Shown: positions 1 to 64,000 of the stretch, in pieces
Numbering within the stretch: the stretch's first letter is position 1
How the letters are laid out: each line of letters begins with the position of its first letter
Assembly: GCA_023853785.1 (NCBI GenBank)
Contig: JAJIRX010000704.1
Coordinates: 124,001-188,000 of the forward strand
Origin: Psilocybe azurescens
Lineage: Eukaryota; Basidiomycota; Agaricomycetes; Agaricales; Agrocybaceae
Length of the DNA stretch: 64,000 bases
Reading direction: 5' to 3'
Notes under the pieces: generated by a model
The model's input: the letters and a program-made list of their open reading frames with translations, nothing else
The model's database searches: none
Told to the model about the DNA's origin: nothing
Position numbers and translations under genes: made by a program

Positions 1-258
1 CAGGCAGTGTAGCCATCGAGTTATAAATGACTTCGCTAGCAACGGTGGTATTAAGGTAGTTAAAAGGCCGCCTCTTCAGCAAACGTACTTCCTTCTATTT
101 AGCTTCAAGGCATCTCTTTCTGCCCGGGTACGTTGATCTTAAAATTTCATCCAATCCCGTTCTTCATCTTGCCTTTCGACTACAGTTTCATTATTTTTTC
201 TATTAACATTTTACCCTTCTCACATCAGCATCAATCCCCGCGTATTGCAGTACATGGA
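1..258. other. Upstream region of RasGEF copy 1
   Basis: Pyrimidine-rich sequence before the first in-frame ATG. It may include a 5' untranslated region or an unrecognised first exon. Confidence 0.4.
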
Positions 259-2006
259 ATGCTCGCCTTGGACAAACCATTTGCTTTCGAACTACTTCTT
301 CGCAAGCTTGTGTATCTACTTTCTCTGGGCCCTAGTAAATCTAGTGTCGGAACACAAACAGAGGCAGGTGAAATGCAGCAGAGGCCAAGCGCCTCTTTTC
401 TGTCTCCCACTACATACACTTTCTCGACTAGTGATTTGGGATCTAGTCAATCTCCCGTCCCGCTTCTACTTGGTCCCTTGGATGACAGATCTCCATGGAC
501 ACCGTCAGACCACAGTTCATTGAGGGATAATGTGGAATATAGGAATGGTCATCTCGTTGGTGCGACGCTGTCCGTCCTTATGAAGAGAATGACTCCGGTT
601 AATCCCCCAGTTGATCCAACATTTTCTAACGTCTTCTTCCTCACCTTTCGACTTTTTTCAACCCCTAAAGACCTTGCCGATGCCCTTACAGATCGATATG
701 GTCTCTCACCCCCTAAAAACCTGTCCCAGGAGGATTTCGACTACTGGCAACGAGAAATAGGAACTCCGATACGTCGTCAGGTTTTTAAATTCATTAATAC
801 TTGGTTGGAGGACTACTGGCTGCCAGATGTTGACGATGGCGCTCTTCCAGTCTTGAAGTCATTATTGAGTAGGCGCTCACCTAGGGATTTGCCTCCGTGG
901 TCAGCACATGTGGTCCAGAATCTCCTGCATAAGCGTACTCTAAGCGACATTAACACCAATATCGATGCAAAAATTCAAACCTTGGATTCTTTCTCAACCG
1001 ACTGGAGGAGGCTCAAAGACCAAAGGTCCATATGTCTAACTGGCTGCGCTCCTCCTTGAGGAAAGGAAAATTCAAGAGAATTTCTATCAAGGCTTTTGAT
1101 ACCGTAGAGCTGGCACGTCAGCTGACTATCTTGGAGTCAGAACTTTTCTGCGCAGTCCGACTAGATGACATTCTACGAACAGGAGCAGATGGTCTTACCC
1201 CGCCAAAAAGTATACAAGCGATCGACCAATTTGGTACTATAATAACGCGATGGGTGACGGAGAGCATTATCAACAAACACTACCGTCTCGCGGCACGAGC
1301 TCTTCTGGTTAAATTCTTCATCAAGGTTGCATATGTACGTTCAATTAGTACATTAATCCCTCTGAGAATAAGGAGTTGAAACCGCTAAATTTACAGAGCT
1401 GCGTGTCACTCAACAACTTCAGCACATCGTGGTCAATTCTGGCCGCTTTGAATTCCAGTCAAGTTTCGAGATTACAGTGGACATTTAATGTACGTAGTAT
1501 TTTCGATTGTATAAAATGCTTTACATTAATCACTTTTATATCCACATGCACAGAGTTTGCCCCAGAAACAAAAGAGACAGTTGAAATATTTGCGAAAGCT
1601 TCTTGATCATTCAAATAATCACTGCGAATATCGGAATAAACTAAAAGATGTAGTGACACCGGCCATACCTTGCTTGGGTAAGCACCGCTTTAATTTGATC
1701 TATTGAAGTTCTTCATCCAATCAACATATTACAGGCCTGTACATCATGGATGTAACATTTTGTCGGGATTGTTATCCATCGTATCGACGATCGTCCTCTG
1801 ATCCAAAGATGAGAGTCATCAATCTCAGCAAATATTATAGACTAGTGGATATTGTGCAAGGTCTGTTGCGTATACTCTTATCCGCCGACTATTTGTCTCA
1901 CGGTCGTCTAGATATCCAAAAGTTCCAAGTGTCCTACGACCTAGAAGCGGTACCAGGATTCCAAGACTACATTACCTCAGTATTCTCTCCGTATAAGCAA
2001 GCATGA
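259..2006 (+). CDS. RasGEF domain protein, tandem copy 1
   Basis: This is a Cdc25-type guanine nucleotide exchange factor that would activate a Ras-family GTPase. A RasGEF N-terminal module (about 525-860, with the FFLTFRLFS motif) is followed by the catalytic RasGEF domain (from about 1065; FDTVELARQLT and LNNFSTSWSIL). Inferred exons are 259-1334, 1397-1489, 1554-1677, 1735-1860 and 1912-2006; the 93-nt and 126-nt exons recur in copies 2 and 3. The reading frame slips by one base near 1015-1027 inside a conserved stretch. The first in-frame ATG is at 259, but 373 or an upstream exon is possible. Unlike copies 2 and 3, the protein ends directly after the RasGEF domain. The family call is firm; the 5' end is not. 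Confidence 0.82.
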
Positions 2007-2278
2007 ATTATGAAAACATATAGCCTTCTGCTCTCCACTTTATCCTACTCCTTCGCCAAAGACTTTTTCACAACATTTTAGATGGACAAAACCCAAAACA
2101 AACTCATCAAGGAATTGTATTTAATATCTAGAAAACAAGAAAACTGAAAACTAATATTATGAGATGTGGCGAAAGCCCAATGTTTCTGCTCTATTGACGA
2201 GGCCAATCAGAATTATGCACTTTGTCTCGTTATCGTAGCGAGCACGCGTCATGTCCCTATCATTGTCAAGGCGCGTCA

Positions 2279-2286
2279 ATTTAGAG
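2279..2286. repeat. hAT target-site duplication, left
   Basis: ATTTAGAG directly abuts the left terminal repeat and is identical to 5973-5980. Confidence 0.93.
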
Positions 2287-2287
2287 T

Positions 2288-2420
2288 AGGGACTAACACG
2301 GATTAGGCAAATCCGGTTACTACCCATGCACCGTAGTAACCGGATACTATTTTTAAGTATCCGTGGATATGTATAGGCAGAACCGCGGATACTACGGATA
2401 ATCCGCCATATTTAGACGTA
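2288..2420. repeat. Left subterminal repeats of the hAT element
   Basis: Several copies of CGGATAC, GTATCCG and related words lie within the first 130 bp of the element. The same words recur in the last 110 bp (about 5875-5960). Such clusters in hAT ends usually bind transposase; here that role is inferred. Confidence 0.6.
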
Positions 2421-2527
2421 GTTTAAAGCTCCGACATCAATCAATCAAAAATCATGGTTTCTCCGCTGTCAGATAATATGAGAGTCTGCTCTGTGTTGGG
2501 CTTCCCTTCCCTTGACCCTGCATCGTT

Positions 2528-5500
2528 ATGCCACCTCGAAAGGGTGGCCATCCAGCCATCCCTACTGCTGTCCCTGCTGCCAGAGATGGTGCCAGCAAGA
2601 GGACAAATATCTTTCCTATCCAACCTGGTCCCCCAGTGACTCCTACACGGCCTGGACCACACTCTGCATCTCCTGGAGAGGAATTTCCTGAACCTTCAAG
2701 CACATCAAGTGATGAGAGCGAGAGCCAAGGTCCTAAAAAATTATTCCAATTATTGTCTCACCAATCAAGCAGAGACATAATGCACCAGCTATTAACCGCC
2801 AAACCGATCTTCAAGTCTGGGGAATGTCTGATGATGACATTCTTGGTGTGTGGTTTAATTATTATAATATGTAAATGAGCTAATATATTATTTATGAGAT
2901 GCGGCAATTCTGTCCTGGCGTTCTCCAGTTTACGATCATTTCAATGTTTCGCTGCAGCAAAATTTTGACAAATTTGGGAAACCCGTCTCAATGACGTATG
3001 TTTTCAAATGCAAAACTCATCCTGAGCACCATGCCAGTATTTTTACACAACTACGAATGAAAACTGGAGATGGTACAAGCAATCTACAGAAGAGTATGGA
3101 TATGTGTCTGAAAAAGCAGGGAAAACTACGTGATAAGCCTGTTGCTGCTTCTATCCCCTACTCACAAGCTGCTCACCGTGCTCTTATTGCTTTGCGTTGT
3201 GCCAAGGATGCTTGTCCATTCAATATAATCTTGGATGAGGATTATCTTGCTGAAATTGAGATGCTTCGACCAGGAACCAGTGTTCCACATCCAGTAACTG
3301 TTCAGCGTGATCTTCTTCACATTTATGAACAAGCAGCAATTGAAGTATGAAATTATTTTATGGTAATTCCAAATTCTGGGTAATTTCAAATTTGTGACTG
3401 AAGTGTTTCTTAGCAAATTAATAACATTGTCTATCTTGTGCTTGATGGCTGGACCTCACCTTTGGTCTCATCATACCTTGGGTTGGTTGTAGTCTGGTTT
3501 GATCAAGGAATAATCCATCGTGCCATTCTTGAATTTATACGGTATCTTTGCACAATTTTTACATTCACTTTTGAATGCTGATTAAGTTGATAAAATAGGT
3601 TAACTCGAAAACATGATGGACGGTATTTAGCAGCTGTGACTGCTGATTGTGTAAAACGTTTTGGCCTTGACAAAAAGTAAGCAAATAAGCAAGATAATTT
3701 TTTTCAAATTGCTCAGAACATTGTTGATAGCTGTTTGGAATTTGCATGGACAATGCTTCCAACTGCAACAAGCTTGCTCAAATTCTTCCTGAATTTCTGC
3801 CTGACTTTCCGGGTATGGATGCTCGTCTTCGGTGTTTAGCACATATATTCAATTTGATTGCAAAGGTATTAATATTTCTCTTCTCTTTTTAGTTTAGAAT
3901 TAATTTAAATTATATTTTGCAGATCTTCATATCATTTTTTTCAAAAAGCCCAAACTCAAGAAGTCTGTGAAAGTTACTTTGGAAGGTAGTGATGATGAAG
4001 AATATATTCTTGATGAAGGGGATGGAGAAACAGAGGATCAGGATATTGCTGCAATAGAGGAGGCAGTGGTAGATGCAGAGGATGATGGTGGAGATGATGG
4101 TCAGGTGGCTCATGATAATGCTGTGGTAAGATCTTTGCGTGATATTGCAATAGAGGAAATGGGTAGGAAAGGGGTAATGATGAGTTCAGAAGAGGAAAAA
4201 ATGGCACTCCAGCTTTTTCCTGCAGTAATGTTTCTATTTAAAATTGGCCTGTTGCTTTCTAATATATTTTTTAGGTCTCTGGGCTTGCACGCCGGGTCCA
4301 TGATAATACAACCCTCAATGAGAAATTTCAGCATCTCATTGACCAGGATCCAAATCAACAATCTAACAAGCGAGCTCTGGATAGGGCGTGTTGCAACCCG
4401 ATGGAACACCGACTTTGATTGTCTTGCAGCTCATTTGCATTTTAAAAGTATTGTTCAGTCCCTGACAGCAGTGTCTGAAAACAAGTTGAAGGCATATCAT
4501 CTTTCTGAGAAGCAGTGGCAACTTGCAAGTGATGTACAAGAGGTCCTGAAGGTGAGTTATTTAATGTCACTGATTTTATATATTTTAAATCACCTTGTTA
4601 TATTTTTTTATAGCTTTTCAAGGATGTTACACTCCTATTTTCTAAAGCTGAGGTTCCTCTTATTGTCGATGCCCTTCCTATGCTGTATCGTGTGCGTGAC
4701 AGCTTAGTTGCTGCTGTTGAGGACAAGCCCCAAAATATTCCAACACCTGATTCTGACTCTGATTCCGACATTTCTGATCCTGGTTCACTGGTTCAAGAAA
4801 CTCCTGCAGTTATTCGGATTGCTGCACATGCTGCTGTTCTACTTATTGACAAATATATGGATCTGACTTGGGATTGTGAAATTTATGTTATATCAATCGG
4901 TATGAGATCTTTTCTTATTCTTTCATCTACACACAGTTAATCAAATTACAGTGATGTGCCCTGACCACAAGCTTATTTGGCTAAAAAGCGAAAAGAAATT
5001 GATGCAAAGAAGTTGAAGACCATCAAGAAACTAGTTTTAAATCGATGGCAAACAACATATGCTGTTGAGGAAGCTAATGTTCGTGCTCCAAAGCAAAGGA
5101 GAAACAAAGTAATTTTCATATATTTTTGTGCATCCTATTATTAATTAATGCTCTATTAGGACGAGTCGAAATGGGCTGCTCCAGAGAATCAAGGTACCCG
5201 AAGATCAAAAACATTAAATCAATACCCCGAGGATCACATTCAAACTTACCTTGAGGATGATCCAATTCCATCAAATGTAATTGAAGAAGCTGGTGGCTAC
5301 ATGAAGTATTGATTTAATGCAAGCAAGAATCACCCACTTCTTGCTAAAATGGGACAAGACTTCTGTTCTGCACCAGGTTTTTATTCAAACTTCTATTAGA
5401 AATATTAAACTGACCATTAAACAACAGCAACATCTGTGGATGCTGAAAGAGCATTTTCGACTGGCCGTTGTCAAGTCAATCACATGCAACATAATATGAG

Positions 5501-5621
5501 CTCTCAAACATTCAAAGCTCGTATGGCATTAGGTTCATGGGCTAAGACCCCTATTTTTCCAAAGTTCTCAGAAGTGACTGAATGGGTAAAGCTGAGGATG
5601 AGGTCAGAAGGTGAAGATTGA
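2528..5621 (+). pseudogene. hAT transposase, broken
   Basis: Blocks typical of fungal hAT transposases appear in order. They are a zinc-finger-like N-terminal part (about 2990-3080), VYLVLDGWTSP followed by a YLGLVVVWF core (about 3430-3500), an RCLAHIFNLIAK block (about 3828-3865), a TRWNTDFDCLAAHL block (about 4395-4440) and the C-terminal dimerisation region with SVDAERAFSTGR (about 5430-5470). Short A/T-rich introns separate some blocks. The coding path is broken by a shift near 4380-4390 and by a TGA at 5310-5312 where the family usually has Trp. The product is therefore probably not functional, unless some breaks are consensus errors like those seen elsewhere in the window. Confidence 0.85.
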
Positions 5622-5972
5622 AAATAACTATCAGCAAGAATGTAAATTGAACCTTGTCACCTTTACTGTGTAAAAATTACAACTATTTTGGCTTATATTT
5701 TGCTATATTTAAATTCTACTGCTCTTTCTCTTTCCAATGCACCCAAATATGAGCAAAACGGACAATAATTGGCTATAGGGGATGGAATTTAATCCATGAA
5801 CTACTTTACTAACATGTCGCCGCCGCCAAGCCGCTGCCAAGCCGCCGCTGCTACCCCCTTGGGGCACGGGTCTTAAACGGATTAGTGTATCCGAGCCGTA
5901 TCCGAACCGTATTTGGCAAATATCCGCGGTTCGGATACGGATACTACCCGGATAGATCCGAGTTAGTCCCTA

Positions 5973-5980
5973 ATTTAGAG
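5973..5980. repeat. hAT target-site duplication, right
   Basis: ATTTAGAG directly follows the right terminal repeat and is identical to 2279-2286. The exact match argues for a fairly recent insertion or little decay. Confidence 0.93.
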
Positions 5981-6382
5981 TACATGCATCACGTGTACTA
6001 AATATTCAAAACTGCCATCAACAGTGTTACATCACCCAATGCATCGATCAACAACCGTGACCATCTTGGACTAGATCGACATCGCCTTGACATGCACAGC
6101 GCCGAATCTTACAATAGAACTAACGGCCACCTTGTAGTTGGGTCTCGACCATCACCATTCAACACCTTTCTACTATTATATTCGTGGCTGCCCATGTATG
6201 TTCCCTCAAAAATCCACTCCACTGCCTCTGCATCGCTGATGGGACTTAAGCTTCAATAGCACTCCAAGGCTTGGGTGCACTTAGGACAAAAGCATCCTGA
6301 AAGAGAGCTCTATTAAAAGTCAGATGGTAGTCTAGCGGCAGTGAGCCTTCTAACTAGTTTACACTACACATCTACCATCGAA
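5981..6382. other. Intergenic region upstream of RasGEF copy 2
   Basis: About 400 bp between the transposon and the next start codon. It would hold the promoter of RasGEF copy 2. I see no clear TATA box or RNA gene. Confidence 0.5.
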
Positions 6383-8596
6383 ATGGCTGCTCAACTCTCC
6401 CCAATTCCGGAATCCTCCGAACTTGATATTGCAGTCATGGAGCCTGGTGATCACTCGCAAAGAGATGACAATGTATCTATCATTTCAATCATCACTGCCT
6501 CATCATCCGACGACATCAACCATTCTCCCCATCTACGCCAAACACATCTGTTGAGGGACAGCTTCCAAATTCGCCATCGTCGAGTTCTTTTGGTGCAAAC
6601 CCAGGAAAAAGTTCGACGTCCGAAGACCCAGATGTTGCTGATCCATTTATGTGGATCTTCGATCCCGATCACCTCCCCGATGATGTTGTATTTGTGGGTG
6701 GTGAACTCGTTGGCGCGACCATGGAGGCATTGGTCGAGAGGTTGACCCCACTGGAGGACCCTATATTCATTGCTACCTTCTTCCTGACTTTCAGGCTTTA
6801 TTGCTCTCCCTCAAGACTTGCCGAACTTTTAGATGCTCGCTATAAGATCCAACCCCCGCCTCGGGCAACGGCGATGGAGGCACTTTTATGGCAAGAGCAA
6901 AAGGTTCTGAAGTTCGACAAGGAACATTGGAATTTGTCTTTAAATGGCTCGAGGAGTATTGGCAACCTAGAGTCGATGACTCCGCATTTCCAGCCTTAAC
7001 AAGGCTTACATCCAGATGCTTGAGTGACGATACTTCAAGCATCACCAGGCAGTCGCTTACGTATCCTGTCTTGAATCTCCTCAATTTACGCATTCAAGGT
7101 GAACTGAAGACTCCAGGAACAAAGATTCAGCTCAGGCCACACGCATTTGATACTCTGACGGATGACACTCCTAAACGCAGAATCACAAAAACGTTGCTAA
7201 AGCCTCTCCGGAACAAGGATTTTACAGGTATATCATTTATGGATTTCGATGCCGTCGAGCTAGCCCGCCAGCTTACCCTTATGGAATCCAAACTGTACTG
7301 CGCTATTTCTCAAGATGAGCTGCTGAATCATGCACGAGACAGACCTAATTCATCTCAAAGCATCGATGCTTTTGTGTCTTTCGGACTTACAGTCAGACAT
7401 TGGGTTTCTGAAAGCATTCTCCACGAGCTTAACATCAGAAGGCGAGCATGGATAATTGGGTTCTTCGCAAAAATTGCAGACGTGAGTCGCTCTCCGTCAA
7501 ACTGATTGCCAGCTTACTTATCGCTCTGTAAAGAGCTGCGTTAGGCTAAACAATTTTAGCACATCGCGCTCAATCATAACAGCCTTGGATTCGCCAGTAA
7601 TTTCATCCCTGCATCTGGCTCAGTCGGTAACCCATATGTTTTTAATATATGCCAGCCACATTGTTTGACTGACGCATAATTTCGTAGGCCTTGTCTGTAG
7701 ATACGAAAGCGCACTTCGAAATATTAAAAGAGTTCCATAATTACAAGGAATTTCGCAGTGCTGTGTCTGTCAAAGAGTGTCCTTCGGTACCATTCTTGGG
7801 TGAGAGATATTTAACAACATTACGCTTCTGTTATCCTTACCGCAATCATTAAACAGGCTTGTATCTTTCGTCCATTACTTTCCATCGAGAATCTTATCCC
7901 ACCCATCGTGTATCACCATCTGCTGGGAACAAGAAGCTTATTGATTTGAGTAAACATTCCAAACTTGGGGAGATTTTGGAAGGCACGTATTGAAATTCAA
8001 TGCATTTCTAGAGTATCGGCGTATGTTCAACCACTTGCAGATTTCCGACGTTTTCAGGTTCCTTACGACCTAAGGCCAATACCAGAGCTTCAGTTCTATC
8101 TTGAAGAGGTGGCTTTCAAAGTAGCCAGACATCTCGAAAACAATCAGATACTCGGTGACAGAATCAACAAGCCTGCACAGCCGCCCGTCAAGGTGTCACT
8201 CGAAGACCGCAAACGGGCTTTCCTCAAGCGCCTTCAAATCTCCGTACCTTCTGGGTAGGCAATACGAGTACCCATATTCAAATTTGACTGATTTCCGATT
8301 TGCATAGTCAAACAAAAGATTCGGACGGAGAAACAACCCCGACTGAAGCTACAACATTTGCTAGTTTTATCAACCGTCTCAAACAGACGCCCGGGCCCTT
8401 CCCAGGCCCAGTACCCTCACACCAATCAATTAGCTCAAATTATTCATCATCGGTCGGGACGATCTATTCGAACCCACACTCGAGCATCGGAACATTGGAC
8501 TATGGGTTTCATTACACCAGACGCGCAATCTCGCAAGATTCGGAGGCAATGGCGGGGTGGCAGTGGAAGCAATCCGAGTCGGAAAATTATATTTGA
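6383..8596 (+). CDS. RasGEF domain protein, tandem copy 2
   Basis: Second Ras exchange factor of the array. The start ATG at 6383 leads a short exon (6383-6472), then an inferred 83-nt intron. The RasGEF N-module (about 6655-7000, FFLTFRLYCSP) and catalytic domain (DFDAVELARQLTLMES, about 7228-7270) follow. Later exons are 7534-7626 (93 nt), 7688-7799 (112 nt), 7857-7982 (126 nt), 8041-8254 and 8308-8596. The 7983-8040 intron has a GC donor. A one-base shift lies at about 6899-6905 beside an A run. The C-terminal tail carries DYGFHYTRRAISQDS, which matches copy 3. Family is certain; whether the gene is intact depends on the shift. Confidence 0.84.
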
Positions 8597-9001
8597 ACTT
8601 GGGCATACTGTACCTTGTGTTCACCATTTTACTGAATTTTTTCTTCTCTCCCAAACTTAGTATGTTTGTAACAATTTCTTTGGAGTATATATATTGTCAC
8701 TTTTGGTAATTCACGCATGCATGTACTTACAACGGACGGACGGCCCATGGCGGCAGCACGTGTGTGATCGCTGTGATGCAAGTGGGAATGCCGAGTCCCG
8801 ACAGATATTTCTGAATCCTTGGAAGTTGACCCTGGCAAAGGCAATGCCCATCTGTGGCAGTGGATCTCCCAGGATGTTGAAACTTGACAACCGGTAATCT
8901 GTTCAGGTTCAATACCAATCCTTTGCTTGGAGCGGCGAACTTCACCAACTTGTTGGCTAATCCAGGCCGTTGAAACCAGCGTCTCTTTTCACATCGGCGT
9001 C

Positions 9002-11477
9002 ATGAACGACTCGCATGATAGTGAAGCGTCCACTGTGAGCTCTCTATCGCCTTTCAATGGGTGGTGATTAAGTGGTCGTCTCACTCACGTTGCGTTTAGG
9101 CGTTTAATTTAAGCGGCGAACAGTCGCAAGAAGTCGACGTCTACCCACTAGTAGACCTGGAAGACCTACGGCAGGGCTTGAAGAACTTGGAGCATGCGGT
9201 TATTACCAATCGTCTATCCCTCATTCAAACATCGACTGCACGCGTCACTTACTGCGTTAAAACCATATTACACGCAACAGAGTTTTTGCAAAATTCAAGT
9301 AACTCCGCCCTCTTTCAGCGCTTCGCAAAGTTGGCACAACAACGCCTGCACGTATTAGCCATGCTGGAGACGCTCGTAACGCAGTCCCAAAACGTCTTAA
9401 GGGAAGACATTCTCGAAGATGAACTGGAACTGGAAACTGTATATCTGCTGGGCAGTAGCGAACAAATTCTATCGCTGGTGCAGGAATTTATATTTACAGC
9501 CGACGAGTATGGAATCCACGCAGGCGGCAAGCCCAATTCACGACAGACTCTTTCGATCGAATACGAGATCCTGGTTTCCAATGCCCTGGAACAAGCGCAT
9601 ACGCTTACAGAATCAAAACCCGCCTCCTTCTCTCTATTTCAAAGAGAGGATATGGAATATAACGTGGATGGCTTTCTCCTCGGTGGAACTATTGGTGCAC
9701 TAGTTGAGGAAATGACCCCCATGATACTCTGGTTGATCAGGCCTTCCTGGCTACCTTTTTTGACATTCAGACTGTTTTCCTCTCCAGCGGAGCTACTCGA
9801 AAATGCTATCTTGCGATGGAACTTGAAACCACCATCCAATATATCGAAGGAGCGGCTACACATGTGGCAACACCGGAAATGGATTCCGGTACGGTTGCGT
9901 GTCCTCAATTTAATTAAAACTTGGATTCTATACCACTGGGAATCATCTGACGACTCAGTTCTTCCTCTCTTGGAAACCTTTCTCAGGGAAACCGCTGACT
10001 TTCTCGAGAAATCAAAGACCATATCATTGGATTTACTGCAGATTGTTTCGCAGCGTTTGAGGCCATTAGGCGATATCCCACGAAAACGTGCACGCGGCCT
10101 TTCTGAGTCAAGACTGGACCCCAAACTACAGTTAAGTATTACATCGCCGACTAGAAGGCCTTCAATCAACCAAGTCCTTCCATTTCCCGCTCCCTTCATA
10201 ACCAAGACCCTCCTTACTTCTCTACAAAAGAAAGAATTCGGAACCATATCCATAATTTTCTTCGACCCCCTCGAGTTCGCTCGTCAGTTAACCATTATGC
10301 AATCAAATCTCTTCTGCGCCCTTCTGCCATCGGAGATTATAGGAACGGACCAGACGAGTGATAAGCCAGCCAGAAGTGTGATAGCTGTTACGTCGTTGAG
10401 TACAGCGATCACCAAATGGGTTTCTGAGACTATTCATAGAGAACCTGAAAATAAAAAGACTAAACGCTTGATCAAGTATTTCCTGCAGCTTGCTAATGTA
10501 AGTACATTGCTTTAAATTGCGATAAAAGAACCTTTTCTCATTGCGATATTCTCCAGTGCTGCGTGGAATTAAACAACTTTGCCTCATTTCGTTCAATCCT
10601 GACAGCTTTGAATTCAATCGATACGACACGGTCGCAGCTAATGCGGTCTGTAAGTAAAACTCGCAATTTCTTTTCGGCAATACTACTTACATGAAATATT
10701 TTCTCCAGGGCTTGCCTCAGAAACAAAAGGAACAATTCGATAGCCTGAACCTCCTTGCAAATTCGCACCAATATCAACGTAGGCTCGCCGAAACGACGCC
10801 CCCGCCATTCCGATTTTGAGTGCGTATACCAAACGCACTTCATTAAATCTTTAAATTGATTCCTGACGACGATTCTCGTTTGAAGCCCTCCATATGGCTG
10901 ATATCGTTTCCTGCCAAAATAGCCTTCCTTCGCATGTCAGCTCCACACACTACCCGACCAAAAACTTATTAATTTCAGCAAATATCGAAAGATTGCTAAA
11001 ATTGTTCAAAGTAAGTTTAAAACGTTAAGACTACGCTTATATCTCATTTCTCCCTGAATAAATATATTCAATTTAGATATGCTGGTCCTCCAAGTCCCTT
11101 ACAGCCTCAAGCCCATACCAGAAATTCAGGATTACATGCACTCTATTTTCACCGTCACGAACGCCATACAATCCACATCCGATGAGCCCCAATACCGTAA
11201 CTCGCTTCCCAAATCCAGTTCCAGAAATGACACAAATAATCCATTCGTGGCTAAAAGCTCCAGCTCATCCAAGCCAGAAACCGAGCCTGACCGCGAGGAT
11301 ATGTCGGTGATTGGCATAAACCCAACAGACATTTCAATTTATTCTATCCCTTCTTCGCGAACAGCCTCCACAGACTATGGCATCTTCTATACCCGACACG
11401 CGTGTTCACAAGACTCTTTCGGATCTCAGTGGTGGGCGGATTCGCCGGAAAGCAATCCGCCACCCATCAACGTCTAA
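9002..11477 (+). CDS. RasGEF domain protein, tandem copy 3
   Basis: Third and longest RasGEF. The first exon (9002-9034, MNDSHDSEAST) is joined over a 65-nt intron to a long exon (9100-10497). That exon holds a helical N-terminal region (to about 9650), the RasGEF N-module and the start of the catalytic domain (FDPLEFARQLTIMQS). Further exons are 10557-10649 (93 nt), 10709-10819 (111 nt), 10886-11010 (125 nt) and 11077-11477. The 111 and 125 nt exons are each one base short of the copy-2 equivalents (112 and 126), exactly where the frame breaks. A run of five C at 9716-9720 and a T run at 9756-9761 also disrupt the conserved N-module. The tail carries DYGIFYTRHACSQDS. The protein is probably intact in the real genome. 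Confidence 0.84.
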
Positions 11478-12161
11478 GCTAAAATGCTCCGCACTGGAAA
11501 CGCGAAAGTTGTAAGTACAGACAATTTCCTGTGTACAGTAGAGAGAAACCATGCCCGTGCCGCAAACGGATCATATGTAAGATACAATGTAGGGGCTGGC
11601 CGCTGCATGGATACCATATTGTACATACTTGCTAGCAATGTACATAGGGAACCTTCGAAACCCCCAAAATACATTTGAGAGACACTGCGAAAAAGTGAAG
11701 AGGGAGGGAAAATGCTGATCGTGATATCATGGCAATGATGCAATCAAAGAAAGGATGACCTTTCGCAACTGATTGGATATTGATGGAAGTAATAAAAGAT
11801 GCATGACGTAGTGTACAGTTCATTTCGAGATTGCGCTGGAAAGGGGTCCAGGTTCGAGGATCCTCGGAGGATGAGTAGAATGGGTGAATCGTGGGAGACA
11901 GACGAACAGAACAGAGAGCCAAAAATTCGGTTAAGGACGATAAGCGATTGTGTTGTTGGGAAGGATGACGTGAAAAAGCAAACTGATGACAAATGCGATG
12001 GCTGGTGACAAAACAACGACGAGGGTAACAAGGAAACGCGATGAAGATGAGAGGGTCAGAATATCCGGGTTAAAATCCGCAATGATGAGAGAAACATTGA
12101 CTGAAGGTTTGGCAGATGGGCGGTTATCGACCAGAACGCGGGGTGCGGATACACGGACCGA

Positions 12162-13551
12162 TTACAGATTCTGAATCTGGACGATGAGAAATTGTTTCTC
12201 GTCGCTGAATTGTTCATCTATGGTGAGAGTATGCAAGTGAGAATGGTTAACACATGTAAATATGAAGTAAGCGAAGTGTACTTGCCCTCTTTGTCATTGT
12301 GGAATGATTTGAGGAAATTCAACAACTTCTCCTTATTTCTCCTTAGGATGTTTTCAATTTGTGGTGGTTTCTTAGGGTTCGCCACGAAAACCTGGATAGA
12401 ATTATTAGTCAATGCATATCCGTAAAAGGATAAATGATGCGCATATATTTACTTTAAACACATGGAAAGCCTCGAATTGAATGTTCTTGCTTTTATCCCT
12501 AAGGAGATTCATCATCATCTTCAGGTTTGCCTCATTGGCAATGTAGCGTGTCATGACGTTGAAATTGGCACGGTCTAGAAGAATTTCTCCGAGAAGTTTC
12601 AATGATTGTCGTTTGGTTACATAGTTGTTTGAAAGAATGAGCGTGGTGAAAGAGGAGAAGAACTGAACCTCTGACATCAGTGCCGAAGAACATGGAAGTC
12701 ATCTGATTTACGTACCCTGTCATAGTTCTTATCAAGATATTCGGCCACCATCGGTTTGTGTCGTGTCAAAGTCTCTTTGAGGTTCGCAAACGCGTCACAG
12801 GATATACCAAAAGTTGTCGTTTCGATGTAGTGAGGGAATTTGTAGAACCTAGTACAGTGTTACTTGTCGCTTATAAACGAAAAAAAAGGAGTTGACTCAC
12901 TGTTCAGAGTGCAGCAAGATCTTAGCAAGTTGCTCATGCCTCAGCATCTCCTTCAGAATCATGCCTGTGTTCAAAGCCACCTCCTCATTCTCATACCCTC
13001 CCAGCGCCGCAAAGATAACATCCGGTTTCCCTGAGAGATACTCTACAGTCGGCCATCGCGAACCAATCTGTCGACGAAGGAGATTATTAAATATCTGTAC
13101 GACGTCCTTTCTCGCCTCAAACTCGAATCGCGAGACGTTCTGTACAAGGAGAAGGAGTAAGTCTGTGTTGTATGTTTCCTGGGCCAATTGGGCGATGAGT
13201 TCTGGCGCCGGTTCTGTCGGTACCATAGAGAGAAAGAGGAGAGTCCAGATGCGGACAATTAGTAAGGTTTATCATTCATGAGCTCGATCCTATGACTCAC
13301 CACCATCGCCGTACAGGATACCCTTGATCTGCTGCAGATTCTTTGAGACATCCTCGGTAGCCTAACGAGTCATCACGTGTAACAGCATGCATGCATTAGA
13401 CTCCTGAAGACTCTGAGTGCAGGTCATAGACTAGACATACCTTTCTCCTGGTCTCTCCTCCAGGAGCACCGGACTCTAATCGATTTATTGCGTCACGCAG
13501 ACCTCGAACAAGATCTGGTGGAGTTCTTGGCTTGGTCTTGAAGAAATTCAT
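12162..13551 (-). CDS. hymA: Mo25/HymA (CAB39-like) scaffold protein
   Basis: Mo25 proteins are armadillo-like helical scaffolds that bind and activate STE20-type kinases in polarity and septation signalling. The reading starts [20 protein letters not shown] and contains the family blocks [52 protein letters not shown], [21 protein letters not shown] and [15 protein letters not shown]. It ends in IVQIQNL. Seven exons fit cleanly: 13551-13441, 13361-13301, 13213-12901, 12848-12716, 12662-12453, 12391-12286 and 12217-12162. The last intron (12285-12218) uses a GC donor, GCAAGT. Length of roughly 330 residues and order match the family, and no frame breaks were seen. Confidence 0.93.
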
Positions 13552-14021
13552 GATATGAGATCAGCAGATATGTGGGTATATCGTATATATGAAGAGAACG
13601 AGGAGAATTCCAAAAGAAATAGAGAGGGTATGAGATAGATGGTGGTGGCAGGAGCCAAGTCGTTTTACGAAGTTCACAGCTGCCCAGATCGGTAACCTGA
13701 CGCGCAACCGACAGATTGCCTTTTTTGGGTGCGAGGTTCATTTCCAGGGGCACGGCCCGGGAGTCCCGTTCATGACATATCTTGACTTGGTTCTTGACCT
13801 TGTCTTGACCTTCTGGACTATGTCATCCGTCTGTACACCGACAAGCTATGGGCAGAGAATTTCATAGAATCAAACCACTTAAAGCTACTGAGTGCAAATA
13901 AAAATGAAAGAATGCACGGAAAGAAGGATAACAGAGGTCTGTCAGAACGAATGAGTCAAAGTGACCATGCGTAAGTCTATGTCAACGCATTCGAATAGTG
14001 ACTCTTCATCAGAAAGGACTT

Positions 14022-15367
14022 TTATGACGACAGACCCAAACTCTTCCGCGTCCATGATAGGAAAAGATCCTTCGATTTCATTGTCGAAGACACAAAATCG
14101 CCGAATGTCGGACCCCAGAAGATACTCCAATAGCTAGAACCCAGGTGCTATAGATAGAAGCAACTGTATTCATGTCAAAGCTAATTCTTAACTGGACCGG
14201 AGCTCACCTTGCCATTCGAAATAGATATCATCTCAAATGATCCTTGATAAAGTGCAGAGGGTTGTTTTTTCTTCAGAAGGGTGACGATATTGGTGGCGAT
14301 TATCGAGGCATGAGTGTGATATTTCCCAACTTGCTTCTGCTCGTCCCATTCAATTGCATCACCTCCTGCGAATATGCGAGGGTATTTAAAGACTTGAAGC
14401 GTGGCGGACACTCTGATGCGATTCTCTTCGGAGAGTGTACCTGGCACGAGAGTGACAAATTTGGTGTTGGGACTTGGTCCACGACAGGGAACCTGATAGC
14501 AACGAATGAATAGCTTTCTCGTGAATTTAAATTTAATTACTTACGACTAGGTCCGCGACCAGTTTCCTTCCGTTTCGTGTTCTAACGGTACCAGCCTCAG
14601 ATATATCCATATCATCGACCCAGTCGTTAAGTATGACTTCCACGTCGCGTTTCCGAATATCTTTAGCGACATCCTTTCTGAAGTACTTCGGGTAAGCGTC
14701 GTTGAGAAGAAGCTCTTGCCCGTGCACGATAGTCACTCGTTTTGTCTTAAGAAGCTGTCAGTACGCACGAGATGCCAAAACTTGAGATATCACTCACTGG
14801 AGATGTGTCCCGAAGCTCGCCAGCAAACTCTATTTCAGTATTGAAGTATTTAATCACTCTATTGTAGATTTAGAAAATTAAGCGCGTACCCAATGCGACT
14901 GCCCCACCACCCACTAGGACTATATCGTTCGATTCCTCGAACTTCTTCCTCCAGGTTTGTAGATGTTCCACAGTTTCTTTCTTCGTGTCGGGAATATTCA
15001 ATGGCCCTTCCCAGAGGCTTCCCGGCGTAAGCACAAGTATGGAATATTCGACAGTCTCTCCAGATTCAAGCGTCACAAAGCCAGTTTTGTCCCCTTCCTC
15101 CGATGTGATAGAGGCGACTCTTCCAATTACAAATTGCCCATTCCCATTGACGAATGTATAATTGTAGGTTACATGCGCCCGATCCTCGAGATGACCCTCT
15201 TCAGTTACGGACATCCGAATCCAAGCAGGAAGATGGGTGTAGTACGGCCGAGCGGTGACGAGCAAAATGTTGTACTCCTCAGGCTTCAGCTTCGTGGAGA
15301 GCTGACGGGCGACCTGAGCACCGCAGCCGCCTCCACCCACGATGACGATGTTGGGTTTCTGTGCCAT
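14022..15367 (-). CDS. AIF2/FSP1-like FAD-dependent NAD(P)H oxidoreductase, copy 1
   Basis: Pyridine-nucleotide-disulphide oxidoreductase of the AMID/AIFM2 type, which passes electrons from NAD(P)H to quinone-like acceptors. Near the start the FAD-binding Rossmann motif reads IVIVGGGGCGAQVARQL. A second dinucleotide motif, IVLVGGGAVALE, spans an intron, and a GGDAIEW block precedes the C-terminal part. The last exon, reached by an intron at about 14200-14145, ends SWTRKSLGLSS at 14022; this tail resembles that of copy 2. The start is MAQKPN at 15367, with MFNMAQ at 15376 as an alternative. No frame breaks were seen. It has no obvious targeting sequence. UGT copy 1 lies divergently upstream. 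Confidence 0.88.
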
Positions 15368-15377
15368 ATTGAACATT

Positions 15378-16857
15378 GTGGATTCAGAAAACCAACGTAT
15401 AAGTACCCTTAGGGCAGTGATATTGGTGGTGGTGAGAAGGATAGACGTGGAACCAAATAGCGAAGGTACTGAACGCTCATTCCTCGTACTATTAAGAGGC
15501 AGTCCAGCAAGGAAAGACAGTCACACGTATGTGATGAGGGTCGCTGCTCGGTATACCGGGATACGATGTCGGGTCTCCATAATTGGGACGGCAAAAGATG
15601 TCAAAACGAGTACCGGAGGAATGAGCCAAATTTAATTAACGATTACAACCAAAGAAATGGACACGATGGGGCCTTTTTCGCAGAGATGTGTACCACATTA
15701 ATTAGTATGGGAATTTTATTCCAGGACACAAATCGGCAGCATAAGTTGAGCCATAGGTCGTGAACTTGGATGTCATTTCTGATTCCACAAGGTGATAAGT
15801 TATCGAGTGAGTGAATTTTAATAAGTTGGCCACTGAGTTTGCCATGACCTGGGTGAAGCATTGAGATGGGTGCCCGGGCTCGCGCTCAATATGGAAATAA
15901 TGATAGGCATATTCGAAACTCGAGAGTGCTTGAAACCAAGAGACTTATGAAACTGAATAGTGGAATCCCCGAGATAGATAGTCGAATATACGTGGATAGG
16001 CAGTGAATGTACTTGAACGCTCGGGAAAGAAAATTGTCCGCACCTATTGCACGATTTGCAATGTCCGACTGAAAAGTGAAGGATCTATCATGTGATCTGT
16101 TTTGTGTCCGGCATTCGCCGTTACAGTTTAACCGTGAGCCTTGACGGGCTCAGATGTTCACTGTATAAGAAACTCTGAATATCGAGTTTTCATATCCAGG
16201 GTGGTCACGAGCCTACTTCACTCGCTGAGAATGTGTATGGGCTATCCTGAAACGCCCGACTCTCCTTGAAGTTCGTGTTTTACATAACATTAGGCATATG
16301 TAAGGCTCAATCCCGTTACCAATTAAACACTCTTATCTGATTACAAAGTGATCATTATCAGATAAAAGCCGAGATACTTAGCTACTGTTGACACTCTGAA
16401 GAGCTGTGCAATTCCGTTCGGTGTTGCGCTGCGTGTCTGCTTTAACGCTGATGACAGCAACAAGAGACGCAGTCCGCCAGATCGCATTGCATAGCCGTGG
16501 ATTTCATTCCAATTCATTCTCTGCCGAGCCCGGACGCAAGCGTTTTGCCAGTGTTCACTAGATCAAATGGTGGCAACGAAGGGTCGCACAGCTGCTATCC
16601 CTTTCGTAATGAACCAGACCTAATGCGTGCCGTCCGGTAAACCTTCGGTTATCGACTCAGTCATTGGATGTCAATAGTTGGACTGCGCGCTTGTCTGCAA
16701 CGCAGACGATTTCCAAGCGAGACATAGAAGACGACAGCGAACCTACAATAGCTCTGAAAGCATGGGAGCGATGTTAAAACACTTGATCGCCAGCAAACTA
16801 AGGATGCCGGACATTCTACGTATGTACATATTGCGACTTCGGTGACGATGATTTTTG
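15378..16857. other. Intergenic region between divergent AIF2-like and UGT genes
   Basis: About 1.5 kb shared upstream region of the AIF2-like gene (minus) and UGT copy 1 (plus). Only short, unsupported open frames are present. I recognise no repeat or RNA gene. Confidence 0.5.
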
Positions 16858-16863
16858 TATAAG
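16858..16863 (+). promoter_or_regulatory. TATA-like element of UGT copy 1
   Basis: TATAAG lies 54 bp upstream of the proposed start ATG at 16912. An out-of-frame ATG at 16871 sits between them and could act as a short upstream frame. Confidence 0.4.
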
Positions 16864-16911
16864 AGCTCCCATGGTTTCTTCAGGGACTTTATCCCATCGT
16901 TTACCACCTCA

Positions 16912-19028
16912 ATGTCTATCGTACACTACCTTTTGTCTACCACTCCTCAGTGGGGTAAGCAAGATCTTCTATTCCGCTTATGGTGATACTGACATTTTCC
17001 TCCTTTAACACAGGCCATGTCAAACCTCTCTGCATATTTGCAACGCGCATCGTCCAGGAGCGCGAGTCTGTTATTGTGACACTGATGGTCTCGCCGAACC
17101 ATCTGGACAAGGCTTTCTCCGAAGTCTCAGCACAATTTACTGGACCTTCGCAGAACAAGGCCATCAAGCGCATTAGGTACGCTTATTTTGGTGAACATCG
17201 TATTCGAACTTACTACCGTCTTCAGGATACTTTCTACGTTCCAAGACGGTGATGGCCCCTGCCAGAAATCTTTGCAAGATCTACTGCAGCATATGAGGGA
17301 TACTACCGAAGGCTCTTCGAAGCAAAGGAAGTCACATGCGCTGTGAAGGGGACAGTCTTCGAGTCCCTCCCTGCACCCACTGCAGTGATCCTCGACGTAA
17401 GTGCAGTCGACTCGCTTTCCAAGGCTCGTTCTTGATCGTCATATTATTTAGCTATTTTGCCTGGCCGAGTTCAAAATCATTCAAGGAATCAGTGGATCTT
17501 CTGTTCCAGTAGTAATTTGGGTGTCAGGTGGCATTTCTACTTTCATCCGCTTCTTTGGAGATGAATCCATAGGCGGCCTCGGGGAATTTGAAACTAAGGC
17601 TATTGCAGAGGCCAGTCGCACTGGAGTCCCGACCGTGGACGTTGGAGTTAAGGTATGTCGTATTTATACTTTAGAAACAACTACAATAATCAATATCTTC
17701 TCATAACCATGCAAGATTCTCTTTGAAGGTGAAGGAAAACTGCTTCGAATCCCGGGCCTTCCTGCAATGCATGACTATGAATTCTGTCCCCAAAAGGTAC
17801 GTCCTGTGGCTGAGAATTACCGTATGAATATTGAATTTGATCCTTCGCCAACTCAGCCCTCCGTCACTCACCCCGTTTTCGTGGTGTTATCATCATCGGC
17901 AAAGTACGCATATTTGCCGTCTTGGATTGGCCAATACGGCTTACCAACTTACGATTCGCCCTTCTGTAGGCTCTTGAAGGAGTGCCAAGGTATCATTGCT
18001 GCAACTCCGTATGCGCTGGAGGAAACCTCAATAAATACTGCGAAGTCCTTTTGGGGAGAGAAGAAAAAAGAGATGTATGTTGTAGGACCGCTTCTGGCCC
18101 CAGAACCCGATCCAACTACATCGAAGAGCTCGGGCGATATCGAGAATTTCTTAGCAGACAAACTACAGAGATTTGGCGAGAAATCCGTTTTATATGTGTG
18201 GCCTCTTTTCCCCTGCATCAACCAGGCAAGCTCACTGCACATAACTTTAGATCTCATTTGGTACGGCGTTCTGGCCCATGACTCCGGAGTACGTGGAGGA
18301 GGTTATTGACGTTTTGTTGGAGAAACAATTCCCTTTCGTCAGTCTATTTTTGTGTAGATATTCGGCCTTCACGCTGACAGTTATTTAGATCTTTTCGTAT
18401 GCCTCTCCGGCGGCGACTATATCTGACGAGCTTGCTAGCAAGGTCAACTCGTCGGGCATCGGTCTTTTGTCAAAATGGACGCCCCAGCCATATATTCTGA
18501 GTCACCCGGTAAGTATAATCTCTATTTCTTTCAGTTTACTATCTAACTTCTCTCTGTATAATCTGGTAATTTAGGCCACCGGATGGTTCCTCAGCCACGG
18601 TGGTAATGGGAGCATCACAGAATCACTGAGCAACGCCGTTCCACTGTAAGTCTTGTTTCTTTGCTTCATCAAAAACATATTTAATCTCTTGTCTGTCTAG
18701 CATATGCTGGCCTTTTAACGCGGACCAGCCTGCTGCAGCTGCTCATCTCTCAGAGAACCTCCAAGTAGCATTTGAGCTGATTGAGGTCAGAACCGGGCAA
18801 TCGGGACTCAAACCCTTGCACAGAACTGGGCGTGCACCTAAAGGAACGAGAGAAGCTGTTGGCCTTGAAATGAGAGAGGTCGTCGATAAATGTCGTGGTT
18901 CTAAAGGAGAAGAATTGCGCAAGAACGCTGAAGCTGTCAAGGTCCAGCTTCTGGGCGCATGGACGGATGACGGAGTTGCTGCTAAGAATTTGCGCGCTTT
19001 CTTGGACAAGTATTCGGGCGATAATTGA
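16912..19028 (+). CDS. UDP-glycosyltransferase, copy 1 (GT1 family)
   Basis: GT1-type UDP-sugar transferase, expected to glycosylate a small lipophilic acceptor such as a sterol or other lipid. The N-terminal acceptor domain starts MSIVHYLLSTTPQWGHVKPL, with the HVKP block reached over a short intron. The C-terminal sugar-donor domain carries ISFGTAFWPM (around 18240-18275), LLSKWTPQPYILSHP and the WFLSHGGNGSITESLSNAVP signature (18581-18645), then CWPFNADQ. It ends FLDKYSGDN. At least nine short introns are implied. The frame loses one base at the C run 17256-17259, after which the conserved LPEIFARSTAAYEGYYRRL reading resumes. It is similar to UGT copy 2 throughout. Confidence 0.87.
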
Positions 19029-19507
19029 TATATCCTAGGTTCATAAATGCGTGCCTTTCATAATGATGATGAACTCAAAGTTAATAGAATCCTGTACATT
19101 ACGACTATACGAACTCCGGTTCGTAAGAATTTGCTGTAATGATCGAGGAGCGGGTGATAATCACCATTACCGTGATCGATTGGATGAATTTTGTTCGATG
19201 TTCGAGAATAAAAGATTGATATCTGAAATGAAGTTCATATGACTCATAACGCTCCCCCCTATCTTTTTAATTGGGCTGTATATCAGAGTTTCAAGTACAT
19301 ACGGCTAAATTCTCAGTAAGGCGCTCAAAATCTATTTTGGTACTGAGCGATTAGCTTGCGGTTTATTTTTAGGTCCCTGTAACTCGCCTTGTATCAAGGA
19401 AAAAGATTCTGATTATAACCAAACCTCTAATTTAATGCCGACAGGTATCTAATAATTATCACTCCACATTGTCCGTTGTCGTGGCCTCACATGAACCCTA
19501 ATTTGGT
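19029..19507. other. 3' region between convergent UGT and AIF2-like genes
   Basis: About 480 bp between two convergent gene ends. A/T-rich 3' sequence; I see no gene in it. Confidence 0.5.
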
Positions 19508-20848
19508 TTACTCAAGGTCTAAGCTCTTCTTTGTCATTCCTATTATAACGTCTTTCGATTTGAGCATAGCTGTGAACCAGTTGCCAAATATAAGCCCCCA
19601 TAAGACAGCAAAATAAGACGAGCCGCCACTCTGTTAGAAAAAATTGAGGGTTGACGAATAATAAGTGGGATCATTGACGAACCTTCCCGTTAGTCAAAAC
19701 TATGAGCTCAAAGCTACCCTTGTACTCGACAAGACTTTTCTTCTGTCCTAGAACGAATAGGACGTTGTTTGTAACAACTGGAGCATGTTTCTGTATTTTG
19801 GCTGCCTGCTTTTGCTCGTTCCAGTCGATGGCGTCTCCAAGCGCAAAGATACGCTCATGTCGAGGAAGTTGAAGCGTTGGCGAGACTTTGATGTACCCTT
19901 TGGCAGTCAGAACCTCTGATCCGAGAGACTCGACAAATTTAGTGTTGGGTCCACTCGGACCCCGTGTCATGACCTTTGCGCACAGATATCGTGAGTGACA
20001 GATAAACTACTTGAATGAGTGGTAAGGGCGTACGACGAGGTCGGCTTTGATGGATTTCTTTGTTCTAGTCGAGATTTGGCCATCCTTGACTTCCGGTTCA
20101 TCCACATATTCACCGAGGACAAGCTTGACACCCCGTGCCTCTAGGTCTCTGGCCACTCTTTTTCTCCAACGATCGGGATAGGCATTGTTCAATAGAAGTG
20201 ATTGTGCATGTACGATGGTTACATTTTGGTCCTGTTGAGGATGAGTTAGTAAATTGAAGCTCCGTGCTATCAAAAAGGGAATACCTTTCCCAAGTCTTTG
20301 ATTTCTCCAGCGAGTTCTAATAATAAATCAGTTAATATGAATGATTAGCCGCCAATACGCAGAGAACTCACCAGTTCCTATAGAACCTCCACCAACGATC
20401 ACAATATCGCGTGCTTTCTGGAAAGAATTTCGCCAGGTTGTAGCCAATTCCACAATCTCGTATTTCGTGTTCCCAAAGGCAAGAGGGCCTTCCCAAACGC
20501 TTCCAGGTGAGAGGATAAGAATCGAGAACTGAACCTGCTCCCCAGTGTTGAGAACGACATAGTGACCCTTTGTGTTGTCATCAACAATCGAGGTAACTTC
20601 GCCCACAATGAGCTTCTTGTTTCCAGTGTTAAATTTAGAATCTTTAAGAGGTACGAGGACAGTATCTTCGATATTTCCTTCAGCGGTCGTAATCAATCGA
20701 ACGCCGGCAGGGCGATGGTTAAAAAAGAGCGATTGTTGATGAGGATGATATTGTATCTGGTAGGGTCGAGCTGAGAGGATAGCCCGTTGAACACGCTGAG
20801 TCCTCCATTTCCTCCGCCAACAATAACGATATTTTGAATTTTGGCCAT
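19508..20848 (-). CDS. AIF2/FSP1-like FAD-dependent NAD(P)H oxidoreductase, copy 2
   Basis: Paralogue of the gene at 14022-15367. It starts MAKIQNIVIVGGGNGGLSVF (FAD motif), has a second dinucleotide motif IVIVGGGSIGTE across an intron, then TIVHAQSLLLNNAYPDRW, ALGDAIDWNEQKQAAK and a last exon ending GMTKKSLDLE. Introns are short and in positions comparable with copy 1. The frame loses one base in an A6 run (plus-strand 20721-20726), just after the first FAD motif, in an otherwise conserved stretch. A TATA box lies 59 bp upstream. It is divergent from the NUBPL gene. Confidence 0.87.
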
Positions 20849-20906
20849 GTGGATAGGGGTCGGGTAAGAGAAATATTGTGAGGGATCCAGAAATGGTTGC
20901 GAACCC

Positions 20907-20914
20907 TTTATATA
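20907..20914 (-). promoter_or_regulatory. TATA box of AIF2-like copy 2
   Basis: On the minus strand the sequence reads TATATAAA, 59 bp before the ATG at 20848. It is the clearest core promoter signal in the window. Confidence 0.6.
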
Positions 20915-21294
20915 TTCGATCACCCCTTATTCGATGGTTGTTATTGCGGAAGTGTTTACAAAGTAAACCGAGTGTTCCCTGTAACTCAGTTGTTACCAAT
21001 GCATCGCTAAATTGAAGTCGTTCATTGGTAAAATCAAGCAAGGTAGTCAGCTAGCGTGTGTATTTCGTCAAGTGTATTGTGTCATCACGATCGGAGTCCT
21101 TCCAAATTAGGTACGTATTTTGAAGTGCTAACCATTTGAGCACCCTGAGGCAATGTCCATCGAGCACTGAGTATAAGCTTTGGATAACCTAAGCTAAGAA
21201 CTTCAGTGTTTAGTAACTAGTAAGCAGGCTGACGGTAAAGCCATTTTAGTGAACCGTGACGCAATTTGAATTTCAAAACTCACACGGTTGTATC
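20915..21294. promoter_or_regulatory. Divergent promoter region, AIF2-like copy 2 and NUBPL
   Basis: About 380 bp lies between the AIF2-like TATA box and the NUBPL start, so the two genes share a bidirectional upstream region. I recognise no further motif. Confidence 0.45.
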
Positions 21295-22650
21295 ATGTTC
21301 ACCAGCCACCACCTTCGCCCTATTTCTAAAAATCTCCGTTTCTTATCCACTTCGAGACGGGTACAACATGAAAATCCTCTAGTAAGTTAATTATATCCCA
21401 ATGATTTGTCAATAATGGTCGATATTAGGGTTTGCCTAGGCGGCCACCACCGCCCCAGATGCCTAGGAAGGGAGGTCCTATCCAACGTCGGTCAATTGCG
21501 AATGTGGACAAGGTGCTGGTAGTCGCAAGTGGGAAGGGAGGTGTCGGGAAAAGTACAATAGCGCGTGAGTTTTAGCTTAAAGCCATGTCCTTTGTTTCCA
21601 ATCCGTCCAACTAAACCGTGGATTCAAAATGCTCCAGTCAACCTCGCCTTTGCTCTCGCATTGCGCAAGAATGAACAGACCAACGCGCCATTACGCGTCG
21701 GAATTCTAGACCTCGACATATTTGGACCTTCAATACCTACACTTATGGCATTAAAGAATGCTGGGGAGCCAGCCTTGACAAGCGGTCAGTATTACCTTGT
21801 TTCCCAAAGGCGTGATGCTAAAGAAGGACGAATGCGTAGCTAGTGGGGTCTATTCTCCCAATGATAAACCATGGTCTTCCATGCATGTCCATGGGGTTCC
21901 TCATTCCATCCACTATCCCCGGATCAGATGACAACACAGATACGCCCATTGTGTGGCGCGGATTAATGGTTCAAAAGGCTGTCCAACAATTACTTTTCGA
22001 CGTTGACTGGTCGAGAGACGGACAAGGGTTAGATATTCTTGTCGTCGACATGCCGCCCGGAACGGGCGATGTTCCTCTACGCTAGGACAGCTTGTCAACG
22101 TAGATGGTAGTGAAACATTTCCTTTAACGATCCATAGTCTAATCAAATTTTTCTCCAGGTTGTGTCATCGTCTCTACTCCACAGGATGTCGCTCTGTCAG
22201 ATGTCAGAAAAGGGATAGCAATGCTGAGAAAAGTCTCCGTACCGGTCAGCATAGACTGACTATCTACGTTTCGTTGCACTCACATCCAAAAAGATCACCG
22301 GCCTCATTCTAAACCAATCATTCTATTTATGTCCGGGATGCAACTCGCACACACCAAGATATCTATTCGGTAAGATAATGGTGTTTGCGTGATCTGCGCT
22401 ATCCATTGATCATTGTCCTACTCCAGGTAAACCAGACAACTTTCATGATGTCGCCCGCAAACTTGATACCCCTGTGTTAGGGGAGTTGCCTCTGGTAGAG
22501 GGCGTCAGCACGAGTGCTGACGGTGGATATCCTTACGTTTTGACTAACATCAAAATGGTTGAAAGCACGGACGGTGATGGTGGTCTCACTTGGAGGTCTA
22601 ATATGGCACAAGTCGCTGAACGCGTTACCTCCGCTCTATGGAAGAATTGA
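21295..22650 (+). CDS. Mitochondrial Mrp/NBP35-type P-loop NTPase (NUBPL/Ind1-like)
   Basis: Fe-S cluster carrier NTPase of the NUBPL/Ind1 type, which in other eukaryotes matures Fe-S subunits of respiratory complex I. The first exon ([20 protein letters not shown], rich in Arg/Ser) looks like a mitochondrial presequence. Then come the deviant Walker A motif [10 protein letters not shown] (about 21535-21555), [36 protein letters not shown] and the metal-binding CPGC motif (about 22333). Exons include 21295-21381, 21429-21564, 21638-21784 and from 21844. One base appears missing at about 22079-22081 within the GTGDVPL-TLGQL block, giving a false stop at 22083. The rest fits the family to its end. 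Confidence 0.9.
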
Positions 22651-22710
22651 TCTACGCGTCCAGTCGGAAACCTGATTCTTCGTGAATCGTACTTTCAAGG
22701 AATCTATTAC

Positions 22711-23128
22711 TTGATGTGCTTTCCATGCGGTCTCTCCCAGCTTCACAGAGGCGTTTACTCGAATTCGCTTGCAGGGAGGATAACTTCCGACACCATTATG
22801 TGTGTTGGTGAACAATGTTATTACATGCATAGCCGATCAGCGCTTGGATATCAAGGTGAAAGACTCAATTCTCAAGGCATCTACAACCCTGGCCTGCTGG
22901 ATGAAATTCGTCTTGTAAGAAGCTTGTATTGCTCTTGCCGCAGAGCGTGCTGGTCTTTAGAGCCCGATAAGGGTCTATTGATGCATCTACCACCAATTAA
23001 TTGCCACCTATTGAAGAGTATGCGTGAAGTTCATCGGCTACGACTCGGATGTCATGCGATGCTTTAAAGCAGTCGATGAACTCTCCCGAACGTTGTTCGA
23101 GCAACTCGACCTCTTTGAAGTGATGTAA
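22711..23128 (+). pseudogene. Possible decayed coding sequence, family unknown
   Basis: A 118-codon open frame (22711-23067) is followed in another frame by a clean, hydrophilic reading beginning KFIGYDSDVMRC (about 23027) and ending LDLFEVM with a stop at about 23128. The two pieces look like one tail joined by a shift. I do not recognise the family. It could be a gene remnant, a gene broken by missing bases, or chance. Confidence is low. Confidence 0.25.
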
Positions 23129-23129
23129 T

Positions 23130-24051
23130 CACTCATTTGAGTCTCGGCTACTGACGTAAAATGCACTTAAAGTAAAGTGGACAGTCAGAAGCTACTTATG
23201 GGGTGAGATAGTTTTGATGGATAACTACCTATTAGTTACTTCAACTATAACTATCCCTGTAACTTGTAACTTTAGTCGATAACAACTCATGACACTGCGT
23301 AAGCCTGCTCGTGTGCGCGTTATTGCATCATAGAGGGTTACAGTATTTTAGCCAGTCATCAGCGCTTCAGTGCTCAGCGACTGACGAGTATTTATCACAT
23401 ATATGTAGAGAGTCTCAAGTGTATTCTTCAACCTGACAATGTCATAGGAGATGATGTAAGCTAGCCATGCCAGTCCGACAAACCGTAACCGTTACACCAA
23501 AATGGCGCTATTAATACACTCTGGCATCTGTTGCTCGGACTGTACATGAAGCGGTGAGCCATTAGGCTTACAGATGGTAAATGTATTTCCTGGTAAGCAT
23601 TCATTATTTGCTCTTGCTCCACTCTGAAACTTGATAAATAAGCCTCGATTCAGGATGTGAGAAGGATTTTTCTTTTTTTAGTCCTCGAGGTCCCAGCAGG
23701 ACACACCCGGCGCACCAAGGCCCACATCTCATGATCCGACCAACGTCGCATACTCAGATGCAATGTTGAACTGGATACAACGCGTCGTGAACAGAATTCT
23801 CGACCACACTTATGCCAGTGTGGGTGGCCATCTTGGGCAACAGTGCGTTGATTCCAATACCACAAGTCTACTCGGTCTTACACTGCGAATAAAGCCGTAC
23901 GGTACAGATATAAGGCCAACGCAGGTTCTGCCTGCCGGATGGTGACGTACCTTCGACTATCCCGAGTCTGACTATGTCGCCCGAGCCTCTTCATTGCTGT
24001 ATCTGCTATATCAAGGATCCAGCTTCACACACTCCCCGTATAAGATACCAT
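23130..24051. other. Intergenic region upstream of UGT copy 2
   Basis: About 0.9 kb with no supported gene, RNA gene or repeat. Short open frames here lack splice support. Confidence 0.5.
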
Positions 24052-24091
24052 TATATAAATGCTATCCGCTCTATGGGTCATAGTACAACCC

Positions 24092-24098
24092 TATAAAG
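24092..24098 (+). promoter_or_regulatory. TATA-like element of UGT copy 2
   Basis: TATAAAG lies 49 bp before the ATG at 24141. A second TATATAAA-like word occurs at 24052-24060. Confidence 0.45.
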
Positions 24099-24140
24099 CG
24101 CGATAGTCCAATCTCGTTTGCCTCGCAAAACACTACCTCG

Positions 24141-26453
24141 ATGGCAATCGCCAGCCCAGAGAACAAAAAGCCCACTCATATCCTCTTCTCGGCCTTTCCA
24201 GCATGGGGTATGATCTATACCCGCTGAAATTCCGAGAAACTATATTATTAACACTCCACTGGCTCGGCACTTTCTAGGACATGTCAGACCGTTTTGCGTT
24301 CTAGCCGCACGGCTGGTGAAGGACGACGAGAAAATAATTCTGACCCTCATACTAGCCCCAACCCTGCTGAGCAAGGCTCAAGCCGAGATATGGGCAGAGT
24401 TTCGCGGTGCTGTGTCTGATGATATTCGTCGACGAATCAGGTATGCAAATTTAAAACGCGCACATGTTCTAGATACCACTACTACTATGCTATACTCGGG
24501 CCTTACGCGTTATCATAGGGTGCTCTCTTCGTTCAAGTCGGGTTCCAACGACTTGTTCACGCTCTTCGCACCATTGGCCAAATCATACGCGACATCCTAT
24601 CAAGCCCTCTCGCAATCCAGAGCTGTTTCATGTGCTGTGACGGGCACCGTTTTCGACGCTGTTTCCCCTCCTAGTATAGTCATCCTCGATGTGCGTAAAT
24701 ATCCTCAATATCTCTCAGAATCACTTTATATTTTAACTGATATTCTTTTGCAGTTCTTTGCGTATGCCCAACTACAAGCAACGCGCACCATCACCGGTTG
24801 CTCCGTGCCAATTGTGTCATGGGTGACAGGCCATGCAGCCTCGACGATCCGCCTATTTGGCCCCACAGACAGAGGCGGCCACGGCGACCTCGATGCGAGG
24901 AACGCAGAAGAGGCGCTCCGAATAGGCGTTACGCCTCGGGAAATCGGCGATTCGGTAAATATTCCTTCCATGCATATGGAGACCTAATTGAAGCGGGTGT
25001 GATATTATTGCTTGTATCAAGCTCTATAGGCATACGGATGGGACGGTGGTTAGGATACCAGGAATTCCGCCCATGTACGACTGGGAATTCTTCCCGCAAG
25101 AGGTATTTGTTTATGTCCAATTATACTTGTAGTAAGGCTCATAGCAAGCATGTTCGTGATCACTTTAAATTCTAGCTCCCTTACCAAGTACCCGTCTCTC
25201 AAATATTAACCATGGCCCATCGGTGTGCATCATCACTTTTCTTATACTGTATGCATAATGGCTATCACTTACATCCAGCTCTACCAAAGGTCACTAAAAG
25301 AATGCGACGCAGTGCTCACCACGTCTGCATACGCTCTCGAGGCGGAATCCTTAGAGGGATTGAGGTCATGGTTCTCCGAATGGAAGAAAGACCTCTATGT
25401 CATCGGCCCTCTGCTTCCCTCAGAATATGGCAGGGTAGCAGCAGATAGCGCTCCAGGGTTTCCGGAGACTCGCGAGTTCCTTGATAAAGCCCTCGCAGAG
25501 CACGGAGAAAGATCCGTCATGCTGGTGAGTTCTGGTTTCTATCAATAGAATTTTATGCGCTATCTACTTTCCTCTGAAACGCATACGGCGCTTCTTGATA
25601 TTAGATATCCTTTGGGACGATATTTTGGCCGACGAGGCAGGACTACATAGAGGAGGTTGTGGAAGCTTTGATCGAGAATGACTTCCCATTTGTACGCTTG
25701 TTCTTTTTCATGCTCTTGAACCCGCACCCTCCCTCTTTCCCTCCTCCTCCCCGAGCTCACGTGTTATTTTGACGCCTGTCTTCTAGATTATCAGCTATGC
25801 GTCGCCATTTGCCACATTATCGGACGGATTAATCCAGAAAATGAAATCATCAGGGCTGGGTCATATCTCGAAGTGGTTCCCTCAGCAGTTCATCTTAAAC
25901 CACCCCGTACGTCCACCCATTATTTAAAGGGCGAGGGAATTACCTGACTAATGAACTCGAATAAAAGGCTGCAGGGTGGTTCATCACTCACGGAGGACAC
26001 AACAGTGTCATGGAGGCACTAGGGAGCGGCATACCTATGTACTGTGTCCCAAGCCCAGTATATACACATCTACCTACTCAATCGCATCCTAAATATTTTC
26101 AGGATCTGCTGGCCCATAGAAGCCGACCAGGCAGCAGCAGCCGCCCATCTCACCGCGAACCTCAGAGTCGCGTTCGAGCTGGTCGAAGTGCGGACCGGCC
26201 TCAGCGGCATGAAGCCGCTGCTCAGGCTGGAGTCGCGGGACGGCACTGGCAAACGCCAGGCGAAAGGCACGCGCGAGGCGGTGGGCGTTGAGATTCGGAG
26301 TGTTATTCAGGCGTGTCGGGGTGAGAAGGGAGACGAGCTCCGTGCGAATGCGCGGGAGATGAAAGGGAGGTTGGAGGAGGCGGTGGAGGTGGGGGCGTTA
26401 GTAGGGTTGAGCTTGGTAGGTTTTTTGAGAAGTATGATAGGCCGGTGTCGTAG
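24141..26453 (+). CDS. UDP-glycosyltransferase, copy 2 (GT1 family)
   Basis: Second GT1 UDP-sugar transferase, similar in layout to copy 1. It starts MAIASPENKKPTHILFSAFP with a WGHVRPF block over the first intron. The acceptor domain continues through VLSSFKSGSNDLFTLF and FFAYAQLQATRTITGCSVP. The donor domain has ISFGTIFWPT, LGHISKWFPQQFILNHP, the WFITHGGHNSVMEALGSGIP signature (25978-26040) and CWPIEADQAAAAAHL. The last exon ends FFEKYDRPVS at 26453 if one base missing near 26404-26406 (a G run) is allowed; as written the frame runs on to a longer, unlikely tail. One exon join near 25215-25275 is uncertain. G/C content of the last exon is higher than in copy 1. Confidence 0.85.
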
Positions 26454-26622
26454 TGCTCTGCAGGGTTTGCCGCTGGATTTCGGCACTTGGGTACCTGTGT
26501 GTTTGGATTTAGTATTTATATGTAGCATAGACGGGCTTTTACTGGTTCGAATTAAATTATATTGATAGATCACAGAGTATTGACACCACATTTCGAAAGG
26601 TCGGAATTATGAACATCTTCAA

Positions 26623-27144
26623 CTACATGCGAGGCATTCCTTTGCGGGCGCCACATCTCTCAGCCCTCGCTAAGTCGAGATACTGCCATAGGGCAACCTC
26701 CTCCGATCCATCCGTGTCTTCTCCCCATATATAGTATATTGCGCGGCGCCGCATGACTATAAACTGGTGGGGAAGGTATTTAACCACAACGATGAGCATC
26801 GCCGTGCAGAAAATGGCGAATATCGTGACTAATAAGTATCCGTTTCCGAGGAATTTCGAGGTTTGAAGTGGAATTGGATAAAGGCGGGACAGTTGAATAT
26901 TCAGAGTGTGATGGTATTATGGAGGAGGAGGGTAGAATTACTCACGAACGAGGACTTTCTCCCATGGCTCGTATACTGTTAGAGCGAAGGTCGACTCGAT
27001 CCAGATCCTTCTTCTCCACCAAAACGAGCCGAGCTTTTCCTGCGATCTTGATGTTGGCCTGCGAATGGTTTTAGCTGGCTCGTAGCGGATTCGGGAGAGA
27101 GGATGGTGTTGGATGGTGTTTGGGTAATGAAAGGCCCTTGTCAT
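26623..27144 (-). CDS. Small subunit of serine palmitoyltransferase (ssSPT/Tsc3-like)
   Basis: Small ER membrane activator of serine palmitoyltransferase, the first enzyme of sphingolipid synthesis. Two exons fit: 27144-26946 and 26828-26623, with donor GTGAGT and acceptor TTATTAG. The joined product has the ssSPT core: FWWRRRIWIE, then ALTVYEPWEKVLV, a hydrophobic segment LTIFAIFCTAMLIVVVKYLP, then QFIVMRRRAIYYIWG. The EPWE motif before the membrane helix is characteristic. Product is about 134 residues; the start MTRAFHYPN at 27144 gives a longer N-terminus than in animals, and an internal start is possible. It is easily missed because of its size. Confidence 0.8.
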
Positions 27145-27941
27145 AACGGATGTACACCGTAAAAACAATGCTTGAAACTTAAAGACTGAAATGCAGATTT
27201 TTAAAAGTTGAGGATAAGCGCCGTGTCTCTGATGAAGGGAGAGGAGAGGGAGGTTGTCTGAGACTTCAACGTTTCAACGTTCAACCCTCCTGTCACGAAC
27301 CCGGCGGGCAAGACAACTGTCGGTGAACAGTACAGAAAAGGGAAATTCAGTTGCCATATATGGGTTTGATTACCTGGATGCTGAAAATTAATATGAGTTA
27401 TCACGATTTCAGATTATGCAACGCTGGTTGCAGAGTAACATTTTCCACTGGAGATAGGGTCGCATATGTGCTTCAGGATGCGCGTTAATGGACTTGACCA
27501 CCAATAACAACAATATCCATTCACTCCACTCTTTAGAAATGATGAGGTGTTCATGGTAACACTCCTTAATCTGAATACATCGTAAGCAGCAGGCGAATAG
27601 CTTTGCACCGAGTTTGTATCTTCTATGCATCCTAACAGTGCACTGATTCGATTCTAGAAAATCGCAACGAAATCAAATCAGGCTGATTGGAGGAGAGCGA
27701 GAGACCGAAAAACGGACGACGGACGTTCGAGGACCGAAGGATTTGGATTTACTTCCAAAAATAGAAAGACAAATCACGTGAATATAAGTTTTCTCATGAC
27801 GATAACACAGTTGGGAATTGCAAAAAGGTTGGAGAGGATTATTTGTCCAACCAAGTCCGAGAGTTGGAATACGCTCCTTCTCGCTCTGTTCTTTCCTCCT
27901 AAACTTGCTGGATAGTTCTCTTTCACTTCTTCTGAGATACC
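27145..27941. other. Divergent intergenic region, ssSPT and NDH-2 genes
   Basis: About 800 bp that must contain both promoters. Overlapping short open frames on the minus strand are not supported. No RNA gene or repeat seen. Confidence 0.5.
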
Positions 27942-30524
27942 ATGCAATCAATACGAAGCCGAGGTCAGTCGCGTCTCGTCTAGATTCGCTTGTTCTCATC
28001 AACTGACAACTCCGTACTTCTTTAGCCCTCGCGAGGTCTATCACTCAGTCTAGATCTCTCACTCGTTCCCAACTCTCAAGGCAAATCGCGCGTCGTACGC
28101 TCGCTACGGAGTCTGCGAAGTCAGAATCTTCCGCCACCGTATGTAACCTTTGAATCTCATTTCTGGCAAGCACCATTGAGCATTTCTTCTTGCACTAGGC
28201 CTCTTCTGCCTCCACAATCCCACCACCACCACCACCCCGTCAATCAAGATGGCGCGGATTCCTCCAAATCCTCGGCCGCACAACTCTTATCACTATGTTC
28301 GCCGGCGCAGGGGCATTCTACTATGTTACACAACTCGACCGAAATCCGGGAACACAACTGCCATTTGACCCCGAGAAAAAGACTCTGGTCGTCCTCGGCA
28401 GCGGCTGGGGAACGACCAGCTTGCTCAAGACGCTAGACACCACGGACTACAACGTCGTGCGTAGAATTGCTCCTACACCCGCACTGGACGGAACTCCCCC
28501 TTGCTTATCCTTATCTCGCTTCCCGCTCTGTTTAGGTGGTCATCAGCCCGAAGAACTTTTTCCTTTTCACCCCGCTGTTGCCCAGTGTTGCTGTCGGCAC
28601 ATTGAATCCCCGTTCAATCATCCAGCCAACGCGCTATATCACAAGACACAAGACTCGACAGGTTTCCGTCATTGAGGCTGAAGCTACCGATGTTGATGTA
28701 TGTATCGGCTGCTGTCTTCCTTGACACCGACTCTCATCATCATCTTACTTGATTTCAGCCTATAAATAAAACGGTCACTTTCGTAGGTGCGTCATATTGA
28801 CGCATATACACGTGATGGCGCAGCAAGAATCACGGCAAAGATGCTGATTCCTATGTGAACAGATAACTCGGATATCAAGGGCAGCGTGTCGTCGACAACC
28901 ATCTCATATGATTATCTGGTGTACGGTGTTGGAGCCGAGGTCCAAACCTTCAACATCCCCGGTGTTCAAAAGCATGCTTGTTTCATGAAGGAATTGGGCG
29001 ATGCGGAACGGGTGAGCGCATTTGTCGAGATACCAACCATCCTTTGTGTACTAAAAACGGCACACTTTAGATGCAACGTGAATTCATGGATTGTGAGTTG
29101 CGGAAGGGCACGCCGTCGGAAGTTCATACCTGATACAGCCTCTAGGTGTCGAGACTGCAGCCTTCCCTGGTCAAGATTCCAAGGAAATCGACCGATTGCT
29201 GCACATGGTTAGATCACTGCCATTCAATTGATTCCATTTTCTGACGAATCTGTTCTACAGGTTGTCGTCGGCGGTGGACCTACAGGTGTTGAGTTGAGGT
29301 ATGTACCCGCCGCCTCCATCTATCCAGGCTTCTCAATACAGGACACAGCGGTGAACTACACGATTTCCTCGAAGTAAACACGACTCGTTCCTTTTTTTTC
29401 TTCAGCTTTCTGATCATTACCAACAGGACGATCTTAAATCCTGGTACCCCGAACTCGCTGGCAAAATCCGCATCACGCTCGTCGAAGCGCTGCCCTCCGT
29501 GCTGCCCATGTTCAGCAAGCAGCTGATCAGCTACACCGAGTCGCAGTTCAAGGAGAGCAAGATCGAGATCATGACCAAGACGATGGTCAAGGAGGTCAAG
29601 GAGCGCAGCGTCGTGCTGCAGATGCCCGACAAGAGCATCGTCGAGGTCCCGTGCGGCATGGTCGTCTGGGCCGCGGGCAACAAGGGCAGGAAGATCACGC
29701 AGGACCTGATGGCCAAGCTGCCCCAGGACCAGACGAACAGGAGGGGCATCGCCGTCGATGGTGCGCCCACATCTTCTTTATCTGGTTTTTCAGTTTCGTT
29801 TTCTGATGCTTGGTACGAAACGTGGTTGCGTTTAGATTTCATGCAGATGAAGGGCGCGAACGGCATCTTCGCCATCGGCGACTGCACCGCAACGTCATAC
29901 GCGCCCACCGCCCAGGTCGCCTCGCAGCAGGGCGCCTACCTCGCGCGGGTGCTGCACCAGATCGCCAGGCGCGATGCGCTGCAGGACCGCCTGAGCACGC
30001 TCGAGCAGGTGCACGCCGCGCTGCCGCCCGCTGTGGCTGGAGACGTCGTGGACGCCGCGGCGACCGCCGCCGCCGAGGCCAAGAAGGTGGAGGAGGAGAA
30101 GGAGGAGCTGAGGCGCCAGCTGGCCAAGTTCAAGCCGCGGCCGTTCCATTATTCGCACCAGGGCACGTTGGCGTATATCGGCTCGGACAAGGCGATCGCG
30201 GATCTGCCGTTCATGAATGGCAATGTGAGTTTATGTTTTTTTTTTCTTTGTGTTCGTTGTTGGTTTTTGGTGTATGCTGATTGTGTTTCTTTTTTTTGTT
30301 ACTTTTTGTGATAGTTTGCTAGCGGAGGTGTGGCGACGTATCTTTTCTGGAGGAGCGCGTATTTGAGCACCCTGTTCTCCCTGCGCAACCGCACGCTGGT
30401 GGCTACCGACTGGCTCAAGGTCAAGCTCTTCGGACGGTGCGTGCTGTGCCCTCTATTCATTTCTGTTCTGAGTACTGATGGTTTATTTGTTGTTTCGTTC
30501 ACTAGTGATGTCAGCAGAGAGTAA
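27942..30524 (+). CDS. Alternative NADH dehydrogenase, type II (NDE/NDI-like)
   Basis: Single-polypeptide, non-proton-pumping NADH:ubiquinone oxidoreductase of the mitochondrial inner membrane. The first exons (27942-27963, 28026-28138) encode an Arg/Ser-rich presequence (MQSIRSR, then ARSITQSRSLTRSQLSRQIA). Exon 28199-28456 carries a Pro run, a membrane-type segment and the FAD motif LVVLGSGWGTTSLLK. VISPKNFFLFTPLLPSVAVG and the NADH motif VVVGGGPTGVELS (about 29260-29300) follow. AIGDCTATSYAPTAQVASQQG is at about 29872-29940, and the last exon ends KLFGRDVSRE. There is an acidic coiled stretch near 30080-30120 but no EF-hand. About twelve exons, no frame breaks, and a G/C-rich 3' half. Confidence 0.93.
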
Positions 30525-31147
30525 AACATGAAAAGGGATTTATCTTGATCACATCAAACACGCCAGGACTCAGAATCGGGCCCACTCTTCTTTATTTCGG
30601 AGCAAAATTTAAAAAAAAGCCAAGTAATACAAAAGCAAACGCATAGAATACTTACGATCCAACCTATAGACTTCTTCTCTTCTCTTTTCTGTTCCTTCCT
30701 ACCCTCCTTCGTTCCTTTTGATCCTGTATCTATCCACATAGACTTTACTTTTCCCGCCGACTTTCTCTGTCTTTTCGTTTCTTCTCGTTATTTCGACACA
30801 TTTCTTCTTCTGAGCCTACTCTACATTCTTTTATTGGACTGTGCGGCCCCTCTTTGATCACGAACATTCGACGACGGCGTCTCACCCTTCCCTACATCGT
30901 CTCGAAGATATGTTATATTTAACATCTTACTACATAGATTATAGATAATAGTATCTTCGTGCAATCTTCGACTTCGCATAAAGGTATTCGAATGTGGACT
31001 GCTCTGGAGGACTTTATTATATGATACACGTGACGGTGGGATCCCGTCGGGCATCCTCCGTTTCCACATCAAGCAAAATGCAAAAATAGGCGCTAAAACA
31101 CTAGTCCGAGCACTCTTTAAAAACTTGGGAAGGAACACAGCGAAGAC

Positions 31148-31151
31148 AAAA
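31148..31151 (-). terminator. RNA polymerase III terminator of tRNA-Tyr
   Basis: TTTT on the minus strand starts three bases after the discriminator base. Confidence 0.55.
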
Positions 31152-31153
31152 GT

Positions 31154-31266
31154 TCCTTCGAATCGGGATCGAACCGATGGCCTCGGGATACCGTGCAGTG
31201 GATGCAATCCGTGCAGGTCTGTGCAACTATTACAGTCCCACGCTCTTCCAACTGAGCTATCGAAGG
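31154..31266 (-). tRNA. tRNA-Tyr (GUA) with a 40-nt intron
   Basis: On the minus strand the acceptor CCTTCGA pairs with TCGAAGG, followed by discriminator A (31154). The D-arm is GCTCAGTTGGAAGAGC and the anticodon loop CTGTAA places anticodon GTA at 31233-31231. The T-arm is ATCGG-TTCGATC-CCGAT. An intron at 31229-31190 lies after position 37, as in eukaryotic tRNA-Tyr genes. A run of four T follows within five bases of the 3' end (31151-31148), a likely RNA polymerase III terminator. Confidence 0.95.
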
Positions 31267-33626
31267 TTGTAGGCTGTTCTCGTTTTGCACATATGGAGGG
31301 AGGATCTAGTCCAGTGACTGTATGTCGACAAGCGCAAAGCGCCAGTGCACCTTGAAATTTTGATTGAATCATGACGCAACGAAAGTATCGAATCAGAACG
31401 AATTTCCATTGTAAGTTTGGAAGTTTACTACGCACCACAAGATCTGATGCTTAGCATACACTAGGTACTATGTCCGTATGTACAAGTTTTCGAGGGTCTG
31501 ATATTATCTTGATCACGGCTTACATATTGCCTGAATAGGCGCTGGGTTTTTCATATATTCGATCTGTTGCAATAGACTACAGTAAACATAAATCCCCCAT
31601 GATTCCAACCACTGTCCAATTCAGCTGAATGACTGGTGGAGGTTCTCGTGCCGAGTTTTAGAAAATTTCTGGAAGCATTGCGTAATTAATTAGTCTGACT
31701 CGTTGTACTAGACTATTACTTAGTCGAATATGTTTATCATGCACAGGCGACGGCGCACCTCGGCGTTGCGACAGCCGGCACTTAATCTCCACTTCAGTCG
31801 CCATAACCTTACTAAGAAAGTTGATGTATCTAAAAAATATCTGTATTTCTTTGGCACTGATGCATCTGTAATTCAAGACTAGTAACAGACTCTACAGTCA
31901 ATTTTTTAAAACAGAAGACATTGGCGCACGTCTTGACATTGAAATTGAGCGGGTTCCAAGACTTAAGTCAGGAATGCAGCCTTGAGATTATACAGCCATA
32001 GATAGAGTTGTAGAACGTAGTGACTAGATGGAATGAAACTCAGTCTAATATTATTGGACTGTAATGTATCTAAATACCTAGATGGAATGACTACGGAATG
32101 GTAAGTAATAATATAATAAGAGGTATGTTAATTACTCACAACTCAGTCTAATATTATTGGACTGAGTTGTGCAGACGAAAAGAAAGTGAGTTCGTGTCTA
32201 CGATTATGTAATGAGTGATTAACTAATACGTGTTCGTGCGCGATAAGATAAATGTCCAACAAGAGTCATAGGCATTGCATATCACACCTTCGGATACTTC
32301 ACCAACTATCAGCGATCGTTGTAGTACCGGAGCAGAAGTAATGCAATGCTATTAATACTTGTGTGTAGTGCTCTGCATTGATCAATATCTTTGAGTCGCG
32401 AGGAAGGCGGAAGATTGATGGTGCTTTCCATTGGAGTTGATTCTGTCCCCGCATTACTTGGAAACCGGGAGCAGGCATTATGATGGAAAAGACACATCAG
32501 TTGGAGTTCCACAGAACTGGGGTCAACACAAGCCTCCAAGTAACTTTCAATGTAACTTCACATAAAGGATGCAATCCTTTTCAATTTGATCGGCGAAAGA
32601 GTGTGATTTACATCATCAACCTCGTGACTCAGTGTGTAGATTGTCAGTTCAAGAAAAGCAAAGCACCCGAGTTGCAACTGCCATCATCCTCTATAGACAA
32701 AATGCGCATGTCCTCGAATTTTAGACCAAGAATATCGGGCGCGCTTATTGACATTTCAGGTTATGGAATAACTTTCGCAGCTTCTTGCCTATTGCAATGA
32801 CAACCGACAGACGGCGTCCGAGCGGGTTCTGACAATGGCTCCCATTAAAAAGTGCTGTACTCCCACACATCATTGGGGCATATGGTCTATTGCCATCCTT
32901 CATCAAACGAAGTATTCTATTTCTATGGGCGCTCTCAAAATAAGGAACCGTTGGGCAAATGGGTATATACAAAATCATTGACACAGACCATAAATGATTA
33001 CTCGGAAGTCACCGCACTCTACGCGTCCAGACCAAGGTTTCGGCACGATATGCAGGGAGGTTCTACTACTATGGGCTACGCCTACATACACTGTTCTCTT
33101 TCATATTAATTTTCATGTAAGTCTTTTTCCCATTTGCTACAGCCTTCTTCAAGTTATCTCAGAAGAATCTACCTTGCAAAGTCGTTATGGTCGACATTTA
33201 AAGTCCCAATAATCGTTTCATCATCATTAACATCTTTTTGTGATGGTGTGGAGCATATGATATAAGCCATCGCATTTTTCCCTTCTCAGTCTAACGCTGA
33301 TATGGAAGGTCCTTGAGGTAATACATGGCTCCAATCAGTCCGGGAAGACCTGATCCACCGATATCTTTCCATTCAAGCTCTTCTTACCTGTCCGGAAAGG
33401 TCACTCAAGATCACAATCATGATTTGTGTGGGATAAAATGGTCATGCACAGATAGATAGGCAGACTGTGGCTGTATATTTACGGTACGTGGGCTCGTTGC
33501 TTTACTAAGGTACACATGAGTGATGGGAACACTGACGAGCTGTTCTTATTTTAGATGGCTGAGAGCTCATACTTATATGAGCTGCGCAGTGTTCATTTTG
33601 CTTCTCATCCCCCGATCACAGTGGGC
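31267..33626. other. Long intergenic region with stem-loop repeats
   Basis: About 2.3 kb between tRNA-Tyr and the 7TM gene. Apart from the repeats at 32037-32171, I find only short open frames on both strands (for example 32480-32800 plus, 32745-32984 minus). They have neither recognisable motifs nor convincing splice partners. Confidence 0.5.
32037..32171. repeat. Repeated 25-mer and a 12-bp perfect stem-loop
   Basis: A 25-base sequence, AACTCAGTCTAATATTATTG plus GACTG, occurs at about 32037-32061 and again at about 32140-32164. The second copy extends into a perfect 12-bp inverted repeat (32137-32148 with 32160-32171) around the 11-base loop TAATATTATTG. TAGATGGAATGA is also repeated nearby (about 32025 and 32082). 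No coding frame overlaps it. Confidence 0.75.
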
Positions 33627-34965
33627 ATGGCCGCCGTAAATGGTAGCGCTACTTGTGCCATTGCCCTCAATAATACTTCTTTAGTCGGAACGCCACTCTT
33701 CTATGTGCCTCTGGAACAGGTCCACCATCTCAGTATAGCGACTTACATTCACATTGGAACTACCACTGTACGTCTTGCAATACCACCCAGCTTATGTCCC
33801 GAGATCTCAACATGAACCATGACTTACGTAGGTATTAATCTGGGATGTTGTGGACAATTTAAGGAATGACTTCAGGCTCTTTTTCTCTTTCAGATTTGGC
33901 ATACCGACCTTCATATACATTGTAACGCGGTAGGTACTTCTATTGCACTATACACGGTGGTTTTGAATCTAAGCTTCGTTAAGACTTTCCTTGCTGGCAT
34001 ATGCTATCGGTCGTACCGTTATCTTGAGTTCGTTTTGGTTATGCTCTAGATCAGTTGACACCAGGACTTACGAGGGTTTTTATAGCTACCCCTGTCAAGG
34101 ATTGTGGTCCTTATGAACGCGCTCTCAACGCACTGCTTATCATATTCTTGTCTTTTACGACTCTTTTCTTCTACATACGCGTTTGCGCGGTACATGCCAT
34201 GAATCGATTCATTATCGTTATTTATGGCATAGGCTGGCTAGCCACTGTGGCCATGACCACAACCGTCACAAAAACATTCACGGTACATCGCGTGGGACCA
34301 TTTTGCTTGGAGCGGGTTCAAGGGCATTTACTTTCTCCTACAGTCATCGTGCTTCTGGTCAACGAGATTTTCGTCTACCTGGCGGTCACTTATAAAGTCT
34401 ACACTCTGATCCTCAACAAGCATATCTCTGTGGCGAAGAAATTGAAGCTCTTGGCTTTCGGCAGCTCATTACCGGTTCTATCAAGTGTGATCCTGCAAGA
34501 TAGCCAGTTGTACGGGCTGTAAGTCGGCTATGCTTTCCGCACGTATAATCGACCAACTTAGCTCACCTTTCCAGTATCATTGTCCTAACAAAAGCGTTCT
34601 TGATTCTCACCATCACCGGCCTACAACAACCAACGAACATCATGTTCATCATTTGCCATCTTGTATTGGTGAACGTGTTGTCTTGCCGAGTTTATCGAAA
34701 TATCAGGATGAGCGTAGAGCAGTGGGAGGCACGTAATGGCACTAGCATCGACTTTAGAACGACAGCTAGAAATGGACACGTCTTCCAAGACACCACCGGC
34801 GCTCAACGACCATCAAGTCCGTCACCGAGCTCATGTCGAAGGAGTGATTTGGTTCTTGACACCATACATTCTTCTATGACTTCTTTCCATGAACCGCCAT
34901 TATCCTACGAAAAACAGTCTCAGGACCGTATTTACACTGTTAGAAGGGACACTAGTAGTGCGTGA
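33627..34965 (+). CDS. Seven-helix membrane protein, DUF6533-like
   Basis: Multi-pass membrane protein resembling the agaricomycete DUF6533 family, function unknown. The start is MAAVNGSATCAIALNN at 33627; a TTG-initiated extension to 33555 exists but is unlikely. An early helix-turn block, WDVVDNLRNDFRLF, matches the family's usual WD...L..E/D.R pattern. Hydrophobic segments follow at about 34125-34185, 34200-34260, 34330-34400, 34435-34500 and 34580-34680. The cytosolic tail is Ser/Pro-rich with SSPSPSS and ends RRDTSSA. Four exons fit, with introns near 33769-33831, 33928-34052 and 34520-34574. It does not look like a STE3 pheromone receptor. Confidence 0.75.
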
Positions 34966-35508
34966 TACCCACTCAGCGTTAAAATTTGATTCATGTATAT
35001 TATTATCATCCCCGGCAATTGTATTTTATCGCGTCATTTTATTATTGGATATGTACATATAAGGCCTTCTTGTATACTTTCAACATTCAAATCATACAGC
35101 GCTCTCTGAGCGCCCAACATGTCGAGCAAGTGTCGAGCTGCTTTGCAGTGCGGCGCGCTCTTTCTGATCTTCCTCTGAGCGTCGAATATCACCTGACTGT
35201 CTTGATCAGATTCACCGCGCGTAAGTTCAGACTTCAGAGAAGTTCAAGCTTCCTCAGTGTTCACTATCAAGTCGATATTGTTGCCACAACCGAAAGACGC
35301 CAGAAACATCGTTCAATTCGTGACGCCGACTGAGGATTCGCAAAAGAATCATTGACACTGTAAAATCATGCCACGCGAACAGGTGAATCATCTCGTTCAA
35401 TGCAATCTATTATTACGCTTGACTTAATCACTAATACACAGGAGCTCTACACTCCGGAAACAAGGCCAACCCCAAACAGGCACACAAGAAAACTCCTTCA
35501 CATCTGCA

Positions 35509-37842
35509 TCAACCCTGCAATTTTTCTTGTCTAGGATAGAAATCTGAGTCAGAACTCGAATCATCTTCATCTTCATCGTAGTCCTTCGCAATTTGCCACG
35601 CGTGCCTGCGCCCTGCTCGTTCGGCGCTCGGTTTGACGCCTTCGAACGACAGTGAAAGGCGATCTGGATCCATAACACGAGAGTATTCGAGGAATAGGCT
35701 AGACGTTTAACAGCAATAAAGGTGAGCGCTTTGTTTTATAAAAATGCATAAAATTCACCGAAACATATAGGCAGTCATATCCTCCTTCCTCCAAAACGTC
35801 TTGCTCCACTCTCTCCCGGCTTCTGCAATGCTTCTCGCCATGTCTTCGTGAGCCCCGTTTCCCAGCGGATCGCCTCTGAAGAACGCAAGAGCGTCCCAGA
35901 GGTCAGAGAGATCGACTTGTACGGGGACGTAATGGACCCACGGAGCGACTCTATCCATATACCTTCGAAAATGAGTGGAAGGTGTCGGCATCGCTTGAAC
36001 CGTGCGGACAAAAACGAAATGAAATGGATGAACTCACCACTCTGGATATAGAGTCGACTTGAACACGAGGGCTTGGGAGGTGATAAGACGTTTGAACCGA
36101 CTCGACCAACCGTTGCCATCAACCTACGATCCATCGAAATTGTCAGTTCAAGCAGGACGAAAGGATGCCAACTCTGCGAAGGAAACTCTTACATCAATGT
36201 AATACCTATAATTCCCGGCCGTACGCATTTCCTGGCGTTGTCTATATTCGAAGATCTTTCCTAGCTTTTTGCACATCTCCGGCGCACAGTTGGCCGGCTG
36301 CCCCGCAAACGCCGCGTCCACCATCGCAGGGGCCCAGCGCACCTTCTGGACCTGCATACCCCTGCCCACTTTCTTGCCCTTCTCCGCAGGCATTAGCACC
36401 GTGATATTGCTGGCCAACCCCAAAAAGGCTAAGGAGTCGTCCTCCAACTCACGGCCATCGCCTGCCCAGCGCACTAGCCGCGCGCGCTGAGCGAGATCCC
36501 ATCGGAGCCCGACGTCGTGCCAAATCCCCGTGTTGCTTCCGCGCCACTGCAAGCGTGCGTCGCCGCGGTCCTCCCAGTCCGGGTCGTCTTCGCGTGGATA
36601 AATATCTTCCATCCAATTGATGGGCATCGCGGGTGTGATGTCGTGGTGCACCACTGTCGGCCCATACGAGAATTGTGGGATGAGGGTGCGGTGTGCTACG
36701 GGGCCTTTTCCGTGGGAGATGAACTGCCCATGGAGGAGAAAGTGCGAAGGGTGCTCGCATGGATTCATTGACTTGTGATGGTCATGGATGAATGTTTTGG
36801 ACGTTAAGCGGGGTAATCGGAACGGCTCGCCTCCCCAGTTGATGTGCTGATTCCTCGCAGCGGACTCGGGAGAGCAGGCAGAAATCCACCCTACTACCTT
36901 GGCCTTCGGAGGATTGTCGATGTCAATGACTGGAGTAATTCTTGAATACTGGTATTCTGACTTTTTAATCTGTAAAGCGTTGCTTACATGTTCCTTTTTG
37001 GCAGCTTTTAAAGCTTGAGTTCTCAGTTCATAGTCTGTATGCAGATTTGGATTGTCGTGGGGCGAAAAAACAGCGCGAAAAGAAGGAATCGAGCGTTCAA
37101 CGTCTTTCAATAGTTCCATGATCTCATAAGCGCCTTTTGCGAGGCCTTTGGGACTGATGTCCTTACTGGGGAACGTGTAATTTTTGAGCGATAAACGTTC
37201 GTCGAACATATCTTTGCCCACTGTGAATGAATCTGCATGCGCTTCCCAATCGCGTTGAATTTTCTGCAGTTCTTTCGGATTCATTCCCAAAACGGTTCCA
37301 AGTCGTTGAATATCTGATCGTACTCGTCTGGAAGTTGGACATTATGCTCTTGAACGTATGCCCACCTGTAAAAACATGGTCATGGTCATAAAAACGCACA
37401 TATATGCACTTGCAGATCTCACCAGTCATCGAACCCTCGTGGTGGCAGTCTTTCGTATCGGTGGTAATATTCGTCTACTGCTTCTTGCAGCGTCGTACTG
37501 GCCCTCTCCAATTTCCGGTCCCACGAAGTTTGAGCGCTTTTGATCAGCTCGAAAATAGGATGCGGCCCATTGGGGTTTACTTGTAGCAAACCGTCATTTC
37601 GGTAGATATGCTGTTCCAACTGCTCCGCCTTGTGTTGTTCGGCCAACACTCTCAGGCCGTAACGCGCATGAGTATGCGACCCGGCCTTCCGCCGTCCTTT
37701 TGTCCAAACCCTCTCGCCCTCCAAACTGTCTTGTATGTTACCGATAGGGGTCTTGATCTGTCCACTCAAAAAAGGATCACGACGAAAGCGCAGAGGGCAA
37801 AAACGGCTTTTTGTTCGAACGTCGTAGGTTGATGCCTAGCAT
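35509..37842 (-). CDS. Glycosyltransferase family 90 (CAP10-like)
   Basis: CAP10-type glycosyltransferase, relatives of which add xylose or related sugars to fungal glycans in the secretory pathway. The coding path includes a hydrophobic anchor (about 37790-37760), RLPPRGFDDWWAYVQEHNV, the long central exon (37290-36148), then GNGWSSRFKRLITSQALVFK, WVHYVPVQVDLSDLWDALAF, AGREWSKTFWRKEDMTAYMF and LFLEYSRVMDPDRL. It ends in an acidic tail after DEDEDDSSSDSDF. One base seems missing at two sites: the plus-strand A run near 37769-37774, and the C run 37286-37288, where LEPFWGMNPKEL is split. The exact start is unresolved; 37842 is the first plausible ATG but is in a different frame from the anchor. 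Confidence 0.85.
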
Positions 37843-39222
37843 CTCTGATTTCTCACCACCCTGGCTGGGTGGTGTAGGTGAGAGGAAGAAGGAAGAAGAG
37901 AATTTTCAGGTTAGACATCCATGCACGGATGGATTTATTTCTTCTTCATGCATGTAGTAGAGCGGACGTGATTCCAAAAGAGGTCATTCCTCAGCGTGAT
38001 CCGTCGATCGGGGCATTGACAGCAAATTCACCAGTGTCTACACAGTATACCGTTACGTGTGGTCGCCATACATCGGCCATACAGGACTACGACCTGAAAA
38101 GACGATGCCAAATGATTTGTATTGGTATATCCAAACTACATAAAGCACGTTAACGGACATCCAGAAGGTACAGATCAAGTACAAACACGTCTGGGAACCC
38201 TCCAAGTGTGTCTAAATCATATAATACTTATATTGACGAGAACACTCGCAATGCACCAGCCACGCCAATCGAGGTCAATGGAAACTAATGCTACTGCAGG
38301 TATCAGCGCGGCGCAAATAATCTGAAGGATACTTGTTCGCGTATCTTCAATGTTAAGCGTGCTGCGTCGCTTTGCGGGAGTCTACGTCGTCTTAATCGCA
38401 TGTATCGCGTCGAGTTGTAATCGCGAGCCTAGAAGCACAGAAATGGCGCGGAAAAGAAGCCTGCTTGCAAAAGGGATGCAATGCCGAGGACAATCTGTCC
38501 TCTCTCAAGACAGATTTCCCAGCACGTGGGATGGATTGGCCTGGTTTGCAGACGCGACCTGGTGGTGTTTGACTGGCACCTATTTGGTATGAGAAGATGA
38601 GCTATATGATTAATCGCGTAGTTTTTGAGAACAAAATTTGAAGCACACCTATATATTCAAAATATAAACACACGATTTATGATATGATATATATATATAT
38701 TAAGGTACGGTAGAAATGTCGCATGCTGCACTACATATCTACTCGTTTCTTATGCAGCTCCAATTGATGTCAGCCCCGGTGATGGTAGATAGCGCTGCAC
38801 TCTCATTCAAGCCACGTCCATGACGATTCACAACTCGGTTAACTACCCTACAGCTTCGCTTGACGCTAGACCCCAACCGCCTCGTTTCTTTCGTGGGAGA
38901 CACAAATGTTCCAATTAGACACGACCTGACATCCTGAGATAAATCAACTTCTGATGATGCCCTTAGATTAGTCTCCACGACGGCTTTCTCATAGCACTCG
39001 CAAGCATACGCCAAAGCGTCCCCAAGTACTCGAATAACTGTCAAGAGGGAGAAGACAGGCGAAGGAATGCCCATTTACATCTTTGCATAAATTGGGAACA
39101 GTCTTACTCTGTTCGCCTATTGAAGAAATGCTCAAACTCATCATCATATTTAGCACACCATGTGCCTTAGATCGTGTACCAGTTTGCATATCGTGCTGTT
39201 CACGATGCCTGCATCGCCATAT
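37843..39222. other. Intergenic region downstream of the EXPERA gene
   Basis: About 1.4 kb with a short AT dinucleotide run (near 38680-38700). A 111-codon minus-strand frame (38739-39074) has no motif I recognise and no clear splice support, so it is not called. Confidence 0.45.
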
Positions 39223-40130
39223 TCATTGCTTCTTACCCGAAGATATTTTCTTCGATTGGGCATCTGCAAAGTTAAGTGAAGCCACAAGGTCCTTTCCAAA
39301 TTGCGCGACAATAAAAGTGGGCACGACAATCCAGAGGCTGTATACCAGAATGATTAGAAATGGCTGGTCAAGTGATACAGGAATAGGACTCGCCCATTGG
39401 GTATAATCCACAAAAAAATCAGGTTCGAAAGGGTGTTGTGACCAACAGCACAATATCCGCAGTAATACTCCTGGGCCCAGTATAGAATCGTCTTGGAAAG
39501 CGTCATGGTAGCGGCGGCGAAGCCAACAATGGTAGCCCCAGGCCACTCCGCGACGTGTGCAAGATACACATAGGCAATGTTAATAAGAGTTTCGATGATG
39601 TTAAGCAGAGCTAAGCCGATTCGTCAGACCTCAAGAAGATAAGACCTCAAGAAGATAATAAGCAAAGAAGTACGAACATTGTGCATTGGTGAAGCCATCT
39701 CCGGATTCGAAGGAAGGGAGCCCGTACACCTATATGCCGATAGATCAGAAACAGCAGGGATCCACAGGAACTTCGCGCGCACGTAGTCAATCTGATGGTT
39801 AATGTATCAGTACACGCATTGGTGAAGAATATTCGAATTTTTACTACCTCCTGGTAGAGTTCGTAAGGCTTCCAAATCCAATGGAGATCTCCCCCCTGAG
39901 GTACCAAACGTTTGTTAACAAAGCTGCAACCCTGACTTAAAAAATCCGACTGGTCACTACCTTCATAGACCGTGGACTTTAAGGTCCCCGGGCAATGTCA
40001 GTGTTACCGAAAAAGGAAGACAAAATAGCTAAGGCACTTACCGCATGAAGCAATACCCTACATCCCATAAAATTACGGGTACGGTGAGGATAAACCAAAG
40101 AGAAATCCACTTGTGAGTCTTCACTGCCAT
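39223..40130 (-). CDS. EXPERA-domain membrane protein (EBP/TM6SF-like)
   Basis: Polytopic ER-type membrane protein of the EXPERA family, which includes the sterol isomerase EBP; relatives often serve in sterol metabolism, though catalytic activity is not shown here. It starts MAVKTHKWISLWFILTVPVI, continues WDVGYCFMR, then GGDLHWIWKPYELYQE, DGFTNAQ, LLNIIETLINIAYVYLAHVA, a block with YWAQEYYCGYCAVGHNTL, and LWIVVPTFIVAQFGKDL, ending KKISSGKKQ. A short intron from GTGCGC to ATATAG joins DY to VYGLPSFESG. The last intron (39393-39338) has a GC donor, GCGAGT. No frame breaks were seen. Reading order and spacing fit a roughly 200-residue family member. Confidence 0.86.
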
Positions 40131-40435
40131 GGTGGTCGTTGTTGAAACGCTGCGTGAGATTGATTTCCTTGAACTCTTGATGCAGCTGAGCTTAAAACGT
40201 AGGTGGGAAATTTGTACTAAAATAGTTATTTTATCTCACGCTAAGGCTTGGGCCTGGTCACAACTTCAACTTTGCTTCAATGCTTGGCCCGCATTTCTTC
40301 TGAGAACCGCTAGAAAGCTTCTTGTTTCGATCTTCTTGTCTTAACTGGAACAAAGTAGGCGTTTTCTCGTTCGATATTTGAGAAAGTAGAGGCCCCCGAG
40401 GTAGCCGCTATTCCTGGAATTGAGAGGTACGATAT

Positions 40436-41249
40436 TTGACTCCGACACCGCCATTCCTTTCTGGATTTGAAAGAGTCAAGCATTGCATCTACTTGTACTC
40501 GAGACGTCAAAGAGTCCCATTGGTGGCCCTCGACCCCGAACTTCTGCTTCGGCACATGACGAGGACATGTACTCTCCCAGCAATTATCCGAAGGCGTCGG
40601 TTGGAGATACGTATGTGTCATGGTCTTATCTTTCATGATAATGGACCGTTTGTTCGTATCCAATTTTCTGGCCTCCTTGACCAAAACAAACGGGGAACTG
40701 GCACCAGTGTAAATATATCAGGGCCTCGAACTGGCTGCGCTTTGAGGCATCTTCGTTTCTTCAACCTGTGCAAGGTCTACAGGACGCCTGCGAGCACTAT
40801 CATTCGAGGGACGATATTATCTTTGAATGACACTGGAGTCTGGCTGAATGACGCTGTGTATGCTCCGAGACTGTCGGGTGCCTGTCTGAATGCGATCTAC
40901 TGTCTGAAACCCTCGTTGTTATACTTAACTGATTATTGTCCAACCTCTCGAGATCACGCCTCTAAAACTGTCAACTTTCATCTCCAAAAAGATATGTACG
41001 GATCGCACCTTTCCTTGCTACGTCATTCTGCAACGGCCAGGCACTGAAAGAAACTTTACCATTGTCGTCTTGAACCACTGGGACCTTTAGCTAGTGGCTG
41101 TTATTGATTTGTACGGTACATCCTTTACTGTGGCTGAGCCCAAACCCATTGAAGTACGCCTGTCAACAAATCATATAACCTCAATTTATGTCCCTGTCTT
41201 GGATACTACCCACATTCTCCTGTGTCTTCGGAATGAAAAGATAGGATAA
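40436..41249 (+). pseudogene. Possible decayed coding sequence, family unknown
   Basis: A 203-codon frame (40436-41047) is followed in a second frame by a reading that looks coding: CYVILQRPGTERNFTIVVLN, a stop, then VIDLYGTSFTVAEPKPIEVR and a stop at about 41249. The pattern suggests a decayed or error-broken gene. I recognise no family, and the minus strand also has a 124-codon frame over part of this region. Low confidence. Confidence 0.2.
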
Positions 41250-42059
41250 GCTTATCATTTCTGGCAATTTTGATCTGCGACTACCCATGCGAGGATATGT
41301 ACATGCATATGAGTTAACGCCTCTGGGGGAACGACATTGACAATTTATCTTCATTCATCGTGTTTCTTATCTTGGAATGGCGACATGACATTGCTGATTG
41401 GTTGTGATTGTAGTACTGACGATCGGAGGATGGACCGCTACGAAAAAATCCCCTCCATCCTTTCGTTGACTACCTTGGGATGGCCAGTTTATTAGCACTG
41501 CTGAACTTTTTTGGACTTTACATGTCAGCACAATTGGACTCGCGTATGCTAATCGAGTTGGGTCCAAACTTTCGGATCGAATAAAACCTTTTCTTGTCGA
41601 ATGAATAATGTGGCAATGAGTTTTAGTAGGTCTTGGTCACCTTTTCTTCTAAGACGTCACCTACGTGCTCTTTTCTCGACCCACATATTCGCCATAAGTA
41701 CAAAACTTCTCTGGTGTCTAGTGAGAGAGGACCTCGTGATCCGGGTGCTGTAGCAAGTTGCTCAGCTGCCTTGGCCTTCAACAAGGGTAAGGCTACATGC
41801 TGGAATCTTCCAATATCTTGGCTGTGCACCTTGCTCTCTCAACCTCTCAACCCTGCTCTTATATGTTGACTGCGCAAACTATTCCCGAGAGTTTCTATTT
41901 TTACACGTCTGAACTCATGTCCTTAAAATTGTATCTCAATGTCGGTAGTCACTATCCGTCGGAGAATGCCTAAAATGCCATGCAGAGTATGTAAATGATT
42001 GAGCTGGCCGCGTCGGTGCCTGGACTCCTTTGATTTTTATTTTTCCCCCCGAAACTAAT
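41250..42059. other. Intergenic region left of the MITE
   Basis: About 800 bp with no supported gene. Short open frames on both strands lack motifs. Confidence 0.45.
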
Positions 42060-42061
42060 TA

Positions 42062-42646
42062 CAGTCGAACCCCTTATAACCCATACCCCTTGGTGGACAG
42101 CCCAGACTATGGGTTATGAGGGGTTATGGGTTTCGAGAGGTGTACCAAAAATAGACTCGATATTTTGAGAAAAATTGTCAAAAATTTTCAGGGCTACAAA
42201 GCGAATACTACTCATATTTAGTTAGGGACCGTTCGGCTAGCAATGCTCCAGCAAGTATATCTGCCAAAATTGGGACCTAAGCCAGGATAATGCATTTTCG
42301 GGCATGTCGGCAATCCTCGGAGCCTGAATGTACATTTTTCGGCTATGTCACCTCAGAGTTCTTTGAAGCTTGCTAGCTGAACGGGCCCTAAAAGAGGCTT
42401 CAGCAGCACATCACTCAAATGAGCCGTCAGTGAACTAAATATTTTACTACTAAATTAAGGTCCAGGCCAACCTATAGTAGGCAAAACCTATGGGTTTTTC
42501 CGGCTGAGGGGTATGGGGTATGGGTTATCGCGGACCTATGGGTTATGGTATGCAATTCCCTGCGAACCAAGTCGGTGGACGTCTGAGGCTATGGGTTATG
42601 AGGGGTTATGGGTTAAGAGAGGTATGGGTTAAGAGGGGTCCGACTG
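42062..42646. mobile_element. Non-autonomous pogo/Tigger-like MITE, 585 bp
   Basis: The element starts CAGTCGAACCCC and ends GGGGTCCGACTG, with imperfect terminal inverted repeats of about 27 bp (both containing TAACCCATACC). It is flanked by TA on each side (42060-42061 and 42647-42648), the target of Tc1/mariner-superfamily transposons. The CAGT... terminus is typical of pogo/Tigger elements. Inside, a block of about 50 bp containing CTATGGGTTATGAGGGG is directly repeated near both ends (from 42107 and from 42589). No transposase is encoded. Confidence 0.85.
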
Positions 42647-42648
42647 TA

Positions 42649-44675
42649 GAACCAATTGTGTACAGATTTCTGAAATTATAGATGTCCCCGATTGAGATCA
42701 ATCTGAAAGTCAAAACAGGTCCTCCTCAAGTCATGCAAACCGGGCATAATTCATGTAAAGGCAGAACGTATTAAGTCTCACAAATGTAAGCTAAACTAGA
42801 GCCTTAATCGAGACTTCAACGTGCCCTTCATTTCAAGTTGTAACTGACCGGTTTATACCGACATGCCAATAGCTTCTTACGTATGATTTAATGCAAACCA
42901 CAAGGCTGGCACTTAAAGTTTACCCGGGCAGCTCAGGTCTTAGACTGCGTGCCGTTGATGGTTGTCGAAAACATCCCGTGCCTTGTGAGGTTTGTCGGGA
43001 TAGCCTCTGATGGCCTCCTATGCACGTCCCCAGCTTTACTGAGATCGTTCACATAGTCGCCTTTTCGACCACCCAGCATAATTCTGAGCGGAGAATGCAG
43101 TCAGGCACATGCGTATAAAATGCACATACTAGACATGGTAAACGCAGCGGTAAACTTCCTATGACCATGGGTATTCGCGGTGAAGAGGCGCCCAATCAGT
43201 GCGTAGCTCCAGATACCGTAACGTCGACAGGACCACAAAACCCATAAGCCGCAGACCACAGTCCATTGATTTGCTTCACCGCCGATTCTCGTGAGGTATG
43301 TAGCGAAGGAATCCTAACGGCAGTCATTTGTTGGCATACCGTCGGTCTGCGTCGGACAATTTGCGGCGCTAAAGTGCCCGTGAGTATGTGCTCCCGGTAC
43401 TTGGGATGTCAGCTATACAGTATACTCTGAGTACAGGGACGAGAAATATGGTCGACTTTGCCAGCTTTCGCTACTAAAAATAACGAGAGAGACGTTCGCT
43501 GGCAATAGATATTTAAATTTGACCTTGAAGCCTGAGAGCTTGACAATCGCCGTCTACGACATAAGTGCGACGACGTGGGTATTAAATACATACACCCTGT
43601 CAAATGGATTCCTTCCCTTGCTACCATTCTGTCCGAGACGCTTATCTACTGAGGACTCAGAGTTCCACTGAAAATTACTCCGACATGTCCTGCTTGTCAA
43701 TCTGTGACTAGTCGAGCTTGAACCTTTAGAACACCTGCTTATTGGAAGCAGCGCACATTAAATATTAATTCAAGTCAAGTTCAAAGAAAAGTTAGACATA
43801 TGTCGAGACGATTGTTGATGTCTCTCCGCTTATCCATAGACATTTTGGACAGACTGTACGGATGCAAAATCTACTAGAAGATGTCACTTTCTGAGATTAT
43901 TCAGGATTGCCATGTTTTCTGTTCGCTTCCCAAAATGTTCTGCGCAGTGGGGTACCTGCTCTGAGGATCGAGTCTGTAAGAAAAGGAAAGTGGAATATGG
44001 CTGCCTTGATTGACGACGAAATGTCCTGCCCAGTGTAATAATTGTTCTGTCGATAGCATAAGAAAAAGAAAGTGAAATATGGAGGCTGCTTTGGGAGGAA
44101 GACAAAAAGTCCCAAGTAGTGCGATAGCCAGTGTGGGAATCTCAAGAAAGCGAAATATTGAAGGTCTTAGACTGCTTTGAGAGGAGAACATGGGTACATT
44201 CATACAGGCACTTGGCAGGTCCCGGATTTGCAATTGTTCCACGCTTTAGCATAGAGATACAATTGCTTGCGGGGTGGAGACTTTCCGATTAGAGACGCAT
44301 GTGTTACATGTTACCCGCTCTGTCCAGCTCCGTTCCTAATCGAAAAGAACAAAAGCAGACAAAAAAGCCTGCAGGAAATTTCGAGAGCAGAAAAGCCTCT
44401 GCTCATCGGAGGTTGTCGATCCGACTGTGTTCGGTCCTGGCCAGACCGTGGCCGTGCTGATGGGGGTACGCCAAAAGAGACAGGTACCGCCAATGATGAA
44501 AAGACTCCGGACAGGAACAACAGGGAGAAGGGTCCCAAAAGGGTCCTGCTGTTTATGGATATCGCTTGGTAAATATGGCTAGCCAGAAACCTTAAAGAGC
44601 CGGTACCTTCTAGTGCGTTTTTCGTTACCCAACATCCCCTAACATCCCCCTCACCTTACTCCTCACTTCAATAAT
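42649..44675. other. Intergenic region between the MITE and the peptide precursor gene
   Basis: About 2 kb without a supported gene. It includes degenerate tandem repeats at 43905-44170. The last 100 bp before 44676 is C/T-rich, with a duplicated AACATCCCC word near 44630-44650, and is the probable core promoter of the precursor gene. Confidence 0.45.
43905..44170. repeat. Imperfect tandem repeats of about 80-90 bp
   Basis: Units sharing AAGAAA(A)GGAAAGTG(G)AATATGG-like words followed by CCTTGATT or GCTTTG and CAGTG recur about three times. They make overlapping open frames on the minus strand in three phases with similar peptides (FSYA, FLFLQT), a sign of repeat structure rather than coding. 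Confidence 0.5.
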
Positions 44676-45444
44676 ATGCGTGTATCAGTAATCACTCTCC
44701 TATCTGCATTCACCCTTGTGCTTGCAGCGCCTATCGTAAGTACTCGCATTTTGTCCTCAAATACAGATTGAAAACTAACGTACGTACGCTTCTCAGAATG
44801 ATGGTGTGATGGCTCTCCGAAGTGGAGATCTTGTTGCAGCAGTGCGTTATATTCATATCACTCTCCCATTCACGCCAGACTTACTGTGAATCTTTCCGTG
44901 TTCTCAGAGAGATGCTGCCCCCGTAAACCCTGACTGGAAGCGCGAGGCAGAGGCCGGAAATCCTGACTGGAAGCGCGAGGCTGAAGCCCAGAGAAACCCA
45001 ACATGGAAGCGCGAGGCTGAAGCCCAGAGAAACCTAACATGGAAGCGGGAGGCTGAGGCTCAGAGGAATCCCACCTGGAGGCGAGAGGCTGAGGCTCAGA
45101 GGAATCCCACCTGGAGGCGAGAGGCTGAGGCTGGTGGTAGGAATCCCACCTGGAAGCGAGAGGCTGAGGCCGAGGCTCAGAGGAATCCGACCTGGAAGCG
45201 CGAGGCTGAGGCTGAGGCTGAGGCTCAGAGGAACCCCACCTGGAGGCGCGAGGCTGAGGCTGAGGCTCAGAGGAACCCCACTTGGAAGCGAGAGGCAGAG
45301 GCTGGTGGTAGGAACCCTACCTGGAAGCGGGAGGCAGAGGCTGAGGCTCAGAGGAACCCCACCTGGAAACGAGAGGCTGAGGCTGGTGGTAGGGACCCTA
45401 CCTGGAAGCGCGAGGCAGAAGCCGGCCGCAATCCGACTTGGTGA
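44676..45444 (+). CDS. Secreted Kex2-processed repeat peptide precursor (alpha-factor-like)
   Basis: Predicted secreted precursor of 213 residues from exons 44676-44735, 44797-44841 and 44908-45444. A signal peptide (MRVSVITLLSAFTLVLAAP) and short spacer (NDGVMALRSGDLVAA) precede 14 short units, each ending in Trp. Units are separated by 13 dibasic Kex2 sites (WKR or WRR), each followed by two to four Glu-Ala pairs, the substrate of Ste13-type dipeptidyl aminopeptidase. The cores are VNPDW, GNPDW, seven QRNPTW, one QRNLTW, two GGRNPTW, one GGRDPTW and one GRNPTW. This is the layout of ascomycete alpha-factor precursors. The mature peptide would be a hexapeptide, perhaps with N-terminal pyroglutamate. 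Family membership (KEP class) is inferred, and the target is unknown. Confidence 0.93.
44938..45441. repeat. Minisatellite encoding the peptide units
   Basis: In-frame tandem repeats of 30-42 bp (AAGCGCGAGGCTGAGGCT...AATCCCACCTGG type) build the precursor's C-terminal part. Unit length changes by 6-bp GAGGCT steps, so copy number and Glu-Ala count probably vary between strains. Confidence 0.85.
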
Positions 45445-46585
45445 AAAGCTACCAACTCGACCTATCTTCAGTCATTAGTCGCTAGTCGACAAATACCACC
45501 CGGTTCTTGGAATGATGGTCGAAACGGTTCCACAACTTCAGCGAGGTTTAACAATCTTTTTGAATAACCGTCTGCCTTTTTGCATTTCCCTTATCCCTCG
45601 CGACGCCTTTTTTTCTCTGCATAGTGTTAGCATGACTCATACCCACCCTCATTTGTTCCAACTTCTGATATAACGCATTCACTTTCTCCCTTTCGCTCTA
45701 TATATCAAAGTATTAGTGCTTCTGCATTGTAAAAAAAAATTAGGATTAATCTCGCCTTTCGTAGGACTTAATAAGCAATAAATAGTAATTTGATGATAAA
45801 ATTTGCAGTGTACCAAGGGGTAGATATGAAATAACCGAAGCTAGGTTGCAAGTTGGGGGTAGTCAAGACTCTCGGGTCTTTTGGGCTGCTTGGCCCATTG
45901 CCTTCGGTGTAGGAGCGCTGTATAAGGTACGACATGCTACTTATCCTCTTAGAAATAAAGTGCACTCCCACAATTAGAGCGGAAAATTAGAGCATAAGCA
46001 CTGCGCAGTATTAGGACAAGGCGACGACAAGAGCGCACAAGCATGTCAAGATTGATCCAAGACAAATTGTTAGACCAAGCCCGCACATATTACGCGCTGC
46101 TTAATCAGCAATTATGTAATATTCGATTATGTCTGCGCTCGTCGCCAACCTTCGCCAACTCGAAGCCGCTGTCAAGGCGCTGTTTCTGTTTGCCTTAAGA
46201 GTCGTTGAGTGCAGAACACGTTGACTCGGTGAGGATGTACTATGGTCTGCTATGTGGCCGATAGCAATTTACAAAGGTGCCTAGTAAGAAGTGCTCGAGT
46301 ACTTACATTTGAAAAAGAAAAATTTGTATGGAAGATGCAATATGATGATGGGCGACACGGAGATAGGACTCCTCTGACGGTGCGGCCATATAAGCGACAG
46401 GCCCATGTGTACGTCGCATCAGCTCTCATCAGCCTCGTTATTTTAACAAGGAGGATAGCAAGACTTCCTTTTCTCTTGTCCTCTCTCTTTCTACCTCTTA
46501 TATCATTTTAATAGCTTTCTTTTTACGACTTTCTTAGCTTCGGGGCAGCTTCTGGGATCATTTGAACGTTGAACCTATAGATCAG
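45445..46585. other. Intergenic region between precursor and bestrophin-like gene
   Basis: About 1.1 kb. It carries the precursor 3' region and bestrophin promoter. Short frames such as 46242-46511 have no recognised motif. Confidence 0.45.
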
Positions 46586-48916
46586 ATGTCTGTCAATCAG
46601 CCAGTGGTTGAGCCTGCAACCCCAATTTCGGTGAGTATATGCGCGCTTTCTGCTATTCCTGTAGTAGCCTTCACGTTCATGCTTGTATTTTCAGAGAGTG
46701 GAGACCTTTGCCCATACCGGTTTTCGCGTCCCTGACCCGTGAGTGTCGTGCGACATCATGGAGCTCAACTATTGATTACTCCGTGTTCTAGCTTTGCACC
46801 ACGACAACGACCTGGATCTTCATTTGTTAATGCTCTTCTTGCCACCGCTCTCTTTAGATGCTGGCATATACTCCTCTTCTTTGCTGGCTGGTCGACCCTT
46901 ATCACCGTCCTGAATCACCATGGTCATAAACTGTTCATCCAACCGACTCTACTTACCGTGTATGGCACATTAAAACTATTGAGGCCGCCTCATTAATCAT
47001 ATCATTTGACTTTAGCGTCGGCACGGTTCTAGGTTTCATTATCTCTTATCGCACGACGTCATCCTTCGAGCGGTACAATGAAGGAAGGAGGTTATGGTCC
47101 CAAGTTATTCTGGCTAGCCGAACAATGGCACGTACAATCTGGTTTCATGTACCGAGTGGGTAATGTCCGCACAAGCTGCACTTATTTCAAGCTAATTAAT
47201 TTGCAGATGCCCCACCTGCGGAGGGAATGAGTGAGCAGGAGGCTGCAGCCAGGTCCCTAATTGAGAAGAAGTCGGCGATCAACCTTCTCGAGGCTTTTGC
47301 GGTGGCTATCAAGCATTATCTAAGAGGAGAGGACAGCATTTACTACCAGTATGATCTTTGTCTTTTATTTATATGTTTTAACTTACATTTTTCCAGAGAC
47401 TTGTATCATCTCGTTAAATTCCTGCCCGCATATGCTTTGCCTGCTGGATTGCCTGCGTCTCCAACTGATAACTCTGTTTTCAATGACGATAGCCATAACC
47501 GATCTCCCGTATCCCCCAGACTCCAGTCACCAATTCGTTCAGCAGTCCGATCTCCGAGAATACATATCCAAATGGTCTGAGCAGTCCTGGCAGACAACCT
47601 ACCATTACCATTGCCCCTATATCATCGGTTTTACACCAACGTAATTCGAACTCTGCTACTTCCCCATCTTCTCTCCCAGCCCCTGTGTCAATCGGTGCTC
47701 CTGGAAAGAGGTCTTCGTATTACAACGGCGTGACCTCCCCGGTTTCGGCAAATCTTCAGAAGGAGAAGGAGCGTATGGTCCTGACGCGACAGGACGAAAA
47801 TTACTTGATGCCTGCACACATGCCTCCCAAATACAGTGTCTTCGATCTTTTTCCCTTCTCTCTTCTCGTGAAATGGCTCACAGAGAATGGCAAGGACGTC
47901 AAAGGGAAAAAAGGAGCCCGCATACGAGCAAAACTCCGTAATGAGGCCGTATCTCATAATCTTCCTTTAGAATTATCTTTATATCTGGTGTGTTTCAATC
48001 GCGACCGTCTCGAGCAATCAAATTAATCCCTTCCTCAGAGTTCTTACATTGCTTCCCTTCAAAACCGTAAAATATGTGACGTTCCAACTACTAGTGAGTT
48101 GATCTTTGCAACATACTAAATGTATCTAGTACAATTTGTCCCCCAGATACGCTTCTTCTTTCCTTAAATCAACTGGTGGACAGTCTCACGGGCCTGGAGC
48201 GTATCTTGACCACCCCGATTCCCTTCTCGTGCGTACTGAATGGATTTAAAAAGCCATCACATCATGCTCAGGCTAAATCTTTCTACAGTTACTCCATCCA
48301 TCTCTGGGTCGTTACCATAATATATTGCCTTGCATTGGTATGTCACCGCTGCGACGGGTGACTTCGTATTTGTCTGATGATCACTGCTGCAGCCTTTCCA
48401 GATCTGGTCTACACTGAAATGGATCACAATCCCTGGCACTACCGTCATTGTGAGTTGACATGCCGCTTATGTACAGACAAACGCAGTTGTTAACCGCTGT
48501 CAAAGAGCTTTATTTTCTTCGGTTTCCTCGTAGCTGGTGAAGAAATTGAGAGTAAGTCTTATTTATAGCCAATGTCCGCATAGCTATCTCAACAATAACT
48601 TTCTGGTCTATAGATCCCTTTGGATATGATAAGAATGACTTGAACCTCGATCATTTCACACATAGCATCATCCGTGAGTTCAATACTTGAACCTTTACTT
48701 GACCTTCTTTCCGTGCTGATCACCGCTCCACCAATCCGTGTTCCAGGAAACGAGCTGAGAGCGGTGACTTCGACTCCACCTCCCAATCCTACGCGATGGG
48801 CCTTCGTTCCCGAGAATAACCTTTTGTTCTCCAATCATACGGATGAACGTGTTACTCCAGAACAATGGATTGCCCGCGGTCCCAATGCGATGCAGAGGAA
48901 CCTCAGTCAATTTTAG
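46586..48916 (+). CDS. Bestrophin-like anion channel (UPF0187/RFP-TM)
   Basis: Membrane protein of the bestrophin family, which forms chloride or anion channels. It starts MSVNQPVVEPATPIS, with short exons. ALFRCWHILLFFAGWSTLIT and VGTVLGFIISYRTTSSFERYNEGRRLW form the early core. LINLLEAF-like SAINLLEAFAVAIKHYLRGE, a long Ser/Pro-rich insert (about 47440-47700), FDLFPFSLLVKWL, PIPFSYSIHLWVVTIIYCLALPF and the NPFGYDKNDLNLD signature (about 48610-48650) follow. It ends QRNLSQF. About ten exons are implied. A C5 run (47513-47517) sits where the frame of the insert slips by one base and would be corrected by one more C. Confidence 0.87.
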
Positions 48917-51342
48917 CAACGACGGACTTCAAGACATCATGCTTATATTCTGCCTACGCGATTTGAACGGCGTGAAGTCTTGGCCTACTAGCCTAGGTCG
49001 GACATAACCACCTTTAATATTCCAAGGCACTATACGCTCATATGATCATATCGCAAGGACATGCGCGCTCTTAAATTCATTGACAACACTCATTGATCAA
49101 TATTCCATCTTCTATTCACTCACTCACTCACTCATCCTTCTACATTAGATAGATTTGGACATACATAGTCATCTTCAAAAGCACCGGATTTTTATTTTTA
49201 TGATTGGTTTTCTTCGGGGGTTTCCATCGGGGGTTTCTCTGGGGTTCTCATCTACATCTTCTACTGGTTTGCAGTCTTGCTCTCGAGCATTATGCATAGT
49301 TCTTTTTTGACCACATTATTCAATTTATTTGGCTGTCTTTCATTGGCCTTTCATGGGTCTTTCAACGCCTTTCGTTGACGGATGCAAATACGTGGCGTAC
49401 CTGAAATTTATTCACAATACCACGTATTACGTAATATATAGGTATCTGGCGAACTTGAAACATGTGAGTTGTTATGCTGCCTCTCTGCATCTCCCGCCAC
49501 TCGCCGCCACTCGCCGCCACCTTTCTTCTTTTCTCTTCCATCTTTCCAACCTCAACGTCTGGTGATGATTTGCCACCCGCGGTTTATTAAGCCTCGAATT
49601 CTCTGTCTGAAACAAGATAGACGGTGGCGCGATTCGCAATTTAATTATTCATGGTGTTCTATGGTCACCGCGGGGAAACAGAACGATCCCATTATTCTAA
49701 TCTTTTTGACGGACTAGGGCCTAAAGATACCATGGTCACCGCGATCAAACACAACGATAACACTATTCTAGTCTTTTTCGCTGACTAGACTTGAAAGATA
49801 CCATGGAAAAAGTCTAAATATGTGCTTATGAAAACTTCGAGGCTTACACCGTGTGCAGAGCGTGGGGAATGCACACTTCTCGCCTCGTTTGATATTGTTG
49901 CCTGTCAAGTGCAGGGCCCAAGCACCCCCACGGATGTTCAACGTTCAACGTTCATCAGTCAAGCAGAACACATAATGAAAATGAAGAAGCAAACTCTATC
50001 GTACTATGGCATTTGCCTCGCGGCGGTGGGATTACGGAACGCCTCACCTCCAGTATGTCATTTTAATTTTTGCATTGCATTGCATGATGTATATCGCGTC
50101 TCAATTACCAACTATTCTCAATCTTGACAGAAGTTTAGAAGTATTCTCATTCATCTTCAAGGAAATCGAGATTCGATCCGCATCTTGGTCGAAAAAGAAA
50201 AATTGCCACTCCCCTCTCCTTCGGCTTTCTCGATGTAAATACATATACGACTCTTTCTCAGTCTTTGCGTGAAACACGGTCACTTTCTCATCTGGGCTTA
50301 ACTGCAATTCGTGGACACTGTTGATATTTCACGAACTTGGTCTGCGAACCATTGATATCAAATGTATCGTGGCTCTAGTCATCGTCACTACCTTGGCCAC
50401 TTCTCTGACACACACTGTCCTATCTGACCTTGTCTTTTTTTGCTGCAATATCAAACCTAGGATAAAAGCTGACATACGCTCCACCAATTAATCTGTATGG
50501 ACATGCAAGCGTTTAACGGCAATGGTTCCTCCCCGATTTCCTGATTTTGGTCGTTATACTTTGATAATAGTCTGCTGAGCGACACCGGAAATGACATGCT
50601 GCAAGGTAAAACAAGAAGTCCGACGTTGCGCCCAAGCTATGGTACCAACAAACGAGGCCTTATAACTTTCTCTTTTCATATTCCTGACCCTGCTTGGTCG
50701 AGACGGCGACGGCTGCTTCACTACCATTTCGGTGTTCTCCAACCCAACCCTGCACAATGGCCGTTTCGTTTCGTAATCGGTCAAAACGCTTTACTGGTCG
50801 ACTGGAAGTTTACCGGGAGGAACATACAGAATCCTTGTAAATTCCAGGTACATGATATGTATCTAGGGAATAGAGTTGGTGGACTGTTATGCGGTACGCG
50901 TGCCCGATGTACCTGTCATCCGAGTACCCCGGATGCCGACATATAGACGAATACCTATACTCATTGATTCTAGGGTAGTCTGACCACCGTCACTTTCTCT
51001 TCAGATCTTCACTATACGCCGTTGGCCGGTTTCATTATAGTTGTACTATTGAATTATAATGATACTTAGCAAACATCTAGGGAGATATCGATGTAGTCGG
51101 AAATTAATATACTCTATACCTGCCTGAGATCTTCCGTGTTGCTCGATTGCACCTCCTTGTCCCTGTCTACATTTCCATATGCATGTTGATTTCCATAGTC
51201 CAGAGAAATAGCGAAAATGCAACGAAAATGAAACTAAAGTGGTCTGGAGGACAACTTATCATTTGGTCGGGGTCTGAAAATGACAATTAATTTAGCCGAT
51301 GACTCAATAAACTTGTCCAGGTGCTTATACAAAAAACTTTCT
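48917..51342. other. Intergenic region between bestrophin-like and glycyl-tRNA synthetase genes
   Basis: About 2.4 kb. It contains a CACT microsatellite (about 49115-49135), a GCCACTCGCC triplicate (about 49495-49520) and the 71-bp duplication. A 116-codon frame at 50596-50946 is unsupported. Confidence 0.45.
49661..49802. repeat. 71-bp tandem duplication
   Basis: Two adjacent imperfect copies of equal length (49661-49731 and 49732-49802) each begin ATGGTCACCGCG and end AAAGATACC; the next four bases (ATGG) restart the unit. It is non-coding as far as can be seen. Confidence 0.8.
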
Positions 51343-51414
51343 ATGCGATTTGGGTTTGGTTTGCGTATCAAACCTCCATCTTATCTATACCTCCATCGTC
51401 ATTTCTCTTCCAAT
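51343..51414 (+). other. Possible mitochondrial presequence of glycyl-tRNA synthetase
   Basis: In frame with the synthetase start, an upstream ATG at 51343 adds 24 residues beginning MRFGFGLRIKPPSYLYLHR. They lack acidic residues, contain several Arg/His and end HFSSN, a good match to mitochondrial targeting peptides. The upstream ATG has T at -3, a weak context, while 51415 has A at -3. Leaky scanning could give both mitochondrial and cytosolic enzyme. Confidence 0.6.
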
Positions 51415-53962
51415 ATGACTACCTCTGTCAACAAAACAGAGCATGCTTTCGATAAGGGCCGTCTCGAAGCTCTCCTAAATCGCAGGTTTTTCTATGCTCC
51501 TGCTTTTGAGATTTACGGAGGTACGTGTAGTTTATTGTAGGGGATCATATTCAACCATACGATTACAGGCGTGGCTGGTCTGTACGACTATGGCCCCCTG
51601 GCTCTTCTCTTCAAGCCAATATCATTGCCGAATGGCGGAAACACTTCATCATCGAAGAACATATGTTGGAATTGGACACCACGATTATGACACCTGCTTC
51701 TGTTTTCGAGACATCCGGCCACGTAGCTAGATTTGCGGACTGGATGGTCAAGGATACAAAAACTGGCGATGTTCTCCGCGCCGATCATCTTGTCAAAAAT
51801 GTGCTGGAAGCTCGTTTAGCTGGGGACAAGGAAGCGCGCGGCCTTGCTGCTACTCCTGCTACAGACGACAAGAAAAAGAAAAAGAAGGCAGTCAAAACTA
51901 CTGCTTTTAAGCTTTCTGATGAAATTGTAGAGGAATACGAAACCATCCTTGCTCGGGTGAGTTGTTATTGGTTTCGCGTCGCGATCACCCCACCGATCCT
52001 TCACAGCTCGATAACTATTCCGGTGCAGACATCGGCGAGCTCTGCAGAAAGCACAACCTACGAAACCCCGACACGGACAATGAAGTCGGAGAACCACAAC
52101 TATTCAACCTTATGTTTGCCAGCAGCATTGGACCCACTGGCCAACATCCCGGGTGAGTCCACAAGATCTTCATACAACTCCATACAACTTAAACTGCGGC
52201 TATAGTTTCCTTCGCCCTGAGACCGCTCAGGGGCATTTCCTCAACTTCTCGCGGTTGCTCGAATTCAACAACGGACGTGTACCCTTTGCTTCTGCCCAGA
52301 TTGGTCGGTCGTTCCGAAATGAAATCTCTCCACGCGCTGGTCTGCTCCGCGTTCGCGAGTTTACCATGGCCGAGATCGAGCATTACGTGGACCCTGAAGA
52401 TAAGAAGCACGAACGCTTTGCAGACGTGCGCGATGTCAAGCTCGTCCTCCTGGATCGACACGTCCAGGAAGCGGGTAAGAACTCGACCACTGTAATGAGC
52501 GTCGGCGAGGCCGTCGATAAGGGTATTATCGCAAATGAAACCCTCGGCTACTTCGTTGCTAGAATCTACCAGTTCCTCATCAAGATCGGCATCAACCCAG
52601 AGAGGCTTCGTTTCAGGCAACACATGGCGAACGAGATGGCTCATTACGCGACTGATTGCTGGGACGCAGAAATCCATAATTCCACTGGCTGGACCGAATG
52701 TGTAGGTTGTGCCGATCGGGCAGCGTACGATCTCACTGTGCATAGCAATAGAACTGGTCACCCTTTGGTTGTCCGCCAAGCTTTGAAGGAGCCCATCGTC
52801 ACTGAAAAGGAAATACCTGAATGGAACAAAAAGGCTCTTGGAAAGACATACAAGCAGGATGCTGGCGTCATCCAGAAGATCGTTGAGTCAATGGATCAGG
52901 CAGAGTTGGCCAAACTGAAGGGACAGCTTGCTCAAGGGTAAGAGGGGTTTAATCAATGGGGATTGGTTGATCTAGCTTACCAATTGCTCGCAGGAAAGCC
53001 GTTATCACATCCTCGGAAGGAAATGAGTTCGAGGTTACTCCTGAGGTACTCACTATCGAACTGAAGACACTAAAGCAGTCAAGTGAGTCATACATACAAG
53101 AATAACGGCGATCAATTTTCTCAATCTCCATACACCATTTTTTTCTCCAGTACGCGAATATACCCCTAATGTTATTGAACCTTCCTTTGGCCTGGGTCGT
53201 ATTTTGTATACTTTGCTTGAGCATAGTTTCTGGAGCAGAGAAAAAGACGTCGAGCGTGGTGTGAGTACTACGAATATTTGATTGCCAACTAAAGTGATTG
53301 ACTCCAGATCATCTCAGGTGCTGTCACTCCCGCCCTTGGTTGCCCCCACTAAGGTTCTCATTGTGCCCTTGAGTGCCCGAGAGGAGTTTGACCCGTTGGT
53401 CAAGGAAGTTTGTGCGTCTCCATCGCAGCCACAGATTTTGACTCTATTACTGACGGCATCTTTTATCTTCGTCTCCTTGGTGCCTCTTGGCTGGTCCCAA
53501 CTTTTAGCTTCCAAACTGCGTAAAGCTGGTATATTTTCGCGAGTTGATGACTCGAACACTTCGATTGGGAAGCGATATGCCCGCAATGATGAGCTGGGTA
53601 CGCCGTTTGGGGTCACACTCGACTTTGCTTGTACGTCAACTCCGTTCCTTCCGTTAGAGTCTAAGTTCCTGAACCCCAATCTGCCCTAACAGCCGTTCAA
53701 AACAAGACGATGACACTTCGGTAGGCTTTCTCCCTATTGGTCTCCAACAAGGCCGTTCCCCCGTGTTTTATGTTTTGACTGTGATGCTGACGGGGTTCCG
53801 ATTGCTTTTTATTTTTGCAGTGAGCGAGATACCATGGATCAGAGAATAGGTCCCATCGACGAGGTTATTGCGGTTGTCACGGAGCTCGTCTTTGGCAATA
53901 TTACTTGGGAGGAGGCCTGCGCACGTCTGCCGGCCTATGATGGCGTCCAAGCCATCGAGTAG
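51415..53962 (+). CDS. GRS1: Glycyl-tRNA synthetase
   Basis: Class II aminoacyl-tRNA synthetase that charges tRNA-Gly. It starts [31 protein letters not shown], then [57 protein letters not shown] and [12 protein letters not shown] are class II core blocks. [32 protein letters not shown] (motif 3) and the anticodon-binding domain ([39 protein letters not shown]) follow, and it ends YDGVQAIE. Introns of about 50 nt include 51521-51568 and 52153-52205. A C5 run at 51594-51598 breaks the frame after DYGP; one more C restores it. As the gene is essential, a consensus error is likely. Confidence 0.95.
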
Positions 53963-56311
53963 ACGCGTGATCGACGTACGACAAATGAACGGAGAAGGAT
54001 GTTCAAAAGGGAAATGTATTTGTAGAAGGTGCTATATGAATAACCTGTCGACTATATAAGCTTAGGTGGCATGTCAGGTTCAGCTGCTAACCGTATCTCG
54101 TCGTTGGTGGCCGTGCCATGCCGCAAATTTGGATTCTCCTTTTTCGTAATCAAGAAGGCGATTTTTCAAAAAGGAGTGTTATTCAAGTATAATGGCGTAT
54201 TGATTGCGTCCGAGAACTAGAACAGGAACACGTCAAGTAACAGAACCATAACCACCTGGAAGTCATTTAGCTTCCAGACCACATGTGGTCCCTGAAATGG
54301 GTTATTTACGCTGCGTTGACTGCACTATTTTTTAGGATAAGGGGAAGAGTTTATAGAAAGCTCACGTTTAATGCCGGTGCTGTATAGATTTGATATAGAA
54401 GCGATGATTCCGCATTTACAAAACCCACAGTTCGCATGTAATAAACGCTGCAGGATGCAAAGTGTTCGTTCTCGATATGTCTATGTGAGATATCGAAATT
54501 AGCGTTCTTATTATACGAGTTAGGATGGATCACAGGACTCGATGCAAGTTCAATGATGAACGGGGGCACTGAAAGCCAATCGGTAGGAGAAGTCTGACGG
54601 GAAATGAGGGACCTTTCACGATAGATGCTTCTCGTTCTCATTACCACTGCGCATTTGACTCAAGGGTGTAAAGGTCAACTGGGGGAATGATAGTATTGGT
54701 CAATGGATTGTTCTCACTCACTATTGGCGGATCCCTCAGAATGGCGGACAATGGTACGTACCTCCTCGTGCCCTGCGAATATCTAGAGCATAGTATCTGG
54801 CAAGATTACTGGCTGAGAATAATACCAGCGAGGATAAGGCCAATGAAGCCGATAGGAAGAGTGAATGGGTGCGCGAAAGTAGCCTCTCTGTGTCGGAATA
54901 AATGGAGAAAGAGATATATGAAGGTATTGACGGCGGATTCGCAACGGTTGAAAGGGGGAATTAACAAATGCGGTGCAGGTTTACGGAGGAGCGGCTAGTT
55001 CTGCGTACATAGGAGGAATTTCAGCGGCGACACGTGTAGGAGGAAGGTGTGGCAAAGTCCTCTGCGAATGGAATGGTCAGATGATGATGTCAAGGTCAGG
55101 CGAGAGGCTCGTATTTTCTCAAGAACGAGAACAACATCCCTTTCAGGAATGTCGAATGTGCTGAGCCATCAAGGTGGGTCGTGTTCGACCTCTTCTTGAT
55201 TAAACAAACTTGATTTAGAGTTCTCGAGCGTCTGGGACTTGACTACTACTTCTAGTATTTCCAGGCGCCGACCTCACAATTGCCGTGGCGAATCTGGAAA
55301 AGTACTGATGTACGGATGATTTATAGATTATTCTAGTGAACGACAAGTGAATGCTCACAAGAACTTCCATGGATAATTAGATTAACGTCGACGTTTATAA
55401 TGAACACGACTCTTCTTTTCCTTTCTCCTGTCTTATGTCCAAATCATGAAAGGGACTATCCAATAGGATTGCGAAAGACAAACAGGAACATGAAATGTCT
55501 TTAATAGTTTAAATAAATTGCAGGTTGCGAATTCGGATGACTAGATTAAACTTGCAAGAAACGAGCTTCTCTACGTCGTTAGACCAGAATGGACACGCGA
55601 CACGACGGGCATGGGAGGTTAGCACTAGCGGGGTGGATCAACTAGTCCCAGTTAGTCGTTCATGCAGGCCTGAATCATGCTGATTTCCTTTCCTGTGACG
55701 TTTATGAATGTAAACGCGATCCCCAAGGTAAATTCTCGTACCTAGGAGATAGAGTGTTTGGAACACGGTATGCACCACAACGTGAGTAGCAGGAGCAGTA
55801 TGTCATTTTGAAGCTCGTCAGTTACGCTATGCAGCAGAAACCTAGCGACATTGCGAGGGAAACTAAACCTCCTGGTGATGAAAAAGGTCCGCTCGGACAA
55901 ATGAGGTGATGCAGGGGACTCTGATGATCAGGTCATTGAGAATGCATCTGAGTTCAAGTAGTGAGCACCCCAGAATTTAAATTGCGTTGTCCTACGCAGA
56001 CGCATGTCCGATAACCATTCGAACGAAACTCAGCGAAGGCCACGAGGAGGCTGCAGAATGTGGTTTGGTTTTCCTCATATCTTCAGGCCGGCCAGAACCG
56101 CCGGGAAATCATGATATATCGGGGGTGGGAGTCGTTATCAAGTTTCTTATACATAGAGTCTGCGAAAGGATCAGAGATGGATAATAGGGAAATTGAAGCA
56201 CACGGTAATGTTACATGATCAATCTGGGAAGATCTGGCCAAATTGCCGTTCTAAGATCTAAACTGAGATTGGTATCCGTCACGCGTTGCATGTGGATGCC
56301 CATCCAAAGTC
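53963..56311. other. Long intergenic region
   Basis: About 2.3 kb between the glycyl-tRNA synthetase and the small gene. Several short frames on both strands lack motifs and splice support. No RNA gene or clear repeat found. Confidence 0.45.
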
Positions 56312-56318
56312 TATAAAT
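56312..56318 (+). promoter_or_regulatory. TATA-like element of the small four-exon gene
   Basis: TATAAAT lies 100 bp before the ATG at 56412. Confidence 0.4.
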
Positions 56319-56411
56319 CAACCAGTGCAGGCGCCACCAACTTTCTTTCCCTCACCCCGTTCTGTAATTCATCGTTTGAGCATTCCGTACAAACTCTCAC
56401 TTACATTCAAA

Positions 56412-56884
56412 ATGACTACTCAACACAAGTCCTCGATACCTTCCAGCCTTGTCGCCTTCCCCAGCGTATCATCATCGCTACACTCATTACCACAAGCGAC
56501 AAGCATGCAGAATGTCTCCCTACATCCAAACTCAAATGCTCTACGGGCGGCGGAGAGTGAAGCCAAAGTCAGTTACATGTCTTGTCGGTTTATACGCGTC
56601 TTTACTAACCCACCTTTAGTTGCAGAAAGCGTTGTCAAAGACATCGTCATCATTCACACCACAGGTTCAGCCTATGATGTACCGCACCTCAGTATGTGCT
56701 CAATTTCATATCCCGTACTTGGCAATAGCTCATGAGAATTCTTCAAACAGCCTCTACCAGCGTCACAGGATCCCTCAGGAGGGCTCATGATGCGCACAGT
56801 ACGTCCTCAATGAGCCATATATCAATCACTGCAACCTGGCTAATCCAATATTCCGTCCCTTAGAAATCAAAATTCTCCACATGA
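56412..56884 (+). CDS. Small hypothetical protein, four exons
   Basis: An 89-residue protein from exons 56412-56567, 56620-56664, 56751-56798 and 56864-56884. All three introns have canonical GT-AG ends and lie exactly between codons, which supports the model. The product is Ser-rich and hydrophilic (MTTQHKSSIPSSLVAF at the start, LQKALSKTSSSF in the middle, MMRTKSKFST at the end), with no signal peptide or membrane helix. A TATA-like element is upstream. I do not recognise a family. The alternative is that exon 1 alone continues as a 149-codon frame, but its extension is unlike coding sequence. Confidence 0.6.
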
Positions 56885-59800
56885 TCTCATTCCTCTCCTC
56901 ATCTCTCCTGTCTCGTCTTGTCGTTGGACCTTACCCCCTCCGTCTACCACTGCCGCTTCAGTCGGCACCCACAAAATTCATCCGTCAATCATTGCACCAT
57001 TTTGCATGCTTTCCTCGCTTTCGACTCGCATGACTCTCGAACATAGACATCCATGTATATTTCATTCCAGCATTTTACTCATATTTCGGTCGGGGTACTC
57101 GGTCTAATCTTATTAGTTTTTGGCTATAGAATTGCATTCTCATCTTTGTATATCGTATACCTTCATTTCTTTCAATCATTGGTTTTTGGGGCATTTCACA
57201 CTACTTCTATGAATGACGCGAAAGAGAAGGTATGTCTTGATCATGTTCCTTCCTTCTTGATATTCCATCATTATGCCTTTGATTCATCTCACTGGTGTAT
57301 CTTGAAGCCATCTGGTAGGAAAAGCATGCACAGGCACGACGATGATCAGACTGCGAGATCCCATCCCATAGTTTCACATAGGCCTCGGTAGCGGTTGCCT
57401 CTGACTGTATGTCTCCCGTAGCTACATACCGTGTCTAATAATGTGCTCACCCACCTTATTTATTGCGGGTGCGCTTGCGTTTGCGTTTCTCCCCCTCAGG
57501 CGCGGTTTACTTTTTCGGCGATCACTGTCGGCATAAACGTGACGACCATGCGAAGCTATTATTATACGCCTCCACGTGGATGACAAATTAAGGTATCAGC
57601 GCCTCCTAACTGCCAAGGCCAGGTCTTGACGGACATCTTGCACAGGGTGAAAAGTGATTCTACATGCTCTCAACTCGTCTTAAAATTAGGGAAAATGCAA
57701 CACTCCTGATGCTGCTCCTCCGCCTCCTGATATCACAACGATTAATACGTATGTCTTGTTACTGGTGAGTCTCCGAGTTTAACTCTTACCAATTTTTTTT
57801 TCTGTACAGGTCCCGGAGTAATTATAGCCGTGCAGCCGAAACACTGCGTGTGATATCAACTTGGTTCAACTTGCCTTTTCTCACAGAACCTGAATACCAG
57901 ATCAAATCATAGTTGAGTGGGCGTTTCGAGTGAATGGGCTCGAGTACAGATGCCTGTCTTTCGGGACAGACCTTCCTCATCCGTATGGCCGCCCAAGCGA
58001 CTCGTTCAAGTAAGCCGGAGACAAAACCGCGCTTCGACTACCAGACATCGTCGCGTCTACATATGCGAACCTATACATACGCACGCCGAGCGCAATAGCT
58101 GTTCAGATCTTCAGTCGCCCAGTCGACCACTGTGGCGGTGGACTTGCATGGTATATACACTTTCTGTATGTATCCCATGCGATGTGGTCTAGCCTACATT
58201 GAGACCTCCCGCGTGACGAAGCATCCCCTCTCCCTTCTCCGATAATACTTATGAGCGGCTCATCTCGGTGAACTCGCTCTCTCTGGGCTGGTGTTATTTC
58301 CGTATGTTAATAATCAGGGTAAGTGATTTCTCGCGTCAGCTATCTGCCACTGATATTGAAAAGCATCCATCCTGCCCGCGCTTTCCTTTTCAGCTCTAGT
58401 CTAGGATTTTGACGAGATTTTTCGTTCACATTATGTGATTGATACTTCCGCCGGGCGGCGAAACTATCCGCGACAAATGTTGCAACCCTTTCAGGCCTGC
58501 GGACTTGATCCTCGTGCTCGTCACCGTGACTGGCTAGAGTCGCTCGGACTTTCGCCTTGTCCAACGGCAAAGCGTACATGGCGGCACTATGTCATCTTCA
58601 AAGGATTTTGTGGCCGAGGCAATATCTAACATCCCGAGGTCAACGTTCTCACTGAGTGTCTTAAAAAGTTCTGCACGACTGTCGTAAGTTTTATCGCCTG
58701 CCCGTCGAAAACACGTCACTCTTCACTAGCACTTTCCTATCGGACTCGTCCTAACGGAGACACAAACTACGGTCTGACCCTGGCAACTATATGTTCTCAC
58801 AGGCCAACTGCCGACCTATGCCCCACTTGGATGATCTCCTGCCTTGTGCATCAAAACCTTTAAACCTTGTCCTGTCAATTCAATTGAACAGGTGTTTGAA
58901 GTCGATATCCTTGCATGACAATCTTGCAGATGCAGGTGCTCGTCCTTGATATCTTATCTGGGAACTGTCTGTCCACGCTCTACTGCTGTACGTGTAGCTA
59001 CTCCAGGCCACTGCCATTATGAGAGGCACCAGTATTTCCGCCGTGTGGGCTTGTCCATCCTATTTTACAAAACTGTACTGTGTCACGGTATTCTTTGCTT
59101 CAATCGAAACATTTCTCTTCACTCATAGCAATTTGCACACCACAGTTATACTTACTCAGTGACATCATCTGCACCATTAAAAGGTAAAATGAAAGATGAT
59201 TACTTGCGGGTGTTCCTCCACATGTCGGATGTTTCAACTTCCTCGCGAGTCAGGTCAGGACGGCGTGTGTCTGTGTGCTATCTACCGCGTTACTGTGTAA
59301 TTACGCCCCCGCCAAGCCTCGCTGTAGTGCCTCATGCGAAGCATTGCGTACGATGAGTTGTCCAGAGTGGAAAGTGCTGCACTATCACCGTCTGGCAATC
59401 GTTATCTCTTTCTCACTCGAAATAGCTTTGACGTTCACGATGGCGGTTAGATTGACGCAAATGAAAAGCCACCGGGACTCTCGACTGATCTTTTCTCATG
59501 TAATGTAGGCAGGTGTGACTCGTGTATCTTGCGTGTCTATAGGTGTTTCCCACCCTGCTTTCAGACACTTCCAGGTTCAGCTAGAGCAACAAAGGAAGAG
59601 GAAGGGCTAGAAGAGAAATAGGAGCCATAGAAAGGAGCCGTGGTCAGAATCATTGTGATTTGCACCCTCGTTCATGCCTATGATCTTCGTCGAACATTTA
59701 GAACTCTGGCGATATGGCAGCGAATTCGTGAAATTCGACTCCGCGAATATGTTTTGAAGCCTCGGATAGAAAAGAATATCCTATGCGCTGTTAAGGAGCG

Positions 59801-61203
59801 AATGCGTACACTGCTTTGTTCACAGACATTCAACGGCACGTTAAAGTGAAACCATTGCCATATGTCATCGCAGGGAAACTCCTTTTAAAATGGCACTTGG
59901 GCATGGCCGCACGCGCACGTCGCACCAACTCGATAATTGCAGATCACCTTCACACAATAGTAGGAACGCCAAGTGGATATAGGTATTTACGGAATTGGTC
60001 TCTTAATATCCGCACTAGGCTGCGTATTCTAGTCGTCAGCTCCTGTCCGTTTACAAAGCATTTCTGGGATGATTCTACCTACCTCAGCTATCAATACGTA
60101 TAAACTCCGACGGCCGCAGCAAGAAATTGAGAGTACAATCCACCTTGTGGCCAAAACGAAGAACGGTGGCACAAGGGCAGTAGTACAGGTATTGCCTGTA
60201 CTTATAATTTCCTAGAAAGTCGAGCTGCACCACTCCTCTGGGATTCCGGGATTAATGCGTTTCGCTTGAAGTTTGTACGTCAGAAGAATACCTGAAGGAC
60301 CACCGACTGTATGATGCTCACAAAGGCTGCGCACCTTCGAGCAGAGATCAGCTGCACGATGGAAGATTCCGAACCCTGAGAGCTTCTATCTCGAATGCCT
60401 TGGTCGACGGACTGCCTTTCTCAGCTCTGGATCACTTTTTATAACAATGCTCACTGGAACGGACCGAGCCACCTGGATCAAGAGATAAACCATCTCGTTA
60501 GAGAGCAAAAAGATTTTCATGGAGTCAGCGTTCATTGCGGGAATTTTCCCATCATGATTGGATTCCCCGGTCAAACAAAGGGAAAGATAGTCATTTTGGA
60601 CCACTATGGCATCCTTAACATAGCACATATAGGTGCCTATACATCAAGTCGCCGGCCCCGTCGAAGGGAACAAAACTCGGTATTTATCGTTGCAGAAGGT
60701 GCGACATGCAGATGCGCGACCGGAAAATGAGAATCTCCATAATAATGGAATAAAGGATTTTTCTGAAAGACACATAGCTTGCGAGCCAACGCGTCCAGGA
60801 ATGTCGGAACTGGATATCCTGAGCCATCAGACACGCTAATTTAGCCATGTTGGATAACGAAGGGAGATCATAAACATCGATATCATATACAAAGGACAGA
60901 TATTACCTGGGCTCACGGTTCATGACTATGGCGGAGATTAGATATGAGTAGAAAATGACGTAGAAAAGTACACACCAACTAAGGACCTCGATCAAAGAAC
61001 TACCATACCCATTTAATACGCGTCAAGGATGCTGATGTTGAATTGGAGAAGCCCCTTTGTCGTTAGGAGCTTTATAAACAAATCAATATATGTTGAAGAA
61101 CACGCGATCGATTGCAGTCCTTTGTTGTTCAGGAAAAGATGCAATTAGAAACTGATAAAATACACAAGATCCAGAGAATAAGATGTATGGGCGCAAGTAG
61201 CGA
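56885..61203. other. Long gene-poor region
   Basis: About 4.3 kb with no gene I can support. Frames such as 57053-57391 (one hydrophobic segment), 59816-60103 and 60395-60730 have no family motif. It may hold non-coding transcripts or untranslated regions. Confidence 0.4.
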
Positions 61204-61832
61204 TTATCCCCAAGCCGGCGTGGTGCTATTGGCGCATTTTAAGATGTCATGAGACAGGAGAATAAACATTATTTCTTACCTGTAATTTACTATAAGATAT
61301 CCCTCGGTGGAGAAGGACTAGCAACGTCAATCACGATGCACGTAAAACCCAATTGCCGAAACTCACCTTATAGAGATTCAGTACGGTATCGTCGGGAGCA
61401 GGAGAAAAAGTGGAGTTGATATAGAGGAACTAAATAGGCCAGTCAGCCAGAACAAGCAAAATGCGATGGAAAAGGCATACCAAGGGTTCGCCTTTCTGCC
61501 AACCCAATTCCTTCCTCAAAAACTGAATAACGGCCTGAAATCGGTTGGTGGCGATGATCTTGTAAACGTTTTGCTTCATTATGGGAGCATTTCCGACGCC
61601 CTTAAACCTAACAACAACTGAGAGACGCGAATGTTGAGTTGGATGCTTCGGGCTCAACGCCAAATTTAGGCAAAATCCACGTACCCTTTGGTGAATCCTT
61701 CTTCTTGTAAGTCTCAAGAGCTTTAACCACCTCTTCACTCAGTTCGGGTCTATCATTGTTCGCCACTAACGATGGAAGATTCCGAGAACTTTGTCTGGGG
61801 GTAAGTTCAGGACCTGCGACCACTTGGGCCAT
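61204..61832 (-). CDS. ATG12: Ubiquitin-like autophagy protein Atg12
   Basis: Ubiquitin-like modifier conjugated to Atg5, required for autophagosome formation. It starts MAQVVAGPELTPRQSSRNLP, with a variable N-terminal region. The ubiquitin fold reads VVVRFKGVGNAPIMKQN, FQAVIQFLRKELGWQ, FLYINSTFSPAPDDTVLNLY and STEGYLIVNYSTTPAWG, ending with the C-terminal Gly used for conjugation at 61204. Five exons fit, with GT-AG introns near 61683-61620, 61480-61433, 61371-61325 and 61280-61227. No frame breaks were seen. It is divergently arranged with the SGNH esterase gene. Confidence 0.93.
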
Positions 61833-62119
61833 TCTGGTGATGGAGAACCTCCTCAAGTGTTTATAACAGAGCACAACGCCATTGTTCAAATAAATATAAA
61901 ATATTACATAATATAATATAGCAGTGTTATCATATTAAAATTTGTAATTACATATGTAACTAAATTTTCGAATTCTGACTCCGATTTAACTTTGACTATG
62001 AGCACTTGAACTTGAAGCTGACCAACGCCTACTATGTATCGCTGAACGCTGTCTCTCAGATCAATCGACTATCTCTCTACTACTTAGGAACATCGGTCTG
62101 TACATTGCCTTTCATTTTT
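61833..62119. promoter_or_regulatory. Divergent promoter region, ATG12 and SGNH esterase
   Basis: A short, very A/T-rich shared upstream region. It contains a perfect 12-bp palindrome TTACATATGTAA at 61948-61959, which could be a binding site for a dimeric regulator. No specific factor can be named. Confidence 0.4.
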
Positions 62120-63304
62120 ATGGTGTATCGCAGTTATCGATACCTATCCAAGCTCTGGAAAATGAAAAGTGACAAGTTGCCCGGGCAAACCTCAACAGAC
62201 GGTGAGGAAAAGCCGACGTCCAAAGTATACCAGATTGGAACATCTTGGACTGGCTTTTCCGCCCTGCGGTATCTATTTATTTTGTTCGTGGCGCTCTTTA
62301 TGACCTTTACAATTTTAATTCTTAACACCCGAATGCGTACTATTTTATATTTAGTGGAGATTCGTACAGCGATGTTGGGTACACAACGTTTCGCACACGG
62401 GTGACTCCTAGTGCAGCTCAACCCCTTGGTATGGAGTTTCCTGGAATGACATTTAATGAGGAAGGCCTTCCAAACTGGGTCGGCCATTTGATATCGAAAT
62501 ACTGTCCGCCTCCTCGCTTCAATCCTTCTTTAAAACCACAGGAACAGGATACGCAGTATATTCAGTCCCCTATCCTGGTGTATGATTACGCAATAGGTGG
62601 TCAGACTGTAGACGGCGTTCGCTTTCAGATTGAGAATCATTTCCTTCCACATTTAGGGAAGAATCCTCCAGAGGCTACTTGGAATGCATCAAACTCGATC
62701 TTTAGTCAGTTGATTTTCTCTTTTCTCGTCGGACACCTCTCATCGCTATGTCGTGTAGTAACCTGGGTCGGGATCAACGATTGCGGGTAGGCTATTCTGA
62801 CGATTTTGGCTCATATTCATTCTATACTAACCTATATAGGAGATATGCCGATGGCCACATGGCAATCAAGGAACTCATTGCAGCTCAGGAGAAACTATAC
62901 CATGCTGGTGCTCGCAATTTTTTATTTATAGATGTACCACCTATACATCGAAGTCCTGCCAGTAGGGAATTTGCAGTTATCCAATCATGGTGCATACGAC
63001 TAATTTCTGTAAAGTTCCCAAACGCGAAGAAGAATCAAGTTCTTCAATTTATCGCAATTGGAACGCAACTTTGGGAGAGGCTCTTGAAGAATTCTCCAAA
63101 AGCCATGAAGACATGTCAATCTTTATGTTTTCATCGTTCGAAGTCTTTGAGAATGTCCTCAACAAGCCACAAGATTATGGTATCAAAGAAAAGGAAGTAC
63201 GCAAAACAGGCGGAGCTATCTGGGTGGATCATCTCCATCCCACGAGCAAAATGCATGACATACTTGCATCGTCTTTGGCGGATTTCTTAGGGAAAATTGA
63301 ATGA
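62120..63304 (+). CDS. SGNH/GDSL-type esterase (CE16-like)
   Basis: Carbohydrate-esterase-like SGNH hydrolase. Block I is FGDSYSDVGYT, formed across an intron (62283-62351) and containing the catalytic Ser. Block III is WVGINDCG (about 62762-62788) with the Asn. Block V is WVDHLHPTSKMHD (about 63222-63260) with Asp and His. It ends LADFLGKIE. Upstream in the same frame (about 62040-62150) lies a hydrophobic segment LGTSVCTLPFIFMVY that looks like a membrane anchor; an ATG at 61998 would reach it only if one base is missing near 62003. The first in-frame ATG is 62120. Other introns lie at about 62704-62758, 62789-62840 and 62960-63010. Confidence 0.85.
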
Positions 63305-64000
63305 TCATCCGCTTGTTACCGGACTTCCAGAGGCTATATCTGTAATTACAGTGGAAACGTTGGTCCGCAGCATCAATTGTATGTCCCGGTCTTCACCGCG
63401 CTTTTACTGTACACTTATTATACCATCTCAAGTCGCTAGAATGTTTGAACGAGAAGATGATTGCTGCTATGGATACACGAATTTTAGATACTGAATTTTT
63501 AATAACTATGTCTGCACTGGACCGGGTCTTTCTGGTATCAACGCTCGTTCGATCGATTAATCAGGGAGCACTCGTGCTGTGGCCCGAGCTTCTCGCCGGA
63601 CCAGGCTGCCGCAAAAATGATAATAGAACCCTCTCACGTTTCTCCTGGGTATCGTCTGTGTTGACCATTTGCAATGCTATTGAGTGTCGAGGACTTCTCT
63701 GGCGCTCTATATCGTTTTGTCCTCGCGTACTTGACCCATCATTGAGCCATGGAGGCATGGAAGCCATGACGGTCTCGCCAAACAAAGTTCTTGAGCGCGA
63801 GAATTGGACTCTAACCGCGATTAGTACAAATACGATTCCTACACCAATTTTAGTACATGTTCGCAACGCCAAAAGACATCAGCAAAAATTCTCACCCATA
63901 CTGGGGATCACGGCGTTTTGAACAATCAGCTGGGCATTGTGGTGTAATGGAAAAAGGATGATGAGAATGAGCAGCTGGAAGGTATAGATCATCGCACTCT
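63305..64000. other. Window end, no supported gene
   Basis: A 158-codon plus frame (63445-63921) overlaps a 103-codon minus frame (63561-63872). Neither has a motif I recognise, so I cannot tell which, if either, is real. A gene may continue beyond the window. Confidence 0.4.

Follow-up and report, generated by a model that had tools for sequence, protein, structure and literature searches.

The QRNPTW gene, a three-exon gene in the window (i.e., the whole stretch of 64,000 nucleotides that was analysed), very probably encodes a Kex2-processed repeat protein (KEP) with STE13-type spacers, from which a linear peptide would be secreted, most likely as a signal perceived by the producing fungus or by neighbouring organisms and not as a mating pheromone. 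Trp-ending KEPs with an STE13 signature are a class already described in 2019 and 2022 and not a new kind; what appears to be new is threefold: the core QRNPTW, a leader for which no relatives were detected, and the presence of two more Trp-ending KEP-like loci in this genome. We infer the expression, cleavage, product and function of the precursor. This locus is a clean, testable case: a single precursor carries as many as seven copies of the same hexapeptide, the masses have been predicted, the repeats differ mostly silently, and the genome offers two sister loci for comparison.

Gene Structure and Leader Peptide

The features of the gene, its neighbours and its two sister loci are collected in Table 1. 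The spliced model translates into a protein of 213 aa, and both introns are of the GT-AG type. In the enumeration of gene models, an ATG with 0–2 introns (45–130 b, GTNNG donor, YAG acceptor) was joined to the repeat frame; two distinct N-termini were obtained, and a strongly hydrophobic start was found in the three-exon model only. Since the repeat frame by itself offers no ATG, GTG or TTG start yielding 50 aa or more, it must be joined by splicing to a start codon farther upstream. An N-terminal signal peptide, MRVSVITLLSAFTLVLA-AP, is predicted from hydropathy and the −3/−1 rule, judged by eye. Residues 1–50 of the leader had zero relatives at E up to 10 among the 34 candidates of the protein search, and the scan of the repeat exon returned 0 Pfam families at E up to 1, MF_alpha included. 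The precursor ends in GRNPTW, that is to say, without the CaaX box of basidiomycete pheromones. The boundaries proposed by the sequence-only reading proved right to the base, and a recount returned the same signal peptide, 14 units, 13 KR/RR sites, two to four Glu-Ala pairs and seven QRNPTW cores.

Table 1. Features of the QRNPTW gene, of the surrounding window and of two further loci in the genome (positions are those of the window unless a contig is given).
Feature	Position	Strand	Description
QRNPTW gene	44676–45444	+	three exons
Exon 1	44676..44735	+	start codon and signal peptide MRVSVITLLSAFTLVLA-API; translation, hydropathy
Intron 1	44736..44796	+	61 b, GTAAGT...CAG
Exon 2	44797..44841	+	pro-region NDGVMALRSGDLVAA; translation
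Intron 2	44842..44907	+	66 b, GTGCGT...CAG
Exon 3	44908..45444	+	RDAAPVNPDW, then 13 x ([KR]R-(EA)2-4-core), stop; 14 Trp-ending units
Kex2-type sites and spacers	44938..45423	+	13 KR/RR sites with (EA)2-4 DPP/STE13-type spacers, cores between
AATAAA hexamer	45777..45782	+	possible polyadenylation signal 3′ of the gene; consensus match only
RasGEF_N and RasGEF matches	103–10512	+	three successive places
Pyridine-nucleotide oxidoreductase matches	14873–30308	two −, one +	three places, the last with an NDH2 C-terminal domain
tRNA-synthetase pieces	52084–53686		Pfam; glycyl-tRNA synthetase according to relatives (among the best 120 of 2068 matches)
L002	C609, L002:1489–1938	−	second Trp-ending KEP-like gene, hydrophobic start, one intron; model read by eye
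L003	C852, L003:1501–1992	+	third Trp-ending KEP-like array; PPNSDW, PPNQDW and PPNQSW units

Repeat Array and Its Constraint

The dibasic sites that separate the 14 units are KR in ten cases and RR in three, and all 13 are followed by a Glu-Ala spacer, which carries the STE13 signature and consists of two pairs at nine sites, three pairs at three sites and four pairs at one. In-silico trimming gave 14 fragments: QRNPTW seven times, GGRNPTW twice, and QRNLTW, GGRDPTW, GRNPTW, GNPDW and the leader-attached VNPDW once each. The computed [M+H]+ of QRNPTW is m/z 801.400, and that of its pyroglutamyl form 784.374; for GGRNPTW it is 787.3846, and for EAEAQRNPTW, which still has its Glu-Ala pairs, 1201.5596.

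The DNA pattern TGGARRMGNGARGCNGARGC, which stands for W-[KR]R-EAEA but leaves out CGN codons for Arg at the first of the two basic residues, matched the 70.4 Mb genome 13 times, each time inside the QRNPTW gene, and the same pattern read backwards as a control matched 0 times on both strands; the W-[KR]R-EAEA array is not a chance occurrence. Its tandem-repeat score of 522 is the highest in the window, where the best score elsewhere is 185. A two-unit pattern (W-[KR]R...W-[KR]R) was rejected as too loose, with 434 matches against 358 in its control.

Divergence between the repeats was counted pairwise over a 10-codon block (NPTW-KR-EAEA) in the 13 units with a dibasic site, the last unit, which has none, being excluded. 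The counts, which are not independent of each other because they are pairwise, gave pS 0.58 and pN 0.055, and in the EAEA block there were 106 synonymous and 0 non-synonymous differences. When the same repeat DNA was read in the shifted frames, pN/pS was about 2.5 and 0.95. That the differences between units are mostly silent, and are not so in the shifted frames, suggests that the repeats are under selection at the peptide level. Conservation of the spacer equals or exceeds that of the core, an argument for the importance of DPP-type trimming in basidiomycetes.

As a separate observation, the QRNLTW unit (45031–45042) carries a lone Leu variant by which NLT arises, an N-glycosylation sequon that is absent from the NPT units.

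Processing Machinery in the Genome

Three kexin-type genes were found by profile search of the genome, with P-domain matches at two places on contig C738 and at one on C155; S8 subtilase domains accompany them, and the motifs DDGL, HGTRC and GTSAA are present in each of the three. These motifs lie on pieces in different frames, as one would expect if the genes contain introns; one of the P-domain matches holds two stops.

The genome also holds a single gene of the DPP IV (STE13-like) type, with DPPIV_N exons and S9 matches downstream, whose activity is putative. It spans L071 and L077 (C550:249150–254702), and no other gene with a DPPIV_N domain was found. By eye, SYGGFMSS and GSGDDNVH are recognisable in its translated frames, and the pattern of the complete DPP serine motif had no match in L071 or L077. 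Gaps of about 1–2 kb, with one T-rich stretch, separate the exons of the catalytic domain, and each of the two S9 matches contains one in-frame stop; gaps and stops could represent long introns, insertions or damage. Introns would explain the missed motif, the gaps and the stops, although activity is not thereby assured. NCBIfam gave 0 families for one DPP IV frame and two kexin frames.

DPP IV-type enzymes require Ala or Pro in the second position of their substrate. Every predicted core, once its Glu-Ala pairs are trimmed, starts with QR, GG, GR or GN, and such starts should therefore resist removal by an enzyme of this type. Bare NPTW would be a substrate of it, so the QR or GGR extension may shield NPTW from DPP IV-type trimming.

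Proposed Maturation and Product

The maturation of the precursor can be envisaged as follows. The precursor would enter the secretory pathway by means of its signal peptide; kexin-type proteases would cleave after each KR or RR, and a Kex1-type carboxypeptidase would take off the basic residues; the DPP IV/STE13-type peptidase would then strip the Glu-Ala pairs, stopping at QR, GG, GR or GN. Each precursor may thus yield up to seven QRNPTW peptides together with close variants, all of them having Trp as their free C-terminus, and the N-terminal Gln would probably be converted into pyroglutamate. The sequence-only reading had likewise supposed an alpha-factor-like layout, processing of the Kex2/Ste13 type and QRNPTW or its pyroglutamyl form as the likely product, and the presence of kexin and DPP IV genes and the in-silico trimming are consistent with this.

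Comparison with Described KEPs

Le Marquer 2019 (PMC6339444) described KEPs of Basidiomycota in which the STE13 signature is clear and a repeat motif, XSDW, is conserved. According to Vogt 2022 (PMC9769878), the Coprinopsis cinerea KEP 490115 expressed in Pichia gave QMRPPSW, QYKAPSW and pyro-QYKAPSW with the STE13 spacers removed, GPPAPSW was detected in Coprinopsis culture supernatant, and peptides ending in AADW were present in fruiting bodies of Lentinula and Pleurotus, among them SGVAADW from the STE13-type Pleurotus ostreatus KEP 1091723. The same source notes that many other basidiomycete KEPs carry STE13 motifs and a C-terminal Trp, and it gives three as the number of kex2 genes in Coprinopsis and other agaricomycetes. 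The basidiomycete KEPs with an STE13 signature have in common a secreted precursor, repeated short cores, dibasic sites, XA/XP spacers and a C-terminal Trp; an N-terminal Gln, as in QRNPTW, occurs in some of their cores.

The QRNPTW gene differs from the Coprinopsis and Pleurotus KEPs in a core that was not found in the literature and in a Glu-Ala spacer at all 13 sites, in a comparison that covers the text of the papers. The XSDW KEPs have a short repeated core ending in Asp-Trp (the published text gives the motif alone), to which the PPNSDW units of L003 are alike, whereas the units of the QRNPTW gene end in PTW, LTW or PDW. Ascomycete alpha-factor precursors are similar in having Kex2 sites followed by repeated XA/XP dipeptides; they differ in the core, and the repeat exon studied here has no Pfam match and the genome no STE2 match, the latter in an uncontrolled search. 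Neither QRNPTW nor RNPTWK occurred in the literature text searched, which excludes figures and supplementary tables, where this gene or an orthologue may be listed, and NPTW together with basidiomycete had no match in the same text. The sequence-only reading knew of no described peptide with this core, and none was found in the text searched, but the kind is not new, since KEPs with STE13 spacers have been on record from Basidiomycota since 2019.

Relatives in Public Proteins and in the Genome

The search of 5.8 billion proteins, in which scoring was confined to the 8000 candidates with the most words in common, returned four matches: one from Termitomyces, two from Zasmidium and an unnamed one that resembles those of Zasmidium. 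A proteome search had been named as a check in the sequence-only reading; it did bring out these four Trp-ending relatives, but their cores differ (PGW, KYELW/KFELW). The Termitomyces hypothetical protein C0995_002980 (P0002) is alike in its Trp-ending units, KR/RR sites and E[PA] spacers and differs in that its cores mostly end in PGW and that EP and EA spacers are mixed; searched back into the genome, it led to the QRNPTW gene only. The two proteins of Zasmidium cellare (P0001 and P0004) share Trp-ending units with DA/EA dipeptides, but they come from an ascomycete and have KYELW/KFELW-type cores and many KK or RK sites.

As for the two sister loci, L002 has 11 Trp-ending units before KR or RR, mostly RGNVDW, e.g., SENDARGNVDW. 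In L003 the reading frame changes inside the array, which is put down to decay, splicing or misassembly. There are no (Glu-Ala)n spacers in either, and DAAPA follows one RR in L003. The NSDW units of L003 were also seen to resemble the published XSDW motif. The QRNPTW gene, L002 and L003 match each other weakly, and what they share is chiefly the recurring DW-KR pattern; common descent of the three is therefore not proven.

A wider reading would hold that mushroom-forming fungi share secreted linear peptides with a free C-terminal [Ser/Thr/Asp]-Trp tag, read by a conserved receptor or importer, and with an N-terminal part that diversifies by species; such peptides would form a non-sexual language alongside the CaaX pheromones. 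Endings of this kind in the genome are QRNPTW, GNPDW, RGNVDW and PPNSDW, and PSW or ADW peptides are reported from Coprinopsis, Lentinula and Pleurotus in Vogt 2022 (PMC9769878). What speaks against this reading is that most Termitomyces cores end in GW and the Zasmidium ones in LW or AW; because of these endings, and since few sequences bear on it, the shared tag is regarded as improbable.

Alternative Explanations

It is a tentative but serious alternative that the peptides address not the producer but other organisms, be they bacteria, animals, plants or competing fungi, and this overlaps with the preferred explanation, where the addressee is left open. In its favour, Vogt et al. describe knockouts of six Coprinopsis KEPs that were without visible phenotype in pure culture and favour a role in biotic interaction, so that a self-signal role is no more than conjectural for that set of analogues; KEP repeat sequences are also described, in Umemura 2020, as highly diverse between taxa. 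On the other hand, synthetic peptides of Coprinopsis KEPs showed no activity against the bacteria on which they were tried, and a single short core under such strong constraint is equally what one would expect of a ligand for a receptor of the producer itself.

That the precursor is a dikaritin-type RiPP substrate, the cores of which are cyclised by UstYa oxidases, is unlikely. Dikaritin precursors do have repeated cores between Kex2 sites, there are at least 28 UstYa matches in the genome, and of 76 KEPs resembling the STE13-type set of basidiomycetes, 17 lie near DUF3328 genes (Umemura 2020). None of the at least 28 matches lies on C600, the contig with the QRNPTW gene, however, and the cores of the array are without Tyr; in Umemura 2020, moreover, only 103 of the 1680 KEPs of Basidiomycota are near DUF3328 genes. 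The cyclic product was therefore set aside, and the RiPP-type substrate that the sequence-only reading had listed as an option is weakened for the same reason. Since no UstYa match is found on C600, a linear, perhaps pyroglutamyl, peptide would be the likeliest product.

Slightly less probable still is an uncleaved or wall-attached structural protein comparable to Rep1 of Ustilago maydis. Rep1, too, is a precursor cut by Kex2, and its peptides become attached to hyphae, but it lacks an STE13 signature; the units here have 5–7 residues and unchanged EAEA spacers, and the repeat exon, as given above, has no Pfam match.

The layout of the precursor is the same as that of the ascomycete alpha-factors, and yet a true mating pheromone of that type, acting through an STE2-like receptor, is highly improbable here. 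STE2 gave 0 matches in the genome (2 candidates scored, in a search without a working control), and STE3 gave 43, of which 40 were over the cut-off, as expected for mating by CaaX pheromones, with none on C600; it is because of the many STE3 matches and the lack of a detected STE2 match that this explanation is not the leading one. A functionless array, degenerate or never translated, is scarcely credible: the leader without detected relatives might speak for it, but the frame is open across 14 units, the splice sites are canonical and the divergence between repeats is biased towards synonymous changes. The preferred explanation is a secreted linear signal or interaction peptide.

Genomic Context

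The neighbours were surveyed with Pfam in 30 of the 85 stop-to-stop frames in the window that reach 110 aa. At E up to 0.01, nine of these frames gave a match, and none of the matches hints at a peptide pathway. The three successive RasGEF matches are perhaps tandem duplicates. Among the best 120 of 2068 matches to the glycyl-tRNA synthetase exon, in a search whose length filter left out full-length proteins, the few that carry an organism name include three from Mycena, at 73–74%, and one labelled as Sesamum contamination, at 56%. The kind of KEP, the three kexins, the many STE3 matches and these Mycena relatives are the grounds for placing the genome in the agaricomycetes.

For a comparison of repeat number, a second allele was sought with the flank 46500–49500, which had one match in the genome, namely itself. 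Several STE3 and UstYa matches have identical scores on the contig pairs C777/C800 and C40/C538, which suggests that the assembly partly contains both haplotypes or else recent duplicates, although the flank of the KEP gene turned up once. Downstream of the QRNPTW gene, a 71-base tandem repeat of 2.1 copies was also observed at 49661–49806.
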